Below, piece after piece: positions 1 to 64,000 of a stretch of 64,000 bases of DNA. The stretch's first letter is position 1; each line of letters starts with the position of its first letter. The translations under genes were made by a program, and so were the position numbers. The stretch is from positions 1-64,000 of the forward strand of contig JAKCPI010014217.1 in NCBI GenBank assembly GCA_023213315.1, in the 5' to 3' direction. The stretch comes from Euborellia annulipes (Eukaryota > Arthropoda > Insecta > Dermaptera > Anisolabididae). Under the pieces are notes generated by a model that was given only the letters and a program-made list of their open reading frames with translations, had not been told where the DNA came from and did not search any database.

Positions 1-28
1 ATGAGCAATTAAAATTGAGCTTCTATCT

Positions 29-571
29 ATGCAGTTCAAAATTATCGTGGCACAAGACCTAAATACTCAACAGAGACAACAGATTGCTGAACTATGTTTT
101 GCAGCTTTTGATGAAGATCCTTGGAGTCAATATACCTTCATGCAAACTGCTGTTCATATTGTAGGCATATTAGATGATAATATTGTGTCACATGCTTTAT
201 GGACAGATAGAGTTTTCACTATAAATGGCAACTTCATTGTAAAAACTGCTTATGTAGAGTATGTGACTACTGATTACCATATGCGGGGTAAAGGGCTTGC
301 CTCACAATTATTAAGATATTTAACCGATATTTTAACTACTTAGATTATGAACTCGCGGCATTACAACCCGAAGATGGGGCATTCTATAAAAAAATTAGAT
401 TGGATTCCGTGGCGGGGGAATTTATAGATCAAACAAGGTGCTTCTACTTATCTAACAGATGACAATCAAATCATGCTATTTCCGTTGAGTGCTAATCTGA
501 AAGAGAGACTATCACAACATTCAGAAGAGAATACTATTTGTGCCGATTGGAGAGAAGGTGAACTTTGGTAG
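29..571 (+). pseudogene. GNAT acetyltransferase, AAC(2')-like, broken
   Basis: The first 104 codons run from an ATG at 29 and contain a GNAT acetyl-CoA loop (RGKGLASQLL) before a stop at 341-343. The reading continues in another frame (LDYELAALQPEDGAF), shifts again in the A-run near 377 (KKLDWIPWRGNL), meets an in-frame TAG near 424, and ends with DWREGELW at 571. The closing DWR-G-W pattern and the YELAAL...FY..L.W..W.G block are typical of aminoglycoside 2'-N-acetyltransferases and relatives. Seen directly: two frameshifts and one nonsense codon. Inferred: either a decayed gene or sequence errors, and a substrate cannot be assigned. No partner gene lies beside it. Confidence 0.6.
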
Positions 572-884
572 TTTTAATTACATAAAATCTTGAAAAACAC
601 TAGGTTTCATGTCTGATCAGAAGATTCGCCTAGTCTTAATAAGGTGAAATATTAGCCAGAGTTCCTATTATTTCTAATGTAGTAGCTAGATAGGTAAATA
701 AATTTATCTAATCTAATAATTTGATTATTAAAGTATTTTTAAATTATTATTTGTTAAAAATAAATCTATGACAAGACAAGTTGTTAATTTGAGAAGTTAG
801 GCATTACTTGGCTTTTCTACTTTCCTGTTTATTATAGAAGCATATAATGATTCAGAATCATTCCAAATCTAATAAGGATATAAC
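572..884. other. intergenic region upstream of cysK
   Basis: No credible coding or RNA gene is seen in these 313 AT-rich bases. The right end holds a TATAAT at about 843-848, a short GATTCAGAATC palindrome after it, and an AAGGAT ribosome-binding site just before the cysK start. A cysK promoter here is plausible, but no well-spaced -35 hexamer is evident. Confidence 0.4.
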
Positions 885-1882
885 ATGTCTACCGACCAGC
901 AATTCCCAACACCCAATAATTTAGGGATCGCAGTATATTCTAATAATGCAGAAGCGATTGGAAATACACCATTAGTACGTATTAATCGCCTCATTCAAAC
1001 TGATGCAACCGTATTAGCAAAAGTAGAAAGCCGTAATCCTGCATTTTCTGTGAAATGTCGTATTGGAGCGGCACTTATTACAGATGCAGAAAAGCGTGGC
1101 GTGTTAAAAGAAGGCATGCATATTGTTGAACCAACCAGTGGTAATACAGGAATTGCACTGGCTTTTGTTGCAGCAGCCAAAGGCTACCCAATTACTTTAA
1201 CTATGCCAGCAAGTATGAGTCTTGAGCGTAGAAAAGTATTAAAAGCGCTCGGTGCCAATTTGGTTTTAACTGAACCGGCGAAAGGGATGAAAGGGGCAGT
1301 TGATGAAGCTGTGAAATTAGCGACAGAACAACCAGATCTTTATTTCTTACCTCAACAATTTGAAAATCCAGCAAATCCACAAATTCATGTAGATACAACT
1401 GGTCCTGAAATTTGGCAAGCAACAGGTGGGCAAGTTGATATTTTGGTTGCTGGTGTAGGGACTGGCGGTACGATTACAGGTATTTCTCGTTATTTCGAAC
1501 AAGTCCAAAATAAACCTTTGTACTCTGTAGCAGTGGAACCTGCCGAGTCACCAATTATTACTCAAACCAGAAATGGTGAGAATATTACACCTGCACCGCA
1601 TAAAATTCAGGGAATTGGTGCGAACTTTATTCCAAAAAATCTTGATTTAGATCTTGTTGATGAAGTCTTACCCATAACTAGTGAAGAAGCAATTCAATGG
1701 GCCAGAAATTGTGCAACTCAAGAAGGCATTTTAGTGGGTATTTCAAGTGGAGCTGCACTGGCAGCTGCTGTAAAATTGCAGAACGTCCTGGAAATGCTGG
1801 AAAAACTATTGTTGTTATTCTTCCAGACAGTGGAGAACGTTATTTATCTTCTGTTCTATTTGAAGGTTTATTTGAAGAATAA
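885..1882 (+). CDS. cysK: cysteine synthase A (O-acetylserine sulfhydrylase), frameshifted
   Basis: PLP enzyme that makes L-cysteine from O-acetylserine and sulfide in the cytoplasm. The sequence shows the PLP lysine in [11 protein letters not shown] (about K57), the substrate loop TSGNTG (about 84-89), the phosphate-binding GVGTGGT loop and GISSGAA. The open frame leaves this path near 1777, where TTGCAG replaces an expected TTGGCAG. The correct C-terminus ([17 protein letters not shown]...LFEGLFEE) continues in the next frame to 1882, just before a terminator. One G appears lost from a GG pair. Across the break the protein is about 332 residues, normal for CysK. An AAGGAT Shine-Dalgarno supports the start at 885. 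Type A is favoured over CysM by overall match. Confidence 0.88.
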
Positions 1883-1894
1883 AATTACTTCTAT

Positions 1895-1925
1895 AAAAAG
1901 CCCATTAACAGATGGGCTTTTTTAT
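1895..1925 (+). terminator. rho-independent terminator after cysK
   Basis: Perfect hairpin GCCCAT-taacag-ATGGGC flanked by an A-run and a T-run, 13 bases after the cysK stop. It lies between convergent genes and may serve both. Confidence 0.85.
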
Positions 1926-1935
1926 TTGACCTTAT

Positions 1936-2544
1936 TTATAGAGCGCTTTTTAAAGCTTTTTGATGACGTTTTACAGACCGAGCATATTTCTTAGCTTTGT
2001 GACGTGTCCAGAAACTTCTCCCATATCCCGTAGGTCCCACATTATAATAAGCCGTAGCCTTAAACCAACTATCAGCTGTCTGATAATAATGATTTAAAAT
2101 ATATGCACCACATTGAATATTTGTAGATTCATCATACAAATTACCAGCGCAAGTTTGTTGCCAATAGCTGGGAATAATTTGAGTTAAACCTACTGCACCC
2201 GTAGGTGATAGAGCATTAGTATTATAACTCGATTCTTGTCTTATGACCGCGGCAAGTAAAAGAGGCGGCACATTATACTGATCAGCACTTTGAATAATAA
2301 TTGGAGATAAACGATTCGCTGTGCTTTGTGGAACAGAATAAGCTTTTTGTAGACCAGACGAGAGTTTATTTGAACGCCATGAAAATGAACCACTATTAGG
2401 GCCTAAACTTGTACATCCTGTCATGATTGCGGTTAAAGCAATTACAAGAAATTTAAGGCTTAAAAAACGTAGTTGTGTTGGCTTATAACAGTTGTGAGCT
2501 AAAGATGAGGTAAACAAAATATAAAACCAATAATCAAGTTTCAA
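1936..2544 (-). CDS. lytic transglycosylase lipoprotein (SLT family)
   Basis: Predicted lipid-anchored peptidoglycan lytic transglycosylase of the SLT/MltC-type fold. A hydrophobic signal ends in a lipobox (LTAIMTGC, Cys about 44). The catalytic glutamate sits in IRQESSYN (about E104), followed by GAVGLTQI and a YYNVGP motif typical of the family. Length is 202 residues. The ATG at 2544 puts about 30 extra residues before the hydrophobic core, so the true start may be a downstream TTG near the LKFLVIAL segment. The gene is convergent with cysK. It presumably acts at the outer membrane in cell-wall turnover; no specific Mlt letter can be assigned. Confidence 0.8.
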
Positions 2545-2635
2545 ATGAGATGATGGTAGTCAGCAGTCACTCATGGATCAATATCATTTCTGTTGCTAAG
2601 CCCAATTGGACAGTAAGAATTTTGTATAGCCAACA

Positions 2636-2765
2636 AAATGAAAAAGCCCCGACTTCCTGTCGAGGCTCCTTCGTATTCAGCTTATGTAGCTAACTCCTGT
2701 CAACCACCGCTTCCTGCGATCTTATTCTTCTTTAATGAGACTTCCTGTCTCTCTATGATTCATAT
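2636..2765 (-). ncRNA. candidate small RNA with repeated AGGA-loop hairpins (RsmX/Y/Z-like)
   Basis: On the minus strand this gene-free stretch shows four hairpins with the same loop. They are GAGAC-AGGAA-GTCTC (2751-2737), CGC-AGGAA-GCG (2718-2708), TGAC-AGGA-GTTA (about 2702-2691) and a terminator stem CGAC-AGGAA-GTCG (2662-2650), with a further unpaired AAGGAG between the last two. AGGA in hairpin loops is the binding signature of CsrA/RsmA, and arrays of it define the CsrA-sequestering RNAs. The end is set by the terminator. The 5' end is an estimate. Acinetobacter encodes CsrA, and multicopy structured small RNAs have been reported in the genus; I cannot check whether this is one of them. 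Confidence 0.6.
2641..2671 (-). terminator. terminator of the candidate small RNA
   Basis: A nine-pair stem, AGCCTCGAC-AGGAA-GTCGGGGCT with one wobble pair, is followed on the minus strand by TTTTTC. The opposite strand has no T-run, which orients the transcript to the minus strand. Confidence 0.75.
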
Positions 2766-2848
2766 GTTATGAGAAAACTTTAAAGTCGTATATCCGCCAA
2801 TGACCGCAAATTATGTACGTTTTAGCCTACATATATTTTATAAATTCT

Positions 2849-3067
2849 TTAGTTTTTGGGGAGAACAAGATTCACCAATTTTTGGGCTAAGGGGGCACAA
2901 ATTAATACGCTTGGGAAAGCAAATATCCACGCAATACCCCAGGCAGATATCCATAATGAAAAGAAATTTTGAACTAGACCTAGTGCTTTGAAAGACGTAA
3001 TTCCTGAAATTATAAATGACATCATTGTAGATAAAATGAGCGAAAATAAAAGCCTTTGTGCTGTCAT
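2849..3067 (-). CDS. DUF2798 family small membrane protein
   Basis: About 72 residues with two hydrophobic helices (LLFSLILSTMMSFIISGI and AWGIAWIFAFPSVLICAPLA), the pattern of DUF2798. The start at 3067 (MTAQRLL) is chosen over the longer frame because GGGAG lies just upstream of it. It is the last gene of a three-gene minus-strand unit with the flavodoxin-like gene and the DUF2938 gene, only four bases after the former. Function is unknown. The shared control by the divergent MerR-type regulator is inferred. Confidence 0.75.
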   Translation of the reverse strand: MTAQRLLFSLILSTMMSFIISGITSFKALGLVQNFFSLWISAWGIAWIFAFPSVLICAPLAQKLVNLVLPKN

Positions 3068-3071
3068 AGTT

Positions 3072-3638
3072 TTACACTCCCAGATAAGCATTCAAGGTCA
3101 TTGCAAAATTATTTCCAAACAATCGAGCAGTTTTAATGTCACCTTCATCAAATCCATCGGCATTACTTGAATGTTCTGCTTGTGCCATTAACCCTGACCA
3201 TGAACCGATTCGGTTAGCTGCTTGAGCATAAGGTACACCTTGATGTTGCTCGGGCAGAATTGGATTACCGACCCATAACATGCCGTGTTGCATACAAAAG
3301 GTAAAAAGTGAAATTAAGGTCGATTGCTTATCGCCTGCGGGGAGAGAGGAGACGGTAAACCCAGCAGCTAGTTTTCCTTTAAAGCTCTGTTTTTTCCACA
3401 ATGGGCCTGTTGCATCCATGAGTTGTTTTAGTTTTGAGGACACTCCGCCTAAGTAAGTAGGAGATCCCCAAATTAAGCCATCATAGTGGATAAGTGTTTC
3501 AGGGTTTTCAATGAGATGTTCAGCACTCAGTAGATCCACTTTAATATTTCCTTGGCTTAATACGCCCGTTTGAATCTGCTGGGCAATAAATTGTGTATGA
3601 CCTTGGCGGCTATGGTAAATAATAGCAATGGTTTTCAT
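3072..3638 (-). CDS. flavodoxin-fold NAD(P)H-dependent oxidoreductase (WrbA-like)
   Basis: A 188-residue flavodoxin-like protein. It begins MKTIAIIYHSRQGHT, an FMN-phosphate loop, and has GLIWGSPTYLGGVS, the second FMN-binding loop seen in WrbA and related quinone reductases. The start at 3638 is supported by AAGGAAAATCTC immediately before the ATG; the longer frame to 3698 has no such support. It sits between two small membrane-protein genes in one unit opposite a MerR regulator. That context suggests an inducible quinone or electrophile response, but the substrate is not shown. Confidence 0.78.
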   Translation of the reverse strand: MKTIAIIYHSRQGHTQFIAQQIQTGVLSQGNIKVDLLSAEHLIENPETLIHYDGLIWGSPTYLGGVSSKLKQLMDATGPLWKKQSFKGKLAAGFTVSSLPAGDKQSTLISLFTFCMQHGMLWVGNPILPEQHQGVPYAQAANRIGSWSGLMAQAEHSSNADGFDEGDIKTARLFGNNFAMTLNAYLGV

Positions 3639-3654
3639 GAGATTTTCCTTTATC

Positions 3655-4140
3655 TTATATTTGAAAGATTTTTGCAGTGAGATATAAACCACAGCCAAAA
3701 ATGCTGTGATTCATTAAACTTTTTAGACAGTTCAAAAATGGACGAGGGGTTTTTGAAGAGGCAATCCCACTACCCATCGCAGGTTGCATAATAAAAAAGG
3801 GAATGAGAACTGTGACTACACCAAACAGTAGCGCTGAGTAAAACTGAGGGTGAATGAGCCAATCGGAACCTACAATGAAAAGAAAGCTGAATGCAAAGAT
3901 GAGCCCGACACTATAGTGAGCAATCCAGCCTAATAAATATTCCTCCTTAATTTGAGGGCTTTGGGCAATAGATTGATGGACTAGTTTTCCTTGAAATATC
4001 CAACCAACCCAGCGTCCGAGAAAGGCAAAGTTTAAGGTGGGAACCTTAAATATTTTTAGTATTAAGAGCCAGATATCCATAACTATTGTTGCGCCAATAC
4101 CAAGGCATAAAGTTTGAAAGAGTAAAGTAAGTGTATTCAT
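3655..4140 (-). CDS. DUF2938 family membrane protein
   Basis: A 161-residue protein with four hydrophobic segments, including LCLGIGATIVMDIWLLILK near the start and YSVGLIFAFSFLFIVG in the middle, matching the DUF2938 family. It is the first gene of the three-gene unit 4140-2849. AAGGTG precedes its ATG, and its promoter carries the MerR-type operator at 4182-4212. Function is unknown. Confidence 0.72.
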   Translation of the reverse strand: MNTLTLLFQTLCLGIGATIVMDIWLLILKIFKVPTLNFAFLGRWVGWIFQGKLVHQSIAQSPQIKEEYLLGWIAHYSVGLIFAFSFLFIVGSDWLIHPQFYSALLFGVVTVLIPFFIMQPAMGSGIASSKTPRPFLNCLKSLMNHSIFGCGLYLTAKIFQI

Positions 4141-4181
4141 TTTTGCACCTTGCTTTTATACGTATGAAACGTGATAAATTT

Positions 4182-4212
4182 ATTGTGCAAGTTCAAGTCA
4201 ACTTGAAGTCAA
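4182..4212 (-). promoter_or_regulatory. MerR-type promoter with 19-bp spacer and dyad operator
   Basis: Reading the minus strand, TTGACT (4212-4207) and CACAAT (4187-4182) are separated by exactly 19 bases, longer than the usual 17 and typical of MerR-activated promoters. The spacer contains the inverted repeat CAAGTT-N6-AACTTG (4188-4205). The promoter points into the DUF2938-flavodoxin-DUF2798 unit, and the regulator gene starts at 4222 on the other strand. Confidence 0.65.
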
Positions 4213-4221
4213 GAGGGTATT

Positions 4222-4626
4222 ATGGATATTGGTGAAGTTGCTAAGAAGGCAAAAGTTACAACTGCAACGCTACGTTTTTATGAAGAGAAGGGATTAATTA
4301 AGTCGATAGGGCGGCAAGGTTTGCGTCGACAATATGGGAAACAAGTGCTTGATCAGCTGGCACTCATTGCTTTAGGTCGTGCCGCAGGTTTTTCTTTAAA
4401 TGAGATCGCTACAATGTTTGGGCAAGATGGTAAGCCTGATCTTGATCGGCAAAAATTAAAAGATAAAGCTGAACAGTTAGAGCACATGGCAAAGCGATTG
4501 CATTTTATTAGTCAAGGATTAGAACATGCTGCTGTATGTCCTGCTGAAAATCATATGGAGTGTCCAACCTTCCAGAACTTTTTAAAAGCAGCAATTGCTG
4601 GAGAATATCAGCCAACGAAACTTTAA
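4222..4626 (+). CDS. MerR family transcriptional regulator
   Basis: A 134-residue DNA-binding regulator. The N-terminal winged helix reads IGEVAKKAKVTTATLRFYEEKGLI, split here only by length, and is followed by a dimerisation helix. A C-terminal cysteine cluster (CPAENHMECPTF) could sense redox or an electrophile. It is divergent from the flavodoxin-fold reductase unit and next to a dyad operator in a 19-bp spacer, so local activation of that unit is the simplest reading. The inducing signal is unknown. It is not SoxR, because the SoxR iron-sulfur cysteine spacing is absent. Confidence 0.85.
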   Translation: MDIGEVAKKAKVTTATLRFYEEKGLIKSIGRQGLRRQYGKQVLDQLALIALGRAAGFSLNEIATMFGQDGKPDLDRQKLKDKAEQLEHMAKRLHFISQGLEHAAVCPAENHMECPTFQNFLKAAIAGEYQPTKL

Positions 4627-4773
4627 TTCTTTTTGATGAAGTTATTTAGTTTGTGTTTGTATTGAAAAGTTGGGTTTGTCATATTTTCGCCATAAAGGTT
4701 TCATCTTTTTGAAGTAAAAACTTCATATAAGCTTGATTAAATTTGCTTAATTTTTTACCGACTGTATAAAACC

Positions 4774-6032
4774 ATGAGCAAAAAAACTTTAGTCGCATTA
4801 CTCTGTTGTGCCAGTTTGGGATTGACGGCATGTAACGATGATAATGATCAAGATCAAACATCACCCATTGAAAACGTTACCGAACCGACCTTAATTTCTT
4901 TTGCAAAGTTACCCGTAGAAACCTATGCTGCTGGACCAGATTCTGGAGCATATGTGAAAGGTGCAAATGAAATTTACCCTCCATTCAAAGGCCAGCCTGT
5001 ACAGGGTTTTTCAGCAGCATTAAAAATGAAGACGGCAGTTATATGGCAATGGCCGATAACGGGTTTGGGACTCAAGATAATTCATCAGACTTTTTACTTC
5101 GTATCTATAAACTAAAGCCTGATTTCAAAACTAAAGCTAAAGGCACGGGGCAAGTGACTGTGCAAAGCTTTATACAACTGCGTGATCCAAACAAGTTAAT
5201 TCCATTTAATATCGTCAATGCTAATACAGCTGAGCGTTTATTAACGGGTGCTGATTTTGACCCAGAGTCGATGCAACGCACTAATGATGGTACTTACTGG
5301 ATTGGGGATGAGTTTGGCCCTTATTTACTTCATTTTTCAGCAGATGGTGTGTTGCTAGATGCTCCAATTGCTCTGCCAAATCCATTAAATCCGACTCAAG
5401 AATTACGTTCACCACAAAATCAGTTTAATAAAGCGCAAATTAATTTTGTAGAGCCTTTGGTTCAGCAAAGTGGCGGTTTTGAAGGCATGGCAATTTCTCC
5501 AGATGGCCAATATCTCTATCCTCTGGTAGAGAAACCACTTAAATCAATTCGAGAAACGGAAAGACAATTATTGATTTCTCAATTTGATGTGAAGAAAAAA
5601 GCTTATACAGGAAAATATTATTGGTTCCAATTGGACAGTAAGGCAACCAATATTGGTGACTTCCAACTCTTTAATAATAAAGAAGGCATCATTATTGAGC
5701 GTGATGCAACTCAGAATAATTTAGGCGGATATAAAAAATTAATTCGTATTAAATTAAATGATTCAGGTCAACCCGTAAGCCGCGAAGATTTAGTCGATTT
5801 AATTAAAATTGCTAATCCTAATTTACTTTACGGCACAGCAAGAGCAGGGGATATTGGCACACAACAAGTTTTCGCCTTCCCATTTGAAACCATTGAAGAT
5901 GTCATTGTTGAAAATAGTACAACACTGACGGTTCTAAATGATAATAACTTCCCTGGATCTACAGGGCGTAATGCTAAGTTGGCCGACGATAACGAAATTA
6001 TTCAAATCCGCTTACCAAAAACTTTATTCTAA
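4774..6032 (+). CDS. phytase-like esterase-domain lipoprotein, frameshifted
   Basis: Predicted lipoprotein with the signal LCCASLGLTAC (lipobox LTAC). It is followed by an 'esterase-like activity of phytase' beta-propeller domain with motifs SMQRTNDGTYWIGDEFGPY, SGGFEGMAISPDG and GYKKLIRIKL. The first frame runs to about 5025 and the rest is read from there to 6032. The junction is an A-run where ATTAAAAATGAAG appears to have lost one A (expected ALKNEDGSYMAMADNGFG). Joined length is about 419 residues, in line with the family. It is likely periplasmic or at the outer-membrane inner leaflet; the substrate is unknown. Confidence 0.75.
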
Positions 6033-6057
6033 GTTATATAAATAAATGGGTTAAAAC

Positions 6058-6081
6058 TGCGGTGGATTTTATTCCACCGCA
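6058..6081 (+). terminator. rho-independent terminator
   Basis: Hairpin TGCGGTGGA-ttttat-TCCACCGCA followed by TTTATTAT, 25 bases after the phytase-like gene. Confidence 0.75.
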
Positions 6082-6246
6082 TTTATTATAAGAATAAATT
6101 ATTGAGTAAACTTTAATCAAATTAATTTCTATATGGTTGTTTTCGCATGTTTTATAAACAGGGAAAATGAATGAAATTCATGTTAAAATGATCGGCTTTC
6201 ATCTTTAGATGTCTCTCCTCCATTTGCTAGCCGAGATTCGCAAGCC

Positions 6247-8629
6247 ATGTCTACCGCTTATACTATGCAAACTGCGCCAAAAGCGCTGTTTGATTACGAC
6301 AAATATTGGGCCTCGTGTTTTGAACCAGCACCATTTTTGCCGATGTCACGAGAAGAAATGGACCAACTCGGCTGGGATGCATGTGACTTTATTTTAGTAT
6401 GTGGCGATGCTTATATTGACCATCCTTCGTTTGTGTCAGGCGTTATTGGCCGTGTTCTTGAAGCTCAAGGTTACCGTGTCGGAATTATTGCACAGCCAGA
6501 CTGGACCAATGCTGAAAGCTTCCGAGTTTTAGGTAAGCCAACCATTGCTTGGGGTGTGACAGCAGGTAATATGGATTCGATGATCAACCGTTATACGGCA
6601 GATCGTAAAATCCGTTCGGATGATGCTTATTCACCGAACAATGAACCGAACAAGCGTCCTGACCGTGCAGCAACGGTATATTGCCAACGTTGTCGTGAAG
6701 CATTCCCAGATGTACCCGTGTTATTAGGTGGAATTGAAGGCAGTTTACGTCGTATTGCGCACTACGATTATTGGTCGGATAAAGTTCGTCGTTCAATTTT
6801 GATGGATTCTAAAGCCGATTTGCTTATGTATGGTAATGGTGAGCGTGCCATTATTGATGTTATGCACCGTTTGGCTAAAGGTGAAAAAATCCACGAAATT
6901 ACTGATGTTCGTGGTACAGCTTTTATTATTAATAAACATAACAAAGCATCAAAAGCAAAGTTTGTTGAAGTTGCAAGTAATGATGTAGATACGATTGGAC
7001 GTGTTGATCCAATTATTAACCCTTATGTTATGACAGAAGATATTGATGGCTGTGAGGTTGAAAAAGAAAAAGGCAACTCTTTAGCTCAGTATCAAGATTT
7101 CCAAAAAGAGTTTGTTGCAAATCCGATTATTCGTGAAGGTGACAAACTAGACGACGATACTCAAATCGTTCAATTAAAGCCAGCACCGTCAAAAGCTATT
7201 AAACATAAATTGCCTCCACGCGAGTTGGCGGTCATTCGTTTACCTTCTTTTGAAGAAGTGTCAAATGATCACGTGCTTTATGCACATGCAAACCGTATTT
7301 TGCATCTTGAAACCAATCCGGGTAATGCTCGTGCATTGGTTCAACGCCATGGTGAGCGTGATGTATGGATTAATCCCCCTCCAATTCCTCTAACCACTGA
7401 GGAAATGGACTATGTATTTGATTTACCTTATGCACGTTTGCCTCACCCGACATATGGTAATGCACGTTTCCCTGCGTTTGATATGATCAAATTCTCGGTC
7501 AATATTATGCGTGGCTGTTTCGGTGGTTGTACTTTCTGTTCGATTACTGAACATGAAGGACGTATTATTCAAAACCGTTCGGAAGACTCGATTTTACGTG
7601 AAATTGAGAAAATCCGTGACACAGCACCAAACTTTACAGGCATTATTTCAGACTTGGGTGGTCCAACGGCAAACATGTACCGTTTGCACTGTAAAGATCC
7701 TGAAATTGAGAAAAACTGCCGTAAACCTTCGTGTGTATATCCAGGTGTTTGTCAAAACTTGCATACCGATCATGCGCCTTTAGTACAGCTTTATCGTAAA
7801 GCTCGTGCAATTAAAGGTGTGAAGAAGATTTTGATTGGTTCAGGTTTGCGTTATGACCTTGCGGTATTGAACCCTGAATATGTGAAAGAACTGGTACAAC
7901 ATCACGTTGGTGGTTATTTAAAAAATTGCACCAGAGCATACCGAAAATGGCCCGTTGTCTAAGATGATGAAGCCGGGTATTGGGACTTATGATCGTTTCA
8001 AGCAAATGTTTGACCGCTTTAGTAAAGAAGCAGGAAAAGAGCAATACTTAATTCCTTACTTTATTGCAGCGCATCCGGGTACTTCAGACTATGACATGAT
8101 GCATCTTGCAATCTGGCTTAAGAAGAATGGTTTCCGTGCCGATCAGGTACAGACGTTCTATCCATCACCGATGGCAACCGCAACGACAATGTACTATTCG
8201 GGTAAAAACCCACTTGCTAAAGTAGCTCGCTATACTGAAAAGGTTGATATTGTAAAAGGTGAGAAGCGTCGTCGTTTGCACAAAGCATTCTTACGCTATC
8301 ATGATCCAAACAACTGGCCATTACTTCGTGAAGCCTTAAAAGAAATGGGCCGTGTAGATTTGATTGGTAATTCAAAACAGCATTTGATTCCGACTTATCA
8401 ACCACAAGGGACTGCCGAAGGTGAATATAAGTCTGCGCGTAAGAAGAACTCGTCTGTAGCGGGAGATTCAGCAAAACGTGGTCAGGGGCAATCTCACTCG
8501 GCAGCAGGGCAAAAACGGCCACAAAAAGGACAGGTTCTAACCCAGCATACAGGTTTGCCTCCTCGTGAAACAGGCGAGAAAAGACCGTTTGGTGGGAAAA
8601 GTAAACCACGATCTAAAGCACGCGGTTAA
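6247..8629 (+). CDS. YgiQ family radical SAM protein, frameshifted
   Basis: Large radical-SAM enzyme of the YgiQ/UPF0313 family. The cluster motif CFGGCTFC (Cys about 424, 428, 431) and a C-terminal basic, low-complexity tail are present, as expected. The first frame stops at 7962 after HHVGGYLK. The family continuation [18 protein letters not shown] is in the next frame and runs to 8629. The break is at TTTAAAAAATTG (about 7918-7924), where one A is in excess. Joined length is about 793 residues. The biochemical role of YgiQ is not established. A terminator follows directly. Confidence 0.85.
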
Positions 8630-8634
8630 TGATA

Positions 8635-8661
8635 AAACAGGCTCTTAAACGGAGCCTGTTT
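8635..8661 (+). terminator. rho-independent terminator after ygiQ-like gene
   Basis: Hairpin AAACAGGCTC-ttaaacg-GAGCCTGTTT with a TTTTGTTTT tail, seven bases after the stop. Confidence 0.85.
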
Positions 8662-8943
8662 TGTTTTCAGAGTATATATTTAAATCGTATAGTGAGATTT
8701 TTGAGGTTTTAAAGTACAAAAAGAGTAACGAGAAATGATAATTTCCATAAATCTGACGAGCTGCACTTGATTGTTGTTGACTCTATGATTATAAATAATG
8801 TGAGGGTGGCTAAATTTAAGCCAAGCTTGATAACTACAAGTGAAATTACTAAGTGAAGCTTTTAAAAAACGGCTCTGTCGTTATCAATTAAAACAAAGTG
8901 TGATCTAGCAAAATCATTATAAAAAACTTAAAGGATTAGGCCC
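8662..8943. other. intergenic region upstream of DUF2726 gene
   Basis: No coding or RNA gene is evident. There is a short imperfect GGCTAAATTTAAGCC dyad near 8809, and an AAAGGATTAGG ribosome-binding site just before the ATG at 8944. Confidence 0.35.
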
Positions 8944-9444
8944 ATGTATTATCTAATTACGATTTTATTATTATTTTTAGCTGTTGTGATGGCAGTGAAA
9001 AGTCTTTCGCGAAGGCATCAACATGATAGTGCCTTGAAGCGCCGTGCAGTATTAACCAGTCATGAGCAAATGACATTAAACAGACTACAAACAGTTTTGC
9101 CTAAATTTACCGTGCTGGCACATGTATCCTTTGATGCGCTATTAACCACAAAATATGCACACACGCGTCGAAAATATCAAAATATGGCGGCTGATTTTGT
9201 TGTACTTGATCAAAATTATCAGGTTGTTGTAGTTGTAGTTCTTGGAGAAAGTGGTTTGCGTCGAGCACATCAACAATATGAACGTCGTCTATTACAATTG
9301 GCTGGTTATCGCGTGCTGCATTACAGTGAGGTGCCTGATTATGACGATCTGAGAAGAGATTTATTGACTTCAGAAGCAGAGATGGCAACTTTGCATACAA
9401 CGCCTCAGCTAGAACGAATGTCAAATGCTTTTGTGAAGTCTTAA
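8944..9444 (+). CDS. DUF2726 domain protein
   Basis: A 166-residue protein with one N-terminal membrane helix (LITILLLFLAVVMAV). It is followed by a nuclease-like DUF2726 region: LTSHEQMTLNRLQTVLP, then DFVVLDQNYQVVVVVVL and a RRLLQLAGYRVLHY helix-strand unit. DUF2726 is distantly related to restriction-endonuclease-fold domains, but activity is not established. A strong Shine-Dalgarno is present. The gene is convergent with ridA across a bidirectional terminator. Confidence 0.7.
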   Translation: MYYLITILLLFLAVVMAVKSLSRRHQHDSALKRRAVLTSHEQMTLNRLQTVLPKFTVLAHVSFDALLTTKYAHTRRKYQNMAADFVVLDQNYQVVVVVVLGESGLRRAHQQYERRLLQLAGYRVLHYSEVPDYDDLRRDLLTSEAEMATLHTTPQLERMSNAFVKS

Positions 9445-9531
9445 AAATTAGAGGCTATAATAATTGATGGGAGAACTCATTAAAGTAGATCTCAATAACA
9501 CGCGGACATTAAAATTTTTAAAAACACTAAA

Positions 9532-9567
9532 AAATTGAGCAATATAACTAGAGATATTGCTCAATTT
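9532..9567. terminator. bidirectional terminator
   Basis: A 14-pair perfect stem AAATTGAGCAATAT ... ATATTGCTCAATTT with an eight-base loop lies between the convergent DUF2726 and RidA genes. T-rich sequence follows on both strands. Confidence 0.8.
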
Positions 9568-9591
9568 AATATTGATTTATATTTATAAAAA

Positions 9592-9945
9592 TTATGGAAG
9601 TACAGCAACCACTGTCATTTCTACAAGTACATCTGGTGCATAAAGTTTGGACTCTACACACGTCCGTGCTGGTGGATGTCCTTCGCTAATCCATGCATCC
9701 CAAACAGCATTCATCTCTGCATAATCTTTTTCGATATCTTTTAGAAAAATCATGACAGAAAGAATATGGGTCTTATCGGTTCCTGCTTCTGCCAATAGAC
9801 GGTCAATATTATCTAAAGTTTGTTGAGTCTGTCCTGTAACATCTACGCTTGTATCATCTGCGAGTTGTCCAGCTAACTGTACCAAATTACCTGAAATCGC
9901 GACTTCGCAGTAGCGTGAAGTAACGTGCAGGCGTTGAATCGTCAT
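9592..9945 (-). CDS. RidA family (YjgF/YER057c/UK114) protein
   Basis: A 117-residue RidA-superfamily protein. Members hydrolyse reactive enamine/imine intermediates or bind related ligands in the cytoplasm. Typical blocks are VQLAGQLADD, GQTQQTLDNIDRLLAEAGTD and GHPPARTCVESKLYAPDVLVEM, where the arginine in PPAR-T is the carboxylate-binding residue of active RidA. Length and motif order fit the YoaB-like subgroup. It is monocistronic. Confidence 0.85.
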   Translation of the reverse strand: MTIQRLHVTSRYCEVAISGNLVQLAGQLADDTSVDVTGQTQQTLDNIDRLLAEAGTDKTHILSVMIFLKDIEKDYAEMNAVWDAWISEGHPPARTCVESKLYAPDVLVEMTVVAVLP

Positions 9946-10102
9946 GATGATGAACCAATAAAAAAAGATGCTTAGAATTGTACTTGATTGAATTAAGCAG
10001 TGGAATTTTTTAGTTGATATTGGTGGCTATAATTAATTAATGACAAGATTTATTATAAATTGCTAATATCTGCATTGAATAAAATAATATATTGGACTGA
10101 TC

Positions 10103-10921
10103 ATGCGAAAAAAAATAGAGATTATTATATTGGGAGGGTTATTGGGAATGACAACAATAACGTATGCTATAAATCCTGATCAAGAATATATATTGTTCTT
10201 TGAAAAATATAAACAGTTGTCGAATAAGAGTGATCCGAAAGGAATGGAACTCTATGCAGACAATGCCAAACTTCATGCAAAACAAATCACACCAGATGGT
10301 ATTGAACAAAGCATGATTATGTCTGGGAAAAAATTAAAAGAACTATTTTTAGAAAATCAAGAAATGCTTCAAAAGCTGGGATATACATCTAACTATAGTG
10401 ATGTGAAAGTGACGAGGAGTCAAAACTCTGCAAAGATTTCAGCGACGAGATATAGCAATAAGAACTGTTTTACAGATCGTGATTACTATATGGTGGTTTC
10501 TCGTGGGGTGGATAAACAGTTATATATTACAGAGGAATATTCTACAAGTGTCCCTCAGAATTTGTGTAAAGAAAGTATTAAGGATGATTTGCCGCTACAG
10601 TTAACTTTTGGGGCCAAGATGGTCAATAAAAACTTGCCTATGCAAGTAGATCGAGAAACAAATTTAGAACATGTTGAGGCCCAAGGGAAAGAATTAACGT
10701 TGAATTATCGTCTGATTCATATAACGTCTGCGGATATGCCTGCTGAATGGGTACAAGCAATGGAAGTTAATGGTGTTCCTGAAATTGTTAAAGGTGTTTG
10801 CGATAATATAAAAATGAAAGAATTACTAAATAAAGGAGCGCAACTTAATTTAAAGTATTTATATAAAGATAATGTGCCATTAACTAAAATTAAAATGACC
10901 AAACAGGACTGTAATATATAA
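10103..10921 (+). CDS. exported protein of unknown function
   Basis: 272 residues with a signal peptide (EIIILGGLLGMTTITYA) and a mature region that I cannot assign. The first third (DPKGMELYADNAKLHA, then TPDGIEQS) resembles the layout of NTF2-like/SnoaL-type folds. Three pairs of cysteines (KNCF/NLCK and VCDN/KQDC region) could form periplasmic disulfides. An AT-rich promoter region precedes it. It probably stands alone; the next gene on this strand is 4.6 kb away. Confidence 0.5.
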   Translation: MRKKIEIIILGGLLGMTTITYAINPDQEYILFFEKYKQLSNKSDPKGMELYADNAKLHAKQITPDGIEQSMIMSGKKLKELFLENQEMLQKLGYTSNYSDVKVTRSQNSAKISATRYSNKNCFTDRDYYMVVSRGVDKQLYITEEYSTSVPQNLCKESIKDDLPLQLTFGAKMVNKNLPMQVDRETNLEHVEAQGKELTLNYRLIHITSADMPAEWVQAMEVNGVPEIVKGVCDNIKMKELLNKGAQLNLKYLYKDNVPLTKIKMTKQDCNI

Positions 10922-10952
10922 ATGTTTTTATTAAAGAATAAATTATAATAAA

Positions 10953-10970
10953 AGGGCACATTTGTGCCCT
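10953..10970 (-). terminator. terminator on the dinB strand, with upstream hairpins
   Basis: Hairpin AGGGCAC-aaat-GTGCCCT followed by TTTTATTAT on the minus strand. It lies 180 bases beyond the dinB stop. A second ten-pair hairpin, ATGCCAAAAG ... CTTTCGGCAT (11040-11012), lies just upstream on the same strand. Confidence 0.65.
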
Positions 10971-11150
10971 GTAATATTCGGATTTGGTCGTCACGCCAAT
11001 CACAGGACGATATGCCGAAAGTAAAGGTTGCTTTTGGCATGTTGCAAATACATGGGTAATGAATATGCGCTGATTAGGTTACTCTAAACTTGGAGCAAAA
11101 GGGAATAGTTTTTGTTCAAAATCCACTCTTGTTGAGTGAAAATTGGCCAA

Positions 11151-12206
11151 TCACCAAAGGTTAAGTTGAAAGTCATCTGCTTGTGTTTGTAATTGATAAA
11201 CCCCTATACCAATTAAGCGGAACTGGAAATGTTCGGGAATCTGCATTTCATTTAATAATAAAAATAAAACTTGGATTAAGTCTTGCAACGACTGAATGGG
11301 TCTTTTAAAGCTTTTACTATGTTGTAATGTTTGAAAATTTTTTAGTTTAAGCTTGATATTCACACCACGGGCATTAAGCTGTTTTTTCTCTAGGCTTTGC
11401 CAGACTTTTTCGGCTAATCCCTGCCAATAGGGCTGACATTGAACCAAAGTAAAATCACTATCGAAAGTTGTCTCTTTCGAAATTTGTTGGCGTGCTCTTT
11501 CAGCTTGAACAGGTCGATGGTCAATTCCTTGTGCATAGAGGTAGAGCTGTTGACCATATTTACCGAAATGGTGAACTAGAATAGATTCTTCAATTTTCTG
11601 TAAGTCACCCAGTGTATGAAGTTGGAGTTGTTGTAATTTTTCCTGAGTGACTTTGCCGACTCCAGGAATTTTTTTAAGTGGAAGGTCCTGAATGAAATTG
11701 GCGACCTGTGAGGGTTTTATTACACATAAACCATTCGGTTTGTTCCAGTCCGAAGCAATTTTTGCCAAAAATTTATTAGGGGCCACACCTGCCGACGCAG
11801 TAAGCCCCGTTAACCGAAAAATATCTTCCCGAATATGCATGGCGACTTCGGTTGCACTTGCAATTTGTTTTAAGTTTTCAGTGACATCTAAATAGGCTTC
11901 ATCTAAAGATAATGGTTCGATAAGAAGTGTATATTGCTGAAAGATAGAATGAATTTGAGCTGAAACTGTACGATATTTTTCAAAATTTGGCTCAATAATA
12001 ACGACTTGAGGGCATAGTTTTCTTGCCTGACTCATCGACATGGCTGAACGTAAACCAAATTCGCGGGCAGGATAAGATGCAGCAGCAATTACAGCTCGCG
12101 GATGATGAGATGAAATGACAACGGGCAAATGCCTTAATTCAGGGTGTTCCCGTAACTCGACTGATGCATAAAAAGCATCCATATCGATATGAATGATTTT
12201 GCGCAT
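11151..12206 (-). CDS. dinB: DNA polymerase IV (Y-family)
   Basis: 351-residue translesion polymerase. Catalytic acidic residues are in [13 protein letters not shown] (D8) and SLDEAYLD (about D103/E104). The helix-hairpin-helix reads [13 protein letters not shown], followed by the little-finger domain. The protein ends in QLNLW, a C-terminal beta-clamp-binding motif of the QLxLF type. It is one base downstream of the GH25 lysozyme gene on the same strand, so the two are probably cotranscribed. No LexA-type box is obvious, in keeping with the unusual SOS control of Acinetobacter. Confidence 0.93.
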
Positions 12207-12207
12207 A

Positions 12208-12966
12208 TTATTGTGCTTTCACGATGCCTTGCTGCTGTAAAAATTGGTGCCATTCTTTGACTGAACCCTCATAGACATTTAAGTCTACAGGCTTTATCAC
12301 CCCTTCAATTTTACCTTGATTACTATGCTGCCAAAAGAGCCACTTTCTTTTGTCTTTAAGTTCAGGTTTTCCCTTGTAATCTCTTACCCAAAGGGGTGTA
12401 TTTGGGAAATTACCCATTAACACAATATGATAAAAAGTCTTAGAAATATAAAAGATGGGCTGTTTGCCATAATGCTGTTTTAAGCGGTCATGCATGATGC
12501 CAATTTCTTTAATTAATTGTTCTTTGGTGTATGAATTAATACAGTTACTGTCGTATTCCAGATCAATAACTGGTGGAAGCGCATCTGATTTTTTAGGCAC
12601 TGTCGCAATAAAGTTATCTGCTTGCGTTTTACCATCACGACAGAGGCGGTAAAAGTGATAAGCCCCTACATGAAAGCCATGTTCACGCGCTTTGAGCCAG
12701 TTTTCTTGAAATTTTGAATCTTTGTAATCACCGCCTTCAGTCGATTTTAAATAAACGAATTGGAATTTTTCGGGTGATATTTTTTTCCAGTCAATATTAC
12801 CTTGATGGTGAGAAACATCGAATCCTTGAATTGGATAATCTTGTGCAACCGCTTTTTGCTGATAGAACAGACCAAAATAAGCCAATACTCCCATAACACA
12901 TGCCAAGCCAATTCCGATTAAGGTATTGTGCTGTGCTGTGAAAAAGGTTTTAGCCAGTTTGGTCAT
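12208..12966 (-). CDS. GH25 family lysozyme, membrane-anchored or exported
   Basis: 252 residues. An N-terminal hydrophobic helix ([19 protein letters not shown]) is followed by a glycoside hydrolase 25 domain: [35 protein letters not shown] and the catalytic DLE in [10 protein letters not shown]25 enzymes are N-acetylmuramidases that cut peptidoglycan. The helix suggests delivery to the periplasm. It is first in a two-gene unit with dinB, a pairing without an obvious functional link. Confidence 0.87.
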
Positions 12967-13043
12967 GCAAAACTCATTAAAGATGTGAAGCCGATATCAT
13001 AGCGTGATTCAAGAGAGAGAAACCACGCTAAAAATGCAACGGC

Positions 13044-14435
13044 TTATACAGGAGTATTTTTTGGAATTTGCCAGAAGATAAGTGCAGCAATTACATTGAT
13101 GCAACCGAGGCAAATTAAAGTGAGATGAAATGCTGTTGTCACGTGAGCGGCACCATAATAACTGGTAAATACATTAATGAGCGTACCTGCTAGCGCCACG
13201 CCAATACTCATTGATAGCATCATGATCATCGATAAAAAACTATTACCGCTACTCGCATCTTGTTGAGGCAAATCTTTTAAGGTCAAAGTATTCATTCCAA
13301 CAAATTGTAATGAATTTAATGTGCCAAATAAGAAAAAGTGTAAGGCTCTAAACCAAGTTGGAGTGTCGACTGTCATGATGGCAAAAGAGGCAATACATAG
13401 CCCGACCAGCGTGGTATTGATGAGTAAAAAACGTCGGTAGCCAATTTTCTGAATAATAGGTCTAACGATTGGCTTTGAAAATAATGAACCCAAGACCAGA
13501 GGAATCATCATTAAACCCGCAATAAATGGTTCAAAACCAAAAGCGACCTGTAGCATGAGTGGTAAAACAAAAGGTAAGGCATTACCACCAAAGCGGGCAA
13601 AGAAATTACCTAAAATACCAATCGCATAAATTTTGTTTCTAAAGAGCCGACTGCGGAATAATGCGTTTTGATGTGTATGAGAGTGATAGGCATACCAAAG
13701 TGTTGCGATTATTCCAACGACTAATAGAGAGATGCTGAACCATTTTGAATATTCTGGTGAAGCAAGATGTTCTATGCCCAAAGACCATCCAATCATTGCT
13801 ACAACTAACAATATGAAACCGACCAAATCAAATGTTTTGACCATAGGCTCTTTGACATTTGGCATGACTTTTAATGTCATTAATATGCCTAAGATGCCCA
13901 TAGGAATATTAATGAGAAAAATCCAGTGCCAAGTTGCAACTTCAACTAACCAGCCGCCCAAAGTTGGGCCAGCCAAAGGCCCGAGTAAACCAGCAAGACT
14001 CATTAAGCTCATTGCAGCTAAGAACTGAGTTCGGGGAATGATTTTTAAAAGAGATAATCGACCAACAGGAAGTAATAATGCTCCGCCCACGCCTTGGATG
14101 ACCCGGAAAAATAACAGCTCATTGAGACTCTGAGAAAGACCACATCCTAAAGAGGCTAGAGTAAAAATAACAATTGCCGATAAGAAAATATTTCTAACAC
14201 CAAAGCGGTCTGCTAACCAACCACTTAAAGGAATGCAGGCAGCTACTGATAAGACATAGGCCACCACTACACTGTGCATGCGTAAAGGATCTTCATTGAG
14301 ATGATGAGCCATTGCAGGAATAGCGGTATTTACAATCGTTGTGTCCAAGGCCTGCATAAAAAAGCCAATAGAAACCAAAAGAACGAGTAAGCGATATTCG
14401 GGTTGCAAGGCTTGGTGAGTCGGCGTGGCATTCAT
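13044..14435 (-). CDS. MFS transporter, DHA2 family (MdtD-like)
   Basis: 463-residue major facilitator with about 14 membrane helices. It carries the DHA2 signatures LDTTIVNTAIPAMA in helix 1, SGWLADRFGVRNIF (motif A) and RVIQGVGGALLLPV, as well as the motif-C-like GPLAGPTLGGWL. The closest familiar relative is MdtD/YegB, a putative multidrug exporter. The substrate is not shown by sequence. It has its own transcription unit. Confidence 0.82.
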   Translation of the reverse strand: MNATPTHQALQPEYRLLVLLVSIGFFMQALDTTIVNTAIPAMAHHLNEDPLRMHSVVVAYVLSVAACIPLSGWLADRFGVRNIFLSAIVIFTLASLGCGLSQSLNELLFFRVIQGVGGALLLPVGRLSLLKIIPRTQFLAAMSLMSLAGLLGPLAGPTLGGWLVEVATWHWIFLINIPMGILGILMTLKVMPNVKEPMVKTFDLVGFILLVVAMIGWSLGIEHLASPEYSKWFSISLLVVGIIATLWYAYHSHTHQNALFRSRLFRNKIYAIGILGNFFARFGGNALPFVLPLMLQVAFGFEPFIAGLMMIPLVLGSLFSKPIVRPIIQKIGYRRFLLINTTLVGLCIASFAIMTVDTPTWFRALHFFLFGTLNSLQFVGMNTLTLKDLPQQDASSGNSFLSMIMMLSMSIGVALAGTLINVFTSYYGAAHVTTAFHLTLICLGCINVIAALIFWQIPKNTPV

Positions 14436-14561
14436 AACATTTAAAAATTAACGTTTTGATCTAGTGTAAAACAAATTGAATTTAAAAGAAGTAAGTCAAT
14501 GTTGAATACCCCTTTACAAAATCTAAGTGCTTATGAAGGCAACGGTGAAAATAGTTAAAAC

Positions 14562-14588
14562 AAAAAAAGCGGGAGAACCGCTTTTTTT
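14562..14588 (-). terminator. terminator after the LOG-family gene
   Basis: AAAAAAAGCGG-gagaa-CCGCTTTTTTT hairpin with runs of A and T on both sides, 19 bases beyond the stop of the gene at 14607. It could act in both directions. Confidence 0.8.
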
Positions 14589-14606
14589 ATGGAGAGTAGG
14601 GGGAAA

Positions 14607-15230
14607 CTAGACAACAAATCTTTTTGGCATTTTTAAGTTTTTAATCACGTTATAAATTTGATCAACATCTTCGCAGATAATCAATTTAGCGCGGTGTTGA
14701 AGTGGGAGAAAACCCTCTTGAACCGCATGATCTAACTGAGCAATTAATGCATTATAAAAGCCATTGACGTTATATAAAATCATGGGTTTTTGGTGTTGGT
14801 TGAGCTGACCCCAAGTGGCTATTTCCAATATTTCTTCGAATGTACCCAAACCGCCAGGTAATGCAATAAATGCACTTGCTCGCTCGGCCATCATGGCTTT
14901 GCGTTCGTGCATGGTTTCTACCACGTGTAATTCGGTTAATCTTGAGTGTGCTTCTTCATAGTTAAGCATAAAGTCAGGAATCACTCCCACAGCTTCACCG
15001 CCATTTTCGAGTACGCTGTCGGCTACTTGTCCCATTAAGCCAATGCTTGCACCGCCGTAGACTAAACCAAAACCTTGATCCGCAATTCCATGAGCAAGTT
15101 CAATTGCTTTTTCTCGGTAGATTGGATTATTTCCTGCACGTGAACCACAATATAATGCAATAAGAGGTTGTTTTGTTTTTACAGCTGTTATTGGTGAATC
15201 ATTTACTGACATTGTTAATACGCTATTCAT
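14607..15230 (-). CDS. LOG family protein (TIGR00730)
   Basis: 207-residue Rossmann-fold protein with the LOG motif PGGLGTFEE and the family strand GLVYGGASIGLMG. Characterised LOG proteins cleave nucleoside 5'-monophosphates, including cytokinin ribotides, to base and ribose 5-phosphate. In bacteria the natural substrate is often unclear. About 20 residues before the fold are poorly conserved, so a later start is possible. It is monocistronic, with its own terminator. Confidence 0.85.
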   Translation of the reverse strand: MNSVLTMSVNDSPITAVKTKQPLIALYCGSRAGNNPIYREKAIELAHGIADQGFGLVYGGASIGLMGQVADSVLENGGEAVGVIPDFMLNYEEAHSRLTELHVVETMHERKAMMAERASAFIALPGGLGTFEEILEIATWGQLNQHQKPMILYNVNGFYNALIAQLDHAVQEGFLPLQHRAKLIICEDVDQIYNVIKNLKMPKRFVV

Positions 15231-15556
15231 TGCTTTATTTTCACCTTATCACGTTCATATTTCTTGTCTACACTAAGCCAAAGATATGACAACTTTATAA
15301 GCAGATTTATAAGAAAGATTCATGTTTTGTATGGGTTTGGTGAATGCCTGTCATGAACAAATAAAAATGATGAATTTCTATTAAATCTTGCCTATACTAA
15401 AAATTCGTTTAACAACATATGAACAAATATGGGTAGTGGTTGTAGTCGCTCCGTTTTAATTTTTTGTCCTAAAAAAACATTTTCCCTCCTTTGTATGGGT
15501 ATGCCTGCTGTGTTGCCAAATAAAGATAAAATCCAGTCAGCACAGGAGCAGGATCG
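15231..15556. other. intergenic region upstream of the TerC-CBS gene
   Basis: 326 bases between divergent genes. There is a TTGCCTATACT stretch near 15390 and a short CCTGCTGTG/CAGCACAGG partial dyad just before the TerC start. I do not see a manganese (yybP-ykoY) riboswitch consensus here. Confidence 0.35.
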
Positions 15557-17149
15557 ATGATCTTTGAATGGATGTCTGATCCCTCTGCTTGGGTGGGTTT
15601 AGCTACCTTAATCGTTCTTGAAATTGTATTGGGGATCGATAACCTCGTTTTCATTGCTATTTTGGCCGAAAAACTGCCGCCAGAACAGCGAGCTAAAGCG
15701 CGAGTAATTGGTTTGGTACTCGCTTTGGGAATGCGTTTAGTACTTTTAGCTTCGATTGCTTGGGTTGTGACACTGACTGAACCACTCTTCCATATTTTTG
15801 ATCATCCATTTTCTGGCCGTGATTTGATCTTGTTGTTCGGTGGTGTGTTCTTGCTGTTTAAAGGCACCATGGAATTGCATGAGCGTATGGAAGGTAACCA
15901 ACTTCATAAAGAAGATAATCCTGTTCATGCTGCATTCTGGATGGTCATTGTCCAGATTGTTGTGCTTGACGCTGTGTTCTCATTAGATAGCGTGATTACA
16001 GCTGTAGGTATGGTGAAAGAACTGTCAATCATGATGGTTGCGGTTGTAATTGCTGTCGGGATCATGTTGTGGGCATCAAGACCACTTATGGACTTTGTCA
16101 ATAAACATCCAACGGTTGTTATTCTGTGCCTTGGTTTCTTGATGATGATTGGTTTCTCTTTGGTGGTGGAAGGTTTTGGTTTCCATATTCCGAAGGGCTA
16201 CTTATATGCTGCAATTGGTTTCTCGGTCTTGGTGGAAATTATCAATCAGAGCATGCGCCGCAATCAGGAAAAGCTGGTTACAACCACAGACTTGCGTTAT
16301 CGCACTGCCTCTGCGGTTTTACGTATGTTAGGAAGTAAAAGCAGTGGATCTAGCTCAGATACGCAATCTTCTGATAAAGAAGATGTATTGGCTACACAAG
16401 CTTTTGCAGATGAAGTTTTTGATGAAGACAATGGCGCTTATCACAGTGTGCTTGTGCAAGGTGTTCTTAGTTTATCAGAACGTCCTGTAAAGTCTGTTAT
16501 GACTCCACGACCTGAACTTGAATGGATTGATTTAGACGACGAGCCAGAAGTTTTAAAAGAACGTTTAATGTCAATGACACACTCTCGTTTGATTGTTGCA
16601 CGTGGTGAACTTGATAATATTGAGGGCATTGCACTCACTCATAAAGTTCTAAATGGCTTTATTGAAACAGGTGTGGTCGATTTTCAAAAGCATTTACGTG
16701 AACCCGTTATTGTGCATGAAAATGCTCAAGTACTTATGGTGATGGAGCAATTACGTCAAGCGCCTTTACAAATGGCAATCGTTTTAAATGAATACGGTTC
16801 AATTGAAGGTATTGCAACGCCAATCGATATCTTAGAAGCAATTGCGGGTGAATTCCCAGATGAAGATGAACTAGATGCAGCTGCTGAGAGCTTGGAAGAT
16901 GGTTCATTAATACTTGAAGGTTCAACCGACATCCGCCATGTATCTTTGTTATTAGGCCGTGATTTGGTTGATGAAAGTGAACAGTATTCAACTTTGTCGG
17001 GTTATTTGTTATTCCATTTAGGTCGCTTGCCTGAAAATGGTGAAACTGTTGAAGCCGATGGTTATCGCTTTGAAGTGGTGACGATGGAAGGCCATAAAAT
17101 CGAGAAAGTTCATATTGTTTCTACCGAACAAGATGAATCAAAAGATTAA
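15557..17149 (+). CDS. TerC family membrane protein with CBS and CorC/HlyC domains
   Basis: 530 residues. Residues 1-240 form a TerC-type bundle ([31 protein letters not shown]) whose acidic residues in helices 1 and 5-6 are typical of metal transport. A CBS pair follows ([33 protein letters not shown]), then a transporter-associated CorC/HlyC domain ends the protein. This is the layout of E. coli YoaE/YegH. A role in divalent-metal export is inferred. AGGAG lies ten bases before the start. Confidence 0.85.
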
Positions 17150-17177
17150 ATAATATTTTAAGTCTAGAAACATCATA

Positions 17178-17205
17178 AAATAGCTCAACTCTGAGCTATT
17201 TTTTA
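17178..17205 (+). terminator. rho-independent terminator
   Basis: AAATAGCTCA-actc-TGAGCTATTT stem followed by TTTTATTT, 28 bases after the TerC-CBS gene. Confidence 0.85.
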
Positions 17206-17220
17206 TTTGAGAAACACAGA

Positions 17221-17688
17221 ATGACTCAACATACTTGTCCATGTAGAAAAGGCAGCTATGCAGAATGTTGTGAGCCTTTACATTTAGGCATAGCAAAAGC
17301 CCTAACAGCAGAGCAGCTTATGCGTTCGCGTTATAGTGCTTTTGCATTACAGCAAATTGATTATATTGTTAAAACGACCGCTTTAGGTCAGCAACCTGCG
17401 CTTGATAAAGAGGCTATTGCAGACTGGAGTAAACAAAATCAATGGTTGGGTTTAGAGGTCGTAAACGCCAAAGAAAAGCTAGATAAAACCCATGCACAGG
17501 TTGAATTCAAGGCACATTATCATGATGGACAAAAAGCTCAGGTTCACCATGAAATTTCACATTTTGTATTTCACCAACAACAATGGTTTTTTCTTGATCC
17601 CACAGTAGATATGCATGTCACGATGAAACAAGCTTGTATATGTGGCTCTGGAAAAAAATTTAAGCAATGCTGTGCACAATTCATATAA
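17221..17688 (+). CDS. YchJ family protein (SEC-C metal-binding motifs)
   Basis: 155 residues with a cysteine cluster at each end: CPCRKGSYAECCEPLH at the N-terminus and CICGSGKKFKQCC at the C-terminus. Both are SEC-C-type zinc sites around an NTF2-like core (YSAFALQQIDYIVKT). This is the full YchJ architecture. Function is unknown. It is transcribed after a terminator, so probably from its own promoter. Confidence 0.85.
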   Translation: MTQHTCPCRKGSYAECCEPLHLGIAKALTAEQLMRSRYSAFALQQIDYIVKTTALGQQPALDKEAIADWSKQNQWLGLEVVNAKEKLDKTHAQVEFKAHYHDGQKAQVHHEISHFVFHQQQWFFLDPTVDMHVTMKQACICGSGKKFKQCCAQFI

Positions 17689-17733
17689 CTTTACCTTAAA
17701 ATACGCCCACTGTTTGGCCTGAGGGAAAGGGCA

Positions 17734-18378
17734 ATGTTACTCACCGTTATTTATATTATTGCGATTACTGCCGAAGCCATGACAGGTGCATTGTCTGCGG
17801 GGCGACGGAGTATGGACTGGTTCGGTGTCGTACTGATTGCCTGTGTGACTGCTTTAGGAGGTGGTTCTGTACGTGATGTACTACTCGGACACTATCCTTT
17901 AACTTGGGTAAAACATCCTGAATATTTGGTCCTGACTTGTTGTGCTGCATTTGTCACAATCATTATTGCCAAATGGATGCGTCATTTACATAACATCTTT
18001 TTGGTACTCGATGCCTTAGGCCTAATTGGATTTACCATTATTGGTTGTCAGATTGCCTTACAAATGGGACATGGTTTTGTCGTATCGGCAGTCGCAGGGG
18101 TGTTAACTGGAGTTTCTGGCGGTATTTTACGTGACATTTTATGTAACGATGTTCCATTCGTTTTCCGTCGCGAACTTTATGCGAGTATTTCTTTTGTGGC
18201 AGTCATCTGTTACTGGGTATGTCAAGATTTAGGATTCAGTTTAGAGTTAACTGTTATTTCAACCTTAATTTTCGGTTTTACCCTGCGTTTGCTTGCGATC
18301 TATTTCGGCTTAGAAATGCCTAAGTTTATTTATAAAGATGATGATGCAGAATCGGCTTCTTCAACCGATGAACATTAA
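17734..18378 (+). CDS. UPF0126/TRIC-family membrane protein
   Basis: 214-residue protein with about seven helices and two copies of the family repeat: ALGGGSVRDVLLG in the first half and GVSGGILRDILCND in the second. The fold is that of bacterial TRIC cation channels, though E. coli relatives such as YadS/YicG have been linked to glycine transport. A charged C-terminal tail is present. The precise cargo is uncertain. Confidence 0.78.
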   Translation: MLLTVIYIIAITAEAMTGALSAGRRSMDWFGVVLIACVTALGGGSVRDVLLGHYPLTWVKHPEYLVLTCCAAFVTIIIAKWMRHLHNIFLVLDALGLIGFTIIGCQIALQMGHGFVVSAVAGVLTGVSGGILRDILCNDVPFVFRRELYASISFVAVICYWVCQDLGFSLELTVISTLIFGFTLRLLAIYFGLEMPKFIYKDDDAESASSTDEH

Positions 18379-18459
18379 TTATGCAGAATGCTATGTGAGC
18401 ATGCTATAACAATTAACTATATTGTCTTGCTCACTTATTTTTTCCAGTAGAGTTTTCTT

Positions 18460-19779
18460 ATGGATCTGGTTTCACGTATACAAAATCTTCCAATTGGCAA
18501 ATTTCACTACACGCTTTTATGGGTAGTGGGTTTAGGTTGGATGTTTGATGCGATGGACACTGGCATAATTGCTTTTATCATGACAACTTTAGTCAAGGAC
18601 TGGGCATTAACTCCAGCTGAAAGTGGTTGGATTGTGAGCATTGGCTTTGTAGGAATGGCTATTGGAGCCGTTTGCTCGGGCGCTTTAGCAGACCGTTTTG
18701 GTCGAAAGACAATATTTGCCTCTACCATGGCAATTTATAGTATCGCTACCGCTTTATGTGCTTTTGCTCCAGATTTAAAATGGTTATTAATTTTTCGTTT
18801 TGTTGTTGGCGTTGGACTTGGCGGACAGTTACCTGTTGCGGTAACACTGGTTAGTGAATATATACCTTCACACGTACGCGGTCGTTTTATTGTGCTCCTT
18901 GAAAGTTTTTGGGGTTTAGGCTGGTTAGTTGCTGCATTAATTTCTTATTTTATTATTCCTAAATTTGGCTGGCATATTGCATTTCTGATGGGCGGCCTCC
19001 CATTGATTTATATTTTAGTGATTTGGAAAAAACTTCCTGAATCTATACCTTACCTGATTAACCGTGGTCGTATTGAAGAAGCACATACTTTAGTTCAAAA
19101 ATTAGAAGCTCAGGCAGGTGTTCAAATTATTCATCATATTGAAGTTGTGCCTGTAGCCATACAACAAAAGGTTTCTTTTAAACAACTTTGGAGTGGTCCT
19201 TTTGCTCGTCGTAGTTTAATGCTGTGGCTTATCTGGTTTGGAATTGTGTATTCCTACTACGGCATTTTCACTTGGTTACCAAGTTTATTAGTGAAACAGG
19301 GCTATGACATTGTTAAATCTTTTGAATATGTACTTTTAATGATTTTGGCACAGCTACCGGGGTACTTGGCAGCGGCATGGTTTGTTGAACGATTGGGTAG
19401 AAAAATTACACTGGCTTCTTTTATTGGTTTTTGTGCATTGTCTGCATATTTCTTTGGACAAGCCGACAGCATAAACAGCATTATGTTTTGGGGCTGCCTC
19501 ATGTCATTTTTTAATTTAGGGGCATGGGGAGTTTTATATACCTATACGCCAGAACAATATCCAGCCAATATTCGGGCTTTCGGTTCGGGCTGGGCATCGG
19601 CAATGGGGCGTTTAGGGGGGATTTTGGCACCGATAGTCGTTACACATATGATGGTGGCTAAGAATGGATTTAGTCATGTCTTTATGATGTTTACCGTCGT
19701 TTTACTTTTGGTTGCAGCTGTAATTTTAATATTAGGTGAAGAAACTCAAGGGAAAAGACTAGAGTCGATAGGCCTCTAG
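18460..19779 (+). CDS. niaP: MFS transporter, NiaP-like (nicotinate uptake)
   Basis: 439-residue major facilitator with 12 predicted helices. The first cytoplasmic loop and helix 1 read LPIGKFHYTLLWVVGLGWMF followed by DAMDTG, a hallmark of NiaP niacin transporters. Motif A is GALADRFGRKTIF and its second copy is ERLGRKITLA. NiaP was characterised in Acinetobacter baylyi among others. The assignment rests on motif resemblance only; aromatic-acid transporters of the same clan are the alternative. Confidence 0.7.
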   Translation: MDLVSRIQNLPIGKFHYTLLWVVGLGWMFDAMDTGIIAFIMTTLVKDWALTPAESGWIVSIGFVGMAIGAVCSGALADRFGRKTIFASTMAIYSIATALCAFAPDLKWLLIFRFVVGVGLGGQLPVAVTLVSEYIPSHVRGRFIVLLESFWGLGWLVAALISYFIIPKFGWHIAFLMGGLPLIYILVIWKKLPESIPYLINRGRIEEAHTLVQKLEAQAGVQIIHHIEVVPVAIQQKVSFKQLWSGPFARRSLMLWLIWFGIVYSYYGIFTWLPSLLVKQGYDIVKSFEYVLLMILAQLPGYLAAAWFVERLGRKITLASFIGFCALSAYFFGQADSINSIMFWGCLMSFFNLGAWGVLYTYTPEQYPANIRAFGSGWASAMGRLGGILAPIVVTHMMVAKNGFSHVFMMFTVVLLLVAAVILILGEETQGKRLESIGL

Positions 19780-19931
19780 TTTTGCCTAACTTTATAGCAA
19801 ATAACTAAAAATATAGAGAGATGAGACATAATTTGACGCTCAGGTGACAGACTCCCTCTTGTGTCTGTAACATAGCCCACTTAGCATAAGACTCATTTAA
19901 AATAACGACTGATTTGGAAGATAAGCTGACT

Positions 19932-22152
19932 ATGACCAGCCTTGCGCATCAAGCGACAGAAAACCGCTCTGTAGCCGAATTTACTGAACAGGCTTACCTG
20001 AATTATGCCATGTACGTCATCATGGACCGTGCATTGCCGCATATCAGTGATGGTTTAAAGCCTGTACAGCGCCGTATTGTCTTTGCCATGAGCGAATTAG
20101 GCTTGAAAAATAGTGGTAAGCCAAAAAAATCAGCGCGTACAGTAGGTGATGTACTCGGTAAATATCATCCTCATGGCGACTCGGCATGTTATGAAGCGAT
20201 GGTATTAATGGCTCAGCCGTTTAGTTATCGTTATCCTTTAATTGAAGGACAAGGTAACTGGGGTTCACCTGATGACCCTAAATCCTTTGCTGCAATGCGT
20301 TATACCGAAGCCAAACTTTCGGCTTATAGTGAGTTATTGCTTGGTGAATTAGGCCAAGGTACAAGTGAATGGCAAGATAACTTTGATGGTTCATTAAAAG
20401 AACCTATTACATTGCCAGCACGTGTGCCTAATATTCTACTCAACGGCACAACAGGTATTGCTGTCGGGATGGCAACCGATATTCCGCCGCATAACTTACG
20501 TGAGGTGATTAAGGGAACAATTGCCTTAATTCGTAACCCACAAACTTCAGATGAAAAATTGGCCGAATATATTCCAGCGCCAGATTTGCCAACAAAAGCT
20601 GAAATTATTACTCCGCCTGAAGAGTTACTCAAGATTCAGACTACTGGTCGTGGTAGTTACCGCATGCGAGCGGTATATGCCGTTGAAAAAAATGAAATCG
20701 TCATTACTGAATTGCCTTATCAAGTATCCGGCTCTAAGGTCATTACTCAAATTGCTGATCAAATGCAGGCCAAGAAGCTGCCATTGGTGGTGGATATACG
20801 TGATGAGTCAGATCATGAGAACCCAACACGGTTAGTGATTGTACTTCGTTCTAATCGTATTGATGCTGAAGCGGTGATGAGTCACTTATTTGCGACCACA
20901 GATTTAGAATCAAGCTATCGTGTTAATTTAAACATGATTGGGGAAGATGGTCGCCCTCAGGTTAAATCAATTCGCCGTATTTTGCTCGAATGGATTGAAA
21001 TCCGTAAAAAAAACGGTGACTCGCCGTTTAGAATATCATTTAAACCGAATTGAAAAACGCCTCCATATTTTGGAAGGTCTTTTAATTGCTTATCTTGATA
21101 TAGATACAGTTATTCGCATTATTCGTGAAGAAGATCAGCCCAAACCTGTGTTAATGGAGCACTTCAAGATTGATGAAGTGCAGGCAGAAGCAATTTTAGA
21201 ACTGAAGTTACGTCATTTAGCAAAACTTGAAGAGATGGAAATCCGTCAAGAGCAGGACGAACTTGCAGCAAAAGCAGCGATTATTCGTGAGCAATTGGAA
21301 AATCCTGAATCTTTAAAAAACCTGATTATCGGTGAATTAAAAGAAGACGCTAAAAAGTTTGGTGATGAACGTCGTTCTCCAATTGTAGCGCGATCTGAAG
21401 CTGTGCAGATTAAAGAACAAGACTTAGTACCGGCAGAAACAGTCACAGTCGTTTTATCTGAAGCAGGTTGGATTCGTGCCGCGAAAGGGGCGGATGTCGA
21501 TCCAGAAAAATTAAACTACCGTGCTGGAGATCAATATTTAAGTCATGTCGTGGGTAAGACTAACCAACGGATTTATTTCCTTGATGAAACTGGACGTAGT
21601 TATGCCTTACCAATAAGTAGCTTGCCATCAGCAAGAGGCTTGGGCGAGCCATTAAGCTCAAAATTGGCACCTGCAAGTGGTGTGTCATTTATTCAGGTTT
21701 ATCTAGAAGATGAAGAAGCTGAACTTATTGCGGCCAGTTCATCAGGTTATGGTTTTAAAACTCAAACCAAACAATTAGATACCAATGCCAAAGCGGGTAA
21801 AACCTTTTTATCAGTACCTGAGAAATCAAAAGCTTTACCCTTAATTCCTACCCAAAACATGTCACATTTAGCCGTGCTCAGCTCAGCAGGACGCCTGTTA
21901 ATTATTGATTTAGCAGAACTGCCGAACTTAAATAAGGGTAAAGGTAATAAGTTGATACAACTTGAAGCGAAAGAGCAAATTTTATCCATGACAACCCTGA
22001 ACTTAGATGAAATAATTCAGGTGGTTGCAGGTCAACAACATTTAAAATTAAAAGGTGATGATCTACAAAAATACATGGGTAAACGTGCATCAAAAGGTCA
22101 GCTCTTACCACGTGGATATCAAAAAGCAAATAAACTGTTGATTCAGAGATAA
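19932..22152 (+). CDS. parC: DNA topoisomerase IV subunit A, frameshifted
   Basis: Essential decatenating topoisomerase subunit. The ATG at 19932 (MTSLAHQ) is preferred to an upstream TTG. The catalytic tyrosine is in AAMRYTEAK (Y124). The quinolone-determining region reads [12 protein letters not shown], with Ser84 and Glu88 both in the susceptible form. The frame leaves at an eight-A run (21006-21013), where one A is in excess; [16 protein letters not shown] and the whole C-terminal domain continue to 22152. Joined length is about 739 residues. Because parC is essential, the break is almost certainly a sequence error. Confidence 0.93.
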
Positions 22153-22447
22153 AGCTAGCGTCGGGCAACATAAATACGCTATATATGGCAACATGTTCAA
22201 GCAATGAACTGAACTTGTTGGTATTGAATAATGATTAAAAGGGCAGCAATTTGGAGTACGTAATTTGTACTCCATACAAAAATTGACAGGGTGAAATTGT
22301 CAAAATTTCTGTCTCATAATCGTGTTCGAAAGTGTCATGAATGTGCCAATAAGTTTTAAATATGTTCTGGCACCAAGAAGCTAAAGAATAGCTGGGGCAT
22401 TGAATAACAGTTATTACTAAGGATTACGAATCGGAGATAATGGCATT
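22153..22447. other. parC-fadD intergenic region with a hairpin
   Basis: 295 bases without a gene. A perfect seven-pair hairpin GGAGTAC-gtaattt-GTACTCC lies at 22253-22273 with only a weak A/T tail, so it is at best a poor terminator. TTGACA occurs at about 22284, but no well-placed -10 follows it. Confidence 0.35.
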
Positions 22448-24127
22448 ATGGAAAAAATTTGGTTTGCAGAATACCAAAAAACAGGGATTCCAGAAACAGT
22501 AGCATTGCCTGCGGAAAATACCTCACTTGTTGATATTTTTGAGAGTAATTTCCAAAAATTTGGTTCTCGTGATGCCTTTATCTTCATGGATAAAGCGATG
22601 TCATTTAACGAGTTAGAACTTGCAAGCCGTAAGTTCGCGACCTATTTGCAAAATTTGGGGTTAGCAAAAGGCACTCGTGTTGCAGTAATGATGCCAAATG
22701 TATTGCAGTATCCTGTGGTGGCATTGGCAGTTCTACGTGCGGGCTTGGTTTTAGTGAACGTCAATCCACTTTATACGGCACGTGAGCTTGAGCATCAGTT
22801 AAATGACTCAGGCGCGGAAGTACTCGTGATTATTGAGAACTTTGCCAGTGTTTACCAAAGCATTTTAGGTAAAACTCCAGTGAAGCATGTTGTAGTTGCG
22901 TCAGTAGGAGATATGCTCGGTACACTCAAAGGTACTTTGGTGAACTTTGTATTACGTAAAGTACGTAAGCAAATTCCAGCTTGGAATATTCCGGGCCACG
23001 TTAAATTTAATTCAGCATTAAATAAAGAAAATTCGAGCAATTATAAGCGTCCGACTTTAACTTTAAGTGATACTGCTGTACTTCAATATACTGGTGGTAC
23101 AACGGGTGTTTCAAAAGGTGCAGAGCTTACTCATCGTAATCTTGTAGCAAACTTACTTCAGTGTGATGGTATTTTCCAAAGTAAATTTGGAGCAAACGAT
23201 GGCGCTAAAGGCGACCGTATTGTTTGTGCATTGCCGCTTTATCATATTTTTGCATTCATGGTTTGTGCGATGTACGGTATGTATAAAGGTCAGGCAAATA
23301 TCTTGATTCCGAACCCTCGTGATTTGCCAGCAGTGATTAATGAGTTACGTAAATATCAGCCATCTTTCTTCCCGGCTGTAAATACATTATTTAATGCATT
23401 GGTAAATAATGAAGAGTTTAGACAACTTGACCATAGCAAGTTAAAAATGGCGATGGGCGGTGGTATGGCAGTTTTACCTTCTACAGCGGAAGCTTGGAAG
23501 AAAATTACTGGCACAACCATTATTGAAGGCTATGGTTTGTCTGAAACTTCACCGGTAGCAACTGCAAATCCACCTGCTTCTACTGAGTTTAGTGGCACCA
23601 TTGGTATTCCGTTACCTTTAACAGAAGTAACTATTCTAGATGATGACGGTAAAGAAGTTGCTTTAGGTGAGCAAGGCGAAATCTCGATTCGTGGACCTCA
23701 AGTGATGAAAGGCTACTGGAATCGTCCTGATGAGACAGCTAAAGTCATGACAGCAGATGGTTTCTTCCGTACGGGTGATATCGGTGTTATGGATAGCCGT
23801 GGATATACAAAAATTGTAGATCGTAAAAAAGATATGATTTTGGTTTCTGGCTTTAACGTTTACCCAAGTGAAATCGAAGAAGTTATTGCTAAACATCCAA
23901 AAGTATTGGAAGTTGCAGCAATTGGTGTTCCAGATGAAAAATCAGGTGAAGTGCCAAAACTCTTTATTGTGAAAAAAGATCAAAGCTTAACGACTGAAGA
24001 AGTTTTGAGCTTCGCTAAAGAGAACTTAACAGGATATAAACGTCCTCGTTACGTTGAGTTTATGGATGAATTACCAAAATCGAATGTAGGCAAAATTTTA
24101 CGTAAAGACTTACGTAAACCAGCTTAA
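22448..24127 (+). CDS. fadD: long-chain fatty acid--CoA ligase
   Basis: 559-residue ANL-superfamily acyl-CoA synthetase that activates fatty acids with ATP and CoA for beta-oxidation. Motifs: P-loop YTGGTTGVSKGAELTHRN, GYGLSETSP, the adenylate-binding DGFFRTGDIG, and the C-terminal lysine region PKSNVGKILRKDLR. Length and motif order match FadD. It has its own terminator directly downstream. Confidence 0.9.
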   Translation: MEKIWFAEYQKTGIPETVALPAENTSLVDIFESNFQKFGSRDAFIFMDKAMSFNELELASRKFATYLQNLGLAKGTRVAVMMPNVLQYPVVALAVLRAGLVLVNVNPLYTARELEHQLNDSGAEVLVIIENFASVYQSILGKTPVKHVVVASVGDMLGTLKGTLVNFVLRKVRKQIPAWNIPGHVKFNSALNKENSSNYKRPTLTLSDTAVLQYTGGTTGVSKGAELTHRNLVANLLQCDGIFQSKFGANDGAKGDRIVCALPLYHIFAFMVCAMYGMYKGQANILIPNPRDLPAVINELRKYQPSFFPAVNTLFNALVNNEEFRQLDHSKLKMAMGGGMAVLPSTAEAWKKITGTTIIEGYGLSETSPVATANPPASTEFSGTIGIPLPLTEVTILDDDGKEVALGEQGEISIRGPQVMKGYWNRPDETAKVMTADGFFRTGDIGVMDSRGYTKIVDRKKDMILVSGFNVYPSEIEEVIAKHPKVLEVAAIGVPDEKSGEVPKLFIVKKDQSLTTEEVLSFAKENLTGYKRPRYVEFMDELPKSNVGKILRKDLRKPA

Positions 24128-24135
24128 TCAGTTAA

Positions 24136-24164
24136 TAAAAAAAGCGCCTTAGGGCGCTTTTTTT
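24136..24164 (+). terminator. terminator after fadD
   Basis: AAAAAAAGCGCC-tta-GGGCGCTTTTTTT hairpin nine bases after the stop. It is symmetrical and may also serve the convergent gene at 24169. Confidence 0.88.
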
Positions 24165-24168
24165 AATT

Positions 24169-24558
24169 TTATATTTTATGACTTTTTATAAACCAGCGAT
24201 CTATATAAGGACGCCCAATTCCGACCATCCCAACAAAAACAAGCATTGTGCCGAGTTGCAGGCGTAGGTGAGTTAAATCAAGCTGACCATAACTTAAATA
24301 ATTATCTGTTAAGCAATATATCGTAATCACAATGAGCCAGTGCCACAAAGGAAGTCGTTTAATACCAACAGCAATAAAGGTAATTGTTAAAATAACAAAG
24401 GTGCCAAGTGTAGATTGCCAATTCAAATTTGCACAAATCACACTCAGTAAAAAAGCGACAATAGGGAGTACGATCTTTAATATGCGATCTATCTGAAGTT
24501 GATTCTGTTTTTGCTTATCCAAGACTTCAAACAATTCTTTTTGATCAGGTTGTTGCAT
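24169..24558 (-). CDS. small multi-pass membrane protein, unknown
   Basis: About 129 residues from the start MQQPDQKELFEVLDKQ, with four hydrophobic helices: IVLPIVAFLLSVICA, LGTFVILTITFIAVGI, HWLIVITIYCLT, LGTMLVFVGMVGIG. A longer open frame reaches 24684, but its extra residues have no protein-like character and it would overlap the divergent MAPEG gene. No family recognised. Confidence 0.5.
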   Translation of the reverse strand: MQQPDQKELFEVLDKQKQNQLQIDRILKIVLPIVAFLLSVICANLNWQSTLGTFVILTITFIAVGIKRLPLWHWLIVITIYCLTDNYLSYGQLDLTHLRLQLGTMLVFVGMVGIGRPYIDRWFIKSHKI

Positions 24559-24664
24559 ACATGGCCCTATTAAACAGTGATGACAAGTGATTGCATAAAA
24601 TTTCAGGTAAAAACGCAATGTTATGATAGCATGATCAACAGTATTTTCAGTGATGGATGGCACT

Positions 24665-25063
24665 ATGCAGGGCATCAGCGGCATTATCTATATTATTTTA
24701 GTGGCATGTTTACTGCCATATGCATTTACCGCAATTGCAAAAATTACGGGTGGTTTTCAGCCTGCCGATAATCAAAACCCGAGAGCTTTTTTTGCCAAAA
24801 CAACTGGTCTGGCTGCTCGCGCTAATGCCGTACAACAAAATAGTTTTGAAAGCCTGCCTTTATTCTTAACGGCTATTTTAATGGCTGAATATATGGTCGT
24901 TCCGGAATATTTTATTCTGAGATTAGGTTGGGCATATATTATTTTAAGAGTCATTTATGGAATTTGCTATTTAAGCAACTGGGCAACTTTACGCTCGATT
25001 GTATGGTTCTTATCTATATTGTGTCCAATCTTCTTATTAGTGGTCACGATTAAACTGACTTGA
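24665..25063 (+). CDS. MAPEG family membrane protein
   Basis: About 132 residues and four helices with the MAPEG pattern: RAFFAKTTGLAARANAVQQN, then SFESLPLF, and a final RLGWAYIILRVIYGICYL. The family includes glutathione S-transferase-like membrane enzymes; bacterial substrates are mostly unknown. The start at 24665 (MQGISG) is chosen because it begins just before the first helix; an upstream ATG or GTG a few codons earlier is possible. Confidence 0.75.
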   Translation: MQGISGIIYIILVACLLPYAFTAIAKITGGFQPADNQNPRAFFAKTTGLAARANAVQQNSFESLPLFLTAILMAEYMVVPEYFILRLGWAYIILRVIYGICYLSNWATLRSIVWFLSILCPIFLLVVTIKLT

Positions 25064-25190
25064 GTGTCATTCTGTCATCATTCATATCAACTTTCACGTG
25101 TGCGCATTGTATAATCGGCATCATTTTGATGATATCCACGCTATAATCGAGTGGATTTTACATCTGACTTCATAACGAAAGAGTATTGAT

Positions 25191-25715
25191 ATGAGTTACA
25201 GCGATATCCCAGCAGGTAAAGATGCCCCAAATGACATCTATGTCATCATTGAAATTCCTGCAAATGCAGCACCAATTAAATATGAAATCGACAAAGATTC
25301 TGATGCATTGTTTGTAGACCGTTTCATGGGTACAGCAATGTTCTATCCAGCAAACTATGGCTATGTTCCAAATACTTTGTCTGAAGATGGCGACCCGTTA
25401 GACGTACTTGTTGTAACTCCACATCCTGTTGCTGCTGGCTCTGTAATTCGTTGCCGTCCAGTGGGCAAATTAAAAATGGAAGATGATGGTGGTATCGATG
25501 CGAAATTAATCGCTGTTCCACACGAAAAATTGTCTCCACTTTATAAAGACGTGAAGGAATATACCGATCTTCCTCCATTGTTGATTAGCCAAGTAGAGCA
25601 TTTCTTCAGTCACTATAAAGATTTAGAGCCAGGTAAGTGGGTAAAAATCAGTGGTTGGGAAGGTGCTGATGTTGCTAAAGCTGAAGTGTTAAAAGCAATT
25701 GAAGCTGCTAAATAA
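25191..25715 (+). CDS. ppa: inorganic pyrophosphatase
   Basis: 174-residue family I soluble pyrophosphatase, which hydrolyses PPi to drive biosynthesis. The signature DGDPLDVLV carries the metal-binding aspartates. [18 protein letters not shown] and the C-terminal KWVKISGW block are also typical. A good promoter-like TATAAT occurs at about 25112, and AAAGAG precedes the start. It ends with a strong hairpin shared with the convergent porin gene. Confidence 0.95.
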
Positions 25716-25766
25716 GCTTTAATTGATAAGGCTCAGAATGCCTCAATTGATATTCTGAGCTTAATA

Positions 25767-25801
25767 AAAAACCTACATCTGTTGCCAGATGTAGGTTTTT
25801 T
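25767..25801. terminator. bidirectional terminator between ppa and oprD
   Basis: A 14-pair stem AAAAACCTACATCT-gttgcc-AGATGTAGGTTTTT lies between convergent genes. A second hairpin, GCTCAGAAT ... ATTCTGAGC, precedes it at about 25731-25760. Confidence 0.85.
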
Positions 25802-25822
25802 TATGCTTGATAGATTTGTGAA

Positions 25823-27110
25823 TTAAAATAATTTCACAGGAATATCAAGGAATATACGCCATTCATTAGTGTCAGGCATATAGTCTGTACTATATGCGTC
25901 GTCAGCACGGTAGATTGAATTACGTAAACGTAAGCTTGAACCTTTAGCAAAACCACTTTGAACTGTGTATTTTACTTGGTTGAAGAATTCGCTTTCGTTT
26001 GAGTCATCTGCACCGTTAGATGTTTTGATATCCCAACCATACACATAAGCTGTAGTCCAGTTTAGGCCTGGTAATACACCTAACTTGCCAAAGTCGAGGC
26101 TATATTGGATTTGTGCAGATTTTTCATCATTACCAATGAAATCAGACAAATAAGAGTTTGGCAAATAGACACTTTGGCCGCCGTCTTGGTTCGAACCATA
26201 GTTATAACCAATGTTACCACTGTTTTGTTGGTATGCTAACATTACACTATGTGGGCCAGTTGCATAAGTTCCTGAAATTGCCCAAATATTATTGGTTTTG
26301 TCTTCACCAGTTGGGCCAGTTGCGTATGACAATGAAGCATTTTTATCAAACTTAGTATGATAGCCACTGAAGTCATAAGTAAATGAGCTGTCATTAGCAA
26401 GCAATTGCTTGTAGTTCACATTGACATAGTGACGATCAAGTTTGTCTTTTACATCAACGCCATAGTAAGAACCATTGAGATTGATCATCAAACTTATATT
26501 TTGCACCCCAAACAATGGCACTATCTAAACCATTTTGGTCAGTCGCAATTTGGTCAGAATATTGGTTTTTAGTGAATTTACCAGCAATTACTTCTAAATC
26601 TTTAATTTCATGGCTGGTTAACAATGTACCTGTGAAATATTCAGGAACCATACGTGCAGTGTTACTTGCAAGAACAGGTAAATCGAGTACTTGAGTACCG
26701 TAACGTACGGTGGTATTCGAGAAACGAGCTTTTACGCTACCGCCACCACGTGTCCATTGATCGTAAACACGGATTTTCACGTACACCATTGTAACGAGGA
26801 ATCATTTGGTTGCCGTTATTGTTATTCGCACCGATTTTGAAAGAAAAATCACCAACAGCACCAACACCGAAACCAACGATACCTTTGGTAAAGCCGGAAT
26901 CTAGCGTAACGATTGCTGATTGAGCAAATGAACTGTGTCATCTTCAACGTTATTTTTCTTGTCACGTTGAATATAACCTGTACGGAAGAGAATAGAACCG
27001 TTCGCATCTTCAACAAATCCTTTTGCCTCACTTTGCTCGCTTGCCTGAGCTGAGGAAATTATTGCCGCAGAAATGAGAACTGCTAATGTAAGTTTTTGTG
27101 CATTTAGCAT
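25823..27110 (-). CDS. OprD family outer-membrane porin, frameshifted
   Basis: Substrate-specific porin of the OprD/Occ family. It starts with a signal peptide (LAVLISAAIISSAQA) and ends in a C-terminal phenylalanine (DIPVKLF), the outer-membrane insertion signal. Family blocks: GFVEDANGSILFRTGY, TRGGGSVKARFSNT, ASNTARMVPEYFTG, KDLEVIAGKFTKNQYSDQ. The gene is read in four pieces with shifts near 26935, 26780-26800 and 26490-26510. At the first break the continuation is FAQSAIVTLDSGFTKGIVG. Joined length is about 428 residues, right for the family. The breaks could be errors or inactivation; reduced OprD-type porins affect uptake of basic amino acids and carbapenems in some species. Confidence 0.8.
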
Positions 27111-28071
27111 ATTTAAAGAACCTCATAAAAACGATAAATCCTGTGCCTTGTTATTGTTCAGGGCCTAGGATTTCCATCAATTGTATAAGTAATCTATAAA
27201 AAAGATATATTTTTGTTGATTTTATTTTATATATGCTATGCAGAAATTGATTAATGTGTTACTGGTTGTTTACCAAATTTACTATTAAGCTTTTATACTT
27301 AATGTATTGTTTAAAATAGAAAAAGTAATTTATTTTTTAGTGGATTTTTACCATTTATTTTATATTCAAAGCTCAAAAAATAGTTGATTCTTGTGTTTAT
27401 TTTTTGATCTTTTTTGATGGATATGTTTACTTTTTAATCTTATTTTAAGTTGCTTTTTTCGACGATTTATTTTCAATGCTTTCTAAAGTGTTACTGTATA
27501 ACATTATTTTTAATACATGATGTGCAAAAAAGAGATCACTATAATAAGCCAATGTAATTTAATGGTGTTGTTCAAAATTAGTGCGATATTCTGCATAAAT
27601 TTTGTGCATTAGTCTTTTTACTCATATTGTCGCTTAAAAAAGACCCAAAATAGTTCATAAGTTTTAAAACAGAAAAAATAAAGAAATCTAATTAAAAAAA
27701 ATGCCCATTCACAGACCATTAAAAGCCAGCTTTAAGAAATTTACGTAATTTTTATATCTCTTATTTAAGTTTAAATAGAAATTTTACATTGAGTAATTGG
27801 ATACTGCTGATGTCGCTAATTTATTTCCGACAAGGTGTTTTCTTATGTTGCTCTTTTTTAACTGGATAGAAGTATTGTTTTATAATATTGTTTTTTATAA
27901 ATATATTTTTATAAAAACTAAATGGAAATTTTATTGTAGAGATATTTTGATTTCAATATTGATGATGTTTAGAGAGCGGAAATATGAACTTGGCACAGCA
28001 ATTGCTAAAGCTAAAGTAACACAATGTGTTTTATATACATAAATCGTGCATTCATTATGGGGGAGATCAAA
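27111..28071. other. long AT-rich gene-free region between divergent porin genes
   Basis: 961 bases with no convincing gene on either strand. The longest open frame (27797-28042) lacks a ribosome-binding site and recognisable features. The left edge has GAGGTTCTTTAAAT before the OprD start, and the right edge has GGGGGAGATCAAA before the TorF-like start. It probably holds both promoters and their regulatory sites, but I see no clear operator. Confidence 0.45.
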
Positions 28072-28883
28072 ATGATGAAATTTGCACTTAAGACCTTAGG
28101 TCTTGGTATTTTCGCAGCTGGTTCAACCATGGCTATGGCTGAAGAAGCACCATCTTTTTATGGCATCACGGCGACTGGTAGTGTAGCGGCAACTACAGAC
28201 TACCGCTTCCGTGGTGTTACACAATCGTCAAATAACCCAGCAATTCAAGGTGGTTTCACTTTTCTCATAAGTCAGGTGCGTATGTTGCGCTGTGGGGTTC
28301 AAGCGTTGACTTTAATACACCAGGCGTTTCAACAGAAACAGATATCTCTTTAGGTTATACCAATACATTAAAACTGTCAGATAAGCTGGCACCAACCTAT
28401 GACGTGGGTATAATTCATTATGGCTATATTGGTTCTGACTCAAAATTTACTAACCCATACAATGGGGATACTGGTTTTGACTTTAATGAGTTTTATGGAA
28501 AATTAACTTTTGCTGATTCTTTATTTAAAGGTGATGCACTGAGTGTGGGCGTAAGCTATTCAGATGACTATTGGGGTCACTCTGATGAGTTCTGGTACTT
28601 TAACCTAGGTTATTCAGCACCAATCGCAGACACAGGCTTCACTGGACTTGCTTCTGTTGGTTATAACAAACTTAAAAATAAAGACTCTTTACTTGTGGTT
28701 GCGGGTGGACCAGGTGAAGACGATAGTTATATCGATTATAAAGTTGGCGTAAACTATAATATTTTGGGTATTGTCGCTGAGCTAGATGTTGTGGGTACAG
28801 ACATTAGCACTTCTGGTATGACCGATGCTGGTAAAAAACCGTATGACACAGGCTTAGTATTTAGTTTAACTAAAACATTCTAA
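28072..28883 (+). CDS. TorF family putative outer-membrane porin (TIGR02001), frameshifted
   Basis: Signal peptide (LGLGIFAAGSTMAMA) followed by a beta-barrel-like protein with the family opening SVAATTDYRFRGVTQSSNNP and a C-terminal phenylalanine (SLTKTF). After TTDYRFRGVTQ...GGFTF the frame shifts at a T-run near 28259-28263, where one T appears lost. The continuation SHKSGAYVALWGSSVDFNTP runs to 28883. Joined length is about 270 residues. The strong GGGGGAG ribosome-binding site supports the start at 28072. The substrate is unknown. Confidence 0.8.
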
Positions 28884-28894
28884 TTTTATGTTGT

Positions 28895-28925
28895 AAAAAA
28901 AGCGGGTTTATTTGCCCGCTTTTTC
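28895..28925 (+). terminator. terminator after the TorF-like gene
   Basis: AAAAGCGGG-tttattt-g-CCCGCTTTTT hairpin with a TTTTTC tail, 15 bases after the stop. Confidence 0.85.
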
Positions 28926-28934
28926 TTTTTGAAG

Positions 28935-28963
28935 AACAGCGGACTCGTAATCCGCTGTTTTAT
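28935..28963. terminator. second hairpin between TorF-like gene and comM
   Basis: AACAGCGGA-ctcgtaa-TCCGCTGTT with a TTTATTTT tail on the plus strand. It abuts the comM stop codon and may terminate both convergent genes. Confidence 0.7.
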
Positions 28964-28964
28964 T

Positions 28965-29617
28965 TTAAGAATGATTACCCCGATAGGAGAGTGCTTCTGT
29001 AAGATGAGTGCTTTGAATCATCTCACTTTGAGCTAAATCGGCAATTGTACGAGCAACCCGTAAAACCCGATGATAAGCGCGGGCCGATAAATTTAAACGT
29101 TGTTGAGCCATTTCAATCATTCGTTGAGAAGTACTATCAAGTACAGCATGTAGCTCTAGCTGTTTTGGCGAAAGCGCCTGATTTAAACAATTTTGTCTTT
29201 GCATTTGTTGTTCATAAGCAGAAATCACACGCTGTCGCACTGCTGTAGAGTCTTCAGTCGGCGTTGGATCTTGCAGTTCCTGAGCTTTTAATGGTGGCAC
29301 ATCAATATGTAAATCGATACGGTCAAGTAAAGGTCCCGATATACGGTTTTGATAGCGCTTAATACTCTCAGGTGAACACTGACAACGACTATCTTGGTTA
29401 AATGCATAACCACATGGGCAGGGGTTCATCGCTGCAATCAGTTGGAAGTTAGCTGGGTAAGTAATTTGCCGAGCTGCTCGTGAAATAATGATTTCTTTGG
29501 ACTCAAGCGGCTGACGTAAAACTTCTAATACTTTTCTATCAAACTCGGGAAGTTCATCTAAAAAGAGCACGCCTAAATGCGATAATGTAATTTCGCCTGG
29601 TTTAGGGTGAGAACCGC
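28965..29617 (-). pseudogene. comM: comM, 3' part, separated by a transposon
   Basis: C-terminal part of the ComM (YifB) AAA+ helicase of natural transformation. It begins inside GSHPKPGEITLSHLG and contains the Walker B region GVLFLDELPEFDRKVLEVL, then the Mg-chelatase-type C-terminal domain (NPCPCGYA, SGPLLDRIDLHIDVP, LNLSARAYHRVLRVARTI). The upstream part lies at 49100-49940, and the coding frame is continuous across the element if the ACCGC duplication is counted once. In this genome comM is therefore disrupted. ComM promotes branch migration during transformation, so reduced natural competence is expected. Confidence 0.95.
29613..29617. repeat. target-site duplication, left copy (ACCGC)
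   Basis: ACCGC directly abuts the left end TGTAATATAC at 29618 and is repeated beyond the right end at 49100-49104. The same 5-bp duplication is the known signature of AbaR and Tn6022-type insertions in comM. Confidence 0.95.
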
Positions 29618-29626
29618 TGTAATATA

Positions 29627-29701
29627 CTCAATTTAACTTCACAAAACACCTGTTTGGAGGCTCTTTTAACTCAAATTTATAGAAATAGTTTTCTCAATTT
29701 A
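29627..29701 (+). repeat. left-end direct repeats (probable TnsB binding sites)
   Basis: CTCAATTTA at 29627-29635, CTCAAATTTA at 29670-29679 and CTCAATTTA at 29693-29701. Repeated short sites inside the ends are what TnsB of Tn7-family elements binds. I do not find a matching CTCAATTTA at the right end, which instead carries two copies of AAATTTATGAAATTT-like sequence near 49045-49080. Confidence 0.5.
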
Positions 29702-29743
29702 CCCCTAATAGATTTCAATTTTATATAAATTATAGGAAATAGC

Positions 29744-30405
29744 ATGCAAAAATTGAACAAATTCGGGTTATCAAGCCAACAAGAAGAAGTGTATCAGGTC
29801 AAATCTGCTTTCATGGTTCATATGTGCCTTTTGAATCAACATTAGAAAGAGATTTTTTGATTTTTCATGCTTTTAGAAAAGATATTATTGACTTGGTGGC
29901 GCAACCTATATCGATTCCATTCTTCAAAAATGGAATTGAATATGAATATACGCCTGATTATTTTGTTCAATTTTATACTGGTGGTAATTATACATACTAT
30001 GAAACTAAGCCTATGATTGTTGAAGTAAAGCCTTTAGCTGAATGGAAAAAGAATTGGAGAGACTGGTCTGATAAATGGAAAGCAACACTTCAATATTGTA
30101 AAGAGCAAGATTTCAGATTTAAAATTTATGATGAAAGTAGAATTAGACATAAGGCATTGAAAAATATAAATTATATTAATAGATATAAGAATTCTTATTT
30201 TGATGAATCTGAAAAGAGATGTGTTCTTGAACAAGTACGATTAATGGGGGGAACCACAATTGGTTATCTACTTGAACGCTTTTTTAAAGGATCATTATAT
30301 AGAAATACGGGTAGAAACTTAATTTTTCATTTATTGGCTAATAAACATTTGGAATTCGATTATTGGGATGACCTTACAGAATTAAGCGAGGTGTGGTGTG
30401 AATGA
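29744..30405 (+). CDS. tnsA: TnsA-like transposon endonuclease, frameshifted start
   Basis: Cuts the 5' ends of the transposon during cut-and-paste transposition. Restriction-endonuclease-fold catalytic residues are visible: Glu in FESTLERDFL, Asp in YTPDYFV and Lys in IVEVKP. The open frame starts only at a GTG (29824), but the family N-terminus (IEQIRVIKPTRRSVSGQI) is in frame just upstream. It connects to ATG 29744, with an AGGA site before it, if the A-run at 29748-29752 has lost one A. Joined length is about 220 residues. It overlaps tnsB by eight bases. Confidence 0.87.
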
Positions 30406-32324
30406 AATACAAAACTTAAATTGTTCTGCTGGATTTAGTATTGAGCGCTCACATATAAAAATAAATAAAGGAAGTATTTATCTAAATACAATAGATAATA
30501 TTGAGTATCAGCTCATCGAAGTTATTGATATTAATCAAGGTCTTTTTAAAAATCTGCAAACTAATGAAAATAAATTAAAGTCAATTCAAGAGTTTAGGAA
30601 TGTTATTAAAAATGATGGAGCAAATATAAGTATTGATTCTAATTTGATTAGTGATGAGGATTGGGAAAAGGCTCAATTTAAATATGAAGCAATACAACCT
30701 TTTTTATCTTTAAATAGTGATTATCTCGGAACAAGGGGGTTAGAAAAAAGAGCTATTGAATGTAATGTAAGTACTAGAACAATTCGGAATTGGATTTCTG
30801 CTTTTGAAGCAACTGGGTCAATTGTATCTTTATTGGATCAAAAAAGAGGTTGGTCAACAGGGAAAATTCGCTTAGATAATGATAGTGATCAGTTAATAAG
30901 AGAGGTGATACGGGACTATTATTTGACAAAGCAGCGCCCCTCAGTAGAAGCCACTATAAGAGAAATATATAGGCATTGTAATAAACTGAAAGTAAAGAAG
31001 CCAAGTAAGAATGCAATCCGTTTAAGAGTTAATCAAATATCTGAAAAAGAATATTTAAAAGGTAGAGGTTTTCGAGAGAAAGCGCGAAATAGATATACAC
31101 CAAAACCAGGACATTTTCCTGATGCAGACTATCCATTAAGTGTAATTCAAATAGACCATACTTCTGCTGACATAATATTAGTAGATGATAAATATAGAAA
31201 ACCTATTGGGCGACCATGGATTACTTTAGCTATAGATGTTTATAGCAGAATGATTACAGGGTTTTATATTTCGTTGGATGCACCCTCTGTGACATCTGTT
31301 GCAATGTGTTTAAGTAGAAGCATCTTAACTAAAGATAAATTGTTACATGAGTTAGGAATAACTGATGTTGAATGGCCAGTGTATGGATATCCTATCAAAA
31401 TTCATGTTGATAATGGTTCAGACTTTCGTTCTTTAAATTTAAAACAATCTTGTGCCTTACATGGGATTAATATTGAATTTAGACCCTTAGCAAGACCTGA
31501 ATTTGGAGGACATATAGAAAGGTTGATTGGTAGTTTCATGAAGAAGATCCATGAAATTCCAGGTACTACATTTTCTAATATATCTAAACGTATAGAATAT
31601 GACTCTGAAAAAAATGCAATTTTCACTTTCGATGAGTTCGAGAAATATATTGCACTTCACATCTCTAAAGTTTATCACTTGAGTGAACACACAGCTTTAA
31701 ATATGGCACCAATCCAGAAATGGAAAATTGGAATATTTGGAGATTCTATGAATGAAGGGATAGGCCTTCCAGCTTTTCCCACAGATGAACAGACTCTTAT
31801 TTTAGACTTCATGCCTTATTGGAAGCGTACAATTCAGCATACAGGTGTATGTATAGATAATCTTAAATATTATGATACCTGTTTAAATCCATATATTAAT
31901 AAAATAGATGAAAATGGGAAAGCTCAAAAATATATCTTTCGCCGTGATCCTCGAGATATTAGTAAGATCTGGTTTTTTGATCCTCTCCTTAAAAAATATT
32001 TTAAAGTCCCTTTTGCAAATCAGGCTTTACCTTGCTTAAGCATATGGGAATTTAAACAGATCTTAAAAATAGTCAGAACTCAACACCATACTGTAAATGA
32101 ACAATTGATTTATCAAGCTTGGGATGAAATGCAGTCTTTGATTGAGATTGCAGAAGTAAGCACAAAAAAGGATTCGTAGACAGGAACAACGTAAAAAAAT
32201 CCATAAAAAATCTCAAAATATATATGAGGATAACGCTACAAAAAATATTCCAATAGTTGAGTCGTTAAGTACTGAAGAAAATATTAGTAATCAAGGGTTT
32301 GGTTTTTACGAGGATATTGAATAA
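30398..32324 (+). CDS. tnsB: TnsB-like DDE transposase, C-terminal frameshift
   Basis: Retroviral-integrase-fold transposase that cuts and joins the 3' ends. After helix-turn-helix domains (RAIECNVSTRTIRNWI) come the catalytic residues D253 (QIDHTSADI), D338 (HVDNGSDFR) and E374 (GHIERLIG), a DD(35)E spacing. The open frame stops at 32179 after an A-run. The next frame continues with a charged tail ending NQGFGFYEDIE and a TAA that overlaps the tnsC ATG (TAATG). Such a tail is the expected TnsC-interacting segment. Joined length is about 642 residues. Confidence 0.92.
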
Positions 32325-33217
32325 TGTTGCAAGAATATCATCATGTGCATGAAAAATTTAGGCATATCTTATTTCGCTCGGAAAAAGAAAAACTTGCATT
32401 TTTAGAGGAGCCTCGATGGATTGGCTATTCAACAGCAAATTTAGTAATCGATAATTTACAAGGTTTAATGAATAAAGCTAAAAGACCTAGAATGCCTAAT
32501 TTATTAATTATTGGTGATTCTAATAATGGTAAAACAACTTTAATTAATCATTTTAATAAGAAGTTTGGCTCTACATATCTGAATGATAATCAAGATGCTG
32601 TTATTCCCGTAGTCACTATCCAAGCCCCTCCTTCTGCTAGTGAGAAGGATTTATATATTACTTTGATAGAGTTTTTGGGTTTACCTTATAGGTCAACGAG
32701 ACCTTCTATAGAGCTGCGATATCAAGTTTTACATGCATTCAGAGAATTACATGTGAGTATGTTAATTATTGATGAAATACATTCATTATTGACTGGAACA
32801 CCGCGACAACAACGACAAATAATGAATACTATAAAATTAATTTGTAATGAACTTCAAATTCCTATTGTGGGTGTTGGTACTAAAGATGCTGTAAGGGTAT
32901 TGCATACAGATCCCCAGCATGCAAGCCGTTTTGATGTTGTTGAAATTCCAATTTGGTCTAACAATAATGATTTTAAAAGATTATTGGGTAGCTTTGAAAA
33001 AATATTGCCTCTGAAAAAGGCTTCTAATTTACAAAATTCGGACCTTGCAACAAAGATACATCATATCAGTGAAGGCAATATCGGGAATGTTCATAGACTA
33101 TTAGTTGAATGTACAAGTGACGCGATAAAAAATGGAGAAGAAATTATTACTCTTAATAATATTAAGGATAAGTCATGGTTAAGACCGACTCAAGGAATAA
33201 GAAGAATTATCAAGTAA
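32324..33217 (+). CDS. tnsC: TnsC-like AAA+ regulator ATPase
   Basis: 297-residue AAA+ ATPase that links target selectors to the transposase. Walker A is IIGDSNNGKTTL (about residues 62-72) and Walker B is MLIIDEIHSLL. The sensor region VGVGTKDA is also present. Size and motifs match TniB/TnsC. Its ATG overlaps the tnsB stop, and its 3' end overlaps tniQ by 43 bases, so the genes form one operon. Confidence 0.92.
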   Translation: MLQEYHHVHEKFRHILFRSEKEKLAFLEEPRWIGYSTANLVIDNLQGLMNKAKRPRMPNLLIIGDSNNGKTTLINHFNKKFGSTYLNDNQDAVIPVVTIQAPPSASEKDLYITLIEFLGLPYRSTRPSIELRYQVLHAFRELHVSMLIIDEIHSLLTGTPRQQRQIMNTIKLICNELQIPIVGVGTKDAVRVLHTDPQHASRFDVVEIPIWSNNNDFKRLLGSFEKILPLKKASNLQNSDLATKIHHISEGNIGNVHRLLVECTSDAIKNGEEIITLNNIKDKSWLRPTQGIRRIIK

Positions 33218-34350
33218 GTAGACTACCTATTCAAACAGCATTTCACGAAGATGAAAGTATTAACTCATGGATGATTCGTGCGGCATTAAACCAGGGATGT
33301 TCTCCACTTATATTCACTCAATATTATTGGGGGAATCACAGGCTCTGGACATATGATTTAGATAAAGGATTTGATTATATCGATTCAGCTATAAATAAAG
33401 ATATTTCTAAACTTGCTAGTATTGATATTGAAAAAATGATTGAGTTTCATACGCTTTATAAATTCTATAAGCATATGGAATATGGTGGAGATTATTATAA
33501 AAAAAATACCTCTTGGATTGTTCCGTTAGCAAAAAGAAATCGTTTGAGTTTTTTAGGATATCAGTATTGTCCAATTTGTTTCTTAAATGAAAATTTAGAT
33601 CCATATTTAAGAGTAAATTGGCGTTTTACTTGGAATATTTTCTGTCTCAAACATAAAGTCTTATTACAGAATAGGTGTTATTCTTGTGGTGAAGTTTATC
33701 AGCCCCAACTTATAGAGATCTCAAAAAAAAATATTAATCATTGCTCAAGTTGTAATAAAAAACTAGAAGTAGATGAATCACAACAAATTTTTGATATCAA
33801 AATGAAATATCAAGCCTATGAATTCCAGTTAAAAGCTCAAAATGTTTATTTAAATGGTTTTGGAGAATTTTTAGGGCAAGAATTAAAATTTAAAGATTGG
33901 TTTCAAAATGTATTATTTTTTCTAAATATAATAAGAAAAGGATGTGAAAATCCGAATTACATGTTTGGGAAGGTACTTAATGAATTTAAAATTCCATTGG
34001 ATAAAATAAAATTACCTTTAGATCCATTGGGTATAAATTATTTACCTATAATTTCAAGATGTGAACTCTTCTCAATTCTTGAGTTGTTATTGAAAGTGAG
34101 TAGAGAGCAATGGGTCGAAACATTAATAAAATATAATGTAAAACAAAATAGTTTTTATTGGTCAAAGAATATGACAATTCCGATAGGATTTTACTCTATC
34201 TATCAATATCTTCCTAACCTGACTAAGGTACAGCCTTATTCAAGAGTCTCGAATGGAATTAAAAGTAAGAAAACTATATCAAAAGAATGGAAAGCATTAG
34301 AAAAGAAATTCAAGCGTATGGAATTTTATGAAAAGCGTAAGCCGAAATAA
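33175..34350 (+). CDS. tniQ: TniQ-family target-site adaptor
   Basis: 391 residues. The TniQ opening is RLPIQTAFHEDESINSWMIR, followed by two zinc-finger pairs: CPIC...CLKH and CYSC...CSSC, around residues 135-200. TniQ/TnsD proteins bridge target recognition and TnsC. The protein is larger than minimal CAST TniQ but shorter than Tn7 TnsD. In comM-targeting elements the site is chosen by TnsF with this protein, so TniQ here is probably an adaptor rather than the DNA reader. Confidence 0.88.
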   Translation: MVKTDSRNKKNYQVSRLPIQTAFHEDESINSWMIRAALNQGCSPLIFTQYYWGNHRLWTYDLDKGFDYIDSAINKDISKLASIDIEKMIEFHTLYKFYKHMEYGGDYYKKNTSWIVPLAKRNRLSFLGYQYCPICFLNENLDPYLRVNWRFTWNIFCLKHKVLLQNRCYSCGEVYQPQLIEISKKNINHCSSCNKKLEVDESQQIFDIKMKYQAYEFQLKAQNVYLNGFGEFLGQELKFKDWFQNVLFFLNIIRKGCENPNYMFGKVLNEFKIPLDKIKLPLDPLGINYLPIISRCELFSILELLLKVSREQWVETLIKYNVKQNSFYWSKNMTIPIGFYSIYQYLPNLTKVQPYSRVSNGIKSKKTISKEWKALEKKFKRMEFYEKRKPK

Positions 34351-35738
34351 TATTCAACAATGTGATTGGTGTAGCCAGATCCTAAAAAAGTTCATCGTCG
34401 TTATAAAGGCGAGATTTATTGCATTAATTGTTATAAAACATGGTTTATTGTGAAAAAATGTATGACTTGTGGCCTAAATGCAAGATTACATAAGAAGAAA
34501 AGCATTCAATATGTGAAAAATGTAAAAGAAAGCAACCATGTATTCGTTGCGGAAAATCGGTATTCAAGTATGGTTCAACTACAAAATATGGAAGAGTTTG
34601 TAAGAGTTGTTATCAGAACTATTTTAAAGAGAAAAAAATATGTGATATATGTTATCAATTAAATAGAAGCATTTTTAGAGATAAAGAGAATTATAATAGA
34701 GTTACTTGCCTCAGTTGCTATAGAAAGAAAAGCTATAAAACATGCCCAGAGTGTAGGAAATATAGAAAACTAATAACGACCGAAGGAGGCGAAAGATGCG
34801 AAAAGTGCGCATTGTATGAAAAGGTGAATTGTAAGAGATGTAAGAAAACTATGTCTGCTAGTTTTGGGACATATTGTTGGGACTGCTATTGGTTAAATAA
34901 AGCTGAGCATGATATGAGAATTTCTTGCTATATATTTTATTCGAATGTAATTAAAAGGCAATATTGTGATTTTATTAAATGGTTAAGTTTAGAATATAAA
35001 AGTAACATAGCTAGTATGAGAGTAAATAAATATATAAATTTTTTTATCACATGTGATAGGGTGTGGTCTATAATTCCTGACTATCAATGCCTTCTTGAAT
35101 ATTTTAAACCTTTAGGACTTCGGAAAAATTTAGTTGTAATGAAATGGCTTTATAGTACATTAGATTATGAAGTAGATGAAGACGCAAAATTAGAACTATC
35201 TGAACTAACTAGAATTAATAGTTTACTTAATAAATTCAAGGGTGAAATTCCTGTTTGTATAAATAAATATTACATCTATTTACTTGATAAGTTGAAAAGA
35301 GAGAAAATAAGAATAAAGACTGTAAGAATGGCACTGCAACCAGCAATAGATATTATGCTTAAATTTGATTTAAAAAATAATGAAATAATTAATCAAGAGC
35401 AGGTCAATATTTTTTTGGTAGAAAAATATGGGCAAAGAAATACACTCTCTGGATTCTTGTCATTTATAAACAATGATTATAAGTTAAATTTAAAATGTAT
35501 AAAAAAAGAAGATAGTGTTTTCAAGCTAAAGAGGCGCATTTATTTAGAGAAAGAATTATTTAAGCTTAGTAAAGGTACAGAATTTTTAAAGGAGGATAAA
35601 ATAAGATGGGTAAGGTTATCAATGGAGTATTTTCATAACGTAATTTATAGAAATAAAGAATATAATTATATATGTGAGAATAGTTATTTAATTGTAGAAG
35701 TGTATTCTAATAAATATACTATACCCTATCCATTTTAG
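34328..35738 (+). CDS. tnsF: TnsF-like comM target selector, frameshifted
   Basis: About 470 residues when read through two breaks (near 34378 and 34493). The first about 190 residues hold twelve CxxC motifs (CDWC, CINC, CMTC, CEKC, CIRC, CKSC, CDIC, CLSC, CPEC, CEKC, CKRC, CWDC), enough for up to six zinc ribbons. The C-terminal half is helical and resembles a tyrosine-recombinase core-binding domain (INKYYIYLLDKLKREKIRIK, then QRNTLSGFLSFI), with no catalytic R..HxxR..Y set seen. TnsF, an inactivated tyrosine recombinase that directs Tn6022-like elements to comM, is the established match. The gene is tniE in older AbaR nomenclature. It overlaps the tniQ end. Confidence 0.82.
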
Positions 35739-35770
35739 AAAGATGGCTTTAACCATCTTTCTTTTTCTTA
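35738..35770 (+). terminator. terminator of the transposition operon
   Basis: GAAAGATGG-ctttaa-CCATCTTTC followed by TTTTTCTT. The stem begins at the last base of the tnsF stop codon. Confidence 0.8.
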
Positions 35771-35788
35771 ATGGCGTAGTCGAGTGCA

Positions 35789-36462
35789 TTAATCATATTT
35801 TTGAAGTTTTAGAGATGTGAAATTATTAAATACTGAAGTTATTTGAAATAATACTACAATAAATATCAAAGCATAAAAAAGTAAAACTGAAAGTTTGGAT
35901 GTGTTTTTAAAAAATTTTGTACGTGAATATTACTTAATTGAGTTTGGATAAGTATAAAAGTTGCTAAAATTGTTGGGAAAATTCCTATTTTATCAATGGT
36001 GCCAGTTATAATAGAAGTTCTTCTATCAAAATGTTCTTTTTCATAAGTTATTTCTAATTTAGATAATTCTAGATCATCTAAATTAAATTTTAATAATTTT
36101 GGTAAAAAACTTAATTTTTGATCGAGTGTTTGTCTCTGTATTGTTTAATAATTGAGATTCAGGTTCTTTAATAAAAGAATGTAGATTTTTGCGTGATTGA
36201 TAAATATCAACTAAAGTACTAATTAATAAAGAAATTTCTGAAACAAATATAAATATAAAAGCAAGTACAATTAGATCTTGATTTTTAAAAAATGCACCTG
36301 AAATTATTAAAACTAATGAAAAAACGAAGGAAATAGTGCTGATACCAATAAAACCATAATATAATTGCTTATCTCTTTTATGTATTCTTTTTCTTAAATT
36401 GATTGATATTTTTCAATTTCTAGTAAGATTAATTTAATTTTTTTTTGATCTGAATTTAACAT
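35789..36462 (-). CDS. multi-pass membrane protein, unknown, frameshifted
   Basis: Found by reading through three A/T-run frameshifts; no single frame is long. The start is ATG 36462 with AGGAGATGA before it, and the TAA is at 35791-35789. The path gives about 225 residues: an N-terminal helix (IKLILLEIEKY), two membrane helices (GISTISFVFSLVLIISG and LIVLAFIFIFVSEISLLIS), a cytosolic middle part (KLSFLPKLLKFNLDDLELSK), then two more helices (GIFPTILATFILIQ and VLLFYALIFIVVLFQI). It lies 113 bases downstream of the GAP1 gene on the same strand, with a possible own promoter between. It could be the membrane component or an independent gene. No family recognised; a SLATT-like role is only a guess. 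Confidence 0.55.
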
Positions 36463-36574
36463 TTCATCTCCTAATTTTGTAAACTATATAATGATATTTA
36501 AAATTTCAAGTAAGCCATAATTAAATAATTGATAAATAGATCTTATAGCAAATAATAGATAGTTTTCATATCAG

Positions 36575-38967
36575 TTATTCTAAAATTTCAACAAGCTGTT
36601 TTACTTCTTTATTATGTGGGAATTCTTGATACAAAATGGTTGCTATATTTTTAGGATAATCTTGAGTTTTTCCATTTGAAGCAGATTTTATTGCATGTAC
36701 CCATTGATCATAAATGGTGCCACTTGTGATTAAATCGCTAGTATTTCCTCCCGCCATCAGCCATATAGTTTTCAACCTTTCAGGGAAAAGTTCTGTGCAG
36801 AGTTCTATAACTATTTCATCAATTTCTTGAGGAGAAATAATAGTTCTAGATGTAGGGAAACTTCTTGCTTCAAATAATCTCAGTTTCAATCTATCTTTTT
36901 TGGATAGTAAATTTCTAATATGAGGAATAGTATCCTTAAAAATCTTTTTCCATCTTTATAAGATGAGTAAATATCTTTAGCGATACCTTTCCAACTGTTT
37001 TCACTAATAACTTTGCCAATTAGATTTGCATGTTTTTCCCAATTACCATGACTTAATAAATATCTTGCGGTTTTCTCACTTATAGAATTCCATTGAATTA
37101 ATTGTATAATTGCATTAGGGGGAAGAGAGGATTTTTGTTGAGCAAGTTGAATAATTTTTTGACTAAGTAATGGTTCTGGTTGACTAATATTTTTAACCAG
37201 CAATAGTGTTAATATTTTCTCTGCAACATTATTTATTATTAACTCCTTTTGAGGGGAACTAATATTTGACCATATTAATGGTCTTTTTTCATAATTAAGA
37301 ACGATAGTAGATATTTCATCATCAATATAAAGTATTTGAATTATTTTCTTAAAATCCTCATAGACAGGAGTGATGCTAATAATTTTTTCTAAAATATATG
37401 TAATATAATACTTTTTTAGTTTCTTTATTCGGTAGGATTTTATTGTTTAAATTTAAACAATTTAGCCAGACTTTAACCCAAATATGATCCTCTAAATCAA
37501 TCCTGTCTAAGATTTTTCCATCTAATATAATTCTATCTGTTATATATGGTAGGAGTTCTAATTTTTTTGTTTCAATAATAGAGTAAACAATTTCTGAGTT
37601 AGGAAATTATCTACTAAAGCTTGTAAACTTGTTGAGCTATTAAAGCTTAATTGGTATTCAAGGGATTCTTCAGCATTGTATAAATATCCTACAGCTAATG
37701 CATGAACATAGGATAAATCATTTGTAATACAAAAATTCAAGAAATTTGCAGTAACATTCTCTTTTGAGAAAGTGGAGTTTCTCCATAATTTACTTTCAAA
37801 TGATTTTTTATCAATTATCATTTTTGCTATAATTTCTGAAATTATAGGATTTGATAATATTGTTAAATATTTTGAAGCTAATATATTTGTCTCATTTATA
37901 ATATGATTAAAACCTTCTAAAATTACCTTATTCCACCATTCATGTGCTTTTTTTCATTAGCTGTTCTTAGAATTTTCTCAATTTTATTTATGTTAAAATT
38001 ATTTTCTATACTTAAAATCATCCAGTTTTGAATTTCAATATTATAGCCTGGTGTTAAAAGTATATTTCCAAGAGTAAAAATTTGATCAATATCTAAGTTT
38101 TCTATATTTTTATTTATAAAATCTATACTTTTAGTAACTAGATTTATAATTAATTGATTGTTTTCTTTTTTTGAGGATAAACAAGTTCTTAATAGTTTTA
38201 TAGCATTTGATGTGTTGGGGCTTTGCTTAAACTCTATATGACTATTAATAATTTTTTCTACAATTTTTAATTCATTTAGTTTGTTGTACTCGCATATCAA
38301 TTCTTTGAAAAATAAGAAATTATCTCCTTGCTTGTTTAATAAATACTTAACAATGTTTTTTATTGCTTTTTCACTATCATTTTCAATTTTATTATATTTA
38401 TCTAACCAAGATGAATCATAATTTCCTAATATACAATATAATGTCGGATTGAGTAGAGTAGTTGTATCTTGCTCTTTGAAAACACAATGAAGAGATAAAT
38501 TCTGACGAGAATTTGGCCATAGAGTTTCCCATAAAAAACTTATAATATCTGGCCATTTTTTAAAATCACTTGTTAAACATACAATGTTTGAATCTATAAG
38601 TGTATTTAATATAGTTAAACATTCATCATGAGATAAAGAGGATTTTACGATATTCTCGCCAACTAACGTATTGATCACATTATCTATCTTTTCATGCTCA
38701 GATACTTGATTGATGGGCCAAATTGCTACTTTACTTTTCAGAACCAGATCTTGTTTGACTTAAATCTGGTTTTGTACACCAAATAGCGTATTAGCTACCA
38801 ATTGGCCCACAATTAAGAGTATAACGCCAAGTTGTGGGCTGACTTGGAGGAATATCTGTGAGACTAATTAGTTCTACAGGAAATTCAATGTCTGTTCCTG
38901 AAACTAATTTATGGCCGCGAGAAGTGTAACCAAATTCTAAATATTTGGGCCAAAGTATTGTATCCAT
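36575..38967 (-). CDS. GAP1-like GTPase-associated protein with C-terminal effector-associated domain; broken frame
   Basis: Read across about seven indels, this is one protein of about 795 residues. It begins ILWPKYLEFGYTSRGHKLV, then LTDIPPSQPTTWRYTLNCG, the pattern of the GAP1-N domain (GY..GH-L). A long helical middle of weak similarity follows, and it ends in an effector-associated domain (LKTIWLMAGGNTSDLITSGT, then FPHNKEVKQLVEIL). That domain closely resembles the C-terminus of the nucleoside-phosphorylase gene at 41880-43152. An in-frame TAA follows GPIGS at about codon 57 (38793-38791), with YAIWCTKPDLSQTRSG resuming directly after it. It may be an error or a true nonsense mutation. 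It is 34 bases after the double-GTPase-1 gene. Proposed role: scaffold linking the GTPases to the effector. Confidence 0.68.
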
Positions 38968-39001
38968 TATTATTAACCGTAAATCCAAACTATAGGTGAA
39001 G

Positions 39002-39814
39002 TTAGATCAGAATTTTTTCATGTGTATTTGGTGGAATAATCCATCCTTGATTTTCAGGTCCATGATCCACGAAAGCATTTTGTGATCTTCCATTTAAAGA
39101 TCTGCCTAGGGAAGATAGACCCCATATGGAAATTTTATCTTTTTCCCAATTCGAATTTAAGAATTGATTTAATAAAGGTAATTCTGTTTCAAAAACTTCT
39201 TTAGGTATAGTACCTGTTGAGTTGGGTATCTGATCATAACAAGATAATACAATTGCAAGTTTGGGTTTAGAAACTCTTTGGCTCTTTTTTAAATTACAAA
39301 TATGAAGAATTATTTGAAATAATTCAATCCACCAAACATTGGCATCTACAGTATCTGATTCTGGCTTTATACTATTTTTGACGATATCTCTATTTGCTAG
39401 TAAATCCTCAATGTTATGTTTGTATTTGTTTTCATCATTTAATCGGATGAATACCATCCAACCATTCGCCGTGTTTAAAGACTCAATCCATTTCTCATTT
39501 ACTGATCTGCTCTCAAAAATATGTGTTAATTGCTCACCAGCATAGTCAAACCAAGTAAGATCCACCTCTTTATCACCCTTGATGAGTAGAGGCAAGGAAA
39601 CATTTGCAAATTGTGAGGATGTTGTTCTTTGCGGATTAGTACCCATAGCTAATCTTTCCAGAGCTTCTTGAAAGATATCAAGATTGTCTGGAGTATTTCT
39701 TATAGTAATTTGTTGTTCTACTCCACGGGTTAATCTTCCATATAGTTGTGCTGAATAAACAGTTTTACCACTATTTGGCTTTCCCAATACCATAATAGAA
39801 TTAGTTTTATCCAT
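39002..39814 (-). CDS. double-GTPase-1-like P-loop GTPase
   Basis: 270 residues from the ATG at 39814 (MDKTNSIMVLGKPNSGKT). The P-loop GKPNSGKT is at about residues 11-18, followed by VYSAQLYGRL. A switch/Walker B-like DYAGEQ motif occurs in TWFDYAGEQLTHI, and AIVLSCYDQIP is in the position of the base-recognition loop. This pattern matches DO-GTPase1 of GAP1-type conflict systems. The start overlaps the end of the double-GTPase-2 gene by eight bases (ATGGATAA), indicating translational coupling. The longer frame to 39835 is not needed. No frameshift occurs in this gene. Confidence 0.72.
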   Translation of the reverse strand: MDKTNSIMVLGKPNSGKTVYSAQLYGRLTRGVEQQITIRNTPDNLDIFQEALERLAMGTNPQRTTSSQFANVSLPLLIKGDKEVDLTWFDYAGEQLTHIFESRSVNEKWIESLNTANGWMVFIRLNDENKYKHNIEDLLANRDIVKNSIKPESDTVDANVWWIELFQIILHICNLKKSQRVSKPKLAIVLSCYDQIPNSTGTIPKEVFETELPLLNQFLNSNWEKDKISIWGLSSLGRSLNGRSQNAFVDHGPENQGWIIPPNTHEKILI

Positions 39815-40762
39815 GGCTTCCTCTAAATGTTTCAAATATAGAATTACCGATAATAGGATCGATAATTTCTGAGTGTTTTACTGAAACATTTGCCATCAAT
39901 TCATCAATTATAGTAAACATTTCATTAGGTTGTGTTATTGAACAATGGTGGTTAGATGTTGTGCAGAAATTAATTGACTTAAGGTTACGAATGATTAAAT
40001 CACGAATCGTTTTAGGAACATTATTATCTGCTTCAGCTTTAGTCCAAACTAAAGCAACATGCTTTGCATACTGATAGTCTCTTAAGCGATCAAAAATACT
40101 TGAGATATCATGCCTAGTACTTCCACGAATTTTAGCGTCTTTGTGAGAAAGTTTTTCTGAATCAGAAGTTATAATAAGTAAGTCAGAATTAGTTATTACC
40201 CAATCAGCACCTTTAGCTAATTGGGGATTTGTTGCCCATTGATTGAACCATTCTCCTGGAGCATCTATAAATATTAGATCACGAATTACATCGTTTTTAT
40301 CTCGAAAAGATAAGTGTAAAAAACCAGGAGTTCTTGCATCTCCTCTTGGAGTTCGGGGAGGAAAGTCTGGAGATGATAGTGGAGATGAGAACCTAGAGTT
40401 TTTTGCTAATGCTTCCCATGATTCAAGGGTATAACTTGCCCAGAAATCACCAAAACTTAATTTTTTACCATTTAAAATCTGTAAATATAATGACAGTAAT
40501 AGTGTAGTTTTTCCTGCTTCTGCTGGTCCAACTATCCCAATAATTAAAGGCTTTCTAATATCCGATAATTTCTGAAGGCCCTTGAATCCTAGATGTATTC
40601 CACTCCAAAAACTTTATAAGAAGGTTTGGATGTATCATCAATTAATGGTTCATCAGTTCCATCAGTTTTAATGAAACATTCACAGTCAGATGCTTTGAGA
40701 TAACCCTTTTCACAACTTATACCATCTTCAATGCCACATTCTGGATTACTACATTTATCCAT
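39807..40762 (-). CDS. double-GTPase-2-like TRAFAC GTPase with zinc-ribbon N-terminus, frameshifted
   Basis: About 318 residues read across one indel near 40605 (KVF|FWSG). The N-terminus carries Cys4, Cys9, Cys17, Cys27 and Cys29 (CSNPECGIEDG, then SDCECF), likely a zinc site. The GTPase domain has P-loop GIVGPAEAGKTTLLLSLY (about residue 78), Walker B IFIDAPGEWF, and VALVWTKAEAD near the NKxD position. The composition and P-loop match DO-GTPase2. AGGA lies seven bases before the ATG. It sits eight bases after the GASH-like gene and overlaps the double-GTPase-1 gene, in one tight operon. Confidence 0.7.
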
Positions 40763-40770
40763 TTTTATTC

Positions 40771-41865
40771 CTAAAATTCATAAACTTGCTCTTGTCTATA
40801 AATAGCTTTCGCTAAATCTGGCAAAGATATTTCTTCTATTGGGACAATACATTGTTTCTTTAAATCTTCTAAATCGATATCAGTTTTAAATGCTGAAATT
40901 ATTAGGTCCCTTATATTTAAGTAATTGTGATTTTCAGAAACTTTAAGACTACTAAATATTTCTTTAGATAAAAGTTCCTCTTTACTCTCTCTAATTCTAC
41001 TAGGATCTCTATTAATGGATACTTTTTCCCGTAATTAGAATTTTCAATTTGGCTAATTGACTCAGCCAGAATATAAGTTGAACTAACAGGGGCTGGGTGT
41101 CCTTTTAGCAGCTGTAGTAAATCTACTGCCATTACCAGTGGATTAAGTAGATGATCAATTTCTCTATAACTTTTATAAAAACTTTGAGAATATTTAGCTT
41201 CATACCACCAGAGTATGTCTAGTTGTTCATTCTGGTATTTAAAAGGGCTTTCTAGTACTGTAAAGCCAGAATTGATTTGTTCATTTAGTTCTTTAAATGT
41301 ACTTGTAAAAGTTGTTGCAATTTTTTCAGCAGATATCTCATCTTCACTCAGAATGTCTTCACTATTAAAATCTTTATTTTTCAAATTTTTGAAAGTTAAT
41401 TTTTCTTTGTAAGTGCAATAAGATAGAGCATTAAGTTTTATATTCCATTCATCAATTAGTTCTTTAGTAAGAATCATATGATGGTCTTTACCTGATAAAT
41501 ATGGCCAAAGATCAATTATACTTAATACCAATTTAGATGCGTGACTTTTATCCTTTTCAGCAAGTTTTATACATGCATATAGAACCATAGCCGTAAGTAA
41601 TCTATTAGGTTTTTCATCTAGATAAATATAACTAATATTCGTCCAGTGTTTTTCTAATGTAGTATATGCGGCTTGCATTGCTAAGTTTGTTTCAAAAATG
41701 ACTCTTTAATTAAAGTATGACATCCATCAATTAATAGATTAGATTTCATATTTTTGTAAATTCTTCAGCTGCAGCATTTACCTTATTAAAGCGATCATCA
41801 CTTTCAGTAATTTGTTTATCAAAACAACCTGCTATTTTTAAAGCTTCTTGAAAAGTCATACTCAT
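40771..41865 (-). CDS. GASH-like helical GTPase-associated protein, frameshifted
   Basis: About 365 residues read across three A/T-run indels (near 41755, 41695 and 41032). The central frame (253 residues) is wholly helical: TAMVLYACIKLAEKDKSHAS, ISAEKIATTFTSTFKELNEQ, LDILWWYEAKYSQSFYKSYR, VMAVDLLQLLKGHPAP. The phrase 'LWWYEAKYS.S...Y' with a following GHPAPVSS is what I recall from the GTPase-associated system helical (GASH) family. The start is at 41865 with GGA upstream, and the stop is eight bases before the double-GTPase-2 start. Proposed role: regulatory partner of the two GTPases. Confidence 0.6.
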
Positions 41866-41879
41866 TAGTTAATTCCAAC

Positions 41880-43152
41880 TTAATTTACATATTGCTGCAG
41901 TAATTTATTGTTAGGGAAATCTATTAAAATATTTTTAATCAAATTATTAATAGTAACATTTGCCCCATTAGTGGCTTTGTGTATCAATTCAAACCACAGA
42001 TCAGAAATATTAGAGATATTTGAAATGTCTGAAGGTTTACCTCCTGATTTAACCCAAATACTTCTTATACTGTTTACATCATAATATATACTTGATAGTT
42101 CATTAATTAGACCTTTGTTAGATAAGGTGGAAACTTCAGAGGTAAGCTCATTTATCTCTTTGCTTATCTAGGATTAAATCAGAGCAATTAATTAAGAGTT
42201 TGATCAAGCATTCTGCTGCAGCTCGAGATGCAAAATGTCTATACGTATCATCTTTAAAAGTATCACCGTAATCTGAAACAGCTTTGGAAATTATGATAGG
42301 AATATTTAATATCTCACCTAAAGCAGCTAATCCACTTGCTTCCATATCTATTCCTAAAACCTTACGCATATCCCGGTCAGCTAAGTAATTGAATATATTT
42401 TCATCTTCTTTAACAGTACTACCTGTTGCCATAGGTGCAATATGGAATGAAAAATCTGGATCATTAGTTAGACCAAAAAGCGACTCTTCTTTTAATTTTG
42501 TTGCTTCTTTTAACCCTGCATCAGTTAAATGAAAACCCTGTGGCGGTAACCCAGTTACGCTTCTTAAGCGTTTAACTACTTCAGTGAAACCAGGACAATA
42601 AGTCTTAAATATTTCGTTATTAGTTGGTTGGTTACCCTCAAGTAACTGTAAAATCAACCATCTTTCTTGATAGTCTAAAGAGTATGTTGGCCTCAATTCT
42701 AACCACTTTTCTTCTTCAAGTTTAAAGCTTTGCATTCGCTGTAAAATTTTAGGATTAGGCCTAAATTGGAGTTGATCTCCTTGAAAAATCTCGACACCTT
42801 CAATAACGACAGATTTACCAGCATCATATGACCATAATCTATCAGCAAAGATAACGTCACCAAGATGAACTTTACCTCTTCTTCCTGCACAAATACCAGT
42901 CATACAGATACACTTTATTTTGTTTTTTTCTTGTTGAAGTAAAGAGGTCGTTGCAGCAATTGCTTGCTCTCGGCCCATAAAATTTTGCCAAGTAGCCATT
43001 ATAGATAGTGCCCCAGATGGACTTGCTAATGTTGTTTTGGCAATTGTCCATCCATCCACAAATTCTTCTTTCCATGAAGTTGAACCATCTAGCGTCTGTA
43101 GTAAGGCATTATATTCATCACGTAAAGCACAAATAATAAGTACGTCTGTCAT
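41880..43152 (-). CDS. nucleoside phosphorylase-like effector with C-terminal effector-associated domain, frameshifted
   Basis: N-terminal about 330 residues form a purine nucleoside phosphorylase/MTA-SAH nucleosidase fold: VLIICALRDEYNALLQ, MTGICAGRRGKVHLGD, the ribose-binding Glu in GIDMEASGLAALG, and the catalytic Asp in SKAVSDYGD. The open frame ends at 42148, but the next frame continues without pause to 41880 and gives an effector-associated domain (SIRSIWVKSGGKPSDI, LWFELIHKATNG, ILIDFPNNKLLQQYV) like that closing the GAP1 protein. PNP-type enzymes serve as nucleotide-destroying effectors in several phage-defence systems (Detocs is one). The start MTDVLIICA at 43152 is preferred to 43194. 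It is the first gene of the cassette, 14 bases ahead of the GASH-like gene. Confidence 0.72.
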
Positions 43153-43384
43153 CTTTAATAATTTTAATGTATGAAATACTAAATCATATATCAAAATTAC
43201 TTTTTCTTAAAACAATCTTTGGTTTTTTTATAAAAGGGAAATTATATTTAACTTTATGATTTATTAATAAAAATGAAAGTGTTTGTGGGGCCAAGATTTA
43301 TGTTATATGAATTCCTCGTACACCATCACTGAATTTTAATTCTATGAAATGTGACGGTCCTAGTTTATTCAAGAGGGAATCACT

Positions 43385-44089
43385 TTAAATTTCTAAAATT
43401 GTTAAGGAGCCTCCAAAAACTGCCCCAGTGTCAATGAAGAAGCAGTTCTGATGTTGAACAGGTTTTTTTACTACCGTATGGCCAAAATAGATTGCATCAA
43501 TTCCTGTAACCTTTTTATAAGTAGGGTCATATTGACTAAGGCGAACACGACCTCTATGCCATAAAGCGACTTGTATAGCTGACTGTTCACCTTCAATAAA
43601 ATAGTTATCTTTAAGAATTTCTTGTTTGAACTTTTCCCAGTCATTGATATGTATATCAGCATGGACAAATCCATAGATCTTTTGGTTATAGTGAATTTCA
43701 AGAATGATGGGTAAACTTCGACATTTTTCAACAATGATTTGTTGTTGATGAATGGGCAACTCATACAACCAAGCGCCACCATGATGAGCATGCATGTCTT
43801 TCATTTCTACATCAATTGTTGCTTCAATACACATCTGTTCATGATTGCCACGGATTGCTTTAAACCAAGGTTTATCAATAAGACTTAGGCATTCAAGATT
43901 TTCGGTACCACGATCTACTAAATCTCCAACAGAGACTAATAAGTCCTGCCGAAAGTCGAATTCTAGCTCATGCAATTTATTCATAAGTAATGTATAGCAA
44001 CCATGGAGATCACCAACTACAAAAAGGCGACCTTGTATCGAGTTCTTATACAACTCAACTAGATTATGGCCTAAAGAGCTTTTTTCCAT
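43385..44089 (-). CDS. lambda-type Ser/Thr protein phosphatase (metallophosphoesterase)
   Basis: 234 residues with the full phosphoprotein phosphatase signature: VVGDLHGC, VSVGDLVDRG, IRGNHEQM, then FVHADI and YFGHTVV histidines for the dimetal site. Size matches lambda phosphatase and E. coli PrpA/PrpB. AAGGAATAAAATA precedes the start. It lies outside the GTPase cassette (232 bases upstream) on the same strand. A role in transposon cargo is unknown; phosphatases of this type are common in phages and islands. Confidence 0.85.
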   Translation of the reverse strand: MEKSSLGHNLVELYKNSIQGRLFVVGDLHGCYTLLMNKLHELEFDFRQDLLVSVGDLVDRGTENLECLSLIDKPWFKAIRGNHEQMCIEATIDVEMKDMHAHHGGAWLYELPIHQQQIIVEKCRSLPIILEIHYNQKIYGFVHADIHINDWEKFKQEILKDNYFIEGEQSAIQVALWHRGRVRLSQYDPTYKKVTGIDAIYFGHTVVKKPVQHQNCFFIDTGAVFGGSLTILEI

Positions 44090-44161
44090 TATTTTATTCC
44101 TTAAATATATTGAGCTCAGTTACCTAATTTCATAGTAGTGATACAAGCTTAAGTTTAGATT

Positions 44162-44413
44162 TTAGCTCAAGCCAAGATTATCCAGCTGGATAAAATCAAA
44201 GTTTTCGTCAAATAAATGATGCAATTTTTTCTGACTTTTTAAGTAAGAAAGTGTAGCGAAGAAACATGATTTACATAAATGAACTTCATATTTTTCATCA
44301 TCAGGGAAGATTGAATCCCATTTTGATTTCAATACACCATAATTTGATTGAGTTGGTCTATCACAGATATCGCATTGAATATCTTCTGATGAGACAGAGT
44401 GATTAACTTCCAT
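44162..44413 (-). CDS. small CxxC protein, unknown
   Basis: 83 residues with two CxxC pairs about 30 residues apart (IQCDICDRP and HLCKSCFFA), a zinc-ribbon-like arrangement. GGAAT lies upstream of the ATG. No family recognised. It follows the lipoprotein gene closely on the same strand. Confidence 0.5.
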   Translation of the reverse strand: MEVNHSVSSEDIQCDICDRPTQSNYGVLKSKWDSIFPDDEKYEVHLCKSCFFATLSYLKSQKKLHHLFDENFDFIQLDNLGLS

Positions 44414-44437
44414 ATATTATATTCCAAAACATTATAT

Positions 44438-44883
44438 CTAACCGATAATGCTCCAATGCAATACTTTAGAAAAGGCTGATTTCCATCAAAAGTAAGAGAA
44501 CAAATTGCTTTAGAAGCAGAATTGATTCCATATCGACTGACTCGATCACTGATTTGGAAATTGTATGTTACTGCAAAAGAATTTAATGAATATGCTCTAG
44601 CATCTGTAAGTTTTTCGCTTGCCAGGGCCTCTATTTGAGCTTTTGTTTTACCTTGTGCATTTTGACACTGTGCATTTGTTAACATTCCTGATCGATTTTC
44701 TATTTTTATTTGGGAATTCTTTTCACCAATTGTTGTAGATGTAGGTCCAACTAGAATCTCATTAATATTTTTAATACTATTATTTAAAGTTGAACTTAAA
44801 TTGTGCATATTTTTTGGAATTGATTCACAGGCACTAAATGCTAGAGGTAGAGTAATACAAGCCAAGAACTTATAAGATTTCAT
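44438..44883 (-). CDS. lipoprotein of unknown function, C-terminal frameshift
   Basis: Signal peptide and lipobox (ITLPLAFSAC) start an about 148-residue protein. It contains MLTNAQCQNAQGKTKAQIEA and KAICSLTFDGNQPF. The raw frame runs on to 44329, overlapping the next gene. A lost T in the TTTT run near 44478 would instead end the protein at a TAG (44438-44440) with SKVLHWSIIG, which avoids the overlap. I prefer the shorter form. Function unknown. Confidence 0.5.
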
Positions 44884-44906
44884 AAAAGACGACCTTTAAA
44901 ATTTAT

Positions 44907-45396
44907 TTAGAACTCATTTCGTAGTTTTGGAATTTTCTCTATAGAGTATTTGCTTTGTATGCAAAAATCGTAAGATTTACTCTGCATACAAGTTGCCCAT
45001 GAATCGCTAATTGGTTTAGATAATTCTTTTACATACATGCGTTTTTTTATTTTATTGCGATAATAAGTGTGAGCATCTTCTTCTTTTAGATACATATATT
45101 CTGATTCATTTATTTGCTTCGGTCGCCCAAATGCGAGAGTTTCATTCTCCACATAACAGGATTTCGCTTGATCAGAATCACAATGAATATAGTTAACCAT
45201 ACGAAAAATTTGGTTTTTATAAGTGGTTACAGCACTATTTCCATCCTCATTTAATACAGCAAAAATTACTTTGCAGCGTTCTGACTGAGTTGGAATACCT
45301 TGATTTACTGTATAGCATTCAGCATTAGAGTCTTCTTTTAGAAAATAGCCCAGCATAAGCCATCGTTATTCCCAAAACATACAAAGCTGGAGTCAT
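44907..45396 (-). CDS. exported or membrane-anchored protein, unknown, frameshifted
   Basis: The 149-codon frame begins abruptly at MLGYFLKEDSNAECY. Just upstream in another frame, ATG 45396 gives LYVLGITMAYA, a signal-like hydrophobic stretch, so one indel near 45350 probably separates the signal from the mature protein. The mature part has at least six cysteines (AECYTV, ERCKV, HCDSDQAKSCYV, ATCMQS, FCIQ), suggesting disulfides outside the cytoplasm. It is 23 bases upstream of the lipoprotein gene and likely cotranscribed. Function unknown. Confidence 0.45.
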
Positions 45397-45493
45397 TAAT
45401 AATTTGATAAAAAATATATCTTTCTTCAAAATTTCCTCTCTTTTTTAATAAGCATCTGAACTATAAATCTTGAAAATTTGTACTTCATATAAG

Positions 45494-45985
45494 CTAAAAG
45501 GTCTGAATTAGTTCTTTCAGAACATTTAATTTTGACTGCAGGGAAAATAGATTTTCTTGCTTCTGCTGAATCAAGATTTCAATTTGAAATCGTATAGTTG
45601 GATATTCATTAAAGCATTCATGCAGGTATTCAATTTCGAGCTCACCTTGTTGTAGAACCCTATTGAGTTGGTGAACCCTTTCATAAATAGATTCAAAAGA
45701 CTTTTGCATCTCTACTGGTAAACAAATTTTTTTTAACTGATAAACGTGATATTTCGAGGTGTATTTCAGCGGAATACTATTTGTATCCACGGTAAAGTAC
45801 TCCTTTTCTAAAGTTTGTTTAAAAAAGCTATGAATTAATTCAAAATTTTCATTCTTATTCAGAGAGTTCTTTGTTCCTATAAATAACAACCATATTTCAG
45901 TAAAAGATTGATTATGGAATGTATTTCTCATAAGAAAACGTAAAAACAATCTCTGTAGAATTTGTCTTTTGGTCATATTAATCAT
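45494..45985 (-). CDS. protein of unknown function, mostly helical
   Basis: 163 residues, or 160 from the second ATG at 45976. No membrane segment. The C-terminal half is strongly helical (MQKSFESIYERVHQLNRVL, ENLFSLQSKLNVLKELIQTF). It is divergent from the XRE regulator at 46046, with a palindromic site between them. That is the layout of a regulated gene plus its regulator, but no toxin or antitoxin family is recognised. Confidence 0.45.
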   Translation of the reverse strand: MINMTKRQILQRLFLRFLMRNTFHNQSFTEIWLLFIGTKNSLNKNENFELIHSFFKQTLEKEYFTVDTNSIPLKYTSKYHVYQLKKICLPVEMQKSFESIYERVHQLNRVLQQGELEIEYLHECFNEYPTIRFQIEILIQQKQENLFSLQSKLNVLKELIQTF

Positions 45986-45996
45986 TACATTGGTCT

Positions 45997-46019
45997 AAAT
46001 ATCCTATTTTGGGATATTT
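45997..46019. promoter_or_regulatory. palindromic operator candidate (HipB-like)
   Basis: AAATATCC-tattttg-GGATATTT: eight-base perfect arms with a seven-base spacer. It lies between the divergent unknown gene (start 45985) and the XRE regulator (start 46046). It closely resembles the TATCC-N8-GGATA operator of HipB. Confidence 0.55.
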
Positions 46020-46045
46020 TTAAAAATAGTACACCATCTTTAGTC

Positions 46046-46291
46046 ATGAGCTCAATACATGACCCAAGATATATTGATCTAATTCAATGTCTAATTTCTA
46101 TACGTGAGGAAAGAAATATTACTCAGGTACAAGTTGCTGCATCTTTAAAAAAACATCAATCCTATGTAGCTAAAGTTGAAAATTTAGATCGAAGACTAGA
46201 TATCATTGAGTTGTATGATTGGTTGAAAGTACTTAATTTACAGATTTCAGAATTTATAAAAATCTCTAATATTGAAAAGAAAAATAGTTAA
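46046..46291 (+). CDS. XRE family helix-turn-helix regulator (HipB-like)
   Basis: 81 residues from MSSIHDPRYIDLIQ. The helix-turn-helix reads ISIREERNITQVQVAASLKK followed by HQSYVAKVENLDRRLDIIEL, typical of small Cro/CI-type regulators. An upstream ATG at 45962 would start inside the divergent gene and is rejected. The palindrome at 45997-46019 sits about 27 bases before the start, suggesting autoregulation. It probably controls the divergent gene at 45494-45985. Confidence 0.7.
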   Translation: MSSIHDPRYIDLIQCLISIREERNITQVQVAASLKKHQSYVAKVENLDRRLDIIELYDWLKVLNLQISEFIKISNIEKKNS

Positions 46292-46461
46292 TAATTATTC
46301 AGAACTCTTGTATATATCTTGGTTTTGTTAAATGCAAAAATTAATATCCTTTAATATCACAAAATGAATGTTAATTTGTGACTTACTTATTAGAATTATA
46401 ACTATTTTTTTAAAAATTTAATAAACTAGATGTGAAATATATTTGTAAGGATTGAAAAATT

Positions 46462-47098
46462 ATGGAGTGGATTCAGTTGATTATTTCACTCTTAGGGTTG
46501 AGTTTCGTGAGGTATTTTTGGAAATTAATTTTTTCAAAGAAATTTAGAGAAACCCTTAGACGGAATGACTTTAAGAATTCCCGTGATGAAGCGGATGAGT
46601 TTATAAAATATATTGAAGAATTACCTAAAGAAATTATTCAGTTGCAAAATGCGACTAATTATTATCTTGGAACAGATAAATTTCATTATAGCCTTATTAT
46701 TCCTAGGTTTAGAAATTGTTGGAATTTTAAGAATAATATAAAAGATCTAATCTTTTTCATCTACATTTATTGAGCAAAAGATTGAAAACAATAATGCTCA
46801 ACTTTTCTATAAATATTCTATAGAAAATTTGAAACGTATTGAAAAATATAATGTCTTATTTTTTGTAGTGATAGCATGCGTATATGTCATTGCAATTTTT
46901 TTCGAAATCGTTTTTATAGAGTGGGTGCGCTATAAATATTCATTTGATATTGATTTTTATAATTATTTGAAGGTTGTTGTACTTATGGTTGCCTTGTTTT
47001 TAATGCCAATTACAGCTTTATTTGGAAGTAAAGCAACAGTAGCATTATCATTAAAAAATATCTTTAATATAAAGGAAAAAGTGAAGATTGAAGATTAA
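46462..47098 (+). CDS. membrane protein of unknown function, frameshifted
   Basis: Two frames join at a T-run near 46752 (KDLIF then SSTFIEQKIENNNAQ), giving about 212 residues. There is one N-terminal hydrophobic helix (WIQLIISLLGLSFVRYFW), a soluble middle (SRDEADEFIKYIEELPKEII), and two C-terminal membrane helices (VLFFVVIACVYVIAIFFEIV, VVVLMVALFLMPITALF). No family recognised. It ends with a strong terminator and is convergent with the large gene at the right end. Confidence 0.5.
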
Positions 47099-47124
47099 GT
47101 TATATTTAATAGTAATTTTTATAT

Positions 47125-47166
47125 ACAGCATGGGGAAAATGAAATTTCCGCATGCTGTTTTTTTAT
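47125..47166 (+). terminator. rho-independent terminator
   Basis: Long stem ACAGCATG-GGGAAA ... TTTCC-CATGCTGT followed by TTTTTTT, 27 bases after the membrane-protein gene. Confidence 0.8.
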
Positions 47167-47236
47167 ATTGTTTGTATTTTGAGTGTATAAATAATATGGT
47201 TAATTTGCGAGATTAAAGTAATATCTAAGAATTAAT

Positions 47237-49002
47237 TTAAATAATTTTTTCAATACCATTTAGAATCCAATTATTTTTTTGTCCATCCCGATGATTGAAA
47301 AGTGCCATCTTTCCTTTAAAGCTATCCACATAGCCATATGTTATTACTCCGTTCATTATAGCTATATGAATTAAGATAGAAGAAAGCCCGCTATCATTTT
47401 GGATATTTAAAAAAGACTCTATACTTTCTTCTAATTTAATAACTATTCCTCGAGTTGCTTTCTGATTCTGTTCTGATCTATTTTTTTCTGTTGCAAAATC
47501 AATAACAATATATTCATTATTTTCCATAATAACTTTTAAGATGAGAACCTCTTTAGGATAGTCTGTAGAATTGTCTATATGACAGTTAGTCATTGACATA
47601 GTTCGAAATAAGGGACTATCTACAAAACCTTTTTGAAAGTAAACCAATGTACTATTGCACCATATCTTTTCTTAAGGTCTAAGGCATGTTCCCATAATTT
47701 TTCTAGTCGTTCATTATTAAAAGGTTTTATGTGATCTGATACATTGTTAGTTTCATAAAAACAATCAGCTAATCCGGTTTGGCCATTTCCACCTTCACCA
47801 GCTCCGACTGAATAATCTTTAGGTTCATCAGAATTTATTAATTTGAATTTCTTAGTTACTCCGCTTTCCTTGATCTCATAATTTTTATTAATAGTTCTCG
47901 TATTACCTAGAATACCTAGTTTTTCTTTAATAGTTGCTATATGTAAATTATTGATTTTCTTGGCATCATCAATCGCTACTTTTTCTAATTCTTGTTTTCG
48001 TCGTAATCTAATAGCGATTTCCTGTGAATTTTCTTCCACATTAATATCTTCTATTTTTTTCTTATAGACAGGAGGCATTAATAAAGTAATATCGCTTCCA
48101 GTTGGCTCCGATATAGCTGTAATTCCCGTACAAAGTATTGTTGACTCATTTAAATAAATTCCTGAAATTCTTAAGTCTATTTGTTGAGTGTGCCAAGGAC
48201 TGATGGTGGGATAAAAATCATAACCAGAATCAGACTTTACTAAAGCTTGTCTTGCTCCGTTAACGATATGTTTTACTTTCTCTTGGGTATATGGATCATG
48301 CTTTAAGTGATATAAAAAAACTGCATCACGAACGGTACATTTATTTGGTAGTACAACAATACTATCAGTAGAATTATTATAATGATGATCTGAAAGGTTG
48401 AGTAAGCTGCGTACCGTATTTTCATTAGTACCAGAGTATCCCCATAGATATGTGAGTAGGACTCTTTTTATTTCCGTTGAATAACCATAGTGAGTAATAA
48501 AAAATGTCAGTGGATGAATAATAATTGATTTATTGTTCCATGATATTTTTATTAATTTATTCTTGTCATAATATAATTCTCTAATAGGATATTCACTTTC
48601 TAAGAAAGGGTAATCATTTATTTTTTTATCTAAAGTCATCCTTATAAATGAGTTGATATTGTAATTTTCATTTTTAATAGAAATGTCGAAAATTTCATTC
48701 TTAAAATATTCATTTGATCTACCATTGATCCAAATACTACCAATTCTTATTTTATGTAGATAATTTATTGATACATTAATAGAGATTTGGAAGTTCGATG
48801 GTTTCTTTGTTGATATATTAATGAACAATATTTCTACAAACTTTTTGTCATTATTGTCCTCATTTGATATTTTTCTATACCATACAACCACGTATTCATT
48901 ATCTGTGAAGAGTTTATCAGAGTTTTTTTTAAAGACTTTTTCTAAACTTAAAGAGTTAAGATAAGAAATTCTTTCTACACCAAAGATGTCTACGAAGTTC
49001 AT
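47237..49002 (-). CDS. large protein at transposon right end, possibly TnsE-like, frameshifted
   Basis: Two frames join near 47640 (VHWFTFKK|GFVDSPLFRT), giving about 588 residues. The N-terminal half is beta-rich (FVEILFINISTKKP, IRIGSIWINGR). The middle has a helical block, YGYSTEIKRVLLTYLWGYSG, and a Glu/Lys-rich linker (RLRRKQELEKVAIDDAKKIN). The C-terminal part (ALDLKKRYGAIVHWFTFKKG, VLILKVIMENNEYIVIDFAT) has a layout reminiscent of the TnsE C-terminal domain. I would not call it TnsE on this evidence alone. It starts 97 bases from the right end and reads inward. It may be a second target selector or unrelated cargo. Confidence 0.4.
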
Positions 49003-49099
49003 ATAATAATTGCTTAATAATATATTTATCGAAAATATTTATAGCAGAAATTTATGAAATTTATTTATGAAATTTGAAATTTAATTAGGGAAGTCTACA

Positions 49100-49104
49100 A
49101 CCGC
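49100..49104. repeat. target-site duplication, right copy (ACCGC)
   Basis: Follows directly after the transposon terminus ...GTCTACA and matches 29613-29617. Confidence 0.95.
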
Positions 49105-49940
49105 CCCCAACGAGTGCAATAGCGGATGCTGTATGATGGGGCGCTCGAAATGGCCGTTGACCAAATGTATGAGATGTATTTGAAATAGAGTAAATGCTTG
49201 CAACTTCAAGTGTTTCTTGATTAGAAAGAGGCGGCAAAATTGAAGGGAGCCTTGAGGCAAGCAAAGTCTTTCCTGTTCCCGGTGGTCCTTTAAAGAGCAA
49301 GGAATGGCCACCAGCTGCAGCAATTTCGAGTGCACGGCGTGGGCGTAGCTGACCTTTTACATCTGCAAGGTCAAATTTATAAGGCATTTGATTTGATGTA
49401 GTTGAAGGCTCAACCGAAGATAAAGATTTTGTGCCCAGAAAATGTTCACAGACTTCTTTTAAATGGCTCACTGGATAACATTTAAAGTCAGGTAAATGGC
49501 TAATATCCTGACTATTATCAAGTGGAAAAAGCATTTTATGCTTGGCTTGTTGACAAGCCATTGCCAAAGTTAAAGTACCTGATACTGGTCTTACATGACC
49601 ATCAAGCGCTAACTCTCCAATAAATTCAAAATCTTCGGCACAATTTTCCGGAAGCTGACCAGAGGCAATTAAAATGCCTACAAGCAATCGGTAAATCTAG
49701 ACGTGACCCATCTTTGGGCAAATCTGCTGGTGCAAGATTAATAGTCAGTCGTTTAGTCGGAAATTGAAATCCACTGTTAATAATTGCTGAGCGAACTCGG
49801 TCTTTACTTTCCCTTACGGCCGCTTCTGCTAGGCCTACAATGGTAAGAGAGGGTAAGCCTTGACTCACATGGACCTCTACTTCAATGAGAGGTGCATGTA
49901 AACCCAAAAGTCCCCGTGTATAAATTTTAGAAAAAGACAT
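49100..49940 (-). pseudogene. comM: comM, 5' part, separated by a transposon
   Basis: N-terminal part of the ComM helicase: MSFSKIYTRGLLGLHAPLIE, SLTIVGLAEAAVRESKDRVR, Walker A FKGPPGTGKTLLASRLP, then RPFRAPHHTASAIALVGGG up to the insertion point. Apart from the transposon it also has a one-base excess near 49683: GCTTGTAGG, where the family needs LPIAVGILIASGQLPE. That second lesion may be a sequence error or later decay of an already inactive gene. Confidence 0.93.
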
Positions 49941-50005
49941 TTTATTGTTCCATTATGGTGCTTCATTTTTAATCGTTGTAAAGTATAAGTGCGCTACATT
50001 GGTGC

Positions 50006-50234
50006 TTATTTTTTGTTCTTTAAAGTTTCTTCTAATAGTTCCACTTGTTTTTGTAGCTCTGCTAAACGTTGGTTAGCCGATTGAAGTGCGGTCTTTTGGC
50101 GGTCAATCTCTTGTCTGGAAACAAGGTCTAACTTTTCGACTGCTTCATTTAATAATGCACGTAAATTTTTTTCCAAATCTTTTTTTAGGCTCATCAATTT
50201 GTTCCAGAATGGCCTGTAATAAAGTTTCTAGCAT
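50006..50234 (-). CDS. ubiK: ubiquinone biosynthesis accessory factor UbiK (YqiC/BMFP), frameshifted
   Basis: Small coiled-coil protein that assists the UbiIEFGHJK ubiquinone complex, named in older work as a membrane-fusogenic protein. The annotated-looking frame begins at 50197, but ATG 50234 gives MLETLLQAILEQIDEPKK, the normal N-terminus, joined across a seven-T run (50180-50186) with one base in excess. The coiled coil SRQEIDRQKTALQSANQRLA follows. Joined length is about 75 residues. It is directly upstream of comM on the same strand. Confidence 0.82.
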
Positions 50235-50454
50235 GAAATATCCAAAGTGTTGTATTACCTTATGGTTTACAGTTTACCACTGCTTGAACGTGGGATATAG
50301 GTTTCAATTCTTTTAGTACAAATAGAACATTAAATCAGCATGTAACTATACTGAAAATTCATTTTATTTTTAATAGCTCATCTACATCTTGATCACTAAA
50401 TAGGTTATAAAGAAAGTTCATGCAATAGATTCATTTCCCTCAACCTTTGAAATA

Positions 50455-50472
50455 TTGGCATGAAAATTGAAC
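50455..50472 (+). promoter_or_regulatory. sigma-54-like promoter of glnK-amtB
   Basis: TTGGCATGAAAATTGAAC matches the TGGCAyr-N4-TTGCa consensus, with GG and the -12 TTG correctly spaced. The conserved C at -12 is replaced by A. It ends about 40 bases before the glnK start, as expected for NtrC-regulated nitrogen genes. Confidence 0.5.
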
Positions 50473-50476
50473 ATAA

Positions 50477-50851
<375 letters not shown>

Positions 50852-50907
50852 TTGGCACAAAGCTTGCTGAGTAGAAAATAACTCGCAAATGAGGTTGGGG
50901 GACACGA

Positions 50908-52301
50908 ATGAAAAAAATGCTTATGGCGCTAAGTCTATCAGGCGCTCTTTTGGGTGGTACTGCCGTTTGGGCAGAAGATGCTGTAACAACGCCTACATCG
51001 GAAGTTGCGGCTACATCAACATCTCAAGCTACTGCAACCACTGCAGAAGCACCAGTTGCTGAAACTCCAGCAGCTCCAGCACCGACACCTACTCTTGATA
51101 CGGGTGACACCTCTTGGATTTTAGTTTCAACCGTATTGGTTCTATTAATGACCATTCCTGGGTTGGCATTATTCTACGGCGGTATGGTACGTAAAAAAAT
51201 GTATTAAGTACTATGATGTTCAGCCTTTCAGCTGCAATCTTAGTAAGTTTGCTGTGGGTAATTGCTGGGTATTCAATCGCGTTCTCTGGCACAGGTGCAT
51301 TTTTTGGTGATTTGTCTAAAGCAATGCTAAACGGAGTCGCGTTTGATGCATTGAGTGGGACAATTCCTGAAAGTCTCTTTGTTATTTTCCAAATGACCTT
51401 TGCCATTATTACAGTTGCAATTCTCAGTGGTTCTATTGCAGACCGCATGAAGTACTCAGCTTTCATGATCTTCATTGCAGTTTGGGTACTGGTTGTTTAT
51501 GCGCCAATTACTCACTGGGTTTGGGCGGCAGATGGCTGGTTATTTAAAGCAGGTGCCTTAGATTTTGCTGGCGGTACAGTTGTACATATCAACTCGGGGG
51601 TTGCTGGTTTAGTTGCTGCTTACATGCTCGGGAAACGTATTGGCCTTGGACGTGAGTCTATGGCTCCGCATAACTTGACTCTAACCGTTGTCGGTGCAAG
51701 CTTACTTTGGGTAGGTTGGTTTGGCTTTAACGGTGGTAGTGCTTTAGGTGCTGGTGCTCGTGCAAGTATGGCAATTTTAGTGACTCAAGTTGCTGCCGCC
51801 GCTGCTGCATTATCATGGTTAGTTGTTGAACGTATGATTCGTGGTAAAGCATCTGTATTAGGTGGTGCTTCTGGTGCTGTCGCTGGTTTGGTTGTGATTA
51901 CGCCAGCAGCAGGTTTCGTCGGTGTAGGCGGTGCTTTAGTCATGGGCCTCATTGGTGGTGTCGTGTGCTTCTGGGGTATTACTGCACTTAAACGCTTACT
52001 TAAAGCTGATGATGCTTTGGATGCGTTTGGTTTACATGCTGTAGGTGGTATTGTCGGTGCGATTTTAACTGGCGTATTTTACAGTGATGAAATTATTAAA
52101 GCAGCCAACGTTACCTTAGCTCCAACCTTCGCTGGTCAATTATGGGTACAAGTTGAAGGCGTATTGGCAACCATGATTTACAGTGGTGTAGCGACTTTTG
52201 TGATTCTTAAAGTGATTGATCTGGTGATTGGTATCCGTGTTAATGCTGATGATGAACGCATGGGGCTGGATTTAAGCCAACATGGCGAACGTATTGAATA
52301 A
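50908..52301 (+). CDS. amtB: ammonium transporter, frameshifted
   Basis: Ammonium channel with a cleaved signal peptide ([16 protein letters not shown]) and a long Thr/Ala/Pro-rich periplasmic linker before helix 1. The frame breaks at an A-run (51194-51200): RKK is followed by MY-stop, while [20 protein letters not shown] continues in the next frame. One A is missing. The second part carries [33 protein letters not shown] and [20 protein letters not shown] with the pore histidines. Joined length is about 464 residues. It is cotranscribed with glnK and ends in a strong terminator. Confidence 0.92.
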
Positions 52302-52320
52302 TTCGTAATATATTCCAATC

Positions 52321-52348
52321 AAAAAAACAGTCTTCGGACTGTTTTTTT
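52321..52348 (+). terminator. terminator after amtB
   Basis: AAAAAAACAGTC-ttcg-GACTGTTTTTTT hairpin with a stable TTCG tetraloop, 20 bases after the stop. Confidence 0.9.
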
Positions 52349-52425
52349 GTCTCGAAGAATGCTGGTTCTGTAAGTGTGGAAATTTTGCTACACTAGGTCA
52401 AAGTAATCGACCCTATAAGTCCGCT

Positions 52426-52885
52426 ATGCATTGTCCATTTTGCAACGCCGCAGATAGTAAAGTCATTGATTCACGTTTAGCCGCCGAAGGCTGTCAGATT
52501 CGTCGACGTCGTGAGTGTGTAAGTTGCGGTGAACGTTTTACCACTTTTGAAAGCTATGAAGTGGTGATGCCCCCGTGTGATCAAATCGAATGGAAAAAAT
52601 GAACCTTTCGATGAGGCCAAGCTACGCCGTTCGTTAATGCATGCATTGCAAAAACGTCCGGTCACCCAAGAACAGATAGAAACTGTTTTAAGTGATATTC
52701 AATTGCAGATTCGCCGTTTAGGCGAGCGTGACGTGAAGTCTAGAACAATTGGTGAAGTCGTCATGCAATCTCTATTTGCACTTGACCATGTCGCTTATGT
52801 CCGTTTTGCTTCTGTTTATCAAGATTTTCAGGATGTTGAAGCTTTTCGCCGTCAAATTGAGCAAATGCAGCAACGTGAACAATAA
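52426..52885 (+). CDS. nrdR: NrdR transcriptional repressor of ribonucleotide reductases, frameshifted
   Basis: Zinc-ribbon/ATP-cone repressor. ATG 52426 opens with [17 protein letters not shown] and the second Cys pair [12 protein letters not shown]. The frame then breaks at a five-C run (52569-52573, one C in excess: [14 protein letters not shown]). The ATP-cone domain [17 protein letters not shown] continues to 52885. Joined length is about 153 residues, normal for NrdR. The nrdR-ribD adjacency is common in gammaproteobacteria. Confidence 0.9.
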
Positions 52886-52900
52886 CTATTTGAGATTTTT

Positions 52901-53987
52901 ATGTCTGAGTTGAAAAAAGATCACTATTGGATGCAGCAAGCTATTGAACTTGCCAAACGAGGTCTATATTCGACTAAGCCTAATCCAAATGTGGGTTGCG
53001 TCATTGTCAAAGATGGTCAGTTAATAGGTGAGGGCTTTCATCCTAAAGCAGGTCAACCGCACGCAGAGGTTTTTGCCTTACGTCAGGCAGCCGAGCAGGC
53101 TCAAGGTGCAACAGCGTATGTAACGCTTGAGCCATGTGCACACTATGGGAGAACTCCTCCTTGTGCCGAAGCACTGGTTAAAGCTCAAGTTAAAAAAGTA
53201 GTTGTTGCTTGCCCAGATCCAAACCCACTCGTTGCGGGTAAGGGTGTTCAAATTCTGAAAAATGCCGGAATTGAAGTAGAAGTTGGCATTTGTGAAGATT
53301 TGGCAGAAAAATTAAACCAAGGTTTTTTAAAGGCGATGTCTACGGACATGCCTTATGTACGCTTAAAAGTAGCTTCAAGTCTAGATGGGCGTACGGCAAT
53401 GGCATCTGGTGAATCGAAATGGATTACTGGTGTAGTTGCGCGTCAAGATGTACAGCATTGGCGTGCCATTTCAGGAGCCGTGATTACAGGGATTGAAACT
53501 GTGATTGCAGATGACTGTCAGCTTAATGTACGAACTCTGGACAGTGTTGATATTGAGACAATTGCACAGCCAAAACGGATTATTTTAGACCGCCAAGGTC
53601 GTTTGCCGCTCGCTGCTAAAATTTTAGAAAACCCTGAAACTGTGATGGTGATGGGGGCCATATCGTCAAGAACTTGCCGATTTAGGCGTGATACAATTAG
53701 AAATTCAGCCTTTAAAAGTGCTGTTACAGACCCTATCTAAGCAATATCAAATTTATGATGTATTGGTAGAAGCCGGTGCAACCTTATCTACTGCCTTTTT
53801 ACAAGAAGGTTTGGTAGATGAGTTGATCAGTTATATTGCCCCGACATTATTGGGGAAAAGTGCAAGAGCCATGTTCAATGCAGAGTTTGAGTATATGGCA
53901 CAGCAACTCCGTTTTACACTTCTTGATGTGACACAACTTGATCAAGATATACGCTTAAGGTTAATCCCTACGCAAGAGAAAGTATGA
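52901..53987 (+). CDS. ribD: bifunctional riboflavin deaminase/reductase RibD, frameshifted
   Basis: Catalyses the deaminase and reductase steps of riboflavin synthesis. The deaminase half has HAEVFALRQA and the zinc ligands in PCAHYGRTPPCAEAL. The reductase half starts at YVRLKVASSLDGRTAM. The frame breaks at a G-run (53652-53656; VMG|PYRQELADLG, one G in excess), and the C-terminus DVLVEAGATLSTAFLQEGLV continues to 53987. Joined length is about 362 residues. It overlaps the following methylase gene by four bases (ATGA). Confidence 0.92.
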
Positions 53988-55277
53988 ATCCAGAGCCTTC
54001 GGTTTATCACAAACGTCGTCATGCAGCCCGTACGACAGACGAATATCTTTTCCATCAGCTTGTTCCTTACTTGGGTAATAAGCGCCGATTGCTCCATCTA
54101 ATTTTAGAAGCCCTTGAAATTACAGGGACGCTGAATAGCAAGAAAAAGAATCCTCCGATTTTTGCCGATTTCTTTGCCGGCAGTGGTGTCGTGTCTCGTT
54201 TGGCACGTCAAAATGGTTACCGTGTCATTGCGAATGACTGGGAACCTTATAGCCATGCGTTAAATCATGCGATTTTAGCTTGTATTGATGCACCTGCTTT
54301 TAAAGAGTTGGGCGGTTATCAGAAGGCAATCGATTATTTAAATCGCTTACCTGAAGTTAAAGGTTGGGTAACACATAACCTTTGCCCACGTAATGATGAT
54401 ATTTATGATCCAGCTCGTGACCGTTTGTTCTTTAAACGCCGTAATGGTATGCGTATTGATGCGATTCGCCAGCAGATTGCAACATGGCAATCTCAAGGCG
54501 CAATTAATGATGTAGAGATGAGTGCATTGCTCGCGCCTTTGCTCTATTCAGCCAGTTTTGTCAGTAACACCAGTGGTGTATTTAAAAGCTTCCATCAAGG
54601 GTGGGGCGGGCGTACTCAAACTGCATTAGAGCGAATTGAGTCATTACTTTGGTTAACACCGAGTCGTTTTTGCGAGATTGGTGATCGTAAACGTCCTGCT
54701 GCTGAAATGTGGTGTGTAGATTCACAGCATCTAGCAAATCAAATGAGTGGTTTTGAAGTAGATGTTGCTTATCTTGATCCACCATATAACCAACATGCAT
54801 ATAGTAGTAATTACCATGTTTTGAATGCATTAACTTTATGGGATCAGGCCGATTTACCTTCACCAGATACTAAAGGTTATAAGAGTGGAATTGACAGAGC
54901 TTGGCGTAAAGAGCGTCCAAGCCCATATAACTCTTCTAAATATGCGAAAGATGCGTATGAAAAATTACTTTCAACCATCAATGCCCGCTATATTCTGACC
55001 AGTTATTCAACTGATGGTAATATCGGAGCCGAAAGATTTGCTTATGGCCAATCTGGACCGCGGCAAAGTGACCTTGTTAACACAAGATGTTCCGCGCTAT
55101 CGAGTGAGTAAACAACGACAGTCTGAACGTGCACGCGTGCTTGAGTTTATTGTGATTACAGATACTCATGCCAAGTCAGGACCACCATTACGTCAGTTAT
55201 TAGGCCAGCTTTACCACTTCGCCGAGCTAGGTGGTGTAGATACTTCAGGTAATAGTACACAGCTCGCACTTTGGTAA
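53984..55277 (+). CDS. N6-adenine DNA methyltransferase, D12 class, frameshifted
   Basis: S-adenosylmethionine-dependent adenine methylase. The AdoMet loop is FADFFAGSGVVSRLARQNG and the catalytic motif IV is AYLDPPYNQH (DPPY). No restriction endonuclease gene is adjacent, so it is an orphan. The frame shifts near 55020-55035 (TDGNI then EPKDLLMANLDRGKVTLL) and ends at 55277; joined length is about 430 residues. Its place inside the ribD-ribE unit suggests housekeeping inheritance. It appears to correspond to the A. baumannii methylase known as A1S_0222/AamA; that identity is from memory. Confidence 0.82.
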
Positions 55278-55320
55278 GCACTGCAATTTAAGCAGTGTAA
55301 AAAGATTTGGAGATTGAGCC

Positions 55321-55980
55321 ATGTTTACAGGCATTATTGAAAGTTTAGGAAAAGTTGAAAGTCTGCAAAGCGTAGGTGGAGATGTGCGTTTACGTATTCA
55401 GACTGATCTGGATATGTCAGATGTACATTTGGGTGACTCGATTGCGACCAATGGTATTTGTCTCACCGTAATTGAATGGGGCGATAATTGGTATGCTGCC
55501 GATGTTTCTCGTGAAAGCTTGAACCGAACGACTTTGGGTCACTGGAAAGTTGGGCAACGTGTCAATGTTGAAAAGGCAATGTTACCGACAACACGCTTTG
55601 GTGGACACATTGTAAGTGGTCACGTTGATGGCGTGGGTGAAATTACCGTAGTACGTGAAGATGCTCGTTCAATCTATTATGAAGTTACGGCACCCGCAGA
55701 ACTTGCTAAATATTTAGCGGAAAAAGGTTCTGTGACCGTAGATGGTATTAGTTTAACGATTAACCACTTACGTGGAAATATTTTAAGCTTGAACTTAATA
55801 CCGCATACAGCAGACCGTACTAATATTGGAACTTGGCAAGTCGGCAGCAAGGTAAACCTTGAAGTCGATGTTTTAGCGCGTTATATCGAGCGTTTATTAC
55901 TAGGTGACAAGGCAGCTGAACAAAAAACAGAGTCAAATATTAGTATGTCTTTTTTAGCTGAGAATGGCTTTTTAAAATAA
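55321..55980 (+). CDS. ribE: riboflavin synthase alpha chain
   Basis: 219-residue enzyme that dismutates two lumazine molecules to riboflavin. It begins MFTGIIESLGKVESL and has the two internal lumazine-binding repeats, each with a GDSIATNGICLTV or KGSVTVDGISLTI block. The start is exact for the family. It lies 43 bases after the methylase gene, in the same unit as ribD. Also called ribC in E. coli. A terminator follows. Confidence 0.94.
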   Translation: MFTGIIESLGKVESLQSVGGDVRLRIQTDLDMSDVHLGDSIATNGICLTVIEWGDNWYAADVSRESLNRTTLGHWKVGQRVNVEKAMLPTTRFGGHIVSGHVDGVGEITVVREDARSIYYEVTAPAELAKYLAEKGSVTVDGISLTINHLRGNILSLNLIPHTADRTNIGTWQVGSKVNLEVDVLARYIERLLLGDKAAEQKTESNISMSFLAENGFLK

Positions 55981-56000
55981 AAGCCAGGTCGTTAAAATAA

Positions 56001-56030
56001 AAAAACCGGACACATGTTCCGGTTTTTTTA
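56001..56030 (+). terminator. terminator after ribE
   Basis: AAAAAACCGGA-cacatgt-TCCGGTTTTTTT hairpin 20 bases after the stop. It is symmetrical, so it may also serve the convergent gene at 56041. Confidence 0.88.
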
Positions 56031-56040
56031 TTTTGAAAAT

Positions 56041-56259
56041 TTAATGTTTGGTTAGAGTAACCGAATGTGTACCGACCCATGGCTTGTTATGCTGAGTGCG
56101 AGTAATTGTAAAATCACGGGTTTCAGACTCACGTGTAAGTAAGATAGATAAAGAGTTAAAGTCGTTATGACTCATATAAAATTCTTGTGCTGAAAACGTC
56201 CATTGCTCACCCTGATTAAGCTGTTCAACTTGCTTTGAAATCTGATGCAGAATGTCCAT
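56041..56259 (-). CDS. small protein, unknown
   Basis: 72 residues, soluble (MDILHQISKQVEQLNQGE, then DFTITRTQHNKPWVGTHS). AAGAGATG-like purine-rich sequence precedes the start. No family recognised. It lies alone between two terminator-like regions, convergent with ribE. Confidence 0.5.
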   Translation of the reverse strand: MDILHQISKQVEQLNQGEQWTFSAQEFYMSHNDFNSLSILLTRESETRDFTITRTQHNKPWVGTHSVTLTKH

Positions 56260-56390
56260 CTCTTATCCTCATTAATTATCTTGAATAACTACTTTTCATT
56301 CTTATAATTAATTGATCTATAAGAATAATCTATATGTCTATTCTGTGACATATACGTGTCATTTTTATGACAAGAACAAGATTTAGAGGT

Positions 56391-57029
56391 TTACTTTTCT
56401 ATTTTTTCATCAGAAAACTTAGAATTTTTCAAAATGTATTCAATTTCTTCTTGAGCTGCCGAATGTAGTTTAGCTCGGAAAGCCGTTACAGACTGTTCAA
56501 TTAAGCTTTCAGCTTCAAGTTCTAAACGAATACGTAAACTTTCAAGCTCAGATAAGATTTGATCATCGGTAATACTAAGTTTTACGCCAGATGAATAATT
56601 AATTGCTGGTGTTTCAGGGTTCTTTTGATAACGTGCGGTTTGCTCCGCAACTTCTTGCTCTAAATGACTACGTAAAGTATGTAATGTCTCAGTCTGTTCA
56701 TTAAATTTACGAATTTCATCTGCTTGCAACTCTGCAGCATAGGCTGCTTCTGATGCACGTTTGTCAGCAAGTGCTTTTTCTAAAGCAAGCTGACGACGAA
56801 TACGTGCTTGCTCAATGAGCTCTGCTTTGAGATCAGCGTAGGCTTGTTCAATTTTTTGCTGTGATTCTAACTGCGCTTTTTCGTCATTTAAAACCCAAAG
56901 CTGAATAGGTGTTTGAGGTTCTAGTAAGTCGCAAATACGTGCCAGATCCTGTTGATAGGCATGACGGACAGCTTCAGGCGCATTTAACCATCTTTTTTTA
57001 AAATCTTGCCCGACATTTAATGCCACCAT
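56391..57029 (-). CDS. coiled-coil protein, unknown
   Basis: 212 residues, dominated by a long charged helix (QQKIEQAYADLKAELIEQAR, LALEKALADKRASEAAYAAE), about residues 55-130, and a second helix near the C-terminus (LRIRLELEAESLIEQSVTAF). The first 50 residues are less charged (KKRWLNAPEAVRHAYQQDL). No signal or membrane segment. It is 38 bases downstream of holC on the same strand and probably in the pepA-holC unit. Function unknown. Confidence 0.6.
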   Translation of the reverse strand: MVALNVGQDFKKRWLNAPEAVRHAYQQDLARICDLLEPQTPIQLWVLNDEKAQLESQQKIEQAYADLKAELIEQARIRRQLALEKALADKRASEAAYAAELQADEIRKFNEQTETLHTLRSHLEQEVAEQTARYQKNPETPAINYSSGVKLSITDDQILSELESLRIRLELEAESLIEQSVTAFRAKLHSAAQEEIEYILKNSKFSDEKIEK

Positions 57030-57067
57030 GCTTCTCCTTTGTTCAACAGTATTTACATTTTAGCGCG

Positions 57068-57475
57068 TTATAATTTAAAGGTCCGCGGTTCTATACCCAA
57101 ACGGCGATACATTTTAAATTTTTCTCGACCAATTTGCTTGGCTGTTTCATTATTTTCAACAATTTCTATAATGTGGCTAAAATGATCAACTTGTTCAAGT
57201 GCATGATTGTTAAAATTAAATACTAACAAGCCTTGTTCAAGTGGTTGTTTAGCCGAAATACATACAGCAGCATCAGCTTGATCAACCCCATGTGCAATGA
57301 AACTAACAGGGTCGAAATCCCATAATCTTTCATCAAGAGTTTGTTGTAGCTGCACATCGGGGCAATACCACCAGATTTTAGGATGCTTCTGTAAAATTTT
57401 TCGGCATAAACGGCAAGCACTATCGACTTGCCGTTCTTCACTGGTTTCAAACAGATAAAAACTAACTTTAGCCAT
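57068..57475 (-). CDS. holC: DNA polymerase III chi subunit
   Basis: 135-residue clamp-loader accessory subunit that links polymerase III to single-stranded-DNA-binding protein. It begins [20 protein letters not shown] and contains [18 protein letters not shown] and [16 protein letters not shown], a clear HolC pattern. It overlaps the pepA stop by eight bases, the common pepA-holC arrangement. Confidence 0.9.
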
Positions 57476-58916
57476 TCGTATTTACACGATTTGCTAAAAA
57501 TTGCATGAGGAGTGGTACTGGACGACCAGTTGCGCCTTTAGCTGGACCAGAAAGCCATGCTGTTCCTGCTACATCTAAATGAGCCCAACGATACTCACGT
57601 GTAAAGCGCTCAAGGAAACATGCAGCTGTAATCGCGCCGCCGTATGGACCACCGATGTTCGCAATATCTGCAAATGGTGAATCAAGCAATTCTTGATAAT
57701 CATCAATCACTGGCATACGCCATACACGGTCAAAAGACTGCTCGCCAGCTTGTTGAAGTTCAGCTGCCAAGGCATCATCTGGTGAGAATAATCCACTGAG
57801 TACTTTGCCCAAAGCAACTACACACGCACCTGTTAATGTCGCAATATCCACCACTACTGCTGGATTGAAGCGTTTGATATAGGTCAATGTGTCACACAGT
57901 ACCAAGCGTCCTTCAGCATCTGTATTTAAAATTTCAACAGTTTGTCCGCTCATGGTGGTTACAATATCGCCTGGACGGGTTGCTTTGCCAGAAGGCATGT
58001 TTTCCGCTGCTGCAATTGCGCCTACCACATGAATAGGAAGTTTTGCTTCGCATAGTGCACGAATGGTACCCAGTACAGAGGCTGCACCGCACATATCGAA
58101 TTTCATTTCATCCATGCCAAGGCCCGGTTTTAAAGAAATGCCACCTGTATCAAAAGTTACGCCTTTACCAACAAGCACAACTGGAGCTTGATCAATCTGT
58201 GCTTGATATTCGAGAGTTACAATGCGACCTGGACGTTCAGATCCTTTACTCACTGCAAGAAAAGCATACATGCCTAAATCAGCCATTTGCTGCTCATTTA
58301 AAACAGTGACTTTAAGTAAGTCAGGGAATTCTGCGGCTAAAGCTAGTGCCTGTTCTGCCAAATATTCAGGGAAACAAATATTACCCGGACGGTTACCAAG
58401 GTCACGCGCGTAAGACTGACCAGACTGTACAGCATGTACTAACGCCAGTTGTTGTTCATCTAGGCTAGTCGTTGAACTAATTAAATCAACCTGTTGTAAC
58501 ACAAATTCATTTTTTTTCGATTTAAACTCATCATAACCATAAGCTGCTTGAGTTAAGCTTAAAGCAAATAAATAATGGTGCTCGACAGGTAACGCAGCAA
58601 TATCAATTGCGATATGCTTAAATTTATTTTGTGTCGATTTGATAATCGTTTGGGCAAGTTTAGCGAGCTTAACTGCCTGAAGTTCGGCTGTTTTTCCTAA
58701 GCCAAGTAGTTGGCTGTGAGGATGATTTGAAATCTGACCAAATAGTGGCAGAGTTTCATTAAGGTTGCCTTTAAATTGGGTAGCAGTAAGAACGCTTTCT
58801 AGGTTATTGATTTGATATGTGTTGATGTTGCTTTGTAGCTGTTCTGAATCAACTAAAATCCACAAAGATTCATTAGATGTCTGTTCGGGAAAAGTTGTAT
58901 AAGTTGTAAATTTCAT
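57468..58916 (-). CDS. pepA: leucyl aminopeptidase (cytosol aminopeptidase)
   Basis: 482-residue dizinc M17 peptidase. Metal and catalytic residues are in [32 protein letters not shown] and the signature [12 protein letters not shown]. PepA may also act as a DNA-binding protein in some species. It is divergent from lptF, with 143 bases between the two starts, and translationally coupled to holC. Confidence 0.93.
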
Positions 58917-59059
58917 GGCTGCCGTGATTGCCTATAGAAAGTTATGATGAATTAAAACATTGAAACACTTTCAAGCATAGCGTTGCAATGTGCGGTTTTA
59001 TATTTTTAACATTCGGGTAAACTAGCAGTCGTCCCGATTAGCCTTTTGGAAGTATTACT

Positions 59060-60160
59060 TTGATTATTCGGCGTTATCTCGTCAAGCAAGTTGTCTCTAC
59101 CTCATTAGTGGTCATTTCCTTATTGACCTTAATCATGATGGGTGGTCGTCTGATCAAATACTTTGGTGTGGCGGCGCAGGGGCGTTTAGATGCCAGTATC
59201 TTGTTTAGCATCATTGGATACCGTTTACCTGAATTTCTAACACTCATTTTACCACTGGGTTTTTTTATTGGTTTAATGTTGGTGTTTGGTCGCTTATATG
59301 TTGACCATGAAATGGCAGTCCTGAATGGTAGTGGTGTGAGTCGTCATCAATTGGCGCGACTACTTATTCCAATGACACTTGTTTATATGGTTTGTCAGTC
59401 TGTGCTTATGCTCTGGATGACGCCATGGGGACTACGTGAGTTTGAAAAATTAACCACCACTCAAGCGGTTCGGACAGGCTTTGATTTGGTTCGCCCGAGA
59501 GAATTTATTTCTTCTGGACCCTATACGATTTATGCAGGTTCGCTATCTGAAGATCGAAAAAATCTAAAAGACATTTTCTTTTATCAACGCGCTACCAAAG
59601 AAGACAAGCCAGATGTCATGATCTTGGCAAAAGAAGCGACTCGTGTAGAAGTTGCAAATGATACAGCCAATGTGGTTGATCTGGTGCAAGGCCGCCGTTA
59701 TGAAATATTCCCGGGACAACCAAAATATACACAAGCAGAGTTTCAGTCTTATCGTCTACGTTTAGAAAATGACAAAGATGTTAAGTTTGAAAGTGGTGAT
59801 GTAGAAGCATTATCAACGACTAAACTTTTTTCAAAAACGAATGATCCAGTGATAAGAAGTGAGTTGGGATGGCGTTTGTTTGGGCCATTCACCATTATTA
59901 TTGCTTTAATACTCTCTGTGGCATTGTCTGAGGTGAGTCCACGACAAGGTCGTTATTACCGTCTTATTCCGGCGATTTTTATTTTTTCCAGTCTGATCGT
60001 ATTAATGATTGCAATCAAGACTCGTATTAGTAAAGAAGAACTTGATATTTGGGCTTATCCTGCCGTGTTGGTTGTTTATGGCATTGCAGCCGCCTTATTT
60101 TCACGTAAACAAAAGTTGGCACCAAAAATCAAGAAACAGATCAAGCGAGTGAAATTATAA
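59060..60160 (+). CDS. lptF: LPS export permease LptF
   Basis: 366-residue inner-membrane component of the LptB2FGC lipopolysaccharide (here lipooligosaccharide) exporter. Six helices flank a periplasmic beta-jellyroll, as in YjgP/YjgQ proteins. The start is a TTG (LIIRRYLVKQVV) with GGAAG upstream. The sequence YRLPEFLTLILPLGFFIGLM is typical. It overlaps lptG by one base. The pepA-lptF-lptG neighbourhood is conserved in gammaproteobacteria. Confidence 0.92.
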   Translation: MIIRRYLVKQVVSTSLVVISLLTLIMMGGRLIKYFGVAAQGRLDASILFSIIGYRLPEFLTLILPLGFFIGLMLVFGRLYVDHEMAVLNGSGVSRHQLARLLIPMTLVYMVCQSVLMLWMTPWGLREFEKLTTTQAVRTGFDLVRPREFISSGPYTIYAGSLSEDRKNLKDIFFYQRATKEDKPDVMILAKEATRVEVANDTANVVDLVQGRRYEIFPGQPKYTQAEFQSYRLRLENDKDVKFESGDVEALSTTKLFSKTNDPVIRSELGWRLFGPFTIIIALILSVALSEVSPRQGRYYRLIPAIFIFSSLIVLMIAIKTRISKEELDIWAYPAVLVVYGIAAALFSRKQKLAPKIKKQIKRVKL

Positions 60161-61230
60161 TGTTAGCACGTCGAATAGTCGCCAAATATGTGACGAAAAC
60201 CACTGCGCTTGCAATGTTTGGCACCACAGTTGTTTTGTCGATTTTACAGATCTTATTTACATACCTTGGCGAGTTGGGTGAGCTCAAACCAGACTATAAC
60301 GCATGGCAAGCTCTCATCTATGTGTTGTGGGGCGCGCCTCGTTATCTATATGAAATTTTGCCTATTTCTGCCTTGATTGGTGCTGTAATTGGTTTAGGGT
60401 CACTCGCGACAAGCAGTGAACTTATTGTTATGCGCTCCGCTGGTATTAGCTTATGGCGTATCGTCGGTTGGGTGATGCGCTCAGCTTTACTGCTTATTAT
60501 TTTGTCTTTTGCTTTAAGTGAATGGGTTATTCCATATACCAATGAAAAAGCAGAAAGTGTTAAAAGTCACCGCTCTATCGCTGCTTTAGGCGAAGTAAAA
60601 GGTTATTGGTCACGTGAAGGGCAGCGATTTATCTATATCGACTATGCGAACTCTCAAGGCAATTTAAAAGATATTCAAGTGGTCGATTTTGACCAGAACT
60701 ATTACTTGCAATCATTAATTAATGCTCAGCAAGGACAGTTCGTAAAAGATGGTCAATGGGCTTTGAAGAAAGCAGAACAAATGGATATTCTGGCGGCAGG
60801 AAATGCCATCAAAACTGACCATGACGAACAATCGCTTTCTTTAGCATTACAGCCTAAATATGTGCACATGGTGACTTTAGATCCTGAAGATTTATCGCCA
60901 AGCCAACTGATTAGTTTTATGCGCTATATGGATGAATATAGTCAGGTTCCAAAGACCTACCAATTGGCTTTCTGGCAAAAAGTTGCCTCACCATTTTCGT
61001 TGATCGCTCTGGTTCTCGTGGCGTGTTCATTTATTTTTGGGCCATTACGCCAGCAATCGATGGGTTTCCGTTTGGTGATCGCCTTGTTTATTGGTTTGAG
61101 TTTCTATTATTTGCAGGATTTCTTGGGCTATGCCAGCTTGGTTTATTCCCCATCTCCAGCATGGTTTGTACTCGTACCTATCTTGTTAATGTTTGGTGCC
61201 GGAAGTTATTTGCTTTACCGCGCTCGCTAG
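60160..61230 (+). CDS. lptG: LPS export permease LptG
   Basis: 356-residue partner of LptF with the same architecture: RRIVAKYVTKTTALAMFGT at the N-terminus, YEILPISALIGAVIGLGSLA, then the periplasmic domain, and C-terminal helices ending YLLYRAR. TAATG overlap with the lptF stop shows coupling. A long hairpin follows at 61245-61283. Confidence 0.92.
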   Translation: MLARRIVAKYVTKTTALAMFGTTVVLSILQILFTYLGELGELKPDYNAWQALIYVLWGAPRYLYEILPISALIGAVIGLGSLATSSELIVMRSAGISLWRIVGWVMRSALLLIILSFALSEWVIPYTNEKAESVKSHRSIAALGEVKGYWSREGQRFIYIDYANSQGNLKDIQVVDFDQNYYLQSLINAQQGQFVKDGQWALKKAEQMDILAAGNAIKTDHDEQSLSLALQPKYVHMVTLDPEDLSPSQLISFMRYMDEYSQVPKTYQLAFWQKVASPFSLIALVLVACSFIFGPLRQQSMGFRLVIALFIGLSFYYLQDFLGYASLVYSPSPAWFVLVPILLMFGAGSYLLYRAR

Positions 61231-61244
61231 TAATTATTGATATT

Positions 61245-61283
61245 TATGGCTTTCATCAATCGTAGATATTGGTGAAAGCCATA
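61245..61283. other. strong hairpin between lptG and gpmI
   Basis: TATGGCTTTCA ... TGAAAGCCATA, an eleven-pair stem with further partial pairing (TCAAT/ATTGG) in the loop. It lies 14 bases after the lptG stop. No T-run follows on the plus strand (AGGAAAAAA), so it is not a standard terminator. It may protect mRNA ends or terminate with a factor. Confidence 0.5.
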
Positions 61284-61356
61284 GGAAAAAATAGAGTCTT
61301 GACCGAAAATTCGGTAAGATATTGTGACGAAATTGTAGACAAAAGAGAAATAGATT

Positions 61357-62904
61357 ATGACGGATGCAACTGCTGGCAAGATCCCTCACGTTCTGGTCAT
61401 TATGGATGGTGTCGGACACCGTGAAGCGACTGAAGATAATGCCTTTCTTGCAGCAAAAACACCGAATTTGGCAGCAATGACAGCAAAGCACCCAAATAGT
61501 CTAATTTCTGGTTCTGGTGAAGATGTTGGTTTGCCTGATGGACAAATGGGTAACTCTGAAGTTGGCCATATGAACCTTGGTGCTGGTCGTGTGTTGTATC
61601 AAGACTTTACCCGTATTACTAAAGATATTCGTACTGGCGACTTTTTTAAACATGAAGTGCTAATTGACGCTGTTGAAAAAGCCAAAGCCGTTGGTGGTGC
61701 TGTTCATATTATGGGATTGCTCTCAGATGGTGGCGTCCATTCACATGAAGACCATATTGTGGCGATGTGTGAGCTTGCATTAAAACGTGGTGCAAAAGTT
61801 TATTTACATGCTTTCCTTGATGGTCGTGATACGCCTCCACGTAGCGCTCAGTCGTCTTTAGAAAAATTAGATGCATTATTTGCTCAATACCAAGGGCAAG
61901 GCCGTATAGCGACCATGATTGGCCGCTACTTTGCAATGGACCGTGACAACCGTTGGGATCGTGTTGAGCAAGCTTATCGTTTGTTGACCGAAGGCGAGGC
62001 ACTTCGTACTGCGCAAACAGCAGTGGAAGGCTTAGAGTTAGCTTATGCAGCCAATGAAAACGATGAGTTTGTAAAAGCGACTCGTATTGGTGATGTTGCT
62101 AAAGTACAAGACGGCGATAGCGTTGTATTTATGAATTTCCGTGCTGACCGAGCTCGTGAAATTACTCGTGCATTTGTAGAAAAAGACTTTGCCGGTTTTG
62201 AGCGTAAAGTTGTACCGAATCTTTCTAAATTTGTCATGCTCACCCGTTATCAGGCTAGCATTGATGCGCCAGTTGCATATATGCCAGAAGCATTGAAAAA
62301 TTCATTAGGTGAATATTTATCTTCTTTAGGGAAGACTCAGTTGCGTATTGCCGAAACTGAAAAATATGCTCATGTAACGTTCTTCTTTAGTGGTGGACGT
62401 GAAGATGAATATCCGGGCGAGAAGCGTATTTTGATTCCATCTCCAAACGTTGCGACATACGATCTTAAGCCTGAAATGAGTGCTTATGAAGTCACTGATG
62501 AATTGGTTAAAGCCATTAATTCTGGTGAATATGATTTATTGGTTGTGAACTATGCCAATGGTGATATGGTGGGGCATACAGGTATTTTTGATGCTGCTGT
62601 TAAAGCAGTTGAAGCCGTCGATCTTTGTTTAGGGCGTGTCTATGAAGCAGTAATGGCAAAGAAAGGCCATATGTTGATTACTGCTGACCATGGTAACGTT
62701 GAACAAATGCAAGACTATGAAAGTGGTCAAGTTCATACTCAACATACAACGGAACTTGTACCGTTTATCTATGTTGGCCCAACACAAGCAACAATTGCAG
62801 AAGGTGGCGTGCTTGCCGATGTAGCACCGACGATTCTCAATTTAATGCAGATTCCTGTTCCTGCTGAAATGCAAGGGCGTAATCTGATTACATTATCTGC
62901 ATAA
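61357..62904 (+). CDS. gpmI: 2,3-bisphosphoglycerate-independent phosphoglycerate mutase
   Basis: 515-residue dimanganese glycolytic enzyme. The phosphoserine nucleophile is Ser67 in [39 protein letters not shown] and [11 protein letters not shown] provide the metal ligands. Full length for the family. It is followed after 15 bases by ctpA, the usual gpmI-ctpA pairing. Confidence 0.94.
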
Positions 62905-62919
62905 GCCAAAGGTGATTGG

Positions 62920-64000
62920 ATGCTGCAACACATTAAATATAAAAAACTTATTGTAAGTATGTTGCTGTGTTGCAGCCAATTTGCTTTTGCAGCGCCAGTT
63001 GTAAAAGAAAAATTGTCACCTCTGCATTCGGATTCGGAAGAACCGGAACATAGTTATGCAGAGGTGCCGATCGAGTCGATTCAACAGTTTGTTCAAATCT
63101 ATGGAATTGTCCGAGATAACTACGTTGACGTGAAGTCCGACGATGCCTTATTTCAGCAAGCCATTAAAGGGCTGGTAAGTGGGCTAGATCGTTACTCGCG
63201 CTATTTGTCGGCAGAAGAATATCGTCAATTGATTCAATATACTGAAGGTGACCTCGCCTCTGTTGATTTTGCTTTAAGCCCTGAATTGCATGTCCATAAA
63301 TGGATGATTCGTGATCTTAAAACGGGCTCAGACTCATACAAATTAGGTTTGAGAAATGGTCAGGCTATTCTCAAGATTGATAATCAAGACTTAAAAAATT
63401 TAAACCAAGATCAAGTGTTCGGGCTACTTTATGGCTCTATTGGAAGTACACTTCAAGTGCAAGCCGAAGAGTTAAATGGAAACATTAACTTAGTCCGTAA
63501 TAAAAAAATAGAAACCGATATTGAACCTGTAATGCTACATAATCAGGTTTTAGTACTAAAAATTAGAGTATTCCAGCAAGACACGGCAAATGAAATTAAA
63601 CGATTAATTGAAGAAAATAGTTCACCACGTTTAAAAGCCGTTTTAATCGATCTACGAAACAATCCGGGTGGATTGTTATCGGCAGCAGTCGAGTCGGCAG
63701 ATTTATTTCTAAATAGTGGGATTATCGTTTCAACTAAAAGCCGTTCAGAAGGTAATCAGCAATTTCAGGCTCTGCCCGGCAATGAATTTCAGAATATAAA
63801 GTTAGGTATATTAATTAATCATCGTTCTGCATCGGCAGCTGAAGTTTTTACTGCGGCCATGAAAGAGCACCAGCGTGCATGGGTCATGGGCGAGAAAAGT
63901 TATGGGAAAGGAGTCGTGCAAAAACTGTTTCCTTTGCCAAGTGGTGCGGCACTACAAATGACAGTCTCACACTATTACACGCCAAATGGCAATATGATTG
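62920..64000 (+). CDS. ctpA: S41 family C-terminal processing peptidase, partial at window end
   Basis: Open from ATG 62920 to the window edge (360 codons), so the C-terminus is missing. A signal peptide (LIVSMLLCCSQFAFA) exports it to the periplasm. A helical N-terminus (GIVRDNYVDVKSDDALFQQA, then GLDRYSRYLS), a PDZ domain (about residues 110-190) and the peptidase core follow. The catalytic Ser is in HRSASAAEVF (about S305), and the Lys is in GEKSYGKGVVQ. It is downstream of gpmI in the same orientation. Confidence 0.88.
   Translation, partial: MLQHIKYKKLIVSMLLCCSQFAFAAPVVKEKLSPLHSDSEEPEHSYAEVPIESIQQFVQIYGIVRDNYVDVKSDDALFQQAIKGLVSGLDRYSRYLSAEEYRQLIQYTEGDLASVDFALSPELHVHKWMIRDLKTGSDSYKLGLRNGQAILKIDNQDLKNLNQDQVFGLLYGSIGSTLQVQAEELNGNINLVRNKKIETDIEPVMLHNQVLVLKIRVFQQDTANEIKRLIEENSSPRLKAVLIDLRNNPGGLLSAAVESADLFLNSGIIVSTKSRSEGNQQFQALPGNEFQNIKLGILINHRSASAAEVFTAAMKEHQRAWVMGEKSYGKGVVQKLFPLPSGAALQMTVSHYYTPNGNMI

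Follow-up and report, generated by a model that had tools for sequence, protein, structure and literature searches.

A cluster of five minus-strand genes (36575–43152) in the window, the whole 64,000-nucleotide stretch analysed here, raises the question of what system these genes encode and what carries them. The best explanation, which we hold to be fairly probable, is that they form an immune operon of the GAP1-N1 type, centred on GTPases and mobilised by a Tn7-like transposon that targets comM. Pfam reads the genes as a PNP-EAD1 effector, GASH, DO-GTPase2, DO-GTPase1 and GAP1 (Table 1), and by these domain matches the cluster is a GAP1-N1-type DO-GTPase system. The frame-broken pieces of the window were scanned separately; the PNP_UDP_1, EAD1, GASH, DO-GTPase2 and DO-GTPase1 models all matched far beyond chance, and on these pieces as on intact relatives the five family assignments made in an earlier note on this DNA are borne out. 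Both GTPases, whose membership of double-GTPase families that note had set as a test of its reading, match those families (E values in Table 1) and exceed the Pfam cut-off in the window and in intact relatives. The P-loop, YxGE and CxD residues are invariant in 31 GTPase1 sequences. GAP1-N1 stayed under the cut-off of 27 on the broken window piece (0.0026, 18.5 bits), reached 6e-16 in the near-identical intact P0226, and was above cut-off in all seven intact GAP1 proteins (L001, L018, P0225, P0226, L006, L013 and L079). Neither GAP1-M nor any other Pfam GAP1 model beyond N1 matched above cut-off in these seven, and the region beyond N1 is alignable among relatives.

Table 1. Positions in the window of the transposon, its target gene and the operon that it carries.
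Feature	Position	Strand	Evidence
comM 3' part, target gene	28965..29617	-	Pfam Mg_chelatase 1.2e-44, Mg_chelatase_C 8.2e-29
Target-site duplication ACCGC, left	29613..29617	+	
Tn7-like (Tn6022/TnsF-type) transposon, 19,482 bp	29618..49099	.	ends, target duplication, matching empty site
TnsA	29824..30405	+	Pfam TnsA N 9.5e-14, TnsA C 4.5e-5
TnsB transposase	30398..32179	+	Pfam Mu-transpos_C 1.2e-7; rve 9.4e-5 under cut-off
TnsC/TniB ATPase	32324..33217	+	Pfam TniB 1.3e-68
TniQ	33175..34350	+	Pfam TniQ 9.8e-18
TnsF-like target selector	34812..35738	+	35% to 479-aa ORF, same place in L065
GAP1 (N1 type), six pieces	36575..38967	-	90-100% to intact P0226 piecewise
GAP1 C-terminal EAD1	about 36587-36808	-	Pfam EAD1 2.2e-4, 22.1 bits vs cut-off 24.2
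DO-GTPase1, last residues lost to frame break	39002..39835	-	Pfam 3.5e-67; 98.9% to P0121
DO-GTPase2, broken	39807..40777	-	Pfam DO-GTPase2 2.2e-50
Cys-rich, zinc-ribbon-like N-terminus of DO-GTPase2	40589-40777	-	Cys pattern by sequence
GASH helical protein, broken, two pieces	40771..41868	-	Pfam GASH 8.1e-24 and 1.2e-4 (latter under cut-off)
Effector EAD1, separate frame due to break	41880..42167	-	Pfam EAD1 2.4e-9
Effector PNP-fold nucleosidase domain	42148..43152	-	Pfam PNP_UDP_1 4.6e-13; PADLOC PDC-M60C 2.8e-39
Insert splitting PNP, ~60 extra residues	within roughly 42445-42738	-	alignment of relatives
TnsE-like gene, two pieces	47237..49002	-	30% and 26% to 603-aa comM-adjoining ORF in L065
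Target-site duplication ACCGC, right	49100..49104	+	
comM 5' part, target gene	49100..49940	-	

The motifs GPAEAGKT, GKPNSGKT, DMEAS and SDYGD named in the earlier note are all present in the translations. Its GY..GH motif is present as well, but the sequence is GYTSRGH and the pattern hence GYxxxGH. Two of its four gene spacings (14, 8, -8 and 34 bases) recur in the intact relative L001, which has 17, 8, -8 and 5 bases when the starts of GTPase1 and GAP1 are placed at a conserved Met.

The GAP1-N1 GTPase system was predicted computationally by Kaur et al. (2020; PMC7159879), who already named PNPase effectors and EAD1-EAD1 coupling. Both their systems and the present one have two DO-GTPases, one of them bearing a zinc ribbon (here a Cys-rich N-terminus recognised by sequence, on which Pfam gave no match), together with GASH, an N1-domain GAP1 and EAD1 on effector and GAP1; PNPase is among the effectors named there, and no core difference was found. 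The PNP insert, the Detocs-like effector clade and the transposon carriage are what is added here. The literature searched contains no experiment on the GTPase/GASH/GAP1/PNP combination, in agreement with the earlier note, which knew of none. The 2020 prediction is now made concretely testable as a five-gene operon, an enzyme with a named likely substrate and an adaptor pair.

All five genes of the window are frame-broken, with about 10 breaks in 6.6 kb, and the genes read earlier are therefore spliced readings. That this copy is decayed and non-functional is a reading suggested by the density of the breaks, which exceeds that of the flanking core genes (6 breaks in 28.2 kb) and is left unexplained by homopolymers, whose density does not account for the operon excess and which were rejected as the full cause. 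The flanking count covers the 28 of 35 flanking ORFs of the near-relative G034 that were retained by a filter set at 75% identity and 60% coverage; six of the others lacked a counterpart in the window, and the last, of 429 aa, matched in two pieces at 65–75%, so one further core-gene break is possible. We consider decay rather unlikely: near-identical intact proteins exist for three of the five genes (P0001 for the effector, P0121 for GTPase1 and P0226 for GAP1), to which the window pieces are 90–100% identical, the breaks are of indel type, and frame breaks also occur in core genes on this contig. In L001 all five genes are open.

The gene set recurs elsewhere, which the earlier note had made a test of its proposal. 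The order effector-EAD1, GASH, GTPase2, GTPase1, GAP1 is found in 13 of the 19 loci fetched, 11 of them with a PNP effector, and also on a Paraburkholderia plasmid. PNP-EAD1 is the first-gene effector in 12 of the 19, a share biased upward because the loci were retrieved by an alignment of GTPase1 from this operon's subfamily. The same slot holds SEFIR/TIR-EAD1 in L005 and phosphoesterase-EAD1 in L011; judged by these architectures, effectors are exchangeable within one slot of the operon. Within Acinetobacter the distribution is patchy: DO-GTPase1 was above cut-off in four of 175 species genomes, with the close type in the genome of L001 only, and was unmatched in G034, whose comM is open. 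Carriage by phages was rejected, since neither the PNP protein nor GTPase1 matched in viral contigs and the PNP protein had no match in phage records. This patchiness and mobility also weigh against a housekeeping operon for nucleoside salvage with a GTPase regulator. The PNP fold and the best PDB sequence matches of the effector, which are MTA/SAH nucleosidases, would suit such a role, but the PNP domain is fused to EAD1, is replaced elsewhere by TIR or phosphoesterase domains, and forms a clade separate from the remaining PNP-family proteins that these genomes encode, so that a metabolic function is hardly credible.

The operon is carried by a Tn7-like element in an Acinetobacter chromosome. 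The carrier named in the earlier note is supported by tns genes, transposon ends, a target duplication and a matching empty site. TnsA, TnsB, TnsC, TniQ, TnsF-like and TnsE-like genes and insertion in comM are shared with the Tn6022-type transposons (Faure et al. 2023, PMC10293859), from which the name and role of TnsF are taken and the name TnsE-like is derived; unlike the compared type, the element carries the GTPase operon as cargo. TnsF and TnsE were assigned solely because they resemble ORFs in other comM elements: Pfam gave no match for the TnsF-like gene, whose N-terminal part seemingly lies upstream in other frames, and none above cut-off for the TnsE-like gene. The nearest of seven comM elements compared, L065, is distant (TnsC 60%, TniQ 36%, TnsF 35%). 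With this cargo, the comM transposons of Acinetobacter would gain an immune function. Residence on a Tn7-like element, and the naming of plasmids as possible targets by Kaur et al. (PMC7159879), are compatible with an operon that guards transposon or host not against phages but against plasmids or rival mobile elements; reports of related PNP effectors come from phage defence, and we think this quite unlikely.

The effector EAD1 of the window corresponds at 98% to residues 378–470 of P0001, and in close relatives EAD1 is fused to PNP in one protein of 422–470 aa. The catalytic acids E13, E271 and D294 are invariant across 56 aligned effectors and intact in relatives; 55 of the 56 carry EAD1 and one EAD5 (E up to 0.1). 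The PNP domain shares the fold of MTA/SAH nucleosidases, and the MEA/MEG and SD motifs align, but the one E. coli MTA/SAH nucleosidase compared has neither EAD1 nor the insert, and it is without the GK and KDD motifs seen in the defence PNPs. In a tree of 32 sequences, the domain forms one clade (support 99.4/100) with the REC-PNP proteins of Detocs-like three-gene operons. The tree took in 18 of the 30 loci of L083–L112 and nine of the 12 first-gene PNP-EAD1 effectors; three spurious ORFs, six repeated EAD1 effectors and three further phosphorylases of L083–L112 were omitted. Because of this grouping, (d)ATP is the likeliest substrate, and the effector is likely to destroy a central energy carrier.

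The likeness extends to the effector and no further. PADLOC PDC-M60, which by its architecture is probably Detocs, was rejected as the whole system, the match being confined to the PNP domain. Detocs control is two-component-like, with a large first protein and response regulators, whereas the window operon uses GTPases; Pfam found neither a receiver domain in the effector nor response-regulator genes among the five. Conversely, the three Detocs/PDC-M60 PNPs compared have neither the insert nor EAD1. If the assignment is true, a GTPase switch joins the mechanisms known to unleash ATP-destroying effectors, and such effectors are exchangeable parts common to unrelated sensors.

The insert of about 60 residues is conserved among relatives and is possibly a winged helix. 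wHTH-PRTase_assc matched 18 of the 56 effectors at E up to 0.1 (best 6e-4), with L001 and P0001 under cut-off, and an insert profile gave no convincing match among solved structures; a winged helix was therefore rejected as certain and stays a suggestion. A bolder proposal, decidedly improbable in our judgement, is a GTP-gated ATP-nucleosidase immune complex in which a nucleic-acid-binding winged helix within the catalytic domain would let the effector check phage DNA or GAP1 before firing. Such a two-key lock of GTPase state and DNA contact is, to our knowledge, not a feature of Detocs or CBASS effectors.

EAD1 is present on GAP1 as well, a feature absent from the earlier note. At the GAP1 end it falls under the Pfam cut-off in the window, P0226 (0.0038) and L079, is unmatched by Pfam yet alignable in L001, L013 and P0225, and is above cut-off in a GAP1-sized ORF of 811–883 aa in 14 of 19 genomes. 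The window effector EAD1 matches the P0226 C-terminus by BLASTP at 2.8e-8. Across the 14 loci with a usable pair (L005, L010, L014, L016 and L018 had none), the EAD1 domains of effector and GAP1 resemble each other more within operons than between them (24.6 versus 22.1% identity, equalled in 1.5e-4 of shuffles); the effect is small, relatedness is uncontrolled, and two of the loci place the cognate partner 11th or 12th among 14. EAD1 on both proteins, together with the swapping of effectors in one slot, supports the earlier proposal that GAP1 recruits the PNP effector, and we infer that the two would bind through EAD1-EAD1 contact.

The proposal that the GTPases sense infection is not supported: the GTPase domains belong to the conserved parts of the operon, at 82–84% between window and L001, and it is GASH and GAP1 that vary most. 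The zinc-ribbon-like stretch of GTPase2 (52%) is an exception to this conservation. GASH is 63–81% identical between window and L001, where it matches Pfam at 1.1e-34. The preferred immune operon would thus work as follows. GAP1, GASH and the two GTPases may form a complex held off at rest; a trigger, most likely encountered by variable regions in GAP1 or GASH, would shift the GTPase pair. GTP binding and hydrolysis would drive effector release, as proposed for GAP1-N1 systems, and the C-terminal EAD1 of GAP1 would bind that of the nucleosidase, clustering or activating it. Phage defence and nucleotide destruction are predicted functions.

Alternatively, the effector of this system might produce a signalling molecule, either a base that it releases or a modified nucleotide, through which a membrane pore is opened. 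PNPase signalling was proposed for related systems by Kaur et al. (PMC7159879), who noted that SLATT pore genes neighbour nucleotide effectors; in L008 and L013, GAP1 is followed by SLATT genes, and a broken membrane-protein-like gene lies directly downstream of the window GAP1. SLATT accounts for two of the 11 downstream genes scanned with Pfam, some of which may lie outside the operon. The short L001 contig shows no membrane-like ORF beyond GAP1, so that the downstream membrane-like gene was rejected as a fixed sixth member. As the effector groups with Detocs-like REC-PNP proteins, and ATP is what the best-described effector of Detocs cleaves, signalling in place of ATP depletion appears unlikely. 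On the upstream side, a Ser/Thr-phosphatase-like gene (43385–44089) was rejected as a further effector, since it carries no EAD1 and is not beside the L001 operon; it matches PRK11439 at E 1.1e-51 (176 bits, cut-off 326) and, in Pfam, Metallophos only.

The five-gene operon belongs to a kind of system already predicted in 2020, because the same type is described in the sections of Kaur et al. (PMC7159879) drawn on here: GASH, two DO-GTPases (one with a zinc ribbon), GAP1 with a C-terminal EAD1, and EAD1-bearing effectors, PNPase among them. The window operon shares GASH, the DO-GTPase pair, GAP1-EAD1, an EAD1 effector and the PNPase type. It adds three things to the predicted kind, namely an effector from a Detocs-type clade, an inserted domain, and a comM transposon as carrier. 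The earlier note knew of no experimental description of this exact combination; likewise, no experimental study of a GASH/DO-GTPase/GAP1 system was found in the literature searched, and the consulted parts of PMC8195603, PMC10910872 and PMC11237479 contribute prediction or mention only.

Operon pieces were scanned separately with Pfam, frames not joined. The identities proposed earlier for the double-GTPase, GASH, GAP1 and EAD parts were borne out by matches on these pieces, on P0226 (a near-identical, intact GAP1) and on L001. P0226 is 100% identical to the window GAP1 start piece over 58 residues, and its N-terminus is GAP1-N1 (Pfam 6e-16). L001, from Candidatus Acinetobacter avistercoris, is the closest named relative and contains the whole operon in open frames (450, 366, 318, 295 and 805 aa, in order), with Pfam matches to PNP_UDP_1, EAD1 (effector), GASH, DO-GTPase2, DO-GTPase1 and GAP1-N1. 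The C-terminal EAD1 of its GAP1 was undetected by Pfam, yet can be aligned with other GAP1 EAD1s.

Features of the operon, its flanks and its carrier
Feature	Position	Strand	Evidence or remark
Transposon	29618-49099		ACCGC on either side
Membrane-like protein gene, broken	36463-35789	minus	just 3' of GAP1, same strand as GAP1
PNP_UDP_1	operon, 43152 to 36575	minus	Pfam 4.6e-13 on window piece
EAD1 of effector	operon	minus	Pfam 2.4e-9 on window piece
GASH	operon	minus	Pfam 8.1e-24 on window piece
DO-GTPase2	operon	minus	Pfam 2.2e-50 on window piece
DO-GTPase1	operon	minus	Pfam 3.5e-67 on window piece
Second EAD1 (GAP1 end)	operon	minus	Pfam 2.2e-4, slightly below cut-off
Ser/Thr-phosphatase-like gene	43385-44089	minus	upstream of effector; Metallophos 4.1e-15; PRK11439 1.1e-51, below model cut-off
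Divergent pair, XRE-type regulator and partner	45494-46291

The window operon contains about 10 frame breaks, counted from alignment pieces. Core genes of the same contig show 6 in 28.2 kb (comM, divided by the transposon, accounts for one further, seventh piece), so that break density in the operon is several times higher, an excess that homopolymer counts fail to explain. The breaks are of the indel type, core genes included. Near-identical intact proteins were sought for three genes and found for each (effector P0001, GTPase1 P0121, GAP1 P0226). Assembly error is likelier than real decay, as the operon pieces retain 90–100% identity.

Among solved structures, MTA/SAH nucleosidases match the effector best; the similarity is strong in the domain's second half and weak in its first half. 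E13, E271 and D294 are invariant in all 56 effector sequences and correspond to three catalytic residues, E12, E174 and D197, in the E. coli MTA/SAH nucleosidase. The invariance of these three catalytic-type acids suggests that the enzyme is likely active, in contrast to the inactive effectors of several systems noted in the consulted sections of Kaur et al. (PMC7159879). An insert of ∼60 residues, weakly resembling a winged helix, sits between the two PNP stretches. A tree was built from 32 PNP-superfamily proteins over 226 columns. In it, three REC-PNP proteins (L078, L081 and L082) and the lone plasmid protein L080 group with nine EAD1 effectors in one clade (99.4/100), separate from further PNP-family proteins that these genomes encode. 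The REC-PNP proteins come from PADLOC PDC-M60 three-gene operons, the first two genes being PADLOC-checked in L078 only; we take this architecture to be that of Detocs. Because the effector clusters with proteins of such Detocs-like operons, (d)ATP would by kinship be its likeliest substrate. The three REC-PNP proteins compared do not have the insert. L080 (4971-6536) has the same PNP-plus-insert core with another tail; its neighbourhood includes an integrase gene and transposition genes (Mu-C, TniB). L015 and L108, from one genome, form a second, independent branch, and the insert is absent from L015; this lineage was apparently recruited independently beside a GTPase system. Deep branches outside these two clades have low support.

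A GTPase1 alignment, used to scan species genomes, yielded 19 loci (L001-L019). The earlier note had made its reading hang on the gene set recurring in other genomes, and recur it did: by ORF search, 13 of the 19 (L001, L003, L004, L006-L013, L017 and L019) contain an EAD1-bearing first gene, GASH, GTPase2, GTPase1 and GAP1 in that order, with GASH split over two ORFs in L007 and L019. In L002 and L005 GTPase genes were missed by the ORF search and GTPase1 was detected by tblastn; the contig edge truncates L014 and L015 at the start and L016 at the end. In L018, which carries GASH, GTPases and GAP1-N1, no EAD1 effector was seen adjoining. The first gene is PNP-EAD1 in 12/19 loci (7 by Pfam, 5 by phmmer at E <1e-100). 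In this place L005 has SEFIR/TIR-EAD1, L011 a calcineurin-type phosphoesterase-EAD1 and L010 an unassigned ORF whose EAD1 is weak. L015 has its PNP-EAD1 behind GAP1, the EAD1 scoring 24.0 bits against a cut-off of 24.2. EAD1 is present at E ≤0.1 in 55 of 56 aligned effectors and EAD5 in one (for P0096, according to its listed domains).

Among 175 Acinetobacter species genomes, DO-GTPase1 was above cut-off in four, three of them (L021-L023) of a distant type, and the search for a full-length effector of the window type detected one in the L001 genome only. L021-L023 represent a second GTPase2-GTPase1 operon type with small EAD1-like proteins nearby. Effector matches occurred in 26 of 72,556 plasmid records, with at least 80% coverage in one, a Paraburkholderia plasmid where the effector is followed by GASH (annotation), DO-GTPase2 (8.8e-64), GTPase1 (tblastn) and GAP1-N1; phage records gave no effector match.

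Mean EAD1 identity is 42% in the effector set and 35% in the GAP1 set. Effector and GAP1 EAD1s are 24.6% identical within operons versus 22% between them (14 loci; 1.5e-4 of shuffles), a small excess from shuffles that take no account of relatedness among the loci. For 5 of the 14 loci the best-ranked partner is the one from the own operon, which in two others comes 11th and 12th. This fits, without proving, co-evolving EAD1 partners. Between the window and L001, identity is 82–84% for the GTPase domains, 82% for the PNP domain, 74% for the effector EAD1, mostly 63–69% for GASH (81% over a 27-residue start piece), 54–74% for GAP1 and 52% for the short zinc-ribbon piece of GTPase2. Nine close GAP1s (L001, P0219-P0226) average 82% pairwise in the N1 region, 74% in the middle and 78% in the EAD1 region. 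This pattern points to GASH and the GAP1 body as the likelier sensing parts.

The proposed Tn7-like carrier was supported by Tns genes, the ACCGC flanks and a matching comM junction. TnsA, TnsB, TniB/TnsC and TniQ have Pfam matches, and the comM element in L065 has, in corresponding positions, ORFs similar to the TnsF-like and TnsE-like genes (7/7 and 1/7 comM elements matched, respectively). The joined flanks align gap-free at the junction, with 95% identity, to the open comM of the near-relative genome G034. A TniQ relative occurs in 30/175 genomes; among the 20 best matches, by eye, 14 share a contig with comM at a distance of no more than 40 kb and 2 are on another contig; for the other 4 comM is absent from the matches listed. 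Tn6022 has been shown experimentally to target comM via TnsF, according to the consulted part of Faure et al. (PMC10293859). By eye, the cargo of several other Acinetobacter comM transposons (L065-L071) looks like efflux, metal or arsenic genes, and in L071 there may be an AAA/OLD-like gene.

The window contig is bacterial (Acinetobacter) and is one of the 25,949 contigs that make up a 903-Mb assembly; therefore, the bacterium was presumably sequenced together with something larger. In the 39.8 kb fetched around comM of G034, 28/35 ORFs of at least 120 aa match the window at a mean amino-acid identity of 96–100% (filter: 75% identity, 60% coverage), 6/35 have no match and 1/35 matches at 65–75%.

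SLATT pore genes come after GAP1 in L008 and L013. None was found in nine other downstream genes scanned, one of which, in L017, encodes an HNH endonuclease. The scanned piece of the window's membrane-like gene gave no family match above cut-off, and the phosphatase-like gene contains no EAD1. Homologues of the divergent pair (65% and 21%) also adjoin the L001 operon.
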